A stretch of 64,000 nt of DNA from Apostichopus japonicus (taxonomy: Eukaryota > Echinodermata > Holothuroidea > Aspidochirotida > Stichopodidae). Shown piece after piece: positions 1-64,000 of this stretch (positions are counted from its first letter, which is position 1; every line of letters begins with the position of its first letter). A program made the position numbers and the translations under genes. The notes below the pieces were generated by a model. The model searched no databases and was not told the DNA's origin. It worked only from the letters and a program-made list of their open reading frames with translations. The stretch lies in contig NC_092568.1 in assembly GCF_037975245.1 (NCBI RefSeq), forward strand, positions 3,472,001 through 3,536,000. The letters run 5' to 3'.

Positions 1-808
<808 letters not shown>

Positions 809-1060
809 GTCACAACCAGTTCGGGGATAACCCCCTCAAGTATTTTATTGATTGCTTTACGTGTTTATTTAATTGGATGCTAATTATTTAGCCATGGTTT
901 TGTGCATCCTTAAGCATTACGTAATCATTTCTTTGTTAACGAGTATCGGAATTTCGTCGGCATCGGGTATAAATAGAACAGTAAAGCCACGTGCTCTCTC
1001 TTTTCAATCTCGGTCTTGAACCGAAAGCAAAACCGTAAGTTGCTCTTGTTTAATTATAAC
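809..1060 (+). promoter_or_regulatory. TATA-containing, possibly LTR-derived promoter segment
   Basis: The segment begins TGTCACAACC right after the microsatellite and has a good TATA box (TATAAATA at 968-975). About 60 bp on is AACCGTAAGT, which could serve as a splice donor. A TG start followed by a TATA box resembles an LTR of a retrotransposon. I could not find a matching CA end, a primer-binding site or a target duplication, so a solo LTR is only a guess. No coding exon can be tied to it. Confidence 0.25.
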
Positions 1061-1589
1061 ATGTTAGCTCAGAATTTTAGTTCAAAAGAAACCAATTTCC
1101 ACCTTCATTGAGATAACATGGACTCATTACTTTACGAATTAAATTCGGTGTTTATTGTACTTTTATAGATGGCAAAAGAGGCAGGGAAGAAACTAAATTA
1201 AAGCTTGAACGACGAAAGAAAGAGAGTTACGTGAAACTACGAAAAGGAAAGGCCGACGCTCGTATATAGAAAGAAAGAACATTCATTTGTGTAGAAACCA
1301 TAAACGTTGACAGAACCCTCAACGAACAAAACTAGGACCATAAGAAAGAAAGCCATATGAAGTATAGAAGTGGAAGTTTAAAAGGATATATATAGAAAAT
1401 GATGATTTATTTTGTTCTATGTAACCAATATTAATTTTATTGTTGTTGTTAACAATTATATTGAACTTGTGAAACTCATATACTCTCTCTGTCCGTCTTT
1501 ACATCGTTGTCGACTGCTCTCTTGAAAAGAATCCGTGAAAATAATAAAAATAATAAAAATAATAATAATAATAATAATAATGATAATAA
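1061..1589. other. Gene-free stretch
   Basis: A/T- and GAAA-rich sequence with no supported exon. It ends in an imperfect AAT/AAAAT repeat (about 1537-1606) that serves as the tail of the next LINE fragment. Confidence 0.5.
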
Positions 1590-2470
1590 TAATAATTATA
1601 ATAATAAGGCATTTATATAGCGCCATATCTGAAACAATATTCTATGGCGCTTTGCAATTAAGGAAAATTTAGAACATACAAATGAACAAAAAGAGCAACA
1701 AGATAGAAAAAAGAAAAAGAGGATTACTTAAAGGCCTCATTAAAGAGAACTTTCTTCAGAGCTTTTTTGAAAGAGAGAAATGTGGATTGATTAGCAACCG
1801 AAGACGGCAAGTCATTCCACAGCCTGGCCCCAGTTACAGAAAATACACTGTTTTGTGCGGGTGGCGGGAACGTTTAAAGTAGTAGCAGATATGCTTCTTA
1901 TGCAGTTTGACGAAACACGCCTAGTAAACATCTTACACAAATAATCGGGGCCTGTTTATTAATTCATTTATAAATCAAACAAAGAACCTTGAATGTAATG
2001 CGTTGCTTAATGGGGAGCCAATGTAAAGTGAAAAGACAGTCCCTGGCACTGTCATATGTTCTTCTGCACAGAATCAATTTTGCAGCCTTGTTTTGTATAG
2101 ACTGTAAGGGCCCGAAGCAGGGTAGAGGCAGGTAAACCGATCAGCATAGCATTACATTAGACAACATGAGGTATTACAAGACCCAAGACCACAGATTTAC
2201 AACTTTCACAATCAAGGAACTTAAGAATTTGTCTGATTTTGTTAAGGTTACCACTAGCAATCCTGCATTTCTCAGAAATATGTTTTTTTCAGAGACAAGT
2301 TAGTGTCAAGCTGAACCCCAAATAGTTTAACAGAGTCAACAACGTCAACATTAGTATCACCCACCAACATTGAACTTGTTTGAGTCTTGTTTTTATAGAA
2401 CTGTGAATGAAACACAATGACCTCCGTTTTGCGGTCATTCATCTGTAGTTTATTCTCAGTCATCCCGGTT
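1590..2470 (-). pseudogene. CR1/Jockey-like LINE fragment, RT C-terminal region
   Basis: On the minus strand, pieces in different frames give TENKLQMNDRKTEVIVF, then QNKAAKLILCRRTYDSARDC, then LHWLPIKQRITFKVLCLIYK, then GARLWNDLPSSVANQSTF. These are, in order, the NxLxLNxxKTE..F, QNxAA+, LHWLP-x-x-x-R-I-x-F-K and LWNxLP motifs seen at the end of RT ORFs in CR1/Jockey-group retrotransposons. Frame changes and stops show that it is dead. The 3' end at about 1600 carries an AAT-type simple tail, as expected for such an element. Confidence 0.7.
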
Positions 2471-2539
2471 TTCTCACTGGATGATGTGTGTTGTAGAACA
2501 GAGACCTCATGTTGCTCTTCTGCAGTGTTGCCAGATCTA

Positions 2540-3185
2540 AAATCCGTTTATTATGTATTATGTATTTTATGTAAAAGTAAGAGGGCCTGACGTTTCGGGC
2601 CTAGCAGGACCTCTTCAGAGACTAAGCCGAAAACAAAACGAAAACAAACTAAGAATTAACACAGTCGGATGGACAGACAATTAAATTGAACAAATGAGCG
2701 GCAGTGAATATTGCACACATATATAGACACAACAAAGAAGAGGTCAAATGACAGGAAGGAGCGATAAGAGGATTAAGGGCTTTGGAGATAAACTCCAAGG
2801 GGTGTAACAATGGGGTAATAAGTAATGGAAGTGAAAGGGGATCAGGGAGGACAACCTGTGAATGTGAGAGGGCGAAGAATGGATGAGGGAGGAGAGAAGG
2901 AGGAGAGGGGAAGGGGGGGGGGGAGAGGGAGAAAAGGGAAGGGGTGGTTTAACTATTCCCTTCTTGAATGTTGAAACCATGTGGTTGAATGGTGCGAAGG
3001 TGTTGGATCCACAAACGTTTTCTGCTGAGGCGAATTGTATCGGAGCGGTCACTGATCCAAAATAGTTCGTTGCAAACGTTAGAAACGTCGCCCAAGTCGA
3101 GTTTTCGATTCCGGAAAGTGGACCTTGCAGACAATGCTTCTGGAGGGAAATGAACCATACTGGACGCTGGTAGTAATTAGGCAAA
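2540..3185 (-). mobile_element. Penelope-like/GIY-YIG retroelement 3' fragment (family P, copy 1)
   Basis: The minus strand encodes RLSRKRLWIQHLRTIQPHGF, which resembles the E-x-x-WI-x-x-L-x-T-x-x-P-x-GxN end of GIY-YIG endonuclease domains in Penelope-like elements. It is followed by a pyrimidine-rich stretch and a conserved block at 2590-2625 (CTGACGTTTCGGGCCTAGCA on the plus strand). The same block recurs at 22334-22515 and 25758-26080, and in an overlapping frame NTFAPFNHMVSTFKK here matches NAFAAYNLMASTFRK there. A repeat family is therefore well supported; the Penelope assignment is less sure. Confidence 0.5.
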
Positions 3186-3898
3186 GAGGCGGCAGATTGG
3201 GATGGAAAGTGACAACAAGAGGATTTCTGGACGTTGTTTTCAGTTACCCTGGGCTCCTTTCCCAGGAGAGTGGATTTACGAAGAGAGCTCTTTGAACGGC
3301 TTGGTGAACACTCCTGGCACTGTGTCCACTGACAATGAAATCCAACTTTAGGTTCATTTCATGGTGAAGAAAAGTAGAATTATTACAGCAAATTCAGTCA
3401 AACTCGAGTAAGCTTTACGAACTGTGCAACCAGTATGACGACGTGAAAAAAATGGCATGACGTAATGAACTACGTTGGCTAAATTGAAGTATTAGATCGA
3501 TGTGGTTTACCCTGATAGGCCTGTATTAATTTTAAAGTAAATTTAGTGCTTTTACATTGCAACTTGGGAAATTGATAATAACGCTAAGTGTAAATGTTTG
3601 AAAAAGAACAACAGCCAAGCCCTGGCAAAATATGCAACTTTTCTGTTTTCCAGTCGAAGCAGTACTAATTCTAAGATCCAGTGGTCAAAGGCCTAGATAA
3701 GTGTATTGTTGCCTGACAAATCTCCTTAAATAACGTTGAGACACTTTCTTATCTAAAACTGTTAATTTATTTCAGAATGTTGTGATCGCAAGTCCTCAAC
3801 TGCCGTGGAGATACTTTTCTTCTTTACAATACTTTCACATATACTGGCTCAATCAGGTAGGTACTATCTATTATCTATTTATCTGTCCGTCTGTATGT

Positions 3899-4388
3899 TT
3901 AGCTACAACGCGTACTAAACACCGCCGCACGTCTTGTTACTAGAACTCGGAAATATTAACACATTACCCCTACCATGATCGAACTCCACTGGCTCCCGAT
4001 ACGTGAACGATTCAACTACAAACTACTTCTGATGGTGCTCAAATGTATGCACAATGTAGGACCAAGCTACCTCACCAACTTGTTTCAGCTCTGAGTATCA
4101 TCCACACGCGCACTTCGCTCTAATTCATCACTGATGTTACTTATCCCTAGAGTAAAAACACAGACTTAAGGCTTGAGAACGTTCGCATCCAGTACATCGT
4201 GCCTGTGGAACTCACTTCCAGAACATATAAAAATGTGCAATACTGTGAACAGTTTCAAATCAGCAAATCTTTTCAACAAAGCATATATGTTATAATTGTT
4301 ATAATTATGTTAAGCGCTAAGAGAATTATTTCATAGTTTGTTTGGCGCTATATAAAAATGATCTATTATTATTATTATTATTATTATT
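3899..4388 (+). mobile_element. CR1-like LINE 3' end in intron 1 of upstream Ig copy
   Basis: Plus-strand remnant of an RT C-terminus: RSNSSLMLLIPRVKTQT, then LWNSLPEHIKMCNTVNSF, ending in an ATT-repeat tail. Stops and frame breaks are present, for example TGA in place of CGA after TCFSS. The same insertion with the same ends lies in intron 1 of the downstream Ig gene (39622-40110), where the frame is better kept. Confidence 0.75.
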
Positions 4389-6826
4389 GTATTGTTTTGG
4401 CTGTCAGCATGCAAGATTTACTATGTCAAGTATTCATATGTACAGTCTAGACAATTAAACACATCGTACTTCCAAAGCTGCCGATTTGCAAATTGCTCAT
4501 TAGATTCGAGTACGGCCCGAGTCAGAGCCCAGCTAGTCCTTGTCCAAGATAAATGGGCTCAAACCGGTCGGAGACCTAAAGGATCCGGAGTTCAGACCTT
4601 CACGAGGTTATGTCAAAGTCTGAGCTATATGGACTTAGAAGACTGTTTATAGTTGAAAGTTAACTTTTCAGGACCATCTCTGCCCAGAACTATTCTTATA
4701 TATATGATATATTCTTCAGTGAAACACAGTGAGGCATCCTTTCCTTTTTGTTACCCATGCAGGTATAGCCTCATATCGCTTAACAATCAGCAAGAAATAC
4801 GGCTTGAAAAGTATACTCATTAATCGCTTTTTAAAACTATTTAAGAAATATTTCTCATACAAATAAGTTTGACGGATGTGAAAAAAAACTACTTATAATG
4901 GTGATTCTATGTCAACAAGTAATACAAATCATGCGGTTTTTGACCTTGTTTTAACATAGATAATTTCGTCATATAGTATGTCTTCTCAAAACTTGCATGG
5001 ACACTATTTCAGTGATCGTACACATTTACAAAAGTATGAAAGTTTTTCCGGCCGGGTAGGTTTTGGTATGTATTTCAGCCGTTCACAATACTTTGAAGGA
5101 GGGGAGTGGGGGGGGGGGGGAAGGAGGAGGAGGAGTGTGGTTACGAACTTTGAAATGTCGTCCAACTCGAGTTTCAGTCTTTAATTGTTGGTTGTGGATC
5201 TGCGGTTATAGTTTCTTGTGAGAATTCTTGGTCTCCCCTACTGACTATTTCAGACTCTATAAGTAATAGGGTAAATTAGATGCAGTGAAAGTCATAACCC
5301 TTTGACTGGTGAGAGAATCCGATTTCCGGATGTGGACTTTGTTTGGTGAGGGGGGGGGCGGGGAGGGGGGATAGTTATATAATATGAATGAAATGTCTAA
5401 TGATTAATCGATAACTAATAAAGGTATTATAGCTACCACCAATGACTTCCATATTCATAAGCAAAATTCATAATGTGAGTGTGTGTTTATGATGGCAAGT
5501 TTAAGGTAGTCATTTTATCCCATCGTAAGTGATTTGTGCGGAACGTCAGGTTACTGAGGTCAGGTGTTTTACTTGCCTACAATCGTTTCATTACAGAAAG
5601 CAACGTTCTCTTGTGTAACCCACAACAATATGTACACATTCATCAACAAGGAACGATTTACTGCAGCGTGTCTGAGCCTATATATGGCTTCTACTGGTAT
5701 TTTGAGGATAACCCACAATCCATAGTAACAATGTTGGAAGACAGACAGGCCGGACCTAGGAGTAATACATTAAGGATTGCTCGCAATGGATCTCTGATAT
5801 TCAGCAACGTTTCACTGAGTGACGAAGGACAGTTTAAAGTCGATGCTATTCTTGACGCTGGTGGCGATGTATCCGCCTTCATTGATCTTGTTGTAATAGG
5901 TAAGTAATGTATACAGGCTATACTGTTATAGAGAAATATGTCTAAGCAGATGCGAAAGTACCCCAACCAAACTTGAGTTTATAATTACCCTTTCATTGTT
6001 TCCATTTGATATGAAGTCGTTTTAAGGAAAATTTCACCTGTTTGTAAGCTTAAGGCTTTGCCAAAGGACCGTCATTGCCAACTGCCAAACATTAACGGAA
6101 GGTTTCCAAAGTTTTAATTCCGATTCGGTACTCCACATTGATTACGTTATAAATCATTCAGGTACTTGGGTGCTGTTGAAATATGTTTTGGAAAGATTGT
6201 CGATGAATCCAGTTCCCTGGTATCCCTTACTTTTACCCTAGTATGTCTCAATGATTACGCCAGTGTAAGACAAGCCACGTGGATAAACCCCTCGTAAGAT
6301 ATACGCGTTTTTAAGTCGAGTATACGCGTATCTATTGATATATAGCCAATCATAAAACGTTTGTATATGGTCGTATTAAATTGAATATATTCATGGTTTC
6401 ATTCAAATATATACGCATACATGCATTCGAATATATACGCGTAAATTAGTTCGAATTTATCCTGGTATGAATTTAATACTGTCCTTATTTTAATTCAAAT
6501 ACATCCTCGTATTAATTCGAATGTAAACATATATTAAATCTTGAGATGACAAGAAGGCTTTCTAATACCATCGTACATAATGAAAGTATTAGTTAATCCA
6601 CGATCATTGACGATTAGGAAGTCCACTTTTAATATAGGTGGAGTCAGACCGAAGTTTGAACACAGACTCAGGTAAGGAATTTGTATATCTGCAAGGAGCA
6701 AGTTTGGATTTCTGGCGGCAAGGATGGAGGCTTTTAGGTGATAAGAAGGGTTGTCGTTGCTCTCCCTAAACAACATATTTATAAGTGCTCATGTTGCCCT
6801 CGTTTACTAATTACTTTATAAATATG

Positions 6827-7018
6827 TCTCTTGTGAGACTTTGTACCTTAATAGCAAACCTGTGTATACCAGACACAATGTTGTGCATGTCGTAATATGT
6901 GATTTTGGAACTATGGGAGTCAACGAAATACAGGGAACAACAAAATCACAGACAGATGATTACATAAGAGGCAGCTGTTATTTTTTATCAAACGACATAT
7001 TTCACTATCAATTAAAGT
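6827..7018 (+). pseudogene. Possible relic lectin-like exon in intron 2 (upstream copy)
   Basis: This is homologous to 45150-45336 of the downstream copy and keeps the same frame (HNVVHVVICDFGTMGVNEIQ). The first Cys of the downstream version (LNCKPGY) has become Ser and the 5' part is missing. It is probably a non-coding fossil. See the longer downstream version for the domain guess. Confidence 0.3.
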
Positions 7019-9963
7019 GACACTGTTTAATAAAAGAAAAAGAAATTGGAAGAATGCAAATTTGATGTTTATTAATTCGTTATATAAACAAAATCACGTT
7101 AAGTCAGAAACAATTAGCAACATGTTAAAAACAAAGTACTTGACTATATGTTTGAACAGCTAAATAATCGTTTAAAAATACCTCCGAAATCCCCTTTCTA
7201 ACGGATTTAGAATGGATTTTGTACTTTCTGAAATGATCTTTTCTGATGTTCTTTCCTTTTAGTACCTTCAACACAGTTGTTTCCCACAATAGATGGTTGC
7301 CAGGGTGATGATTGCCGTTTGTTTCGGTATGGTGAATTTAAGTTGACATGTACATTGGTTGGACGACCAGCAGTAAATCTTACTTGGTACAATGATACTG
7401 CGGAGGCGCCAGTGACGGACGCCACTGAACTGAATTACAAGGACCCATCCTCAGATATGTTCGTGTCTTCTTCTACCATCAATGTAACGATTGATATCGA
7501 AAACGTACAAAACTTGACATGTTTCCTACGAGGTTTATCAGTTTCCGAAAGGACGAAGAACGCGTCGGTTCTTTTGATGGGACCTACAAATCTTGATAAT
7601 GTATACAGGTCCAAATACCTTGATATTAACTAGGACACTATCTTTAATGAGATACTACAAAATAGTTGTGATAGAGAAACAACGTTTATTCAAACAACAG
7701 AACCTATTGGCAAGACCATTCATATGGCAGATAAATACGATGATCATGGTCCACTTGTACTAACTTCGATGTGTCGTTCAAATCATACTTACACAAGAAC
7801 GTCGATTAAATTGCTTCGTTACAAAACACCAGATGACAGTAGTGCATCATTCGTTGAACAATGTCAAAGTAAAAACAATTGCATTATTGTTGCTGACGAT
7901 GGTAACGCAATTTTGACATGTTTTGTCAATAACACTTGTCCTGCAGCAGAAATCTCATGGAAAGTAGGTAACCAACATGTGTCGATCATTGAAACAACAG
8001 CTTCCTCGTCATGTATCTTCGATGTGTGTAATTCATCTGTGACTATCCGAGTTAAAGTTACCAGCTATAACGGCCAAATCGAGTATCCGCAATGTCTGAT
8101 GTGTCTTGTTACTCTCCCGGGATCTGGCTTTAGTGACGTGTCGTCTGTTACATTACAACTGAATGGTGGTAAGATGATATTACTGAGTGACAATAGATTT
8201 AAGGGAAAAAGTTAACTCGCTGTAGTATATGACCCCGAAGGTGTGGTCGACAGTTTCACGTCCTAAGAACTGAAAAAAAGTGAAATCAGCAATATTTAGA
8301 GAAAACAATGAACAGAGGACTTAAGCAGAAAGTAAACAATGCAATACAAAACATATTTAATAATACGTATCCTAAATTCAAGAACACACTTACCGTAATA
8401 AACCCAACCAACGACCAGCTCTCCCCTCCCCTCCCATCCCCTACCCCACCCACTCAAACCCACAGCTTACACAATCGATAGGTGAATGATGCAACATTAA
8501 AATTGATCACAAGAGATTAAGAGTCCTACAGCTTGGTGGTATGATCACGAAGTTTAAACAAAGAAATGTGGCGAATAACTCGTTTTGGCTAGCTTATGGG
8601 GGTAAAATGTTCCTGTCGAACAATACTTAAGACGAGGTTAAACAAGAGTGAAGTAAATTGTACGAAGAATACTTTTTGGTTAAAGGAATGTCTTAATCTG
8701 CCAATTACACCAATATTTTTGAAGATATATGACTGATGTGCTCGTGCTAAATAAGCTTACTGTCAATTATAACACCAAGAAATGTAACAATTTTGGCTGG
8801 TTCAAGCATATTAAAATTAAACGTTTGTGTCTCGACACGGCGAGGGACGGAATTTGGACTTACTGTTTGATATTTTCTTTCAATATTTAGAAATCATATT
8901 TGGGAACGTTGTTTTTAATTTCATGAGCTTCGATTAGTTATGCTACATACCAAAAGTGAATGTTTCCTATTGAATTAACATCTATATTCAAGTTTGTGGT
9001 TGAACAGTTTTGGCTCTTACCCAGTTATTAGGAACAATGATGATGTAATTGGTGTTTCGTTATTTATTCGCAGCAACTACCAGTGTAGTTACCACCAGGG
9101 AAGATACAAGGAGCACCTCGGTCACGACAAACATCCCCACTACACCGATTACACCAGACTGTCCATCTCACGTCGGAATTATCGTTATTCTTTGTACGTT
9201 AGCGGTGATTGAATTCATTATCATCATTGTCATCAGAAAAAGACAACTCTTCAGAGAAAGTATGAAAAGAGAAGCCATTGAACCATCTCTGTAGCTTTCG
9301 AGAACATCAGAGATCTTGAGTATAGCCAACGATCACATCGAATGTCTCTTCTCTCGTTGAAATAAATATGATTATAAATATGATTGCAATAATTATTAGC
9401 CATTTTCTTGCCAAAATCCTAAGCAGTGTCACCACTAGTCTCCATTTGAACCATTTAACCTCACACGCAACTGGTTGCACTGCATCACATGTGTTCCACT
9501 TCTATGTCGTTTGATTATGAATTACATTGTTGATTTAATGTAATGTTGTCACACTGGACCATTGTTAGGAATCCGGTATGGGTGCTATTCATGATAATCC
9601 CTATGCCAAATACATATAGCAATTAATTTAATAAACTAATTAATTAATTAATTACATAATTATATACATGTCGCTCTAGGTGAATTTAACTCTTTTCACC
9701 ACACTTCGGGCGACATAGAATAAAATAACACTTCGGGCGACATTGGAATGCTTGTATTAAAAAACGCCCATCTATCCAATTTTTTCTTCAAATGATCATA
9801 CAAAATGATCATATAATGTGTTACTACGTCATGTTCGGGTAATCTACATTCGCGCAATTTTCAGTGAAATCTTAGCTTATCATACCTACTACATACGACA
9901 AATGGCGGCGACTCAAATACTTCCTAATGACCAATTTAAAAAATTTAGCACATGCATATAGGC

Positions 9964-10315
9964 CAGGGATGGGCAACCTTTTGAATGAATGGGCCAGATA
10001 TAAGGAGTGAAAAATTGACTGGGCCGCGCTTAACCAACGACCTGCTGTTGATTTCAAACCTTTGATTCCGAGGACTTTCAAGCAATAGGTGTGTGTACTT
10101 AATCTGTATTCACAAAAACATAATGTCAATACAGTACCTACCTAAAAGGCCTACCTACATAACAGTATCATTGGTGCCGATAAATAAGCAGCTTGCGTTT
10201 TTTGTGATGATGTAAAATAGATTGATTTTTTCTTATTCTTGAGACATCTCACGGGCCGCAAAAAAATCACTGGCGGGCCACATGTGGCCCGCGGGCCGTA
10301 GGTTGCCCACCCCAG
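9964..10315. mobile_element. hAT-like non-autonomous element, 352 bp, perfect 8-bp target duplication
   Basis: The termini are CAGGGATGGGCAACC on the left and GGTTGCCCACCCCAG on the right, 13 of 15 positions inverted-complementary. The element is flanked by the exact 8-bp direct repeat ATATAGGC (9956-9963 and 10316-10323). Inside are GGGCCGC and GGCCACATGTGGCCCG stretches typical of short hAT elements. No transposase frame is present. An 8-bp duplication and CAGGG ends are hallmarks of the hAT superfamily. Confidence 0.9.
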
Positions 10316-10323
10316 ATATAGGC

Positions 10324-13300
10324 GAAATGCCTATTTTCTTATTCTTATTCAAACCCCCCTCAAACCTACAATGACGGGGGCACGAACTCCAAAACCACCG
10401 CAGTGGTAGTCCATGATGTCTGACGCGTTAAAACTATTCTCATACCTTCTTAAAACTAGCAGTGAAGACAGTATAGGCCACCCCTTAATATGACCGTTTA
10501 TTGTTAATATAGATGGAATTTTAAGAGGTTCAATCAAAAATATATTAAGAAACCAAGTTACCTTATGGACACAACTGCCAACAACATGTCTTACTGTTGC
10601 TTGGACTCTGCTCTATGTTACTAAGAAAAACGTGTCCTGATGTTGCTTGTACAAGGACTACAAAACCAAATTGGCGGCAAGTTCTTTCTCAATGTAAATA
10701 ATATTTGGAATATTTTGAGTTTTTCAGATCATGAAAATACGAACTCCTTTCATATCCATTAAACAAGATTCAAAGAACACAATTTTTGCAGACGATATAT
10801 TGATTTTTTTGTCCCTCTGTACAGGTTTTAACAATATTAATATCAAATACAATTTTATATAATACTGATGATTTACAGGCCTATAGCATCATGTTTGAAA
10901 TAATTTTCAGGTTGTGAAAACAGTTGTTTTGTAGTAAGGAAAGAAATGCTTCAGTTTTACAATGCAAAATTAAACCATATTCCATTACATATATTCCTTT
11001 TTTATTTTATTTCCCTTTTCTAGTTTGCTATTGGCACCCTTATGGATGATTACTTAGGTAAGTTGTACACATGACAAAGAAAAAAAAAAGAATGAGAGAG
11101 AGACATAAAAATGAAAGATTTTAGCAGACAGTCTGCAATATTTATCGTTAGTGGCAGCTGGATTCCATTTGAAGCATGATTCGTCTTACAAGTATAAGTA
11201 GTGTATTGTTAGTTTCATTGCATCATTGTCACAATGCAGTTATGGATCTAGGATTTCTCCACAGGGGGTGAGGAGGAGGGGGGGGGGGGTGGGGGATTCC
11301 CGACGGTACCGCACTTTCGATTTGACGGTAACGCACATTCCATTAAACGGTACCGCACATTTAGACAAGTATCAGTGAATACCGAAATTGCTATAGGAAT
11401 AGAGGTGCATATGACAATATCAGTAGAAAGGAAGGATGAAGGGCATGCCAAAGATAATTCAAAGAGGGGACATGCTCCCCCCTGGCCCCCTAACTGGATG
11501 TACCCCTGCAATGAGTGCTTAAACATGTTAATTGTAAAATCAAGCATTAATGCTGGACCTATCACCTTTCTGTGCAGATGTTTCTAGCATTGTTTGCATG
11601 TAACAATCAGGGCTGAATTTGTTTTTCTTTAATGAGCTGTTGGATAAAATTCCAGCTGATTTCATCATGTTGGGTGATAGTAAGATCTTGTTATTATATA
11701 CCATTGCAAGTTGCAGTTAATTAAAGTGGATATAGTTAAAAGGGAAATCTTCTGATATCATACACCCAGCTGCTTCAAGTCCTTATAAATTTGTCAAGTT
11801 ATAGCTTTACAGTCTTGTACAAGGCCAAGGTCTCCTCAAATGACTTTTCGACGCTTATCCCCTGGTCATTGGTAACTTGTCACCACCCAAACACTAAAGG
11901 TGTGCAATATTCAACAGTCGCTCCCAAGCCACTACAGTGCGCCACATCTACATGTCCCCTGGGAGAGCAAGGGAAGGTATCGCATCTAGCCATCTTCATC
12001 CAGGCTGTTTGCTGGAACACGATGTGAGTGGTTTTGTAGTGGGTTTCACAACCTCAGAAACTTCCTCCATTATTGTAGGTTGCCACTGTTCTACAGTTCT
12101 ACTTGAACATGCTTGTACAGAGATAAGTAATTGTTCTGCCAAAAGAAGAAGTTGTTTCTTTGTACGGGGGGTACGGGGGAGAGGGGGGACGGGAGGGGGA
12201 AGGGGGTTGGGCGCTTTTTCTTGTGGAAGAGAGCAACAGTGTCACAGCTATACCACGTAGTTTTCATTAGTGATGCATAGATGCAAGAATGGCATTGATC
12301 ATAACACACAAGGAGGTATTCCACATGGTAGTGCTATAAGTGTAAAATCTGCATATCATATACCATGATATTCCCTGCCCACCCTTCCTCCCCCCAAATC
12401 AAACAAAAATCTAGTCTGTTTTTTGTTGTGTGATTGTGTCTTGATCTCTTATGGATTAAAACTTCACACTCATGTACTTGTTTATATTATCATATTATGC
12501 CAAATACTGATATTGGCAATCAAGCCCAAGTAGGGCTAATACAAGATCCATTCAAGATATTTGTGTATATGCTTGTAGCAATAAAACATTGTCACATTGC
12601 TGGTTTCAGAGGCTGGTATTTGTCCAGTTCCTATTATATGAGATGTTTTCAAAGATTATGTAAAAAGGTTTCCATTGGATCACTAGCTTTGAAATACCTG
12701 AAAAAGTCTACGTCAGTTTATACAACAGAAGGACACAAAATATCTGAAAGTTGAACCCATTACATTAGACCTAAGTCTAAGACAACCATTTACCTAGTGA
12801 GGGTTGACACTGCCATAGTGTGTTTTACCTATATAGCAAAGTTATCTTGAAATGTTACGATCAACGAAGGCCTTAAAGACTGCAGTATTATGTATATGTT
12901 TCTCAACTGACATTCTTCCAAGTTCCAGCAGATGAAGAATTCACATTATTTGCTTTATAATGATAACTGGCTTAAAGATACAAACTCGTGGGTTAAACAA
13001 CTTTTCAGAAGAATACATTTCTTCTCTAAGCATGTGGCATGAAAGAGCCCTGTTAACTTTTTGGAATTACAGAATGTGTTTGTAATTGTTGCATCAATTC
13101 CATGTACTAGGATCACAAACTTGTGCATGATCTTTAACTTTTTAATATTCATCTCTTCTCGGAAAATATGTCTAATAAATTCCACATGGAACAGACAGGT
13201 CTCAATTGTTTCTGGTTTACGTTTAATAAGTTTATAAATGTTTATCTTCTTCAGAGAGTTTTGCGTGTGTGTGTGTGGATTTGAAAGACGATGCATATTG

Positions 13301-13838
13301 TAACTGCTTGGACCGTTTTTGTAATTGTAAATATAAATTTGTTCTTTAATTAGTTATTTCGCTCTCATCTATGTGTCTGTAGTCTTATAAAGAAAGACTA
13401 AAAGATTCTTGTACAATGTTGTGATTCTTTATTTACAATTGTTTAGATGGTATGACAGTCAGCTATGCATGCACACAACATGTCTCCCGCACCATTGAAC
13501 TTTAACGACTTCTCCCAGTTACTCTTACCATCACCACAAAGACGAAAACAATACTAGAGAGATACATTGAAACTAGCTTGTGACATTTACATTAGCCAGT
13601 AGTCTTGCAAGTACCCCACATAACCCCATTCCACCCATAACTCCTCCCATAACCCCCTTCGCACCCCCCCCCCACAAGTCCACCTGTATACACATTGATT
13701 CTCTGAAAGGTCGCTACCCTTAATTCGGGTATGTCGGGGTAGACCCTTCACCTAACTTGTTCAAATTATGTTTAACCTGTTACACCACCAATTCTAAGAA
13801 ACACAATACATTTATAAGAATAGGCCAGATCACACGTG
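10324..13838. other. Gene-free stretch between Ig pseudogene and receptor gene
   Basis: No exon, RNA gene or complete transposon could be supported here. Short poly-G/poly-C runs (about 11278-11296, 12165-12210, 13660-13677) and a GT run near 13260-13277 are the only distinct features. The open frames present, up to 113 residues, lack domains, splice support or paralogues. The last 400 bp may include the 3' UTR of the minus-strand receptor gene. Confidence 0.5.
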
Positions 13839-16800
13839 CTATGGCATTTCGTAAATAAACCGAAATAAGCAGTATGCCAATGCAAAGAGCATTGCAGACA
13901 ATGCGAGACCGAAAAATATCATATCCAGCCGAATAGCTGCATTGACCCATTCAGTTTCAAATGCTGCTGCGCTAGCTTCACTGTGTCGACTTCTGGAACC
14001 TCTGTTGATGGATCTCACAGAAGGTTGCATCGGCTGATTTGGGATAATCCTGGTATCATCGGTGGGAACTGTACCCGGGGATACCACGATTCCCTTGTCC
14101 TCCATGCCCGCATGGTTTTCGATCAAAGTCTCACCTTTCCGATTTCTTGATCAATGAAAATATGAATTTCTGAGTAGGCTACTGTTGAACTATGTACACA
14201 AAGAATTACACAAATTGCTTGTACTGTCCGATTGAAAGGTCCTCTATAGTGAAACGAACAGGCTAACAGGATCAATAAGCTTGAAACGTACTTCTAAAAA
14301 TATCTTAATTTAATTGTAGTTGGAGGATTTGTTAGCAGGGTAATCATACTGTAGAGAGATGTATCCATAGAACGATGAACTATCGTCAAACTAGGCTTTT
14401 TTTTGCGTACCTGTATAGCAGAGACATTGAGATATAGCACAGACATTTAGAACCAGGTTAGAACCCGGGGACAACTATTTCACCAGCCCCCATTTTACAC
14501 TCTTCATATAACCCATATTCCCCGGTCCCCTTCACATCTTGCCTGGCTGCATGACGCCGGGCTGTGCCCCCATCCCCACTCCCTCTCGCCTGACCTGCTT
14601 TATAGTCCCATAAAAATGGTCTAGCCTGATTGAACTTACCCGCGACCGTCTGAACTATCGGTAACGCGTCGTTGACTAAGGCAACCTCCGGGGTATAATA
14701 TCAGTTTAAGCAGCTTGGGAAGAGGGCGCTTGGCTTTATTATGATAGATGCCAAGGGTCAGGCAAGTTGTTAGAACCGACAGAAAGCTGATGCTGATGAC
14801 GACTACGAAATAATAAGCTGAAAGAGTACAAAATATATATATCATTAACGTCTTAAATATCGATAAAAGAAGAAAAGACGGAAGGTGGGCGGGATTGGAA
14901 GTTTGGAGGGACAATGTCCTCTCTTCCACCCGCAAATAAGTCAAACCAAGTTGGTCCCGGTGTGGATACTCGGGGAGGTGCACTACGAAATTGATCATCG
15001 GTACATTGTTCAGACATTTTCAAACAATAGGTTAAAGTCACTGTCTTGTACAACCATATAGTGTACTGTATTTGCATGACGAGGTGGGTTGAGTATAATG
15101 GGTGAGGAATTACAGTAGGTCCATTAATTACCAGCAATGTTGACAATTCTACCTCTGAATTAACGTGTGTTATGTTCAATCTAATAATCAGCCAATATTT
15201 GAAGGTGATTTGATTGGTGTAAATATTGCTACCTGTCACCTATGTATACAAGTATATAACAATCGGACTAGTATATTTGGGTAAATGCTCTTATAAGCAT
15301 TTTTCTATTTTGATCTCAACTGGATAGCTACTCCCTCCTCTCCCTCCCCTTCGTTTTCCTCCCTTCCCTTCCCTCTATCCGCTCCCTCCTCCTCACCTCC
15401 CTCCCTAATATCTACTTTTAACCTGACGGCCTTCACAAACTGTTCATCGCTACACCCGAAATCTTTCGAAAACATTTTTGATGCCTGAATACACTCACCC
15501 TTTATGTTGTTTGTGGAGGCAATACTAGGCCCTATTAATACCCGAACCAACGAATACCACCTTATAATATAAAGCCCATTGTTTCAATATATATACTTAC
15601 CAACAATAGGCATTTCATCTCCAGTTGGCGGCATATTCGTAGCTAGCAATTGTTGAAAAATAATCAAAGCCAGGACATTGTTAACACAGAGAGATACCTT
15701 TTCACCGGACTCGGGGTGGAGTAGAAACACCGATAGAGTAGTTAGTGATAACAAGACGGTCGGTACTCCAACATTCAGGACATAGAAACCACTCTCTCTC
15801 CGTATGTATATCGTATAGTAAACCTCTCTATACGGTGTTGGGCAACACAGATATTCGGTCTCAATGTCTTTAATATCGTACCCGGAAACCGACCAAACAC
15901 CGTTCTTCTTTAATATGTTTTCGGATGAATCAGAATCGTTCACATAGTAAAGAGAAACCTGTAACAAAAAAACAAAAAAAAATGGTCACGGTCATCTTCA
16001 TCGTCAATTCCGTCACCATCGTCGTAATCATCGTCGTCGCAATCGTCATCGTAGTCTACGTCGTCATCGCCATCGTCATATTCATCGTTATAATCGTCAT
16101 AAAGACCGACACCGTTAACTTAGGAAAAAAAGTTATGTTGTGCTAATGTGCTTTTCTCACGTAACACACGTTTGCTGTTCCAGGTTCACGTTTTGCTACA
16201 TGTTATAACTTATCGATTCCAAATGATGTTACCTGGAAACAAAATGTCAGAGTTGGGATGCATATTCATCCGGATGCCTAAAAGATATGGTTCTCTGTCA
16301 CCAGTCCCGAACCCCCCCTAAAAAACCCGTACCTCTAAACCATCGCTTTATGAGTAAACAAAATCTTTGGTGTTTGAAACTATATGAAGGATTTTGAAAG
16401 TAGCTTACGGCGTCTCCTTCAAAAGAATAAGCCGAAAAGGTAATGGCACATCTATGGCTGTCGTAGGGGAAGAGACGAACGTCCATCTTGCAGAAAATAG
16501 CATAAAATGCGATATTATAGTAAACGACCTGACCTTCGTAGTCCACTGTTAGAAACGTTTCATCCATGTTAGCCTCTGCCGGTCCGGTATCAACTCTGTT
16601 AAGGTTTTAGTAAAACAAGCATAGACTACTTTTAAAAGTATTAATAAATGTTATGACTAACAAAACTAATTTCGAAAACTTTAACGTTAATTGCTTAATA
16701 TATATATATTTTTTTACATTTTTGTTCCAATTTGACCGAGTCAAGTTGTATTATTCGAAATAAGATTGTAATTAATGAAATTAATCCACTCAGTACCCTG

Positions 16801-19800
16801 AACTGAACGAACATTTAATTAATTTATGTGAAGCGAGTGAAGGATGTTTAGTAATATTGATCGAATGTACAATAACGCACTTCTCACACATTATCCATGG
16901 GTGGGGGGGGGGGTACACCCCTCCCCATATAAAAAAGACAGTAGTTATGAGCACAACCTTGCGTGTAGACCAAATTTTGAAATTGACATTTCACGTCCAA
17001 GACTTTATTTTTCTAGGGGAGGACCGGCTAGACCCACTCCATGGTTGAGAGCCACAGCCTTCCTTTGTGAAATCCTGGATACGACCCAGTAGGCGAGCTT
17101 CTAATATACGTGGAAACTTACAATTACAGGCCAGTCATATTTCGATACAAACTCACCTCTCATAAGGAGTTACATCTGGAAACCAGATTTGATCTTTCCC
17201 AAAATTTATCTCTGTAACGTTTCCATAGTCGTCTGGATTCCAAGTCAGAAATTCGTCTTTCCATTTCTAGAAGGACAATTTGTTAAAGGTCATTGTTTCT
17301 TCTTCCCAAATGTAGAATACTAAAATTTGCTAGAAGTTTTCAAAAGGAATCAGCTGGAGGTTCTGAATCTCGAAATTATTCCCAGAAATAAATTGGAGTG
17401 TTCAATAACATAACAGTTGAATGTCCAAGATATCATTGGCAGTGACCATTATATATGTCTCGGCCTAACATATTTGAGCCGGGCAATACTGATGGCCTTA
17501 CTAAACTCCATCAAACATTGCGTAAAATATTTTGGAATAATAATCAGGTTATTTGAGATCATATTTAGGAGTAACCTACATATATACCTTGAACGGTATA
17601 GGATTGACCAGTCAACGTATTATTTTCGGTATTCCATCTTGAATCTTATTGGATGCATATTGTAGGAAAAATGTCATAACACAATACAAAGTGCATATGA
17701 CAATAGACCACGGTTGGAGACTTTTTCTACGAGTGACTTCAGACGCAATAACTTGAGTTTGATGTGGGTGGAAAAAGTGTTAAACAACATTTACAAGTTC
17801 GAGGATGCATTCTTTAACTATTCTTAAAATCTCATGCAAACATTAGCACTTTCATGTGTTACATTGATATGATATTGTGGTGCTTTAGCACATAATCTGT
17901 TACGTCATTTCTAAGAAACATCACATTTAATATAGACGGGCAAATTGAGCCGGATGCAAAGCCAAACTTCAACTTTGGCTCATATTAAAAAAAAACTCAA
18001 TTGTAATCAAAGTCTCTTTGAAGGATTTAAATGGAGCTGTCAGAATTTGTTATGTAGAATTAAATATTTCAATAATAAAACAGAAAGTTCAAATTTCGTC
18101 TTTATCTTGAAAACTGATAATGAAGACAATTAATTTATGAATCCTTACGTATTGATTTGTCGCAACGAATGACAACACTTGTCTTGCTTCGTCCTATTAT
18201 ATATATATATAAAGAAGAATCAGAAAGAAAATGGAAACAAATTCTAGAAATGTTTCAAAGATACTGAAAATGCTAATAAAAGTATGATTGATATCAAACA
18301 GTACATTAGATGCGTTTCATTAGTTAAATCACCGAGAATGGTGATTGATATTTTCTGCATTTGTTAGTGAAAAACACGTTAAGTTAACATAATCTACAGC
18401 AGGTATTGCTTTGTTTCAGCACGTTTTCTTGACATTTCGGTGACATTGAAAGAATGCACCTGGCAATAATAGAGTTAAGTGTTGCAATCATGGCATATGA
18501 CATCAACACGTTTGTAGCGTTCTTTGCAAAATGAACAACTATATTAGAAATAAGAGCTTTAAATATTTCGGAACGCGAAAATGCCACAATAGCAGCGAGA
18601 ATTCATCCATACTTCCTTTATACTTATGTCATACGGAATAGAACGGAGGTTTTGACAATAATTTTTTTAAGATAACCTTTCTTCTTATAATATTACAGTG
18701 TTCTCCTTGAAACCAGCTTAATCAAGGGCGTAGGAACCGGGGGGGCTGGGGGGCGCTAGCCCCCAGTGAAAAATATGGGGGGGGGCGGAAGTATCATTCC
18801 GCCCCCCCCCCCCGCTTGGCAAGTCAGAAAACCCCTTTTTCATTTCCAAATGAAAAAAAATCTCATTTGGAGCACCAAATTGCATCTAAGGCCAGGTGAA
18901 AATCAGAAAACCCCTTTTTCATTTCCAAATGAGAAAAAAATCTCATTTGGAGCACCAAATTGCATCTAAGGCCAGGTGAAAATGCAAAATTTTTTTAAAA
19001 AATGGAGTGGGTGTTGAAGTGTGCTATATTGCACCAAATTGCATCTGAGGCCACCTGGAAATGCCAAAAAAAATCCAAAGGGGAGGGGGACACCCCCTCC
19101 CCTTAGACCCCTCCCCCAGGTCGGCCATCAGTCTTCAGCCCCCCCCCCACTCAAAAGTACCTTCCTACGCCACTGAGCTTAATTAAGTGCTTGATTTCAA
19201 GCCTTCTCAAAGTACCAGGTTTTATTCAAAGACTATCACGCCGTCGTTCTTGAAACCGGAATCAAGAGCTATATACAATTATACTAGCTGGTTTCGTTCC
19301 ATTTCATTTCTCAAGTTAAAGAACCCGGACGGACAACAACGTTCCAGTTAATTCAATTAAAGGGGTAATCTGGTGACTGAAGAAAGTTTTACATATTTAG
19401 ATCGGAGTCACATCCTCAAAGCATTTTATCTGTCTAAGATGAGACCCCCCCCCCCCCATCAACCCATCAAATGTTGTTACATTTCGCCAATGCGTCGGGA
19501 AAAAAGAAGATCAAATGATTTCATTATGGCAGTTAAGCTGTAAAATGTTTTGTTCTTTTTTGTACTATATGTGAATCATTTTTCCACAGATGAAACTAAT
19601 ATGTCTATGCACAAAATGATTTACTTTGACTAATGAACTTCTAAGTACAAAGAACTTTGACAGCCAGGTAAAAAGTTCGTTAAATCACATGAGAGGGATA
19701 AACCAATAAGAACGTTGCTCGAGTCATTGTTGCGAATTTTAAGGTATGAAACGTATAACCAGAGCCTGTACGTGCAATGGCTTCCAGTGAGAACTGCAGA

Positions 19801-20018
19801 TTATGATAAAGAAGTATACTGCTATATTAATGCTGAATTAAATTGTCCAATCTTTCCTTTACAAAGCTGAATATAATTATACATTCTATCCCACATACGC
19901 GGGTACCATCTAGGTATGCATTACAGTTACCTAGGCAACTATCTAGTCAGTAGGTTATGCAAGCGCAGTTGAATTGTACTACTAAGATTTGCCAATATGC
20001 TTATAGTTAATTTAACAG

Positions 20019-20091
<73 letters not shown>

Positions 20092-20137
20092 ATTGTACTA
20101 CTAAGATTTGCCAATATGCTTATAGTTAATTTAACAG

Positions 20138-20187
<50 letters not shown>

Positions 20188-22006
20188 TTATAACACGTTA
20201 AACACATACAAATTTAAAACACGTATTTCGTTTGAGTCAGTCTTCAACTTACAAAATCTGCAAACCATATTAGCTTGGCTCTGAAGTAAACGCTCAGCGT
20301 GGAGTTGACATCTTTGACTGGTCTAACATAGCGTGAACCATAGTTAGTAAGAAGGTCATCGGCTAGCCGTTTAGAGGCAACCGTTTGCAATGCACCTGAA
20401 CAAAAGAACAGCAGACAAGAAGATTCAGCTAGCTATATGCTAAATAGGAAAGCAAAGGGGAAAACAGGGTGTATTATTCGGCAAATTGTAGTTCCGTGTG
20501 CTGTGAACATTTTGACGCCAGCTATCCCCTCTTGCAATTCTGCATTTCAACACCCTCACGAAGCGTTAAAATAAGTAGACTACGCAACATTAATGATGAA
20601 AATGCTTGATACATGACCCAAATCACTCTCAGCAATCCCCCTCTTTCCGGAGTAAAGATAAATGCGGTGAAATTATGTCATGAACGGCGGTGCTGTTATA
20701 CTAATGCACTATCCATCCGAGCATATACCTCCATGGTCACGTTTGAATCATTGTTGTTAGTATACTAACTCACGAATCGAGTAACCGTCTATACTGTTCA
20801 TGTACTGTTTCTTCTTCGGAAAACACTGACCTATAATAAATTTATCAACTTCAGGTTATAATGAATAGCAACAAAAAGTGAAAATATTTTTGTCTCTTTC
20901 TGACATGGGCGGCGATCCGTACTCTTGAGTGGGGGGATATGACCTTGTTGACTATCTAAGCGTAGCGCCACCATGAGTTGGCGCGAAGCGTACAAGAAAA
21001 TTTTGGGATTTACAAACCCTCTAGATGGCCGGAAACGGCACTTCCCGAGGTTTCCAAGCGGCATATACCCAACTTTAAAATAGGGATATCATGTCCGAAA
21101 TATCTCATAATCAGGATCCAAAATACTTTCTTTTTTTTTAATTTCGGGTGTTATTTTGGGAAAATTGCCCCTGTCAATCTTGTTTCAGGCGCTACGTTAG
21201 AATGTTCGAGAGCTCTTTTATATTATTCGATGAAGAAAATGGCCTCATGCAGGCCTTTATAGGCCTATACACATGCAATACACAATTACACATAGTTACA
21301 TACCTAGGTACCGATTGCTAAGGCATCCAGGTGAAACGTGTATGAAGCATTACCCTGGTAACATGAGATTCTGAGCTGATCGAGGGAACATGTACGTGTG
21401 TAGGCCTACTATAGGGCCTATATGAATACTATGAGGGTGCATATATGTACTATATCAATACCGTGGGCGCAATAATACATTTGTTGTTATAGGGCCAATG
21501 AAGCCTACAGTCAACTATTCTTGCTTTATAAAGACGGTTTATTTGAAAAGATCGCACTGCGTTTATGGTAGGCGAGAAATGAAGCTAAAAAAAAGCCGTA
21601 CATTCACGATGATGCATAAATGTAGGCATGAAAAAATTCTTATCCCTGGCATTTGGTGGGGGGATATGGTGTATTACATCCCCTCCACCCATTTTCATGG
21701 GGGGATATATCCCCCCTTCCCCCCCCCCCCAGGATCGCCGCCCATGCTTTCTGACATGAATTGTGCAAATGTACAGTTTTAAAATAGAGCTATATCTGTA
21801 ACGCATGGGTGAGTGATTACTCTACCATAGCATTGTTTCTACAAACACATTTTAGCACAACGTTTTAGTTCAGTCAACCGTGGCTTCTTTAAAGTTAAAC
21901 GGTAAAGCAAATAACATTGGCACTTACTCACTCCACAGTGAAATCCAAACTGAACATGGAGGAACACAATCGCAACTCCCAGACACACATTCTTGAAGTT
22001 TGCCAT
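13839..22006 (-). CDS. Nicotinic acetylcholine receptor alpha-type subunit (Cys-loop channel)
   Basis: Seven minus-strand coding exons join in phase: 22006-21928, 20395-20253, 17266-17157, 16595-16409, 15958-15601, 14817-14640 and 14145-13839, giving 453 residues plus stop. Visible in order are a signal peptide starting MANFKNVCLGVAIVFLHV; RLADDLLTNYGSRYVRPV; KWKDEFLTWNPDDYG and IWFPDV; the Cys loop C146-x13-C160 (CKMDVRLFPYDSHRC); and loop C YLCCPTPY with the vicinal Cys pair (C211-C212) that defines alpha-type, agonist-binding subunits. M1 follows, then M2 (SGEKVSLCVNNVLALIIF), M3, a cytoplasmic loop of about 80 residues and M4 ending in FRFIYEMP. Glu at M2 -1' predicts a cation channel. 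The 110-bp exon matches the conserved exon 4 of vertebrate nAChR genes, but the usual 45-bp exon before it was not found, so about 15 residues (normally including NQ.LTTN.W) are missing from this model. Introns hold three transposons or microsatellites. It probably acts at the plasma membrane as a pentameric acetylcholine-gated channel. Confidence 0.9.
18723..19175 (+). mobile_element. MITE family A, copy 1 (453 bp), 8-bp target duplication
   Basis: The ends are CAAGGGCGTAGGAAC and TTCCTACGCCACTG, flanked by the exact direct repeat AGCTTAAT (18715-18722 and 19176-19183). It holds poly-G/poly-C tracts and an internal tandem duplication of about 80 bp (about 18822-18900 and 18901-18982). Each duplicated unit contains the hairpin CATTTCCAAATGAG..CTCATTTGGA. 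No transposase. The 8-bp duplication points to hAT. It lies in an intron of the receptor gene. Confidence 0.9.
19970..20181. repeat. Duplicated (AT)n microsatellite with 50-bp flank repeat
   Basis: Two AT runs (about 20021-20088 and 20139-20181) are each preceded by the same 50-bp sequence, starting TTGTACTACTAAGATTTGCC. The whole unit was therefore duplicated in tandem. It lies in the intron where the missing 45-bp receptor exon would be expected. Confidence 0.9.
20904..21746. mobile_element. MITE family B (843 bp), perfect 15-bp TIRs and 8-bp target duplication
   Basis: The termini CATGGGCGGCGATCC and GGATCGCCGCCCATG are exact inverted complements. The flanking repeat CTTTCTGA is identical on both sides (20896-20903 and 21747-21754). 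The element carries near its left end the shared 'GCGGAGCGCCACCATCGG-like' module (about 20955-21060). No transposase. It is hAT-like by duplication length and sits in intron 1 of the receptor gene. Confidence 0.92.
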
Positions 22007-22333
22007 TTTCTTCTCGTCTACAACAGACGCATGCGTAAAAAAAAAGATGTTTTCAGACAGTTGACTTCTTTCATAGCCTACTTCCATGCAAGCGACCACG
22101 GTCTTACTGGAGAAGAAATCCAGATTTGTTGTCCTAAATTTCATATCATATTCATGGAAAGGAATGACACGGTAAACCCTCTCCTCCCTTTGAGTTAATG
22201 CATACACAATGAACTTGTAACTTCGAGAGCTATCGGGTAGCTATTTTCAATACTAAATATCAACAGAAAGTGTCATCGTGTGTTTTCGATTTCCATCAAT
22301 GTACCAGCAATTTAAATATGAGACGTAAATTAA

Positions 22334-22515
22334 AATCTTGTGTAACAGTAAGTTGGCCTGACGTTCCGATCCTAGCAGGATCTCCTTAAGAGGCTAGATG
22401 ACAAATAGCGTACAGTAACAGAAGGGACAAAAGCACGCACAGAATACAGACAGGTTAATGAGCATGGTAAACACAAAGAGATAGATGTAAGGGGATTAGT
22501 AAGAATCTTAACTTG
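22334..22515 (-). mobile_element. Penelope-like 3' fragment (family P, copy 2)
   Basis: Contains CTGACGTTCCGATCCTAGCA followed by GGATCTCC, matching the blocks at 2590-2625 and, in the opposite orientation, 26050-26085. It interrupts a diverged duplication of the receptor 5' region: the flanks match 24.9-25.3 kb but this block does not. Confidence 0.6.
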
Positions 22516-22797
22516 CTTAACTTGGGGAAAGGTGCTGGGATTGTTGATAATGAGTATAGGAGTACTATTGGCCTAAATACAGAAGCATTAGCATATATAT
22601 AGATCTATATAGATATATATCAAATTTCCTATTTGTTTGTAGGTCTACATATTTCGAGAACCTATTATCAAATATGAACATATGGGGAGCTTGGTACAAT
22701 ATTATCGTTCCTACCAGTAAGAAGTAAGAAAGAATTTCGTGATTGTATATAGAGACGAGTGTTCAACGCCGGTTGGCAATCGTTTAGGCACACGAAC

Positions 22798-22930
22798 AAC
22801 GAACTACTACCCACCAGTGCCCATCAGTTTTCTGAAGCACTACCCACCAGTGCCCACCAGTACCCACCAGTACCACACCATCAGTTTTCTGAAGCACTAC
22901 CCACCAGTGCCCACCAGTACCCACCTCCCA
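22798..22930 (+). repeat. CCCACCAGT minisatellite
   Basis: Higher-order repeat of short CCCACCAGTG/CCCACCAGTA units separated by CATCAGTTTTCTGAAGCACT, with the larger unit seen about 2.5 times. It produces proline/histidine-rich frames that are not genes. Confidence 0.85.
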
Positions 22931-23682
22931 TACAAAACATTAAAAGTTGTTATTACCACCCACCTTTCGTTTTACATAATTTATAGCCTAAATATGCCTC
23001 AAAATGCATCATTTCACGTTTACGTTTTAGACCTTACTCTCACCTCTCTCTCCACGCTCTCTCTGTCTCTGCAAAACTATGATGCGCTGAAAGTAACCCA
23101 TGTACTCTCATATCCATAGGCGTACGGGACCATTTCAGTTTGGGGGGCAGAACTTTTTGTGCCCGAAAGTTCCCGTGATACTATCTAGGCGGAGCGCCAC
23201 CATCGGTTGGCGCGTAGCGTACAAGAAAATTGTTGGCACACAATTCCTCTCAGATTGCCGGAAACGGCACTTATGAGGCCTTGCAAGTTGCATCTAAACA
23301 TTCTTTATTTCATAATCTCACGTTTTAGAAATTTACACTTCCCCAAAAATGCGGTAAATTAGAAGAAGAAAAAATGGTAACATAACTTTAAAGGGGAAAA
23401 ATGGGACAGCATATTTTTTAAGCTCCTATTTAGTTACCTTATTTATTATTTTAACACAGTACTCAGATACCTCCAGAAAAACATACATTGTTCAACGACA
23501 CGTAGGCGGGATAATGTCGCTGTGTCGGGTGAGACTGCAATTTGTCTCACAAAAAAAGTATAAAATATAACAAAGAATATGATAAACCTGTACTTCTAGG
23601 CTTGTAGGCACCCCCCACCACCATCCCTGAAAAAGAAAATGTTTCTTATATACACTCATGTTGGGGATGTCCAGGTCCAGGT

Positions 23683-24275
23683 CAAGGGCGGCGGAAGCAC
23701 TTTTATTCGGGGGGGGGGGCACCGACATCAAAGGGCACTTTGCAGAAATTCGATTGGACTGATGCAGCCTTAAATTTAGTACCCTTTATAACTCTTATTG
23801 TATTATCTTATTTGTGTATACACTTCACTCCATCAACGCCCCCCCCCCCCCTCTAGGAAAATATTCATACTATCACTGCAATATCCAATGCGCAAATTGG
23901 GAAACAAGGAACAAGTTTTCTTTTGAGACAAAATGAGGTGAAATCATGCTAGTTGCTAATGTAGGAATCTTCCGAATTAGAGTTTTTGTTTCTTGTAAAT
24001 ATCTTTACAATTATTTTCCATTCGAAATAGCTTTGAGTTTCACCCACAGAAATTCATTAAAAGTCACGGGCTTAGCCAGGAGGGAACTAGAAAATTTTTG
24101 GTTTACAAACCCCTCAGATGGCCGGAAACGGCCCTTCCCGAGTGTTCATTCTGGTTCCCTGGCCTCTTACTAACTTGAAGCACCTCAATTTTTATGTAGA
24201 AAAAAGGCACATTTCTAACCTGAGGAAAGTGGGGGTGGGGGGGGGGGCACGTGCCCCCCGGTTCCGCCGCCCTTG
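23683..24275 (+). mobile_element. MITE family D, copy 1 (593 bp), 8-bp target duplication
   Basis: Starts CAAGGGCGGCGGAAGC and ends GGTTCCGCCGCCCTTG, with the exact direct repeat GTCCAGGT on both sides (23675-23682 and 24276-24283). It is nested in family C. Family D has a second, longer copy at 33163-34801 and an isolated end at about 41555-41614. Confidence 0.92.
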
Positions 24276-24452
24276 GTCCAGGTATACCATTGACTAGTTA
24301 GAAAAAATTGATCGTGCAAAAAGCCTGGTAGCCCAGATGAACTGCGCTTATGGTGGTGTTACACGGAAATATTCGGGCATCATGATGCTAAATAAAGAAA
24401 ATCATGGAATTGTCGTGCAAAAATTTGAAAAAGATTCGGGCAAGCTACTGCA

Positions 24453-24456
<4 letters not shown>

Positions 24457-24517
<61 letters not shown>
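24457..24517. repeat. (TA)n microsatellite
   Basis: About 30 TA units directly abutting the left arm of the long hairpin. Confidence 0.95.
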
Positions 24518-24519
<2 letters not shown>

Positions 24520-24648
24520 CCAGAGGACAAGAAATTCGGGCAAAAGTCCTGAAAAATTCGGGCAGCCTAAGAGGAGAATTTTTTTTTTCTCCTCTTAGGC
24601 TGCCGGAATTTTTCAGGACTTTTGCCCGAATTTCTTGTCCTCTGGAAA
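24518..24648. repeat. Long near-perfect hairpin, arms of about 60 bp
   Basis: Left arm TTCCAGAGGACAAGAAATTC.. to ..CTAAGAGGAGAA, a poly-T loop of about 9 bases, then the reverse complement back to ..GAATTTCTTGTCCTCTGGAA, with about one base of mismatch. It belongs to the 3' part of MITE family C. Confidence 0.93.
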
Positions 24649-24892
24649 TTGGGGGGGGGGGCAGTCTGCCCCCTGCCCCCGCCTCGTACGCCTATGCTCA
24701 TACCTGGTACTGGACTTCGAGCCACACTTTTTCTTTTAGAAGCAATGTTGCAGAAAGTTATCATATGATGAGTATCTTTATTTTCCGGGGCTCGGGTAAG
24801 TTAAGCGATCCGAAAAATATAGGATAAATTCAGAATAATATAACAGTCCCAAGAGGGTCCAGCCTGGTTTAATAAATGAATTAGGCCTACTT

Positions 24893-25310
24893 ATTCTCCA
24901 CATTCAATTCCAAACTTTGAGAAGCTCATTCTTGATGTCTGCCATTTCTCCTTGTAGAATAATTCAGGCGCTTGCGTAAAACAAGTACATGGTTTTAGAC
25001 AGCTCAAGCGACCATGGTCGTACTGACTATGAAAGCCCGATTTGTTGTCTTAGTTTTTTTCCCGATGTTTATGAGACACATACGGTAGGTCACAAAACAC
25101 TTTCTCCTCCTCTGAGTTAGTGCATATCATACACGATCACTTTTTTCTTCGCTATTATTTTTGTTATCCCGTGAGTGGATCGTTAAACACAACCATGCAG
25201 CAAAGCACCAGCATTGTAAAGTTTCAACTTCATTTAAAACCATCTTGATTTGCTACTATTGGTGAAACTGCCTGGATTGTTTATTGGAACTGAGTATAGG
25301 GTACAATATG
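24893..25310 (-). pseudogene. Relic duplicate of the receptor gene's first exon and 5' flank
   Basis: Alignable by eye with about 21940-22560. The ATG-containing exon reads MADIKNELLKVWN then a stop (24945-24904), against MANFKNVCLGVAIVFL in the live gene. Upstream blocks such as GCAAGCGACCACGGTC (24.9 kb version: TCAAGCGACCATGGTC) and TTGAGTTAATGCATA (CTGAGTTAGTGCATA) also match, as does a block near 25270-25310. It is clearly diverged, so this is an old duplication with no coding capacity left. Confidence 0.65.
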
Positions 25311-25757
25311 TTTACAAACAGACGAGGCATAAATAGGCCTCCCTAATTAGCGGTAACGACTTGCCAGTAAAATATAACAAAAAGTTTCCGCGCGCTTCGC
25401 GCTCCGCATGTTGTTATTTCATATAGGCATGCATCGGTTATTACATCGCATGACAAATACATACAATACTTTGCCGTGTTATAAACCTTCCATATTGGTT
25501 ATCATCTTTGGGCAAGTCGTAACAATAATAATGATCATAATAATATAAGTATTACTATTGAAAAACACATTGCAATTTATTTTCTGTCAGCAGGTGCCCG
25601 AAAAATTCTCGGCACATTGCCCGAATTTTCACAAAAATATTACGCATAGGAAGACCTTCCTTTACTGAATGAAACAAGTAAAGTACTGACAGTGATAAAG
25701 ATGAACACACGAAATTTTAGGAACCGCTTTGCGAATTGAACCATGTTTATGATTTAA

Positions 25758-26080
25758 GTGAATTACGTGAAAATAGACCTGAAGTGCTGTAACATCGATG
25801 TCAATGAACACAATGAAGACTGTGCATGCAACGCCTTCGCAGCTTACAACCTCATGGCCTCAACATTCAGGAAGGAAATGACTAACTCTTCTTCTGTCCA
25901 TCCCTCCATCTGCCCCCCCCCCCCCGTTTCTCCACTTCTCGTAACTCTCTTCCACCCTTTTTTACATCTATCCCTTAGTGTTCACCATGCTCATTAACCT
26001 GTCAGTATTCTGTGCGTGTTTTGTCCCTTCTGTTACTGTTACTTGTCATTCAGCCTTTGAAGAAGATCCTGCTAGGATGG
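25758..26080 (+). mobile_element. Penelope-like 3' fragment (family P, copy 3)
   Basis: NAFAAYNLMASTFRK followed by a Pro/Ser/His-rich stretch matches family P copy 1 (NTFAPFNHMVSTFKK). About 120 bp later comes KKILLGWKRQANCY, corresponding to the GATCCTGCTAGG block of the other copies. It ends about 150 bp before the left end of the large foldback candidate. Confidence 0.55.
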
Positions 26081-26399
26081 AAACGTCAGGCGAACTGTTA
26101 CACATCAACAAAATCTCAATGTAATGTTTATATGTATGACGCGACTGAGCTTAACCTTATTAGGGTCATGATGTCAGATGCACGTGACAGAAAGTGAAAG
26201 TAATATAATACATATGATACAGGAACTTAACCAAGATAAAGTGAGCCGCACATTCAGCCGCACTTTTATACAACGTTAACGGAAAGAATCTATAATGAAG
26301 TTAGCAATCACCCACTCGCGCACTGGCAACGTCAACGATATTAGTACGGTGGCCATGAAATGCCATATACACGCGTGTGCATATGTACGGATGGAAAAT

Positions 26400-28480
26400 G
26401 TATTTTTCAATATGAACAAATATATGAGGGGCGGCTGGGTATAGCCTCAAAAAACATTCTTAAAACTGTTGTCACTAAGTAATACAATAATTACCTTTCA
26501 TATTATGTATTATTTGGCGTGTTACTTGCCAAGTATGAGAAACCTACGGGTTCTTGAAATATACCCACCCCCTAAAAAACGAGGTAATTTAGGAAAGTGC
26601 CATATTTTTCAATATGAAAAAATATAATAGGTGCGGCTGGGTATATAGCCTCATAGACATTTCTTCAAACTTATGTCACTAATTAATACGACAATTATCT
26701 TTCATACGATGTATTACTTGGCGTGATACCGCCACGAATGAGAGTGCTACGGATTCTTGAAATATCCCCACCCCCCTGCACTCAGAAACGAGAAAATTTA
26801 GGAAAGTGCCATATTTTTCAGTATTAAAAATATATTAGGGGCGGCTGGGTACTTAGCCTCATAGAAATTTCTTCAAACTTATGTCAAAGGTTAATAGAAT
26901 ATTTACCTTTCATATGATGTATTACTTGGCGTGATACCGCTAAGTATGAGAGTTCTACGGGCTCTGGGAATCTCCCCTCCGCACTCAAAAACGAGGAAAT
27001 TTAGGAAAGTGCCATATTTTTCAATATGAAAAAATGTATAAGTTGTGGCTGGGGCTTTAGCCTCATAGAAAATTTTTCAAACTGTTGTCACTAATTAATA
27101 GGACAATTACCTTCCATATGATGTATTATTTGGCGTGATACCGCCAAGTATGAGAGTGCTAAAGGTTCTTGAAATATCCCCACCCCCCTCAAAAACGAGG
27201 AACTTAAGAAAGTGCCATATTTTTCAATATGAAAAATTGTATTAGGTGCGGCTGGGTATATAGCCTCATAGAAATTTCTTCAAACTGTTGTCACTAATTA
27301 ATAGGACAATTACCTTTCATACGATGTATTTTTTGGCGTGATACCACCAAGTATGAGAGAGCTACGGGCTCTGGATATACCCCCTCGAAAACAATATACA
27401 CGCGTGTGCATAGATGCTGATGGAATATATATTTGTCAATATCAATGAATATATTAGGTGCGGCTGAGAATTTAGCCACATAGAGAATTCTTCAAACTGT
27501 TGTCACTAATTAATAGAGTAATTACCTTTTATACGATGTATTATTTGGCGTGATACCGCCAAGTATGAGGGAGCTAAGGGCTCTGGAGATACAACCTCAA
27601 AACGGTGGAAATTTAGGAAAGTGCCATATTTTTCAGTATTAAAAAATATAAGGTGCGGCTGGGTATTTAGCCTCATAGAAATTTCTTCAAACTTATGTCA
27701 CTAATTAATACGACAATTACCTTTCATTCGATGTAATATTTGGCGTGATACCGCCAAGTATGAAAGTTGTACGGGCTCTGGAAATCCCCCCACCCCCTCC
27801 GCATTCAAAAACGAGGAAATTTAGGAAGTGCCATATTTTTCAATATGAAAATATATAATAGGTGCGGCTGGGTATTTAGCCTCATAGAAATTTCTTCAAA
27901 CTTATGTAACTAATTAATAGAACTTATATTTGCCTTTCATATGATGCATTAATTGGCGTGATACCGCTAAGTATGAGAGTTGTACGGGCTCTGGGACCCC
28001 CCCCCCCCCCCCTCTCTGCGCACTCAAAAACGAGGAAATTTAGGAAAGTGCCATATTTTTCAATATGAAATAACTTATTAGGTGCGGCTGGGTATTTTGC
28101 TTCATGGGAATTTCTTTAAACCTATGTCACTAATTGATAAGATAATTACCTTTCATATTATGTATTATTTGGCGTGATACCGCTAAATATGAGAAAGCTA
28201 CGGGCTCTGGAAATCCCCCCCCCCCCCTCAAAAACTGAGGAAATTTAGGCAAGTGCCATATATTTCAATATTTAAAAAATATTATAAGGTGCGGCTGTGT
28301 ATTTAGCCTCATAGAAATTTCTTCAAGCTTATGTCACTAATTAATACGACAATTATCTTTCATACGATGTATTATTTGGCGTGATACCGGCAAGTATGAG
28401 AGTTGTACGGGCTCTGGAAATCCCCCCCGCCCCCCACCCTCCGCCCTCAAATACGTGGGAAATTTTCATTGTAATTTTCC
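26400..28480 (+). repeat. Satellite array, left arm (about 10 units of about 207 bp)
   Basis: The anchor GGCGTGATAC recurs at 26516, 26720, 26928, 27132, 27335, 27547, 27742, 27955, 28171 and 28378, a mean spacing of 207 bp. A unit contains GTGCGGCTGGGTATTTAGCC, TTTCTTCAAACTTATGTCAC, TACCTTTCATACGATGTATT, a poly-C tract and CAAAAACGAGGAAATTTAGG. Units diverge by point changes and poly-C length. No open frame runs across units. Confidence 0.93.
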
Positions 28481-29309
28481 TGTAATCTGGGCGGCATTTT
28501 TGACAACAATTTCGTCGCTACGCTACGCGCCAACCGATGGTAGCGCTCCACTTAGATCACAGCCCCATCCCCCATGAAATCATTTTGCCCCTAAAAAATT
28601 AAGATTGGCCACGCCCCTGTCCCTGTCCCCAAGACACAAATTGCATAAATGCAGCTACATTGTTTGATTCACCAAAAGACCTCTACAGTTGTCGACTGTT
28701 GTGGGAAGGAGGTGGCAAATGTTATTATTCTCACAAAGACTACACCCAGGGGCGCTGTCCGCTATATTTCGATCGTCGACAGTCAGAAGGCTGCATAATG
28801 AATGTTAAATTTTTCTTCTGAACTAATTAGTCATGTCTGTCTGACTCTGCTGCTTATCAATCATTACTACCATTAGGGTAGTTGTTTGGAAGGTCGGAAT
28901 TTCTAAACGTTGGAGAAAGGTCAACCATGTAGGTCGACGGCAAATGTATTTCAACCGATACGCAGAGGATGTAGGTCGACGGCAAATGTATTTCAATCGA
29001 TACGCAGAGGCGGAAAGTTTCCCCGCCACCCGGAGCATGAAGGTCAAATCCGGGGTCAGAATCATACTTTATTCAGTACAAGGGAAATGTGGAAATCTCC
29101 CGCTCTACGTTCTCGGTGTGAAAAAGTTTTTATTTCACGCATGCGTATTTGTATTCTACTGTAAGACGTATTCTATACTCAGTGAAGTAAGCCAAATGTG
29201 CCGTCTAGGTCGTTAACGTTGAATGAAACGCGCAGGCCCAAAAATTCTTAGTAGTTACATATTTGTACGCACGGTTCGACCCTTCTGTTGTGCAATTAAT
29301 CCATGCTTT

Positions 29310-29760
29310 TGTTACACCCCGCCTTGTTTTCTGTAATTCTATTTTCATTGGCCTTCCAAAAAATCTGGTAATTCGTTTGCAAAAACATTAAAACTGGACT
29401 GCCAAACTTATCTTCAAGCAAACTAAGTTTACACATGTTACCCCTCTTCTTAAAGCATTACACTGGCTTGCAATTGAAACGCGAATACATTTCAAAGTCC
29501 TTACTTTAATCCACAAATCTCCAAACTACCTTTCAGAACTTCTAATAGTGAAGCAATACAAGCGTGCCACCCGTCAGTCAAAAATTATTACCCTCCTTGA
29601 ATCTAGGACCAATGGGATTACTTATGCCAACCGTGCTTTTTCAGTTTCTGGTCCCAAATTGTGGAATTCCCTCCCAAACCATTTAAATGTATAACTAATA
29701 AATCACTTTTCAAATCATAACTAAAAACCTACCTCTATGCTAAACATTTATCAATTGGAT
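29310..29760 (+). pseudogene. CR1-like LINE fragment, RT C-terminal region
   Basis: Plus-strand frame HVTPLLKALHWLAIETRIHF, then KVLTLIHKSPNYLSELL, later FSVSGPKLWNSLPNHLNV. These are the LHWL-x-I-x-x-R-I-x-F-KVL and LWNSLP motifs at the end of CR1/RTE-type RT ORFs. A frameshift upstream and a TAA after LNV break it. It lies inside the large foldback candidate. Confidence 0.75.
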
Positions 29761-30394
29761 GTGTAATTATATTTCATTGTTGCATTATTATTTTTGCTTT
29801 TCTTTCTATTCATATTTATATGTATGGCGCTTTTGACAACTATTTTGTTTATAATGAGCGCATTAAAAATTTTAGTTAAAATTATGTTAATAAACAAGAA
29901 GTCTTTCCTTTCTATACGGTTGCTTCCATACAATAAGTCTACAGTGAGAATTTCTGTCAGTAATATACAAAATTCTGCAAGTTCACTTCAAAGATTAATT
30001 TGTAACAGATCAAAATGCTTACAATAGATACCAAAGTATATGTTGTTCCATTCCAATGTATGCTTCCTACATCAGTGAGGTGTAACCCTGTCACTCAATG
30101 ACAGATCCCATGGCAACTTTCTGACTAACTATCAATCACTCATCCAGGTACTTATACATGACACTTTTATCCTATTTGTTTCGAGCCATTCTTTTCATCC
30201 TGTCCGCCCAGACAGAAAATCACCACACACGGACGTTTGGGGGAATTCCGCGAGACCGAAGGTCCGCGAGACCGAAATTAAAAAAAGGTCCTCGAGACCG
30301 AAAGTAAAGAAAGGTCCGCGAGACCGAAACTATTACTAGGCCCCACGACATCGACGTAGCCATAAATTTAAAGCGGGCACATTTCGAGATTGAT

Positions 30395-30960
30395 ATGGGG
30401 GGGGGGGGGTCTCTGTTGAGATTTCTTTGGCTGGACGACATCATAATAAATGATTTCATGCACCTCATCCAACGACAAACCATTGATTCGCATACATTTG
30501 TGTGCAATTCCTTCCACACAAAATCATCTAATACAGAAGAAAGACAAGCGAGGAAGTGGTATGGAGGCCAGAAAATAATTGCATCCAAGTGGGTCCTGAT
30601 GCCAGTAAACGACGGGAACTGCCATTGGATCTTGCTTGCGGCAAACTTGGTCCAGAAGAAAATATACCTTCTAGACCCCCTTTGTGACAGAAAGGTAAAC
30701 GAAGACATGAACATCTTTCGACGCTTTATTGAAGCGAGATCAGCCTTTGAGGGGAAACCAATGATATGCAAACAGTGGCCTGTAAAGACAACATCAGATA
30801 TGAAGTTTCCCTTTCAGCCAACAATGAATGACTGTGGTTTATATATATACTGTTCTATGCAAAGTCATTGTTGTCTGGTAAAAACGTACCAGTGACAGAC
30901 ATTCGAACCATGCGTTTGTCGGTATATTATGAACTCCATGAGTTCGATATGACGAGACCC
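30395..30960 (+). pseudogene. Ulp1/C48-family cysteine protease remnant (transposon-type)
   Basis: One frame of 166 residues shows WLDDIIINDFMHLIQRQ at its start, then NCHWILL (His77), YLLDPL (Asp94) and FQPTMNDCGLYIYC (Gln141 and Cys147). This is the His-Asp-Gln-Cys catalytic order of SUMO-protease-like C48 peptidases. A frameshift near 30868 leads to an early stop; the natural continuation (GKNVPVTDIRTMRLSVYYEL) lies one frame over and runs to about 30960. The catalytic residues are thus intact but the C-terminal helix is out of frame. The first residues come from a poly-G tract, so the true start is upstream and lost, or an exon border lies near 30415. Ahead of it (30249-30335) are three to four copies of CGCGAGACCGAAA-type repeats. 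C48 domains occur as accessory genes in several DNA transposon groups, which fits its place between the foldback arms. Confidence 0.75.
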
Positions 30961-31074
30961 TAAGACTAATGAGTGGCAAAATTCTTTTTCTCTCAACGAT
31001 CGTATTGTTTGTGTATCCGCGCAAATCCCGACAAATGTTAGTGTGTCTTGCAACATAGAATGTCATAATATCCT

Positions 31075-31640
31075 AGGAGAGCCAAATGAAGTTTCCACGA
31101 ATATAATCTGTGAAGATTTCATATGAGACCTAAATGATGATGTTGACTGTCATGATTTCGTAGGAGAGTTAAATGATGTTTCCATTCAACAATGTAAACT
31201 GTCACGATATTATAGGAGAGCTAAATGATCATGTCTCCACCCATATGGACTGTCATGATTTCATGATAGAGCTGAATATTGATGTTTCCGCCCAATTAAC
31301 TTCCATGGACACGGTGTCACAGCAGAGCTAATGATAATATGTCATAATTTCATAAGAATGGAGCTAAATGATGTTTCCATACAACAATGTAAACTGTCAT
31401 GATATTATAGGAGAGGTAAATGATGTTGTCTCCACCCATATGGACTGTCATGATTTAATGGGAGAGCTAATTGCAAGTGGTTCACCCCATATGGACTTTC
31501 ATTATTTTTAGGGGAACTAAATTAGGATGTTTTGGCTAAGATGGACTTCCAGATTTCATATGATCGCTATAACTGTTGATGTTTTGGCAAGGATGAACTG
31601 TCGTGGTTTTATAGGAGACCTAATTGCTTTTGATTGGCTC
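31075..31640 (+). repeat. Degenerate minisatellite (units of about 60 bp)
   Basis: Repeated blocks of the form ACTGTCATGATTTCATAGGA, GAGCTAAATGATG and TTTCCACCCATATGG recur about nine times with substitutions and indels. No coding frame. Located between the arms of the large foldback candidate. Confidence 0.85.
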
Positions 31641-33162
31641 CATGTCCCTTCTCCTCAACCCTAACGTAACAACAACGAAACTCCCAAAGTGGCCTTGATT
31701 GCTTGTATGTCCAGAATTGCAGTGGCGAGGAGATAATCCAGAAAACAGGAAACGGTTAGTATATATGCACATGCCCAATAAATATAATACCAAATATCAA
31801 ATTATGTGTTAAATGTAGAAAATACTCACCAAATATGCATATTTGTAACGTTTCCCTAATTGTTTTGAGGGGGTGGGGTGGAATGCAAACCATTAAAATT
31901 CACGATCGATATCACGTTAATATTTTCATTCCACAGAAGTTTGAAATTAGTGTCACCGCGCGCTCACGGCACATTTCTCAAAAGCGATCATGACCAGGGA
32001 AAATTCGATCACGATCGTTGTAATTAGTTCTTTACATAACATATGCACAAGGCATTCGCTCGATATGCGCTCAAGTTTCCTCCCTGCATTTCCATATTAA
32101 CTTAAAAATAATTCCATACAGTGGTCTCTGGCATATACCACCAAATCCCAGGTAACGTTTAAATATAGATCGCCTTTTATTGGGAAAGCGGACCGTGAAT
32201 TCCAAAGCAAACGGACTTGGGGCCGGGTGGGGCAACTGGGGTGGGAAAATGACATTCGGGGCAAATGGTTTCGTGGTTTGAAATTTGTGCTTATAAAACT
32301 TAAGGGCGTGTCCACTTCCCGTTATAATTGTTTACACTAAAAATGTTGTAATACATTTATAACCGTTGTATAGGTGTAACAAGGTTAATGCCATCACCAC
32401 TTCCGTAAAGTATCAACACATATGTCAATGATATACACGAGGGTTAACGTTCCGACACTCTTTGTTTCTTCCGACAGGAATATGGACAGTCTGTCATAGA
32501 CTGAGTTGATGGAGGGATTCATACGAGGCAACATCATTCAACGTCACGACACGGTACTTTTGACAACTTGGTTGTTGTTCATCATTTAATTGTGCAAGTA
32601 CTCTAAGAGTTTGATTCAATTGCATAATATGACTTGTTTCAATGTGTTTATTCGGTTTATTCTACTCATTCTGACAATCCACAGGTATTAGTTTTTCGGC
32701 GATAAGCGAGTAATGTTGAAAAAACCGTAGCAGTGTGGAAACAGCCAACGTTTTCGTAATTCTCGATAGTAATAATTAGAACAATTTGATAATTGTTTGC
32801 TCGCGAATTTTAGTCCCCCAAAAACCTTGACCGTACCATTAAAGGAATGATGTTCTGAAACATCTAACATAACAGTATGTCAATTTTTGTATAATTATGG
32901 TGGGTAGTGTATGCGGCAAATAGTCCCAAAATTAAGCAGCTCGTAAATAGAGATTCGTTTACTTAACGTTATAGTTTAATTTAGTGTTTATAGTTCATAA
33001 CGTTGAGATGTTAAAGCGTATCTTTTTAATTATATGGTCCATTTAACTTGTAGGTTGGTACATTGTTATAGTTTTGAACAATGTATTGTAACAATTGTTG
33101 CTTGAAGATGCTATTTCCATCGATAATATTGCTTAAGAAGTCACTAATTAGGCCTACATTAT
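31641..33162. other. Gene-free interior of the foldback candidate
   Basis: No exon, known repeat or transposase motif was recognised on either strand. Open frames are at most about 72 residues. Confidence 0.5.
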
Positions 33163-34801
33163 CAAGGGCGGCGGAAGCACTTTTAATCTGGGGGGGGGGG
33201 GGGCACCGACGTCGAAGGGCACTTTGCAGAAATTTGATTGGACTGATGCAGCCTGATATTTAGTACCCTTTATAACTCTTATTGTATTATCCTATTTGCG
33301 TATACACATCACTCCATCATCGCCCCTCCCCCACCCTCAAGGAAAAAATGCATACTAGCACTGCAATATCCAATTTGCAAATTGGGAAACAAGGAACAAG
33401 TTTTCTTTCGAGACAAAATGAGGTGGAATCATTATAAAGTCCCTGCACACGCGATCGATAAATGCATGAAAGCAAATGAAATATGTCAAAATACGAAAGG
33501 ATGGGGTACGTTATGGGATATTAAACTATACTCATTATTCATAGTAGGCTATAAATGGCTTCTGCTTATTAAAAAGTTAAAATGTAATATAGCAATGCAA
33601 TTTTGGATATGCATTAGAATTTTTTAAAAATTGATTATGCATAATGGCACTCACCAGAATGTTAGAAGCAGTATAGCGGAGCTAGGGGTAATGATCAGGG
33701 GGTCGATAATGGTCTGTAGGGGCGTTTTTGACACTATCTAAGCGGAGCGCCGCCACAGGTTGGCGCGGAGCGTAGAGAAAATTTTTGAGTAAAGATACTC
33801 CCCAGATCGCCGGAAATGACCCTTTGCGGGCCTTGCTTATTTGCAGATAAACGAAGAATAAATAGGTGTCATCGCCATTTTGTCAGAAAATTACACCAAC
33901 AAAACGTGACAAGTTTCAATAGGTAGATGAGAGCGCAATTAAAAAGTCAATAATCGCGAATAAGTAAAAAATGGTAAAAAGCTGAAAAGGGCCCAAGCAG
34001 TACATTTTAGTCCGTCAGGGGGGCATCCGCCCCTGACTGTATGGACGCTCCGCCACTGATTACAAACCTTGTGGTAGTAAACATTGAAAACTTCCCGAAA
34101 TATTTCATTCGACGTGGGTTTCGCTTTGTAAACTCTTTAGCAATGTCCCGCTCATTGGTGCCAGTAGGTATATGTGTATTAGGCAGAGAACATTCGGAAT
34201 AGCCAGGCGAATGTCATTGTGGTCAGACAGGAGAGATACTAAAATGTTTTTGCATTCGAAATAGCTTTGAGTTTGACCCACAGAAATTCATTAATAGTTC
34301 TAAATTAGGATTAGATCTCTGAAATATCGCTGACCTAATAAGGTGATCGAGAGTACAATTTTTATGAAGAAAAAGGGCACATTTTTAACCTGAGGAAAAG
34401 TGGGGGCACGTGCCCCCTGTGCCCCCCCGGTTCCGCCGCCCTTGGTTACAATTATAGCCAGTAATTGTCTTTGATATGAATTGTAGCTAGTAAATGTTTA
34501 TCGAAAAGGCTGTTTTTGGAACTTGGAACGCCGATCGTGACAACAACAGGCAACAAAGTGCTGCAGCTCTATACATATAAAGTCTGTTAATCAACGATAG
34601 GCCCGGGCCTACAGTGCTACATACTGGCTACGCCCCTGATAGTTCTAAAATAGGATTAGATCTCTTACTGAAATATCGCTGACCTAATAAGGTGAACAAG
34701 GGTACAATTTTTATGTAGAAAAAGGGCACATTTTTAACCTGACGAAAAGTGGGGGGGGGGGGGGCACGTGCCCCCTGTGCCCCCCGGTTCCGCCGCCCTT
34801 G
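33163..34801 (+). mobile_element. MITE family D, copy 2 (1.64 kb), with internal duplication and nested piece
   Basis: Begins CAAGGGCGGCGGAAGC and ends GGTTCCGCCGCCCTTG. The flanks are the exact direct repeat TACATTAT (33155-33162 and 34802-34809). The last 150-160 bp occur twice (34294-34444 and 34640-34801), so a false right end lies at 34444. An unrelated insertion carrying the GCGGAGCGCC module, ending GCGTCCATACAGT.. to ..GCTCCGCCACTGA, occupies about 33690-34065. It is longer than copy 1 only through these additions. Confidence 0.9.
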
Positions 34802-34969
34802 TACATTATAAAGAATAACAAATGCTTCTGGATGCAGTGTGCATTGATATCAAGTTCATTCATAATCCAAACAACCACACATTCTATTGTGTAGTTTTTC
34901 CTCCTCATTCGTACTAGGTCAGTTTCATTTGTCATTGAACTTTTCCTTTAATGATAACAGTTTAAATAG

Positions 34970-36640
34970 ATTTCAATATATGAGGCTAAATATCCATCAG
35001 TACCTAAAACGTTAGTTTTCCATGTCATTTTAAAAATTATCTTCGTATTCGAGGAAGGGGGTAATTAGGTAGCCTAGCCCTCTAATACGTAGCAAATTTT
35101 ATATCAATAGAAAGTGCATTGTTTTTTATGTTAATGACCACAGCTTGAAGAAATTTCTATGAGGCTAAATACCCAGCCGCATCTAATATATTTGTTCACA
35201 TTGAAAAATACATTTTCCATCAGCACATTTGCACACGCATGTATATTGTTTTTGAGGGGGGAGGGTGTTCCCAGAGCCCGTAGCTCTCTGATACTTGGCG
35301 GTATCACGCCAAATAATACATCATATGAAAGGTAATTACTCTATTAATTAGTGACATAAGTTTGAAGAAATTTCTATGAGGCTATATACCCAGCCGCACC
35401 TAATATATATGTTCATATTGAAAAATACTTTTTTCCATCAGCACATTTGCACACGATTGTATATTGTTTTTGAGAGGTGGGGGGAGGGGTATTTCCAGAG
35501 CCCGTTGCTTTCTCATACTTAGCGGTATCACGCCAAATAATACATCATATGAAAGGTAAATATTGTACTAATTAGTGACATAAATTTGAAGACATTTCAA
35601 TGAGATTAAACACCCAGCCGCACCTAATGTATTTTTTTCATATTGAAAAATACATTTTCCACCAGCACATATGTATATTTTTTGAGAGGGGGGGGGGGAG
35701 GGGTATTTCCAGAGCCCGTTGCTTTCTCATACTTAGCGGTATCACGCCAAATAATACATCATATGAAAGGTAAATTTTCTATTTATTAGTGACATACGTT
35801 TGAAGAAATTTCTATGAGGCTAAATACCCAGCCGCAGCTAATATATTTTTTCATATTGAAAAATACATTTTCCATCAGCACATATGCACACGCATGTATA
35901 TTGTTTTTGAGGGGGGTATATCCAGAGCCCGTAGCTCTCTGATACTTGGCGGTATCACGCCAAATAATACATTATATGAAAGGTAATTACTCTATTAATT
36001 AGTGACATAAGTTTGAAGAAATTTCTATGAGGCTATATAACCAGCCGCACCTAATATATTTATTCATATTGAAAAATACTTTTTTCCATCAGCACATTTG
36101 CACACGATTGTATATTGTTTTTGAGAGGTGGGGGGGGGGGGGGTATTTCCAGAGCCCGTTGCTTTCTCATACTTAGCGGTATCACGCCAAATAATACATC
36201 ATATGAAAGGTAAATATTGTACTAATTAGTGACATAAGTTGGAAGACATTTCAATGAGGTTAAACACCCAGCCGCACCTAATGTATTTTTTCATATTGAA
36301 AAATACATTTTCCACCAGCACATATGTATATTTTTTGAGAGGTGGGGGGAGGGGTATTTCCAGAGCCCGTTGCTTTCTCATACTTAGCGGTATCACGCCA
36401 AATAATACATCATATGAAAGGTAATTTTTGTATCAATTAGTGACATAAGTTTGAAGAAATTTCTATGAGGCTGAATACCAAGCCGCACCTAAAACATTTT
36501 TCATATTGAAAAATATGGCACTTTCCAAAATTTCCTCTTTCTTGAGTGGAGGAGGGGGGGGGGGTATTTCCAGAGCCCGTAGCTCTATTATACTTAGCGG
36601 TATCAAGCCAAATAATACATCATGTGAAAAGGTAACACGT
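34970..36640 (-). repeat. Satellite array, right arm (7-8 units of about 216 bp, inverted)
   Basis: This is the reverse complement of the 26.4-28.5 kb satellite. The anchor GGTATCACGCC recurs near 35301, 35525, 35739, 35952, 36179 and 36390, with a variant at 36600. Units three apart (about 651-654 bp) are much more alike than neighbours, so the array has a trimer higher-order structure. A degenerate unit starts it at about 34970. Confidence 0.93.
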
Positions 36641-36840
36641 AAAATACATACAGCATAGGCTTGTTCCTATCAAAGCGTACTGGCCACGTAATCTATTATA
36701 TAAGGCCCCTATAAGCTACTGTATAATATACATGGTAAGATTAACATCTGGATACGTACTTGTTGCTCGCTTCAACGACAACAGATTCTTGAATGTGAGG
36801 CTGAATGTGCGGCTCACTTGATTTTAATAGGAACTTAGCC

Positions 36841-39330
36841 TATACAGTGTGAAGCAGAGCTATTCAAGCTAGATATACGCACTCGTTGACATTGACATTG
36901 ACAGTGTGTGGTGTGTAGGTCTATATAGTTTATTATGCCATTATTATATTACCTTAGCCTACCACGTTGGATTCGTGTGCACCATATAGACTGTAAGAGA
37001 AGAGCGATGGCGTACTTGTTTTCCACGGCGATATTTAACAAAGGTAGTTATTTTTCTGAGTCAGTATCAGGCATCTGATCATTTCAAGGTAACGAATGTG
37101 ATGAATGATTTAACTTGTATGTGTTAGTAAACTATATGATGCCATAGCCTAAGGTATATGCCAATAGAAGCCATAATTAATGAATTGGTATAATGCTTTC
37201 TATATAGAACTAATGCATAAAATTCATGTAGCTCTACAATCAGTGCAGTGCGCACTGTTTTCTCAAGAAGACCAAAAAACATTAGCAATATTGGAGACTA
37301 CGCACAGGGACGTAGCTAAGGCCATGATGATAAGGGGGGGGGGGGGGGGGTGGGTGTAGTGGCTGAAATTTCAACTGCATGGGTTTTGAAGCCAGAAAAT
37401 TCCGACTGCTGCCTTGTACCCCCCCCCCTCCCCCCCCCCCGCGCTACTCGTCAGCGATACGGTCAGTCAGAAACCCCATCTTTTGCCACTGTACTTTTGT
37501 TCCGAACTTTGGCGATACATTTGCACCCCCTGGCCCTCACTTCACAAACCTATTAATCGCAAATAAGCAACCGAGTATAAGTTATCTGTTTGAAGGCTAC
37601 ATAGACTACTAACTACAAAACCTATGTTACTGCAACAAATTATATTCGACGACATAGTGAATTACCAAAAAATAACAATCTGCCTATCATCTTCGTCAAG
37701 GACCAATATAGGTCTTAGAAATTAGTATAATTAAAAACATACTGTAAAAACATACATTTTTCAGTAGTTGCGGTTCTCACGCAGGCCTTCATATTAATTC
37801 GATATGGACAAATTCGGTGGTGATATACTCCAACCCGTATTAACTAATAAACTGATAGTTAAGTATGCTCTAAGATGAATAGACAAAGTTCGCAGATAAA
37901 ACAACTACAACCGTGACTTAAACTAGTAGTGTTTTCTTGGCAGCCATATGCATATAAAATAGCTGTAAAGCTGTAAATTTTAGTCAGTCTAACTCTGCCA
38001 ATGCGAAACCGTAGCCGGGAAATATTCCTAGGGCGGGGAGGAAATATCCCTAGGGCGGGGAGGAACATATACTAAGTATCGCCCACGTGTTACATACACC
38101 AAATTATTTACCCACTATTTTTTAAAGAAAGTGCAACCCTCGATGGTGGTAAAATCGAGAGGTTTCTCAACATTATGGATTTCTCGGCCACTGTACAATT
38201 GAGATAATCAGTTGTAACTAGTTAAACCTCGCCTAGGGCCCAATGGAAGTTGGAAAGCCGATACTTTGAAGAATATAGTTCGTACAACAAACCAGAATGC
38301 AAAATGCATTGAGGTTTCGATGACTTCAGTGCAATAGACTTCTGGTCGTTAGTACTAGCGTTTTCAATAGAAATGGCACAATTTTTTTGATACAATAACA
38401 CTACAATGGCATGACAAACACAGGCCAGTATACTGTACTTGGCTATACACACCTCCACCAAAAACAATAGGGGTATTGTTCTTAACGTTATGAATCCACA
38501 CACCAAGTGTTATAGGTATCCACGGTTCCCATCGTTAGATATCATGTAAAAGGTGTTTCAGAGTTTGACCTCTGGTGACCTCTACGGAGATTTGACCTCC
38601 AAGGCAACAGGATTCTTGTACACAATAGAGCAAATCCATATACCATGTATGAGAAGTATCCATGATTTCTACCATGAGAAATCATGTTGTGAGGGTTTTC
38701 AGGCCTCGACAAATAATTTTTTAAAGTACTCGCTATTTGGCGACCGTGACTCAAATTCTACTCGCCAAATTTCACTCGCCACTAGGCCTATAATTGCTGC
38801 TCAAGTCTCCATGGTACAGATCTTCAACATCAATACTTTAGGTAAAAAAAGATTAGGCGCTAAGGCAGATGCATGGTGGTATGTAATTGTACATTGGAAA
38901 ATTGTGTTTCAGTACAGTATGAAGTGTATTCTTTTTCCAACAAAAGGAAGTGATGAACAAAGTAAAACAGGACGCAGAATCATAAATAAGCAGCTATGCC
39001 TACTGTAGTGTCTCAAACAATTAAAATATGCTGAAACTGGTGGAAACTACTACACAAATTGAATCAACAGCCGATCCAGACAAAAGCTTGTGAACTCATT
39101 GCCAAACTAAGACCACAATTAAAAATAGAACATCTGTAAAAAATACCTACAAAGATAGCTTGGCTTCTGTTACATTAGGGCTACTCTATATCTCACTAGG
39201 CATATACTATACAGAAACTAGGTGTACGGGTATATGGTTGGCCACAGTGGACAAAATTCGGGAATTTATGCCGACATATGTTCGATTTAATGCTGACATT
39301 AATGATTCTGAGCCAATCAGGAGGCAGTTT
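36841..39330. other. Gene-free stretch
   Basis: No supported exon. It contains poly-G and poly-C tracts (37335-37350, 37421-37440) in what looks like a fragment of a short element starting CAGGGACGTAGCTAAGG (37306). A 20-bp tandem duplication of CCTAGGGCGGGGAGGAA lies at about 38025-38065. A 151-residue frame at 38553-39008 resembles nothing I know and overlaps antisense frames. Confidence 0.45.
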
Positions 39331-39440
39331 TATATGTCTACATAAAATCGATTTTATGTAGACATATATTCGATTTAAAGCTAACATATATTCGATTTAA
39401 TGGTGAGATATATTCGATTTAATGGTGAGATATATTCGAT
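39331..39440. repeat. 38-bp perfect palindrome plus three 22-bp tandem repeats
   Basis: 39331-39368 is a perfect inverted repeat centred on ATCGAT (arm TATATGTCTACATAAAATC). It runs directly into repeats of ATATATTCGATTTAATGGTGAG (about 39365-39440). These lie just before the TATA-like box of the intact Ig gene. Confidence 0.9.
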
Positions 39441-39441
39441 A

Positions 39442-39449
39442 TATATAAA
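39442..39449 (+). promoter_or_regulatory. Candidate TATA box of the intact Ig gene
   Basis: TATATAAA lies 75 bp upstream of the ATG at 39524. If used, the start site would be near 39475 with a 5' UTR of about 50 bases. The alternative is a 5' intron ending at the good acceptor TTTATTTCAG (39494). The element lies at the edge of the duplicated block and is absent from the upstream copy. Confidence 0.35.
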
Positions 39450-39523
39450 CAAAGTTGAGACACTTTCTTATCTGAAAATGTTAATTTATTTCAGAATGTT
39501 GTGATCGCAAGTCCTCAACTGCT

Positions 39524-42500
39524 ATGAAGATACCATTCTTCTTGACAATCCTTTCACATATACTGGCTCAATCAGGTAGGTATTATCTATTATCTATCCA
39601 TCTGTCCGCCGTGTGTATGTTTAGCTACAACGCGTACTAAACACCGCCGCACGTCTCGTTACTAGAACTCGGAAATATTAACACATTACCCCTACCATGA
39701 TCGAACTCCACTGGCTCCCGATACGTGAACGATTCAACTACAAACTACTTCTGATGGTGTTCAAATGTATGCACAATGTAGGACCAAGCTACCTCACCAA
39801 CTTGTTTCAGCTCCGACCATCATCCACACGCTCATTTCGCTCTAATTCATCGCTGATGTTACTCATCCCTAGAGTAAAAACACAGACTTACGGCTTGAGA
39901 ACGTTCGCATCCAGTGCACCTTGCCTCTGGAACTCACTTCCTGAACATGTTAAAATGTGCAATACTGTGAACGGATTAAAAACAGCTCTCAATACATACT
40001 TTTTCACCAAAGCATATATGTTATAATTGTTATTATTATGTTAAGCACTACAAGAATTATTTCATAGATTGTTTGGCGCTATATAAAAATTATGTATTAT
40101 TATTATTGTATTCTTTTGGCTGTCAGCATGCGAGATCTACTCTGTCAAGTTTTCATATGTGCAGTCTATAGACAATTAAACACATCGTACTTTCAAAGCT
40201 GCCGATTTGCAAATTGCTCATTAGATTCGAGTACGGTCCGAGTCAGAGAGCAGCTTGTCCAAAATTAATGGGTTCAAACTGGTCGGAGTCAAAAAGGATC
40301 GGGAGTGCAGACCTTCACGAGGTTATGTCAAAGTCTGAGCTATATGGACTTAGAAGACTGTTTACAGTCGAAAGTTAACTTTTCAGGACCATCTCTGCCC
40401 AGAACTATTCTTATGTCATATATGATATATGCTATATTCTTCAGTGAAACAAAGTGAGGCATCCTTTCCTTTTTGTTACCCATGCAGGTATAGCCTAATA
40501 ATCAGCAAGAAATAAGGCTTGAAAGTAAACCAATTAATAGCTTTTCAAAACTTTTTAAGAATTGTTTCTCATATTTTTTCAAAGGTATTATAGCTACCAC
40601 CAATGACTTCCTTAATTCATAAGCATAATTCATAATGTGAGTGTGTGTTTATGATTGCAAGTTTAAGGTAGTCATTTTATCCCATCGTAAGTGATTTGTA
40701 CGGAACGTCAGGTTACTGAGGTCAGGTGTTTTACTTGCCTACAATCGTTTCTTTACAGAAAGCAGCGTTCTTTTGTGTAACCCGCAACAATATGTACACA
40801 TTCATCAACAAGGAACGATTTACTGCAGCGTGTCTGAGCCTATATACGGCTTCTACTGGTATTTTGAAGATAACCCACAATCCATAATAACAATGTTGGA
40901 AGACAGTCAGGCCGGGCCTAGGAGTAATACATTAAAGATTGCTCGCAATGGATCTCTGATATTCAGCAACGTTTCCCTGAGTGACGAAGGACAGTTTAGA
41001 GTCGATGCTATTCTTGACGCTGGTGGCGATGTATCCGCCTACATTGATCTTGTTGTAATAGGTAAGTAATGTATACAGGCTATACTGTTATAGAGAAATA
41101 TGTCTAAGCAGATGCGAAAGTACCCCACCCAAACTTGAGTTTATAATTACCCTTTCATTGTTTCCATTTGACATGAAGTCGTTTTAAGGAATAGTCCATC
41201 TGTTTCTTAGCTTAATGCTTTGCCAAAGGACCGTCATTGCCAACTGCCAAACATTAAAGGAAGGTTTCCAAAGTTTTAATTCCGATTCGGTACTCCATAT
41301 TGATTACGTTGTAAATCATTTAGGTACTTGTGTGCTGTTGGAATATGTTTTGAAAAGAAAGTCGATGAATCCAGTTCCCTGTGTTACGTTGGAATGCGAG
41401 AGGTCTCGATAACTAATTTTTAACTAGACACAAGCCTGGGTTCGTTTTTGAGAGGAACACAGACAAAATGACGAGTTTAGAGAATTTAAATGAGAACGTA
41501 AACTATATTGAACAATGGAGTTTGAACTAACAACAACAAATGGTAATTACAAATATTCGCAAAGTGCCCTTTGATGTCGGTGCCCCCCAGATTAAAAGTG
41601 CTTCCGCCGCCCTTATATTCGTGGTTTCATTCAAATATACATGGTATGAACTTAAAACTGTCCTGATTTTAATTCGAATACATCCTCGTATTAATTCGAA
41701 TGTCAACGTATATTAAATCTTGAGATGACAAGAAGGCTTTGTAATACCATCTTAACTAATGTTAGTATTAGTTAATCCATGATCATTGAAGATTAGGAAG
41801 TCCACTTTTAATATAGGTGGAGTCAGGCCGAAGTTTGAACACAGACTTGTATAGCTGCAAGGAGCATGTTTGGATTTCAAGCGGCAAGGATGGAGGCTTT
41901 TAGGTGATAAGAAGGGTTGTCTTTGCTCTTCCTAAACAACATATTTGTAAGTGCTCATGTTGCCCTCGTTTAAATTACTTTAAAAAAATGCCCGATCAAA
42001 GACCACCCTTTTTATCACCTAAAGGTCTCCATCCTTGACGCCAGAAATCCAAACTTGCTCCTTGCAGCTATACAAATTCCGTAGTTCCAAAGTTGGTGGG
42101 GAGGTACCCCAGGGTAAAAACCGGAGCCAATGATCATAACGACAAATTGAGTGAAAATCGATATATTTGTTGCTGTTGCTATAACTCAAAGGAAAAACAT
42201 TGAATTGACAATGCACTTTCAGGTAGCATGGTAAGTCAAGTTCTACCAAGATATGTGGTTACCATGGGAGCCGAGATAAGACGTCACGTGGTTAAAGGCC
42301 AAAGGTAGTATAATGAGTGGAATTTTGTGTCCAAGACTCATCCTAAACGGCTGGGCCGATTCTCTTCACATATAGTGGGAAGGTATACTCAGTACTTGAA
42401 CCTTTTTGTCTCGCAGGCCCCAGGAACCAAAGGTCAAAGGTGATATTCAGTGAAATCGTCTTCTGAAAAAGTTGTGTTATACTAATTAACTCCAAGGGGA

Positions 42501-45500
42501 ACATTTAATTAACATGGAACCTTCAGCGGTGAATTTGTTCATTTGATATCAGGGTTTGCTGGCGATGAGATATGCAACTCCGTGGATTGCTCTCTTGTTT
42601 GTATTAAGTAATGCTAGTGGAGTTAGAATGGGAAAAGGGCGGGATTGGATACGTGTTCCAGTAATACCAAGTATCAAAGATTGCTTTATGGGCATAACCA
42701 TGAGACATGACCTTTAAAGAACTTCTCTTCTGTCTTTTAGATGAGAACTAGGAGGCAACCCAAACATAGATGAGATCTGAAGAAGCTATTTCGGAATTGT
42801 ATATTTATATAAATATAAAAGTCAAGGGTGAATGTGAGATGTTTAAATATGGGAGAGTGAATTTATCCAAACGTGTTACTATTGGCAACAGGGTCTCCCT
42901 GATTTAAATTTATTTTCAAAATCCTTCCCTCCATCGATGAAGTAAACTAAGCTTTCCGGTTATCAGTAATCACAGACTAATACCCATCTTCTTCAGGTTA
43001 AAGAAATTATTTCTGTCATGAGATTCAAATAGATACTCGCTTATCCGCGTGTATACTTCGACTTAATAATTTAATAATATATTCGATATAAAACTAGTTT
43101 AAATTCATACGAATGCGATTGGCTGTTTTAATACGCGTAGGAAGCTCCACTTCAGCTATACCGGGTATGCTGCCCTCGCAGACGCGTCTAGATATGCGAC
43201 ACTAGACAGCTAGCTAACCAGCGAAATGACGAGAAAAAGACAGGAGTACGGTTCTGTAAACTGTATTGAGATTCCTCACTCATGTTATCGCGGTAAAACT
43301 GAAATAAAAGGATATGATAAACTTGAATAATAATGATGCTAAATACAACACTATGAATGTTTTAAATGAAAGATTATAACGGTGAACTTCGAACTTGCCA
43401 TAGGCCAAATGAAGCTCACCACAGTACAATATTCTACACTGAATAACTATAATGTGATGAGAGTCGAATAACTCTGGAGTTTAATTAATTCTCTTAACTT
43501 GTCTTAAGAAGAATAATTAATGAAGTTTACTAAAGAACAAATAGAGTATCAAATGAGCAAAAACTATTATGATTAATTAGTAACATCAATCCATCTCAAC
43601 GAACGGCAATTACGTAACGTAAGTAATACGCAACTCTGATAGGAACATGAATATGTAAGCAAACACATAGTAGAACAGGGGTAAGGTAATTGAAACCCAA
43701 GTGTAACTAAATAAATATTAACTTAATCAAGTCACAAGTAAATATATATATAGTTATGGAGTCGCCCATATTTAATAAACAACAAAATATGTGCAAACCT
43801 GCAATCGAGGTAAATACTTCTTAATTGGAAAACAAATACATTAATTATGTCTAATTAACAATCTCAATAAACTGACATGTGCATGGTAAGCAAGGTAGTA
43901 CAATAATTAACCTAACAAATAAGACAAAGAGAAAACTTACAGATTATAATTGAGCCAGGTCGAAAACGTTAGCTAATGAAACTGTGTACGATATGTAAGG
44001 CGGATGCGGTTTTGCCTACTATAATGCTGAAAACAGAATGATGTCTATAATGAAAAGCAACACAGGTCTCTGAGAAAAGAAATAAGTGTGAATCTCCCAT
44101 TACCCAGAGACCCTCCTCATGTGTGGTCAGGGAGAAAGTTTAACAACAACTCTTCCATCCTGACTTGCCCCCTGCTGACCTATCATAACAGAGCTGTGCT
44201 ATGAAGTTACAGATAGCTCAAACTGATCTGACCAAAGAGCAGGCAGCAGAGCGAAAGATAAGAAGAGTCACAGGTGGCCTGCTTAATGAAGTATAAACAA
44301 TAACATGTGTAGTACAGTGTAAACTGAATCCCTGTGAAAATGAATAAGTACTGAAAACAGGACTACCTGCCCGATAGGCGATAAAAAAAAAAACATTTAC
44401 TTGAATGGCAGAATACCGGGCCAGTATCGGGTTGACGCTATCTTAAATACTGGTGGCGATGTATCCACCTTCATATATGTACTTGTCGTAGGTTAGTACT
44501 TCTATGTTGATGATGCATATCAGGCTCATAAGCAGGAGGGGGGGGGGGGGGAGTGGTCCGGACGAACTCCCATGCAGCATCCATGATCCGCTTCGGATAG
44601 GATTTTGTAGTTGCGTGATAAGACTATTTGGGGTTTTAATAACAAAGAAAGACTTTCATCACTAGCGCCGCTACACATTCATTATTATAGTCCACTACTG
44701 CTTGGATACAAGGTAGTTGACGTGTTTGCAGTACAGCAACCAAGGAGGATGGACCTGCAGAGTGTCATATTCAGATCGACTATGTTAAACCTTTATATTA
44801 TATAAAATACTGCCGAGTACTTGCCACGGGGGGGGGGGGGTGGGGGTACGATTGGATATGTCCTTCCGTTAATCCGCGACTGGTTCTTTACCTTTGCAGC
44901 TCTTGGATTCTTTCTATTCATGCGATATTCCTTCTAGGTCTCTATATCGAAACGGCTTTTTCTCTATAATTTTGGTAAAATCCATAAAATTGTGAAATAT
45001 TTTTTTTTTGGGGGGGGGGGCAAGAAGGAAGGCTTTTCCAGACCCGTGCCCACAGGAGTTAGTAATTAAAATGGTCCACTTTTCATTGTAAAAGCTGCAC
45101 GAGGGCCTGAATATATTGTGACAATGGACGTGCCATTCACACTCTCGTGTGAGACTTTGTACCTTAATTGCAAACCTGGGTATACCAAACACAATGTTGT
45201 GCATGTCGAAATATGTGATTTTGGAACTATGGGAGTCAACGAAATACAGGGAACAACAAAATCACAGACAGATGATTACATAAGAGAAAGTTGTTATTTT
45301 TTATCACACGTCATATTTTACTCACAACTAAAGTGAGAATGCTTAATAAAAGAAAAGAAATTGGAAGAATGCAATTAGATGTTTATAAATACGTTATGTA
45401 AAAGAAATCACGTTAAGTCAGAAACAATAAGCAACATGTTACAAACAAAATACTAAAATTTTTACTATATGTTTGAACAGCTAAACGATCAGTTTAAAAA

Positions 45501-47609
45501 TACATCCGAAATCCCCTTTCCAACGGATTTAGAATGGGTTTATTACTTTCTGAAATGATCTATTTCTGATGTTCTTTCTTTTTTAGTTCCCACAACACAG
45601 ATGTATCCCAAAATAGATGGTTGCCAGGGTGATGATTGCCGTTTGTTTCGGAATGGTGAACTCAATTTGACATGTACAATGATTGGACGACCGGCAGTGA
45701 ATCTTACTTGGTACAATGAAATTGCGGAGGCGCCAGTGACGGACGCCACTGAACAGAGTTACAAGGACCCATTCTCAGATATGTTTGTGTCTTCTTCTAC
45801 CATCAGTGTAAAGATAGATATCGAAAACGTACACAACTTGACATGTTTCCCACGAGGTTTATCAGTTCCCGAAATGACAAAGAACGCGTCGGTTCTTTTG
45901 ATGGGACCTACAAATCTTGATAATGTATACAGGACCAAATACCTTAATATTAATGAAGACACTAGTTATAATGAGCTGCTACAAAATAGTTGTGATAGAA
46001 GAACAATGTTTATTCAAAGAGCAGAACCAAGTGGCGAGACCATTAAAATGGCAGATAGATACGATGATCATGGTCCACTTGTACTTACGTCAATGTGTCC
46101 TGAGAATAATACTTACACAAGAACTTCGATTAAGTTGCTTCGTTACAAAACACCAGATGACAGTAGTGCATCATTCGTTGAACAGTGTCAAAGTAAAGAC
46201 AACTGCATTATTGCTGCTGACGATGGTAACGCAATCTTGACATGTGCTGTCAATAACACTCGTCCTGCAGCAGAAATCTCATGGAAAGTACTCAACAGTA
46301 GTATTTCGATCATCAATATGATAGCTTCCTCGTCATGTATCTCCGATGAATGCAATTCATCTGTGACTATCCGAGTTAAAGTTATCAGCTATCACGGACT
46401 AATCGAGTATCCGCAATGTCTGAAGTGTCTTGTTACTCTCCCGGGATCTGGGTTTAGACATGAGTCGAATGTTACATTACAACTGAAAGGTAAGAAGATG
46501 TTACTGAGTGACAACATATTTAAGGGAAAAGTTAACTTGCTGTAGTATATGACCCCGAAGGCGCTGTCGACAGTTTCACGTCCTAAGAACTGAAAAAAAG
46601 TCAAATCAGAAATATATCGAAAAAGCAATGAACAGAGGAATACAGTAGAAAGTAAACAATGCAATACAAAACATATTTAATCATACGTATTCTAACTTCA
46701 AGACCACACTTACCGTCATAAACCCAACCCACGACCAGCTCTCCCCTCCCCAACCCATTCCAACCCACTGCTTACAATATCGATAGGTAAATGATGCAAC
46801 ATTAAGATCGATCACAAGAGATTAAGAGACTCATACAGCTTCGTGGTATGATCACCAGGTTTGAACAAAGAAAGGTGGCGAATAACTCTTTTGGCCAGCT
46901 TATGGGGGTAGAATGTTCTTGTGGAACAATACTTAAGATGAGGATAAACAAGAGTGAGGTAAATTGTAAGAAGAATACCTTTTGGTAAAAGGAATGTCTT
47001 AATCTGCCAATTACACCAATATTTTTGAAGATATATGACTGATGTGCTCGTGCCAAATAAGCTTACAGTAAATTATAACACCAAGAAATGTAACACTTTT
47101 GGCGGGGTCAAGCATATTACAATGAAACGTTTGTGTCTCGACACGGCGAGGGACGGAATTTTGACTTACTTTTTGATATTTTCTTTCAATGTTTAGAAAA
47201 GATATTTGGGAACGTTCTTTTTTAAATTTCATAAGCTTCAATTAGTAAGTTATGCTACAAACCAAAAGTGAATGTTTCTTATTGAATTAACATCTATATT
47301 CAAGTTTGTGGTTGATCAGTTTTGGCTCTTACCCAGTTATTAGGTACAATGATGACGTAATTGGTGTTTCGTTATTTATTCGCAGCAACTACCAGTGTAG
47401 TTACCACCAGCGAAGATACAAGTAGCACCTCGGTCACGACAAACATCCCCACTACACCGACTACACCAGACTGTCCATCTCACGCCGGAATTATCGTTAT
47501 TCTTAGTATGTTAGCGGTGATTGAATTCATTATCATCATTGTCTTTATCAGAAAAAGAACACTCTTCAGAGAAAGTATGAAAAGAGAAGCCATTGGACCA
47601 TCTCTGTAG
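39524..47609 (+). CDS. Type I membrane protein with three Ig-like domains (intact paralogue)
   Basis: Four coding exons, all split in phase 1: 39524-39575, 40759-41061, 45587-46489 and 47386-47609, predicting 493 residues. Residues 1-17 (MKIPFFLTILSHILAQS) form the signal peptide. Residues 18-118 are a V-like domain with Cys40 and Trp51, but the strand F motif is DEGQFRV where D-x-G-x-Y-x-C is usual, so the canonical disulfide is missing, as in CD2- and CEACAM-type N-terminal domains. Residues 119-419 hold two more Ig-like domains (LNLTC..VNLTWY..HNLTC, and AILTC..ISWKV..YPQCLKC) with many N-glycosylation sites. A Thr/Ser-rich stalk (420-448), a helix at about 453-474 and a 19-residue basic tail without Tyr motifs follow. 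It is probably a cell-surface recognition or adhesion protein; the ligand is unknown. All splice phases agree and the paralogue supports every boundary. Confidence 0.85.
39622..40110 (+). mobile_element. CR1-like LINE 3' end in intron 1 of downstream Ig copy
   Basis: The frame 39697-40026 contains MIELHWLPIRERFNYKLLLM, then PSYLTNLFQLR, then PCLWNSLPEHVKMCNTVN. Upstream LQRVLNTAARLVTRTRKY is in frame apart from one TAA. It ends in an ATT-repeat tail. It is orthologous in position to 3899-4388, so the insertion predates the gene duplication. Confidence 0.8.
41555..41614 (-). mobile_element. Isolated end of MITE family D
   Basis: About 60 bp matching the first 60 bp of family D in reverse (..AAAAGTGCTTCCGCCGCCCTT). 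No second terminus is nearby, so it is a truncated copy. It is absent from intron 2 of the upstream Ig copy. Confidence 0.7.
41995..44400. other. Intron 2 sequence unique to the downstream Ig copy
   Basis: A/T-rich with no supported exon or complete transposon. A stretch near 43030-43150 with ATTCGATATA and GATTGGCTG resembles similar A/T-rich sequence at 6290-6540 and 39200-39430. Confidence 0.45.
44405..44491 (+). pseudogene. Truncated relic of the V-like Ig exon
   Basis: Reads GQYRVDAILNTGGDVSTFIY then VLVV and a GTTAGT donor, against GQFRVDAILDAGGDVSAYID..LVVI|GTAAGT in exon 2. Only the last third of the exon survives and it has no acceptor. It shows that the gene once had, or briefly gained, an extra V-like exon in intron 2. 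Confidence 0.75.
45075..45336 (+). pseudogene. Possible relic or alternative lectin-like exon in intron 2
   Basis: An open frame (AARGPEYIVTMDVPFTLSCE, TLYLNCKPGYTKHNVVHVEI, CDFGTMG..) resembles the C-E-x-x-x-L-x-L-x-C-x-x-G-x-x-I pattern of galactose/rhamnose-binding (SUEL-type) lectin domains. A weak acceptor (TTGTAAAAG) precedes it; no good donor is seen before the stop at 45334-45336. The upstream copy keeps the frame but has lost a Cys. The domain match is a guess from one motif. Confidence 0.3.
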
Positions 47610-47965
47610 CTTTCGACATCATCAGAGATCTTGAGTATAAGTCACCGCTCACATCGAATGTCTCTTCTCACGTTGCAATTAATATGATTGCAATAATTAT
47701 TAGCCATTTTCTTGCCAAAATCTTAAGCAGTGTCACCATTAGTCTCCATTTGAACCATTTAATCTCACACACCACTGTTTGCACTGAATCACATGTGTTC
47801 CACTTCTATGTCGTTTGATTATCCATTACATTGTTGATGTAATGTAATGTTGTCACACTGGACCATTGTTAGGACTCCAGTATGTGTGCTATTTATAATA
47901 CACCCTATACAAAATACATATAGCAAATAATTTTTTATGAACTAATAATTTAATAACACATTTAC

Positions 47966-48600
47966 ATGACGCCCTATGAGAATTTTAACTCTTTTCATAA
48001 CACTTCGGTTCAGATTCTTCAAAATCGTGCAGCTAGATTATTCCTGGGGTGTGGGCTTCGGGATGTGCATGTTACATATATTTTTGCTGAATTAAAGGTG
48101 GCTAAATGTTCGTCAACGTGCATTTTATTTCAGGAATATTCTAATGTAAATATGTGTCTACGGCCTGGCTTCAGATTACCTTACTGATTCTACTATTCTA
48201 CTGAGATATAGCCATTGATACAGAACTAGATCTAGATGCTCTAATAATGTTTTACTTGCTCCTGTTAGATCTGGGAATGGTAAAAGGTCCTTAAAATTTT
48301 CTGGAGGCAGGTCGTGGAACAGTCTTTCCCCAAATTTGAAATGCTTGCCAAATGTTAATATTTTTAAACGCAATATGAAAACTTACATATTTTGTTTAGA
48401 TGTCTGATATTTGTTTGTCTATCTTTTTGCCGTCCTTTTTGTGCTTTTGGATGTTTACCGTTTTACTACTGCATAATATTGTATATTTATTTTGTATTGA
48501 AGGCTCCCTTGGAAGCAGTGCTTTTGCACTGAGCAAGACTACTCGCATTAAATATGACAATAAAAAAAGAAGGATAACAAAGGACCCTTTGTAAAAAAAA
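47966..48600 (+). pseudogene. LINE fragment, RT C-terminal region
   Basis: NTSVQILQNRAARLFLGCGL is the QNRAAR motif downstream of the RT domain in Jockey/CR1-type LINEs. After a frame change, LKFSGGRSWNSLSPNLK matches the F-SGG-x-x-WNSLP motif at the end. An A-rich stretch follows (about 48555-48605). Its 5' end coincides with the right breakpoint of the Ig gene duplication. Confidence 0.7.
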
Positions 48601-49070
48601 AAACAGAATAAATAGCGATGGCTCTTTGGATGCATGCCCAAAGTGACCTCAATGATGAAGAAAATAAATAAAAATCAGGTAGATAATAGTTCTCTATTAA
48701 TATAGGAACTGTTCTTCTAGCTCACCCACGAGGTATTATGGGGGATGGAAGTATGTCACTTTTGCATATTTTAATGGAGCGATGTTATTTTTCATCAAAT
48801 AACTGCATGATCATGAGAAACAACCCGTAACCCTCTCATACCTTAAACAACCTTCAAAACAACTGATGAAAAACATCTGTTACTGCTATGTGCATGACCA
48901 TTGTTAAGTAGCCAAGCGATAGTACAATGTCAAGTATGCAGATAATGGTATCTATAAACTTTGTCATTTGTGTTTTCCGAAGCTAAGAATTTTCCCTTTT
49001 GTTATATATGTAATTATGTATTACCAGTATAAACGCGACAGGTTAATACAGGGTTGGGTTTGCTTTCTAG

Positions 49071-50009
49071 TCACTTCGCCCAACAACCATTTCGCCCAAC
49101 TGCCATTTCGCCCAACCAGCCTGGTCATTTCGCCCAACCAGCCTGGTCATTTCGCCCAACCAGCATTGTCATTTCGCCCAACCATCATGGTCATTTCGCC
49201 CAACCGTGTTGGTCATTTCGCCCAACCTTATTTTTTACTAATATTCAGTCAGAATAATATTACTTTTTTCTATTCCACTAGTTCAATTTGATTTATTTTG
49301 GGTTAGGTTACTTCGTAATAGGTAAATAAAAAAGTGAGGTCCGCTCGATATCTCGATATCGATCGGAGTAGCTGAGCAGTTATTTCGGGTATATATGGGA
49401 GGATTACACTACTTTAGGCGAAGTTACGCATACAATGGAAGTTATATTATTATACAAACACAGGGGAATCGGTCTTCATAAAAACCTATCAAACGTAAAC
49501 ACTGATCCATTCTACTGACTAACAATTCCCGAACGTTTCCTTATTAAATTGAAAAAAATATTAAACCCGTCCGTAATATTGAATTACTATATTTAATCAA
49601 TGTAACCACTTATGTAATCACATATGTTATCAATTTAACCACGACTTCAAGTTTCCTTAATACTCGGTTCGTATCCCGTAACGTTAACATTTCCCGAACG
49701 TTTACTATATCAAACCTATCAAACCTAACCCCTAAAACACTGATCCATCCTCAAGATTCCTTAATATTCGGTTCGTATCCTGTAACGTTAACAATTCCCG
49801 AACGTTTCCTTTTGAAATATCATATTTAATCAAGGTTGGGCGAAATGACCAGACTGGTTGGGCGAAATGACCAGGCTGGTTGGGCGAAATGACCAGGCTG
49901 GTTGGGCGAAATGACCAGGCTGGTTGGGCGAAATGACCAGGCTGGTTGGGCGAAATGGTAAGGTTGGGCGAAATGGCAGTTGGGCGAAATGGTTGTTGGG
50001 CGAAGTGTC
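49071..50009. mobile_element. Small foldback element with TTTCGCCCAAC subrepeats
   Basis: The left arm (49071-49229) and the right arm (49832-50009) are inverted. Both start, read inward, CACTTCGCCCAACAACCATT and continue with TTCGCCCAACTGCCATTTCG, then repeats of CAGCCTGGTCATTTCGCCCA (about 5 on each side). The middle of about 600 bp has its own repeats (CGGTTCGTATCC..GTAACGTTAACA..TTCCCGAACGTTT) and no coding frame. I found no convincing target duplication. Confidence 0.8.
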
Positions 50010-50039
50010 CTGCTTCCGTTGGGCCCAGCTTTAGTTGCA

Positions 50040-53000
50040 CAAAATCTAGCAACATGCTAGCACTAAAATCGAAGGAAAATGTACGGATTTGTCAATGAGG
50101 ACATGAGTTATAATAGCCAATATATTTTCCATCGTACCGCTGAGGGTCGCATTTGTAGCTTCTGGTCGCTGAGGGCCTGGAAAAAAATAGAGAGGTCCCT
50201 TGAGTTGAACTTTATTGTGATGTTTGTGTGACCATATGAGAGCACTGGTAACAGTTTCACAGTACCTGTTGTGGCGAATCAGGGCTCATGTTAAGATATT
50301 TTAACACATTCTTGCTGTTGATCTATTTTATCAGTTTACAGAGTAGTTACTGTATCTTATACGAGCATCGGGAGGTGATGGACTGTATGGCGCCTCCGCT
50401 TCCATTTTGTGACTTCATGACTTCAATATGTCACTGTTTGATATTAGCTCTTTTGTATAAAGAGTGGTGCCCCATAGCGTAGGCTACTGCCCCGTGGACA
50501 CCGTGTATGGTGTCGAAGGGAGCGCGGCTTAGGGTTGGGTGGGGGGGGGGTACGAGGGGGTGTTTAAACTGACAATAGTTCATCTCTGGTAAGAGAATGA
50601 TCCGAAAACGGGCAACTTGGAGGTAGAAGTTGCACCTAGATTGTTTACGGCCGCGACTCCACTGTGAACCGCAGTTTTGGGTGAGTCTATTTGCCGGGAA
50701 TAGTTTTTAATCAGCGTACACTCGTCATTAGTAACAGTAGCATATATCAGTTTGTTCAAAACAGCCAAATGTAGGGCCCTGCACGTGCCAGGTTACTCGC
50801 TTAATCCGACCCTGATTTGAGTGTGTAACTATGGAATAACGGCAATTTCCACTCTGGCACAGTAATGACACTGCATTTATTGATCACTGACCCCCACCCC
50901 ACCCCACCCCACCGTCCCACCCACCCCACCCACCCCAACCACCCCTATAAAAACAGAAGGAGAGAATTAAGTAATGTTACAGCAGGCCTTCATTTATTTT
51001 GCATACTAGAATGTAAACACGTCTCGTTTGCTATGAAAATTGCACCTTTTGTTATGATTACTTCACTCGCAGGGACAAATGTTTCATCGATGTTTCTAGA
51101 TTTTCAAATATAAAACCATTCTGGATTCGTGCCCCATCTTGGTCAACATTCCGTTATTTAAATTCATTTTATTACATTTCCGTTGTGTTACCAACAGTTT
51201 TCGATAATATCTGATAGGCTTGTTATGTCGGTATATGGACAATATTCATCATATATCAGGGGCATAACTGTGCCGGTGCGGCCTCACAAGGCCCAGGCCA
51301 CAGGGGGGGGGGGGGCAGTGACAAGTATAAACCCATCTGCATAAGCATAATATTAATATTAACGGTGCAGTCAGTAAACCAAACGGGCACTGATCTATCT
51401 AGATATCCAGATGTGCACGTTCTTTATTCTGCTGTCTGGCAAAATGCGATCAGTACAGTAACGTCACGTAGGACTACTGTCTAAGGTCCCTTGGAAATTT
51501 TTAATCATTATATGGGCCCTTCAATCGAATATCTAACATTCTAGGTAGGAAACTCTACCCACCCTAGAAGTGTAACGTTCTCCACAGACCACGGCCGTAC
51601 ATGAGACTAGACGTATTGTGTGTGTGCCTACCCCTGGCAACATCCAACACCTGTGAATACATATTTTATTCATATACAGGCTATTTTGCTGTATCATTAA
51701 GTACATGTATGTGTGTATTGAGGATCAAATCAGAAGAAGGGACAATAGCAGTACTTTGACTTGTACCATTGTGTAGTTTTCTTCTATTGTGCAGTTATTT
51801 TCAATATGCTTCTCATGGTTTTTATTTGATTATACTCCGTAATTAAAATTTTCTGTTTAATGATTATCGAAGCACTAGAAACATATCTATTACATATTTG
51901 CTTACTTACACTAGATGCACTCCACGTACTCACATTTGAAATGAAAGGAAAATGTGACGTGAAAGTAAATAAGAAGGAAGATAATAGTTTAAACCAAACC
52001 AGGTGTCTTTCTCTTTTCAAGTCTATCCACAAATTACACAGGACAAAACCCATGTTTTTTTTGAGAGTCACATGAGAACTAAAATTGAAATCAATGTAAC
52101 CGACATAAAACGGTGTGGAAATCAAAGGTGGGTCGATGACGTCACCGTTGTTTCTGTCACCATTTCGAAGGTTAACTGTGTAGACATGACAAACAGACAG
52201 ACGGACATATTTAAAATCATCTGATTTATCTCGACATTGATCACACAACGAACAAGAAGACTTTGGAGCTGCAGTGTCATCATATTTCGTTGTAAGTATA
52301 CTTTTCGTTTGGCTCTTACCTCTTGTAGCGTATGTTTGAAATACTTTATTTTGTCTTTTTTTCCCCTTCTCGTTTAATTTTTCTTCTGTCATTTTTCATT
52401 TTTATTGAAATTTGATCTCTCTTAAATTACCTGTCGTACTTCAATGAAGCTTTCTGTTTTTTTTGTTCTTTTCATATAAACTGACGTCGCTAGCTTTAAC
52501 AACAACATTTCTGCTTCTTAGTGTTTTATATATGTTGCTTTCCTACTGCACTTAATGCTCGGTTATTTCTGTATTATCAAAAGATGATAAGAAAAATTGA
52601 ATTAAGAACTGAGTTTCATCAAAACTCAATTACTACAACACTTATTATTTTACGTAGTTATTCTAAGAAGTGGGATATTTGCGCGTCAGTTTGTAACATT
52701 CATTATAGGTTGGAAGTTGGATCAATTCTGTTCTGCTTCAAATTTGATACATTAGGCTACTTTAACAAGTGGGGTAAATAATTGTTTAAATTGATTTTAT
52801 CAGTCGCAAAATACAAATATTTCATTTTTTTAATCCTCCGAATAAAAACAACATCAGTTTGTCTTGCAAATCGATTTGGTCAGTCTATTTTTCTTTATTT
52901 AGTCGTTATTTAGATCAATTGTACACCGTAGCTTTATCTTGATTTATGTCCGGAACGATGAAATTATACTGACTTTTTTGACAAATGTACAGATTGTAGA

Positions 53001-53106
53001 CATAAATAATCAATATTGGAGAATGCTGGTCATCTATGATATATTCAATATAATTTGGTTAAAACCGAACTTTTGATTGGCTTTCGTCAAAATCCAGCTT
53101 GAAACC
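50040..53106. other. Gene-poor stretch
   Basis: Poly-G tracts (50541-50550, 51303-51315) and a CCCCACC-type repeat (50890-50945) are visible. Apart from one unassigned minus-strand frame (51784-52392) nothing coding is supported. Confidence 0.45.
51784..52392 (-). CDS. Unassigned 202-residue open frame
   Basis: The longest frame in the window that is neither a repeat nor a recognised exon. It begins MTEEKLNEKGKKRQNKVFQT and has a Cys-containing stretch (SSCSLCDQCRDKS) and a late hydrophobic patch (LLSSFLFTFTSHF). I recognise no domain. It has no clear promoter, splice support or paralogue here, and A/T-rich DNA can hold such a frame by chance. Listed only for completeness. Confidence 0.15.
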   Translation of the reverse strand: MTEEKLNEKGKKRQNKVFQTYATRGKSQTKSILTTKYDDTAAPKSSCSLCDQCRDKSDDFKYVRLSVCHVYTVNLRNGDRNNGDVIDPPLISTPFYVGYIDFNFSSHVTLKKNMGFVLCNLWIDLKRERHLVWFKLLSSFLFTFTSHFPFISNVSTWSASSVSKQICNRYVSSASIIIKQKILITEYNQIKTMRSILKITAQ

Positions 53107-53114
53107 CAATTCAG

Positions 53115-53469
53115 CAGTGGCGTAGTAAGGTACTTTTGAGTGGGGGCGCTGAAGACTGATGGCCGGCCTGGGGGAGGGGTCTAAGGGGAGGGGGTGTCCC
53201 CCTCCTCTTTGGATTTTTTTTGCATTTCCAGGTAGCCTCAGATGCAATTTGGTGCAATATAGCACACTTCAACACCCACTCCATTTTGTAAACTTAATTT
53301 TGTATTTTCACCAGGCCTTAGATGCAATTTGGTGCTCCAAATGAGATTTTTTTTCTCATTTGGAAATGAAAAAGGGGTTTTCTGACTTGCGAAGCGGAAT
53401 GATACTTCCGCCCCTCCACATGTTTCACTGGGGGCTGGCGCCCCCAGCCCCCCGGTTCCTACGCCCTTG
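53115..53469 (-). mobile_element. MITE family A, copy 2 (355 bp), 8-bp target duplication
   Basis: The plus strand starts CAGTGGCGTAGTAAGG and ends GGTTCCTACGCCCTTG, the reverse of the 18.7-kb copy. It is flanked by the exact repeat CAATTCAG (53107-53114 and 53470-53477). It lacks the internal 80-bp tandem duplication of copy 1. Confidence 0.92.
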
Positions 53470-53477
53470 CAATTCAG

Positions 53478-54953
53478 AACATTGAAAGCAAAAGCTAAGA
53501 AGTCCTTCTTTTGACGCATGACAGAAATACAGAGGCAGCACCATTTTGTACTGGGGCGGTTGAGCTGGAATGTTATGTCGTCGAGCGGGAAGGTTTAGTA
53601 AAATAGGAAAGTGGCATGTTCCGTTTGAGAAATTTCAGCCCCCCCTCCCCCCTAACATAAGTATATGTGGTTGTGCCATTTTCCAGAGGATGGGTTGAGC
53701 TATTGTGAAAGGAGCTAAGACAACATGAGTTTATTTCCTCGCCTCCTAGCAACATCAGATTTGAGGCAACATGAAATCTGACCAAAAAAGAACAAAAGAC
53801 AACCTCAATGTTACTGGAACTTTGGGACGTAACAATAAGCCCAGCTTGCAGAACACGACCACAGAAATTACATATAAAACTGAATCGAAACTTAAGAAAG
53901 TGCGTTTAATAAACGTGTCAAACGTCGGTGTTTAGTTGTTTACAAACATTGATGTTGTATTCTCATTTTGCAACAAAGGCTTGCGGACAACACCTGCTAC
54001 GATATTTCAACCTTGGGTGTTTGTCGTAAACACAATGTTTGTTAAATGTTATCACGAAATATTTCGATTTTACAGTTTCTCTAAATTTGGATCTCAAACA
54101 TGCAAGGACACAGCGACACTCAGTAAAAACATCTGTTTGGTTTGGGCTTAACCAATACTTTTCTCTGGTAACTGACAGTGTTAAGTGTTCATTGTTGATC
54201 TCTTTAACGCCTAACGATCGATTAGGTGTGAATGCTTGAAACACAATAGTTGTACGAATAACACCCAATAGGCTGGCCTTGTCAAAATTGTTGAATTTAA
54301 TTGGTATCGACTTCCGAACTGTTATTTTGGGTATATAAGACCGACAGTGTTTTATCTGTCTTGTTCAACATGTTCATTTTCCTTGCAAAATTTGTTCATT
54401 TTCGTTACTTCATGATATGGATACCAACATTGACTTATGCTTATGCTATGCTTTAAGCAAATCCAAGTAATGTTAAGTAAATTATAAACTTAGTAAAAGA
54501 ATGTTCTTTTGGTCAAATTTCTCTGTAAAATGCATCCTCTCGATATTGATACTAGTAGATCTATAGATAGCTGCATCCAGTGTGTATATATATAATTCTA
54601 TAAACTAATTAATATTGATATTTTTTTTGACAAAATTATTTTGAAAAGTTATGAAAAAAATATTCGGTGTTATTTTATGTAGCAAAAAACATGTAGAAAC
54701 TGTGAAAAAACTAATGTTAACAACATCGTGAGCAAACTGCACTCTCGATTGTCTTGGCAACCAAATGCTCGAAAACATTCGCTCTTATTTGATATAAAGG
54801 TTATAAAAAAAGGTTTTTACAATAGACAATTAAAATAATCAGCACCACAAGAAGCTAAAAGACAAGTTTGGCTATCTTTTATATAATCAGGTTAACTTTA
54901 TTTCAACGAGGTCGTACACATCTGGACCAAGGGGAAGACACGATCGCAGTACG
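53478..54953 (+). promoter_or_regulatory. 5' flank of the peroxidase gene with a candidate TATA box
   Basis: TATATAAG at 54332-54339 follows GTTATTTTGG and precedes a pyrimidine-rich stretch. It lies about 620 bp before the start codon, so using it would need a long leader or a 5' intron. No other signal or exon is supported in this stretch. Confidence 0.25.
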
Positions 54954-57900
54954 ATGGCTGCTACAAGGTACGTTCTTTGGGTAAATTTCACTGTCATTCC
55001 GAATAAAAGTAAAACACAAATATGACAGTTAGAAAGGAAGACATTATGCCAGTTACTGATTGAGGACGTCGTATTTTAAAATGAATGAAATCATTTAGGC
55101 AAATGATACCTTTACTTTAGAACCAGACACATGTACACTATTGCAAACCACGATCAAATTTCATCGCGGTTTGGTTGGGATAAATTGATCTCATTTTTTC
55201 GGTATCGAATGCATGTGCAGATTGAATTCAAACTCTCACAAACTTGTATCGTATATACAAGCTATATATACAAACTGTTGTGGAAAATTCGAACCCAAAC
55301 ACTAAAGGTAGTTGTTATTTTTCCTTCGACCGAATAAAAAGAAATGGCTAATAAAGGGTTGTCTATTTTCTTGTAAATTTATGTGAAACAATACAGAGTA
55401 AATTAGTAACGAAGCAAGTTTCATAGTTTCAAGTTTCGATGTCACAGCGACGTCAGAGAATGAACCTGTGGCGTTTTCACAATGAAGTCTTTTCCCCTTT
55501 TCCCAAGGCAAATCTCCAAATGAAAAGCATAGAGGTATTGATACGTAGAAATATTTATAGTATATATTTTTTATTCTAAGCTATCTCTCTGTAAGTTGTG
55601 ATGGATGTTTTACCAAATGCATGTACAGTTTTCGGATTTGCGGACGTTCCATCAAATATGCTAAAAAAACACACACATTAACAATGACGTGTTCCGATTT
55701 TGCAAACAAATATTTGCATATGTATTCGTCAAATTAATTCTCCTGTTCCGAGCTTTACTTGATGTGAGATAAAATTACAATGAAAAACGTGGATTCTTCT
55801 TCAAGTTGAAAACATTTTTTAGGCCAGATCGATAGAAGTTTCTTAACATGTCTTATGCCACCATGAGATTGCATGCGATGACAAAAGTCTGCGGATACAA
55901 ACATTTTGCAATCTTTTGTGTATTGATGTCGGATTACATTTCTTTTCCAGTCATTAATGTTTCATGACTATTAAGATAACACCATGCTGAATAACATCCA
56001 TCCATCCATCCATCCATCCATCCATCCATCCATCCATCCATCCATCCATCCATCCATCCATCCATCCATCCATCCATCCATCCATCCATCCATCCATCCA
56101 TCCATCCATCCATCCATCCATCCATCCATCCATCCATCCATCCATCCATCCATCCATCCATCCATCCATCCATCCATCCATCCATCCATCCATCCATCCA
56201 TCCATCCATCCATCCATCCATCCATCCATCCATCCATCCATCCATCCATCCATCCATCCATCCATCCATCCATCCATCCATCCATCCATCCATCCATCCA
56301 TCCATCCATCCATCCATCCATCCATCCATCCATCCATCCATCCATCCATCCATCCATCCATCCATCCATCCATCCATCCATCCATCCATCCATCCATCCA
56401 TCCATCCATCCATCCATCCATCCATCCATCCATCCATCCATCCATCCATCCATCCATCCATCCATCCATCCATCCATCCATCCATCCATCCATCCATCCA
56501 TCCATCCATCCATCCATCCATCCATCCATCCATCCATCCATCCATCCATCCATCCATCCATCCATCCATCCATCCATCCATCCATCCATCCATCCATCCA
56601 TCCATCCATCCATCCATCCATCCATCCATCCATCCATCCATCCATCCATCCATCCATCCATCCATCCATCCATCCATCCATCCATCCATCCATCCATCCA
56701 TCCATCCATCCATCCATCCATCCATCCATCCATCCATCCATCCATCCATCCATCCATCCATCCATCCATCCATCCATCCATCCATCCATCCATCCATCCA
56801 TCCATCCATCAGTCATTCAATCATTCAATCATTCATTTTGCAGGTGTGTCCTTCTTGCAGCTCTGCTGGTTGCAGGATTAAGCTTCATTTTCGCGTACGA
56901 AGACGATAATGATCAAGGTAAAATGAAACAGTAAAAATATGCTACATTAGTCCTAAAGGTTAATCAGGGGAAAGGGGGAGGTTCCAGACCGTCTGTAAGG
57001 CAGACGAAATCAACACAGCCACTCCCCTCAAAATCAGTCGGGGAAAAGTTGGAATATGCCACCCTCCCCTATCCCACCTTTGAAATCCCGTGCACGTCAC
57101 TAATCAAGCTTACTTCAAAGCAAACTTGTTCGGTTCTAAAGCCTTTCTTGTTTCTCCTTGTTCGAATGCAGAACTTGGAAGTCAAATGTTCAGTAGAAGC
57201 TCTCAACAAGTTTTAGCAAGATTTTCGAGTGATGAGATGCGTCATGTTCGCAATCGCAGAGGAACAGCTGAAGAAACTAGTCAGGCGTTTCTTGACGCCG
57301 TCTTGTCAATTGAAAGAGCTCAGAGAAAGTTGGCTGACCCTGACATAGATGAAGACGAAAGGGAGTAAGTTCGACCGTAGTATGTTTTATACATATCGTA
57401 AAAGTGTCTGGATTAGATATTACTATGAAAATAGCAATTCTCTACATATTTTACTTAACCGACGTTCTTTTACTTACTTTTACACATACTCTACATATTA
57501 TATCAACTAATGATATTCTTGACAACTGTCTAAGTCCCTGGTATTCAAAGTGAGATCTTCAAAAAGCACAATTAATCAAAATGAAAAGGTGGTGGGGAGT
57601 TAAATCCTCCCCGCTGACACATTCACCAGGCCCACATCAACCCCACTGGGGCCTCGCCAAGATGATTACGGTGAACAATAGGGTCATCAAAGCAAACCAG
57701 TTTAAATACCAGGGCTCTCAATGTTCAGACGTCCATCGAGCTCTCGAATAGGGTTTGAAAATATACAAGACGTCTTGGTTGAGAGGTGAATGCGAGTGTA
57801 GTTAGGTTTTGTTCAAATACAAGTTCTCGTTTCATTTAGGCAGACAATGGAAATGGTAATTCCACGCAAAAGTCCTTACTTTGAATGACAAGAGAAGAAC

Positions 57901-60900
57901 AGAGAGAGAGAGAGAGGGATAGAAACGTAGTGTAATTTATGGGTTTCGAGACTGATTTTGTCTACTACTCCCTGAATGCTTATTCATAGTCACTACTTGT
58001 TGATTCATATTACCCAGATTTACTGCTTTCTTCTTACCAATTGTACGCTCTCCATCTGTGGTGTGCACATGGGCGTTTTGGGGTGGCTGTAGTTGTAACT
58101 GGAAAGGCTTTCACCAGTGGGTACTACCTATTAAAGTTTCTTTGTTATATTTTTAGTGACTTGGAAAAAAAACTTCGTCGAAGGCTTTCCAACTTTTGTG
58201 AATGGGTAGGATACGACGCAGCACCGGAAGTTGAAGATTGTAAAGAAAACAAATATCGATCCTTTGATGGTGTGTGTAACAACATTGACAATCCAAACTG
58301 GGGCAAAGCTGGCTATCCTTATCTGAGATTGTTGCCATCAGCCTATAAAGATGGTAAATGACTCAATATTTTGAAGGATATCATTCTATTTTGATATTAC
58401 CAATTCTTCAACGATACGGTTCCACTCATTTGTAAGACGTTTTATATGACTAAATTAATCCAGTTTCCATGTCAATTAATCGTACAAATGTCCAATCATC
58501 ATGCAAAACATTTAGTACCGTAATATTCAATGCGGTGTAATAGACTAAAAATCTTCCGGTTTCACCTCCGCAAGAATTAATATACGCCTTAAAAATCACC
58601 TTCAATCCTCCCGATTGATTGACCATAAGTATTTAGTCCATTCTCTTCAATAATCAAGAAAAAAGAAAAAGATGATGATGACTGAACACATGCCAATACA
58701 TTCTCTTCAGTAGGTCCATTTAGGGCTATGTAAACTTTTCAAGCGAAAGAAACATGCATCGCAGTCGAAGGATTTACAGAAAGGATTTCAACTCATAACC
58801 CTCAGAAGTTTACATTAAGAGTTGTAAAGGCGGCTAGATACATATTTGCCACGGTACTTCAGTACATATGGCGACATCGCAGGATAATATAGAGAAGGAA
58901 CATTAACAAATAATGAATTTTATGTCAAACAACAACGTAAAGAGTTATCTTTTTTTCGTTTTGAAATCTAATAAAAAAGAGAAACAAAGATTAACGAAAA
59001 AAAAGTTTGAAAAGTGAAGAGGACCACGGACAGTACTCGGTATGTTGGCCAACTGCATAATAAGAACGAGGTTTGCACGTGTAGTTGTAATAACGTGCGA
59101 ATCCGTCGGGTGGCCTACCATAACCGTCAGCCGGTCATACCTATAAACAGTTGACCGGGACCAAAGACAACAACTTCACAGCCAGATGAAATGTGTTTTG
59201 ATCTCGTGTTCAGGTTAGACATAATCCGGCGGTATACCATGTTCTCACGATAAGAAATATATTGCAACGTAACATGGTGATAATAAAAAACGTTACCTTG
59301 ACACATACGTGATGACAACTGCAATAACACAACGCTTGACCCCTTAACAAATGTGCCGTATTATATCATACCCTGTAGTAACCCGACATGTCGTTTTTTA
59401 TGATTGGGTGTGAGTACAAACGTCATGAATAATTGGCTGTACACTAATTAACTTATCGAAAACCCCTTGCAGGTATCGCAAGACCCAGATGGTACAAATC
59501 AACCGCGAGAGAGGTTTCCAAGGCCTTCGTTGGTAACGAAGAAGGTACATTTTCAACACATGGGGCTTCAGAACTTGTTATGCATTTTGGACAATTCCTG
59601 GACCATGATATTAATCTTACACCTGCTCTGAGAGGTATTTGCTCATTTTATTTTGTTTCTATACCGGGTATGCCTCCAAAGTTGATCTTTGGAGACGTCT
59701 CTTTTAAGTGCTGGACTATATCCGTAAGAATGTCCGTCCATATGAACTTACGTTCTTTTAGCAATGTGTTTGGTTATAACATCAACTGATATCAGCGAAA
59801 TACCGTATGTGGCATCCATATCTTTGAACATAATCGAGTGAGTGTGTGTATGCATAAATGTATTAAAGTGTATTTCAAGGAAAACATATCGAAATCACAT
59901 CTATTTTCTATTTTCAGTTAACTGCACTTGCACCGACGATGATGAGAACAACAGTTGCTTTTCAATCCCTTGTGATGATGAAGATGATGAAGTTTGTGGA
60001 ACAGCTGGATGTATTCCATTTCGACGTTCGCGTCCAACTATTCCAGGAGACTGTGCTCCAGGTTCACGAACCCACGAGAACACGATCACGTCATTTGTTG
60101 ATGCTTCTAACGTGTATGGTAGCTTTCCAGAAGATGCAGAGGCACTGCTGGACAAGGAAGAAGGTATATATGTACTATCTGCTGTTGCAGGAAATTTGTC
60201 ATACCAGTCTTTAAATATGGCATTTTTACTTAAAGAATTTACAAGTGGGGGTGGGATGGGATGAGGGCGGGGGATGGGAACCTATGAATGGGAACTCCAC
60301 CCCGTGATAATAGTTAACGATAAATAGGGGAACGTTCATTGAACCAAGGGACTTACAATATTATATAAACCAAAATTAGTACAAAAAATATGAAAGTAGG
60401 TAATTCACCAATGTTGTCTAAAACAGTCCTAACGAAACGAACTTTTTCTGTTTCCATCTGCAGTATACTCTATGAGATTAGGAAAGTTCATTCTTCTGTT
60501 CTTGCGATTAAACAATCTCTGAACTGACGTTGCTTCGTGTAAATGTACAAATGTTGTTGAACTCCTTCCTCATATAGAGGTGGTGTGTCAGTATATTTGG
60601 CAGAGCCCTATAAACGGCTCTATCTAGGTTTCCATGGATAGAGAATTTGTGAGCAATATGACGATGTTATGTGATGTTGATGGTATAAGAGTTTCAGATT
60701 TTCCACGAGCTCAACGAACCTTGGTTCAAAATATGAAACAATGAAAAACTAAGATTAGACAAAGCGGTAGGTGGGAATTGCTCCTCAGTGAGCGGGGGAA
60801 GGGGTGGGGCAATGGGCAGGGCGTGAAGATCTTCAGTTAGTGTATAAGATACAGCCCTGCGTTTAAGGGTATAACGAAAACAGCAATTTGTATGGAAATT

Positions 60901-63602
60901 ATACCAAGCAAATGTAATGAAGTGGATCGGTCACATTCGAATCTATACTAGAGCTTGTAATACTACTGAGATGGAAAACGTTGCCATGCTATTCATTTCA
61001 TGCATGAAAGTACATTATGCAAGGATAATGTCACATATTTCACAACAACGATCAAATTATGAAACAAGAAGTTAGTTAGTTGTAACTATAATTTATATTT
61101 GTTTTTTTTTTTAAATTAAATTTCTGTCAGGCCAAGGTAAAATGCAAGTTGAAGTACAAGTAATTGATGAAGTCCATATTCACTTACTACCTCCTGATAA
61201 AGAGAATCAAGCATGTTTAGAAATCGGAGATAAGAACCATTGTGGGAGGGGTGGGGACGTCAGAGCCGCAGAGCAGCCAGGACTAACAAGCCTACATACC
61301 TTATTTGTGCGGGAGCATAATCGCATTGCTGGCTTACTTTATAGCGACCATTCGGACTGGGACGATGATCGCTTATACCAAGAAGCAAGGCAAATTCTTG
61401 TTGCCGTAATGCAGAAAATAACCTACGATGAATTCCTTCCACTGGTGTTGGGGAAAGAAATCATGGACAAATATAAGTTGGGATCATGGAACGGATACGA
61501 TGGATACAATAAAACGGTATTTATACTATACCTTCAATATATTTTCGAGCTTGGTTACAGTAACTCAATAACAACACCGAATATAGTTTCACGATGACGA
61601 CATAAAGACGTTAAAACCGCTTATCTATAGTTGCACATTTAGGCTAACTTTCACTTTTGGCATGATTAAGACAATGACTATAAGTATCTATTAACATTGT
61701 CTTTCATAATTTCAACAACCTTTTTGGTGACCAGGATATAAACAGCGAAGTATAACTTTACATGCAAAACGTTTGTTCAAAATGATGACGAACTTGGCGA
61801 CATATGCAGGCATCAAGTATGAACAAGATAAGATAAAGAATTAATTCTGAGATTGTAGATTTTTGTGCAAAACATTTTCTCGTTTTAGAGTATTATATCT
61901 CGTGCTCAATATGTATATTTTTTGATGTGGTATTGTCAGGGACGGGATTTGAGTTGTGAAAGTGGGGGGGGGGGGGCAAACCTGCCAGCAAGACTATCTA
62001 AGCGGAGCGCCACCATCGGTTGGCGCGGAGCGTACAAGAAATTTTTTGGCTTTACAAACCCTCCAGATGGCCGGAAATGGCACTTCCCGAGTGCTCTAAG
62101 CTGCATGTACCCTTCCTTGAAATATGGATCTCATGTCTGCAATTTGTATCTAGATAGTTAATTATTGTTTAAAAATTTGAAGAGGATTGATAGTAGAATT
62201 ATGGTCAAATGGTGATGTACAACTTTTGTTATACGTCACTATCTAAGCGGAGCGCCATCATCGGTTGGCAAGGAGCGTCGAAATTTTCGATGAAAGGTAC
62301 CCTTAGATCGGTAAAATTAACACCCATATAGGCTTTAAATTGCATCTAAACAATTAATGAACATGTGTAAATTTAGGGAGGGCGGATAGAAGAACTTATA
62401 TGGTGATGTACAACTGAAGCTTATACGTCACTGTTTAGGCGGTGCACCACCATCAGTTGGCACGGCGCGTCGAAATTTAAGCAAAAAGGAAATCCTAGAT
62501 CAGCAAAAATGACACCTCTGGTAACAATAAACTGCATCTAGACAGTTCTTTCCCCCTAAAATTATTAGTATATTGTACACTTGTACCGATCAAGAATATG
62601 TTCAGCACCCACTTCGAAATTCTCCCCGCGGTCCCCACTTCTTGGAGCACTTGGCAAATATTGGGGCTGAACATACCTTTACCCCCCCCCCCCACTTTTT
62701 TTCATGGGGGATAAGCCCCTCAAGTCCACCGGTTCCGTCGCCACTGAAGTCGAGGAGGGGTGATTTCGAGCAGTAAAGAAATTACATCGGCATACGCCAT
62801 TGCATATTGTTGAATGACACGGGGGGGGGGGGGTTGTCATGTGTCAGTGTATAATTATTGATATACCCAATATGCAAATCTGGCTTTCGTAAATCGTTTC
62901 TCTGGATTTAGTTATTCAACGCATTCAGTAGAGCAGCAACGTTGAAAATCAATTCCTGAAGCTAGCACTGTAGCACATGCCGCGGATTCATCACATGCAG
63001 AATTGAATCGCTTGTGTGTTAGCTCCAGGATTCGTAACCTGTGCTGCGAACCATGTGCTAGCTCCAGCTCCAGTTATTCTGCATGCTACATGTTACGATC
63101 TTAAACACAAATTCGACTTAGATTCGAAACAAATAGGCCTATTTGATAGAGCTGTTGTGGGGGGATAACTTCGATTAGGGTTGTGCACATTTGTCTGCAA
63201 AAACGACAAAACTAAGATTTGGGAAAAAGTGGGGGGGCAAATGCCCCCTCTTGCCCCCCCCGTAATCCCGCCCATGGGTATTGTTGTTTATCTAAAACTG
63301 TTCGGTAAATTTTATCTCCAGGTTAATCCTACCATTACAAACGAGTTTGCGGCAGCATTCATGCGTTTCGGTCACAGCATGATACCTGACACCTTAACAC
63401 GTGTAACATCTCTTTATGACCACGACGAATTTCCATCCATTGAAATGCGTAGTTCATTCTTCAACGCCGCTCACATGTACGAGACAGAATATGGATCGGT
63501 TTCTTCGCTACTGCTTGGAATGATATGCTCTAAGCTACTGCCAGTAGACAGACACTTTAGCAAATCTGTATCAACTCATCTCTTTGAGAATCCTCTAACT
63601 GG
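54954..63602 (+). CDS. Secreted animal haem peroxidase (myelo-/ovoperoxidase-like), 3' end beyond window
   Basis: Eight exons in phase: 54954-54967, 56844-56917, 57172-57364, 58157-58353, 59473-59634, 59918-60163, 61131-61516 and 63322-63602 (517 codons so far). The signal peptide [19 protein letters not shown] is split after codon 4. A charged propeptide follows, then the family signature [17 protein letters not shown] and [20 protein letters not shown] supplies Asp203 (haem ester), His204 (distal His) and Asp205. [12 protein letters not shown] is the calcium loop. [19 protein letters not shown] supplies catalytic Arg340 and haem-linking Glu343, followed by [22 protein letters not shown] supplies proximal His442. 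The residue after Glu343 is Gln, so the Met-sulfonium link of myeloperoxidase is absent. An acidic insert (DDEDDE) lies before the calcium loop. The remaining third (NIQRGRDHG region) must lie to the right. It should oxidise halides or tyrosines outside the cell with H2O2; ovoperoxidase-type or immune roles both fit. No Ig or LRR part is seen, so it is not a full peroxidasin. Confidence 0.93.
55996..56810. repeat. (ATCC)n microsatellite, about 204 copies, in peroxidase intron 1
   Basis: 815 bp of uninterrupted ATCC units, ending 33 bp before exon 2 of the peroxidase gene and followed by CATTCA repeats and the TTTTGCAG acceptor. It is open in all plus-strand frames (HPSI repeats) and all minus frames (WMDG repeats); these are not genes. 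Confidence 0.99.
61935..62745 (+). mobile_element. MITE-like sequence with three copies of the GCGGAGCGCC module
   Basis: Located in intron 7 of the peroxidase gene. It starts near CAGGGACGGGATTTGAG, has a poly-G tract, then the module at about 61993-62095, 62238-62310 and 62426-62500 (CTATCTAAGCGGAGCGCC and variants). It ends GGTTCCGTCGCCACTG. The termini match poorly and I found no target duplication, so the borders are approximate. Confidence 0.55.
63150..63280. mobile_element. Truncated end of a poly-G/poly-C MITE
   Basis: AAAGTGGGGGGGCAAATGCC..CCCGTAATCCCGCCCATGGG has the usual poly-G/poly-C hairpin plus CCGCCCATG end seen in family B. It lies just 40 bp before exon 8 of the peroxidase gene. 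The other end was not found. Confidence 0.45.
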
Positions 63603-64000
63603 GTATGCGTCTTTACGAATATATTTTGAAAGGTTTCAAGTGGGAGTTCTGAGTGAGTGAGGTAACGATCTTACTCATACGAGATCCATGGATTCAAAGT
63701 GTTGTATAATGTTTTTCGTTTCAATACTGTGTGAGATATATTTTCATGGTCTTTGTTTATTCGTATCCCTATGTTCGAAGCATAACTGATGGTAAGAAGA
63801 GGTTACCATACATAAATAATAAAACCAACTAGGCATCTTAACCAGAAATACATTACTTTGTATCTTACTTAAAATTAGAAAAAGGAAAACGGAAACAGAT
63901 GAAAGTAAAATTACAAGCATACTTTTCCCATTCTGGTTACGTTCGTTCGTTCTGTTTTCCTTCAATTGAAGAAAAGGAGGCATAGACCTGATTGCCCTTA

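Follow-up and report, generated by a model that had tools for sequence, protein, structure and literature searches.

A probable non-autonomous member of a giant DNA transposon family of Rehavkus-like anatomy, with satellite arms and a protease-bearing polyprotein, in an echinoderm genome

In the accounts cited here, Rehavkus elements are given from arthropods and annelids, and are characterized by a 9-bp duplication, a PHD finger in the transposase and a minisatellite before the 3' end, as in Rehavkus-1_TC of Tribolium (PMC6446971); a 9.5-kb Rehavkus element carries a 164-bp satellite in its inverted termini, in arrays mostly of 5 and 8 units (PMC10218199). The termini of Tetris are composed of a flanking domain and an array of ~220-bp repeats, a stretch of 37 bp being common to both (PMC4079207), while in Galileo, of the P superfamily, tandem repeats in the long termini bind the THAP domain of the transposase, as established by footprinting and EMSA (PMC3688188). 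As for proteases, Ginger1 is described with a transposase bearing a C-terminal Ulp1 domain and, in one case, a PHD finger, Ulp1 is reported from hydra, lancelet and plant Mutator elements, and a C19 ubiquitin hydrolase accompanies a transposase in Trichomonas (PMC2836005).

The stretch of 64,000 nucleotides of Apostichopus japonicus analysed here (the window) contains a single mobile element at 26230-36828 (10,599 bp), which is very probably a non-autonomous, internally deleted member of a giant DNA transposon family with a Rehavkus-like (Mutator-related) anatomy. The element shares repeat-array inverted termini with Tetris and Foldback of Drosophila (with duplications of 8-10 bp in Tetris), and tandem repeats in long termini with Galileo, where they hold transposase-binding sites; the association of Ulp1 with a transposase-like protein is common to Ginger1 and the Ulp1-bearing Mutator elements. 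However, the termini of Tetris reach 1.7 kb and its authors report that they found no coding copy, whereas coding copies exist here, and the Tetris repeat has spread as satellite DNA, while the satellite matches listed here stay inside elements. Galileo has a P-type transposase with THAP, in contrast to the proteins of three copies found here (C21, C3a and C14), which gave no THAP match. Ginger1, in the description of PMC2836005, has either OTU or Ulp1 but not both, whereas a ubiquitin hydrolase (USP) and Ulp1 occur here in one protein. Unusual features are the size, with copies of 53 and 56 kb, the union of a ubiquitin-type and a SUMO-type protease in a single polyprotein, and the echinoderm host.

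Structure of the element in the window

The element is bounded by 34-bp terminal inverted repeats (left, 26230-26263, forward strand; right, 36795-36828, reverse strand), identical at 29 of 34 positions with 21 bp exact; simulation of 1000 flank pairs yielded no exact inverted match longer than 13 bp. Inverted end blocks outside the arrays, as proposed in the initial annotation, are therefore present. Flush with these symmetric ends lies a perfect 9-bp direct repeat, AGGAACTTA, at 26221-26229 and 36829-36837 (both forward), with P ~6e-6 by base composition. It had been described as an 11/12 direct repeat; the 9-mer stands, but the extension compares the first bases of the element, ACC, with GCC of the flank. 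Position 26230 is also precisely where the alignments with two further copies start. With its long inverted termini, repetitive inside and bordered by a ~9-bp duplication, the element has the structure of a foldback transposon. The left subterminal block (26264-26364, forward) is conserved in the C15a and C21 copies and the right one (36636-36794, forward) at C21, C16, C17 and C15; compared with each other within the window, the two blocks gave no match at E 1e-3. Neither an Rfam match at the gathering score nor a tRNA was found in the window.

C8 carries two paralogous repeats (76% and 79%), related to the flanks of the element, which cross the joined flanks with the element absent. Because these paralogues align poorly over ~30 bp at the insertion point, they document that the element is absent, but not the 9-mer that preceded insertion.

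The interior contains a C48 (Ulp1) domain at 30422-30963 on the forward strand (Pfam E 2.4e-12), which had been regarded as an accessory protease gene with its catalytic residues intact. The domain is present and its His, Asp and Cys are readable, but the frame is broken and leaves that of the other copies soon after the catalytic Cys, and what remains is a truncated gene of 195 aa, compared with 1355 aa in the C21 copy. The end of this remnant, at 30963, was taken from the sequence itself. Over 30422-30853 the window shares 95% identity with residues 1177-1320 of the C21 protein, and at a junction placed approximately at 30428/30429 (from blastn of the window against C21 and the sequence at the junction) the C21 copy has ~10 kb more, with PHD, USP and transposase-like parts. 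Since these ~10 kb are missing from the window copy, its Ulp1 gene is actually the frame-broken C-terminal tail of a large transposase-like polyprotein, left by an internal deletion, and the idea of an accessory gene has to be abandoned. Immediately 3' of this tail, a minisatellite of 44-51 bp units (31052-31633, forward), common to the C21 copy, accounts for the minisatellites initially reported inside the element at 31.05-31.63 kb.

A nested insertion (33163-34801, with ends CAAGGGCGGCGGAA) occupies 33155-34809 if its 8-bp duplication TACATTAT is included. The C21 copy has an empty site at this point, and C15a, a copy of 7.0 kb, has the right part of the insertion with the exact right junction; the left junction was not found in C15a. 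The composite has therefore moved or been copied as a unit.

Satellite arms

Two arrays of one satellite with a ~200-bp unit face each other, as had been noticed from the start. The left arm (26365-28441, forward; TRF, repeats and nhmmer) has ~10 units spaced at 195-220 bp, and the right arm (~34948-36635, reverse, inverted relative to the left) has ~8 units, the innermost partial, spaced at ~210-227 bp; nhmmer returned 18 units, 10 in the left arm and 8 in the right. Arrays of ~200-bp repeats were observed within 1.5 kb of 13 of the 30 ends examined, namely at both ends of the window element, C15a and C21, at the left end of C1, C2, C3a, C7, C15b and C16a, and at the right end of C16b.

The motif AGCCGCAC[ATTC] of the terminal repeat recurs in the units of most arm arrays, and AGCC[GT]CA[CT] is found in 12 of the 13 array unit consensuses, the exception being the right arm of C16b. 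Since most arrays thus contain part of the end sequence, the arms may offer the transposase additional places to bind. When arm units were compared with their own terminal repeat, the match was reached by 0-7 of 200 shuffles in the sister left arms, by 14-16/200 (left) and 47-67/200 (right) in the window subfamily, and by 192/200 in the right arm of C16b, so that the derivation of arm units as copies of the terminal motif is partly supported.

Alternatively, replication slippage and unequal exchange may have produced the arms as passive by-products that contribute nothing to transposition. This is consistent with the local homogenisation of the arrays (identity 85% left-left, 91% right-right and 78% left-right, with the right units forming one clade, from five right units and seven left ones, of which one was double), with a motif match that fails to reach significance when the window subfamily is considered by itself, and with the exceptional C16b arm. 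However, the motif persists in sister subfamilies whose units have diverged, as does a period of ~204-215 bp, and we consider a purely passive origin rather unlikely.

The polyprotein, its affinities and a proposed mechanism

The initial annotation had recommended a search for longer copies with a transposase, and homologues of the large protein, some of them broken, were indeed found inside 8 of the 12 paired elements of the genome (see below). The order of domains is PHD finger, USP, transposase-like core and Ulp1. Coding members of the family measure 20-56 kb and have one polyprotein each, with a single frame in C3a, C16b, C20 and C1 (the interiors of the large copies having been read in part). 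The PHD finger (PF00628) was identified in C3a and in an exon of C21; this stretch is missing from the window copy. Between C3a and C20 and between C3a and C21, the USP, core and Ulp1 regions are 44-65% identical, compared with 9-28% for the linkers, and both protease domains are conserved. Against this, USP considered by itself reached a dN/dS of 1.1 and 1.4 in two closely related pairs, with few changes.

Five sequences of the core (residues ~400-1050 in C21), drawn from two families that are ~30% identical to each other, have D630, D710, H754, H759 and E964 (C21 numbering) in common, among other invariant residues; E964 was chosen as the putative catalytic Glu from several invariant acidic residues. 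No transposase family of Pfam, and specifically no MULE family at E up to 5, matched these five sequences, nor did a profile search of the core against solved structures match any transposase. The label "transposase" therefore rests on the position of the core inside paired ends and on the conserved D/D/E. In the copy read of the second, distant family of the same genome, the order is PHD, core, USP, Ulp1. The same parts in a new order may indicate that the combination of deubiquitinase and deSUMOylase is needed and has been kept, and did not arise by chance.

Polinton/Maverick elements are giant DNA elements with a cysteine protease, DNA polymerase B, a retroviral-like integrase and a packaging ATPase. 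Giant size and a cysteine protease recur here (the Peptidase_C5 match is weak, below the cut-off), but the 9-10 bp duplications and the PHD/USP/Ulp1 protein are different, and the stretches scanned (the window interior in six frames, and the proteins of C21, C3a and C14) gave no polymerase, integrase or ATPase domain, which leaves Polinton identity a weak candidate.

By its anatomy, the family resembles Rehavkus: the duplication measures 9 bp at 10 of the 12 paired elements and 10 bp at the other two, a PHD finger is part of the polyprotein of the family, satellite arrays lie in the inverted termini, and the 34-bp terminal repeat with one polyprotein frame agrees with the "single ORF, TIR 26-400 bp" given for Rehavkus. 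It differs in its size (7-56 kb) and in its echinoderm host, and perhaps in combining USP with Ulp1 within one protein, Rehavkus being compared here through published descriptions. The Mutator-like or foldback link put forward initially is thus supported at the level of anatomy (duplication, satellite termini, PHD finger).

A classical Mutator-like (MULE) foldback element, such as Phantom or Tetris, would also account for part of this anatomy. Tetris, placed in Mutator by its authors, combines ~220-bp tandem repeats in the inverted termini with 8-10 bp duplications (PMC4079207), and Phantom has 8-10 bp duplications and, in aphids, a minisatellite after the transposase (PMC6446971). However, the traits reported for Rehavkus include the PHD finger and the satellite carried by the inverted termini, and a MULE domain was not matched in the five core sequences; an affinity with classical MULEs is therefore unlikely.

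For the Rehavkus-like family, the polyprotein would bind the ends, excise the element and reinsert it through a staggered cut of 9-10 bp, with the core as the presumed catalyst, and the transposition of short members, the window copy among them, would depend on protein supplied in trans. As additional binding sites for the transposase, the satellite arms may help a very long element to join its ends. Ubiquitin hydrolases and Ulp1-type enzymes take ubiquitin and SUMO off other proteins. USP and Ulp1 would probably strip them from the transposase, or from repair or chromatin proteins at the cut ends. It can be tentatively proposed, with doubt slightly outweighing confidence, that this is a cut-and-paste lineage, recently mobile at >50 kb, which depends on its own fused ubiquitin and SUMO proteases, and on satellite arms as end-binding arrays, to move DNA far beyond the typical cut-and-paste length. 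The 12 flush-ended copies, spanning 7-56 kb and including C3a and C16b (56 and 53 kb, with different duplications and ORFs 99.5% identical in DNA), are a natural system in which to ask how a cut-and-paste transposase copes with very long DNA, whether satellite arms work as arrays of binding sites, and why transposases gain ubiquitin and SUMO proteases.

Paired copies elsewhere in the genome

The 21-bp end core has 39 matches in the same genome, as against 0 for the reversed control. The search for paired ends with short direct repeats, suggested by the initial annotation, was successful: 24 of the 39 matches make 12 facing pairs (15 are unpaired), and each pair is flanked by a perfect duplication of 9 or 10 bp, different in every case, whereas none of 132 mismatched left/right pairs reached 9 bp (longest, 3 bp). 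These pairs, together with the nested insertion common to or missing from copies and the paralogous repeats that span the site without the element, bear out the initial view of one mobile unit. In collections of viral and prokaryotic contigs, the end core had no match, and the C21 protein gave three pattern matches and no relative in the viral ones; given the nature of these collections, such absence says little.

The large size of the copies, and the conceivable recombination between inverted arms, could suggest a segmental or inverted duplication, multiplied through recombination instead of transposition. However, copies on nine different contigs stop at the same base, each with its own 9-10 bp direct repeat, and this explanation was rejected as very improbable. 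The short flanks beyond the element ends also differ among copies, by eye. Still less credible is the chance apposition of two independent satellite arrays, with end blocks and short direct repeat equally fortuitous, which the separate homogenisation of the two arms might suggest, but which is refuted by the same paired ends and perfect duplications at 12 places, absent from the mismatched pairs, and is opposed by the location of the window satellite, inside elements or their relics in 97 of 97 cases among the matches listed. With its listed matches confined to a transposon, this satellite may represent an early stage in the birth of a satellite DNA.

Ends of the element and their genomic copies

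The ends of the window element (26230-36828) are inverted repeats, 26230-26263 and 36795-36828, which agree at 29 of 34 positions and include 21 bp of exact match; simulation of 1000 flank pairs produced no exact inverted match longer than 13 bp. Flush outside both ends lies a perfect 9-bp direct repeat, AGGAACTTA (26221-26229 and 36829-36837), for which a match at this fixed flank position has P ~6e-6 from base composition. The 11/12 direct repeat described in the initial annotation is retained as a perfect 9-mer, its remainder being the first bases of the element (ACC) compared with flank (GCC).

The end blocks served as queries against the genome from which the window comes (671.6 Mb, 35 contigs). 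The query 26221-26420 returned two further copies, with the match starting at query base 10, i.e. exactly at 26230, and the right end block matched five sites outside the window, two of which are pieces of one copy on contig C15. Allowing up to two mismatches, the 21-bp end core gave 39 matches in the genome (0 for the reversed pattern, used as a control), of which 24 can be grouped into 12 facing pairs, leaving 15 without a partner. Other paired ends with short direct repeats do exist: in a script run over all 12 pairs, the flanking duplication was perfect in every case. When each left flank was compared with every other right flank, 0 of 132 combinations matched over at least 9 bp, the longest match being 3 bp. 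Named by contig, and with lengths taken from the end-core match coordinates plus 9 bp on each side, ten elements have a 9-bp duplication, namely C1 (25.0 kb, CAAACAATC), C2 (26.2 kb, CTAGCACTG), C3a (55.9 kb, TCTGTGAAC), C3b (12.0 kb, CCAGAAAAG), C7 (22.9 kb, TTGTAACAT), C8, the window element (10.6 kb, AGGAACTTA), C15a (7.0 kb, ACCTTTGAG), C16a (20.1 kb, CAGCATTAC), C20 (24.1 kb, CACTTATTC) and C21 (26.9 kb, TAGCCTAAC), and two a 10-bp one, C15b (12.0 kb, GCTTGAGATC) and C16b (53.3 kb, CTAGCCTAGG). In C15a, an insertion, presumably a tRNA-like SINE, splits the right terminal repeat from its subterminal block, and repeat and duplication resume beyond it. The ends of the window element are real element ends.

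Satellite arms

The two facing arrays of one satellite reported initially were seen in the raw sequence, by TRF and by repeat search, as inverted arrays of a ~200-bp unit. Among the 10 left and 8 right units found by nhmmer, 7 left (one double) and 5 right were compared; identity was 85% left-left, 91% right-right and 78% left-right, and the right units form one clade. Because identity is higher within than between arms and the right units group together, the arms homogenise separately. The unit has at least 97 matches in the genome, all those listed lying in the C8, C15a and C21 elements and in right-end relics on C16 and C17; related units were also found by local blastn in the left end of C15b. 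Arrays with a 202-226 bp period are present at 13 of 30 ends (1.5 kb of each; the left ends of C3b, C16b and C20 fall outside this set), namely both ends of C8, C15a and C21, the left ends of C1, C2, C3a, C7, C15b and C16a, and the right end of C16b.

All 15 occurrences of the 8-mer AGCCGCAC in the 64-kb window fall in the arms or ends, although the units are copies and this count overstates independence. In a fairer test, each unit was compared without gaps with the terminal repeat of its own element, and its best match was set against 200 shuffles. The match was reached by 0-7 shuffles in sister left arms; within the window subfamily the counts were 14-16 (left arms) and 47-67 (right arms), and in the right arm of C16b the count was 192. 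It is therefore plausible that the arm units are transposase-binding sites, a reading helped by analogy with Galileo, which offers a precedent for binding sites in arms in the part of the source available (PMC3688188).

The family protein and its remnant in the window

Two window segments, 28454-30429 and 30428-33166, match C21 (91% and 95%); they adjoin each other in the window, whereas ~10 kb separates them in C21. That stretch, with its borders, contains a PHD exon together with an open frame of 1355 aa comprising a ubiquitin hydrolase (USP; PF00443, E 2e-25), a transposase-like core without Pfam match and a C48 (Ulp1) protease (E 4e-14). C21 carries an insertion between PHD and USP, the protein of which we take to be Penelope-type GIY-YIG; a relic at C16:30.8M lacks this insertion and continues from PHD into USP. 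This collinearity, with ~10 kb missing, identifies the window C48 ORF as the remaining tail of a large polyprotein of the C21 type. The Ulp1-type protease of the initial annotation is thus present, but not as a separate gene, and its frame diverges from that of C21 just past the catalytic Cys. The short element C15b (L067:496-1086) keeps only a 197-aa open Ulp1 domain with readable catalytic residues, which may reflect either chance or selection for a free Ulp1.

A six-frame genome search with the 1355-aa protein, in which the best 34 of 164 candidates were scored, placed homologues, some broken, inside 8 of the 12 paired elements (C21, C3a, C16b, C2, C20, C7, C1 and C16a). Those of C2 and C7 have one stop each, that of C16a is split in two and has one stop, and that of C1 consists of two pieces belonging to a single open frame; C8 and C15b retain the Ulp1 part only, and C15a and C3b gave no polyprotein match among the best 34. 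In C3a, a single frame spanning at least 1479 aa covers PHD, USP, core and Ulp1, and its ORF DNA is 99.5% identical to that of C16b. The right ends of C1, C2, C7 and C20 are ~98% identical over the first 1.2-1.5 kb, which shows that the family moved recently.

Comparison of C3a with C20 and C21 gave identities of 54% and 44% for USP, 65% and 54% for the core, and 52% and 52% for Ulp1, with 9-28% for the linkers. As USP and Ulp1 are conserved and the linkers are not, constraint on the two proteases seems almost as strong as on the core. Whole-ORF dN/dS was 0.24-0.36 in four close pairs; for USP alone, the two comparisons involving C20 gave 1.1 and 1.4. All of these values derive from few changes.

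A second family, of ~30-31% identity and with a common core, has open frames of 1340-2017 aa at eight loci (C14:1015747, C3:49575, C22:26390447, C8:17329784, C4:13382819, C20:28374010, C12:23368440 and C8:40419002), plus a shorter locus at C16:30.26M. The sequences examined were the C14 copy (L062), with the order PHD-core-USP-Ulp1, and the core region of C12. D630, D710, H754, H759 and E964 (C21 numbering) are common to five core sequences, in which other D and E are also invariant; we presume this set to be a Mutator-like D-D-(H)-E. A Pfam search of the five cores gave weak, unrelated matches only, and a solved-structure search with the core matched none.

Mobility of the composite unit and its affinities

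A nested DNA insertion (33163-34801; 33155-34809 with its duplications), with ends CAAGGGCGGCGGAA and the 8-bp duplication TACATTAT, is presumably hAT-like, judging by duplication length; related pieces occur at 23.7-24.3 kb. C21 has a single TACATTAT at this point and no insertion, i.e. an empty site. C15a matches window 33781-34950 at 96% and holds about 1 kb from the right side of the insertion, together with the identical right junction, letter for letter; the left junction was not found in C15a. Since the insertion is common to two copies at different places and absent from a third, the composite unit moved or was copied after the insertion arrived. Together with the paired ends and their duplications, this bears out the proposal of one mobile unit.

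When the two window flanks are joined, they match two further sites on C8 at 76% and 79% along almost their full length. At these sites the left flank is followed collinearly by the right one, uninterrupted by an element; the alignment is poor across ~30 bp around the join, which leaves the original 9-mer unreadable.

In the portions of the literature available, Rehavkus elements, from arthropods and annelids, have a 9-bp duplication, 26-400 bp inverted repeats, a PHD finger and a minisatellite (PMC6446971), and the inverted termini of Rehavkus-1_TC contain a satellite of 164 bp (PMC10218199). The window element belongs to a family of giant, satellite-armed, Rehavkus-like transposons, of which it is a deleted copy. 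Within the available text, the word 'ulp' is absent from PMC6446971 and PMC13359780, and 'ulp1' from PMC10218199. According to the accessible part of PMC2836005, a transposase is accompanied by a C19 ubiquitin hydrolase in Trichomonas, and Ulp1 occurs in Mutator elements; a literature search on Ulp1, covering available parts of this source and PMC3212892, returned no recognised description of USP and Ulp1 in one transposase. The available part of a giant-transposon review discusses size limits for cut-and-paste cargo and contains no comparable giant double-protease element (PMC6431247). Contig C35 of the genome carries a mitochondrial COX1 in which AAA stands at 11 positions that are Asn in animals, and in which ATA and AGA fit Ile and Ser; this is the mitochondrial code of echinoderms, used also by flatworms and hemichordates, and together with the COX1 sequence it makes an echinoderm host likely. 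Within the scope of these searches, three aspects are new: the size, the double protease and the host, Apostichopus japonicus.

Elsewhere in the window, related 22-bp minisatellites (CATTTCGCCCAACCAGCATGGT / GGTTGGGCGAAATGACCAGGCT) form facing arrays at 49104-49227 and 49834-49957, ~600 bp apart, a small look-alike of the large satellite-armed structure. Similar long ORFs, receptor-like by eye, lie on either side of the element (5533-8212 and 40695-46542), as if from diverged gene copies. Two microsatellites are perfect (100% match): (AAT)119 at 451-807 and (CATC)204 at 55995-56810.
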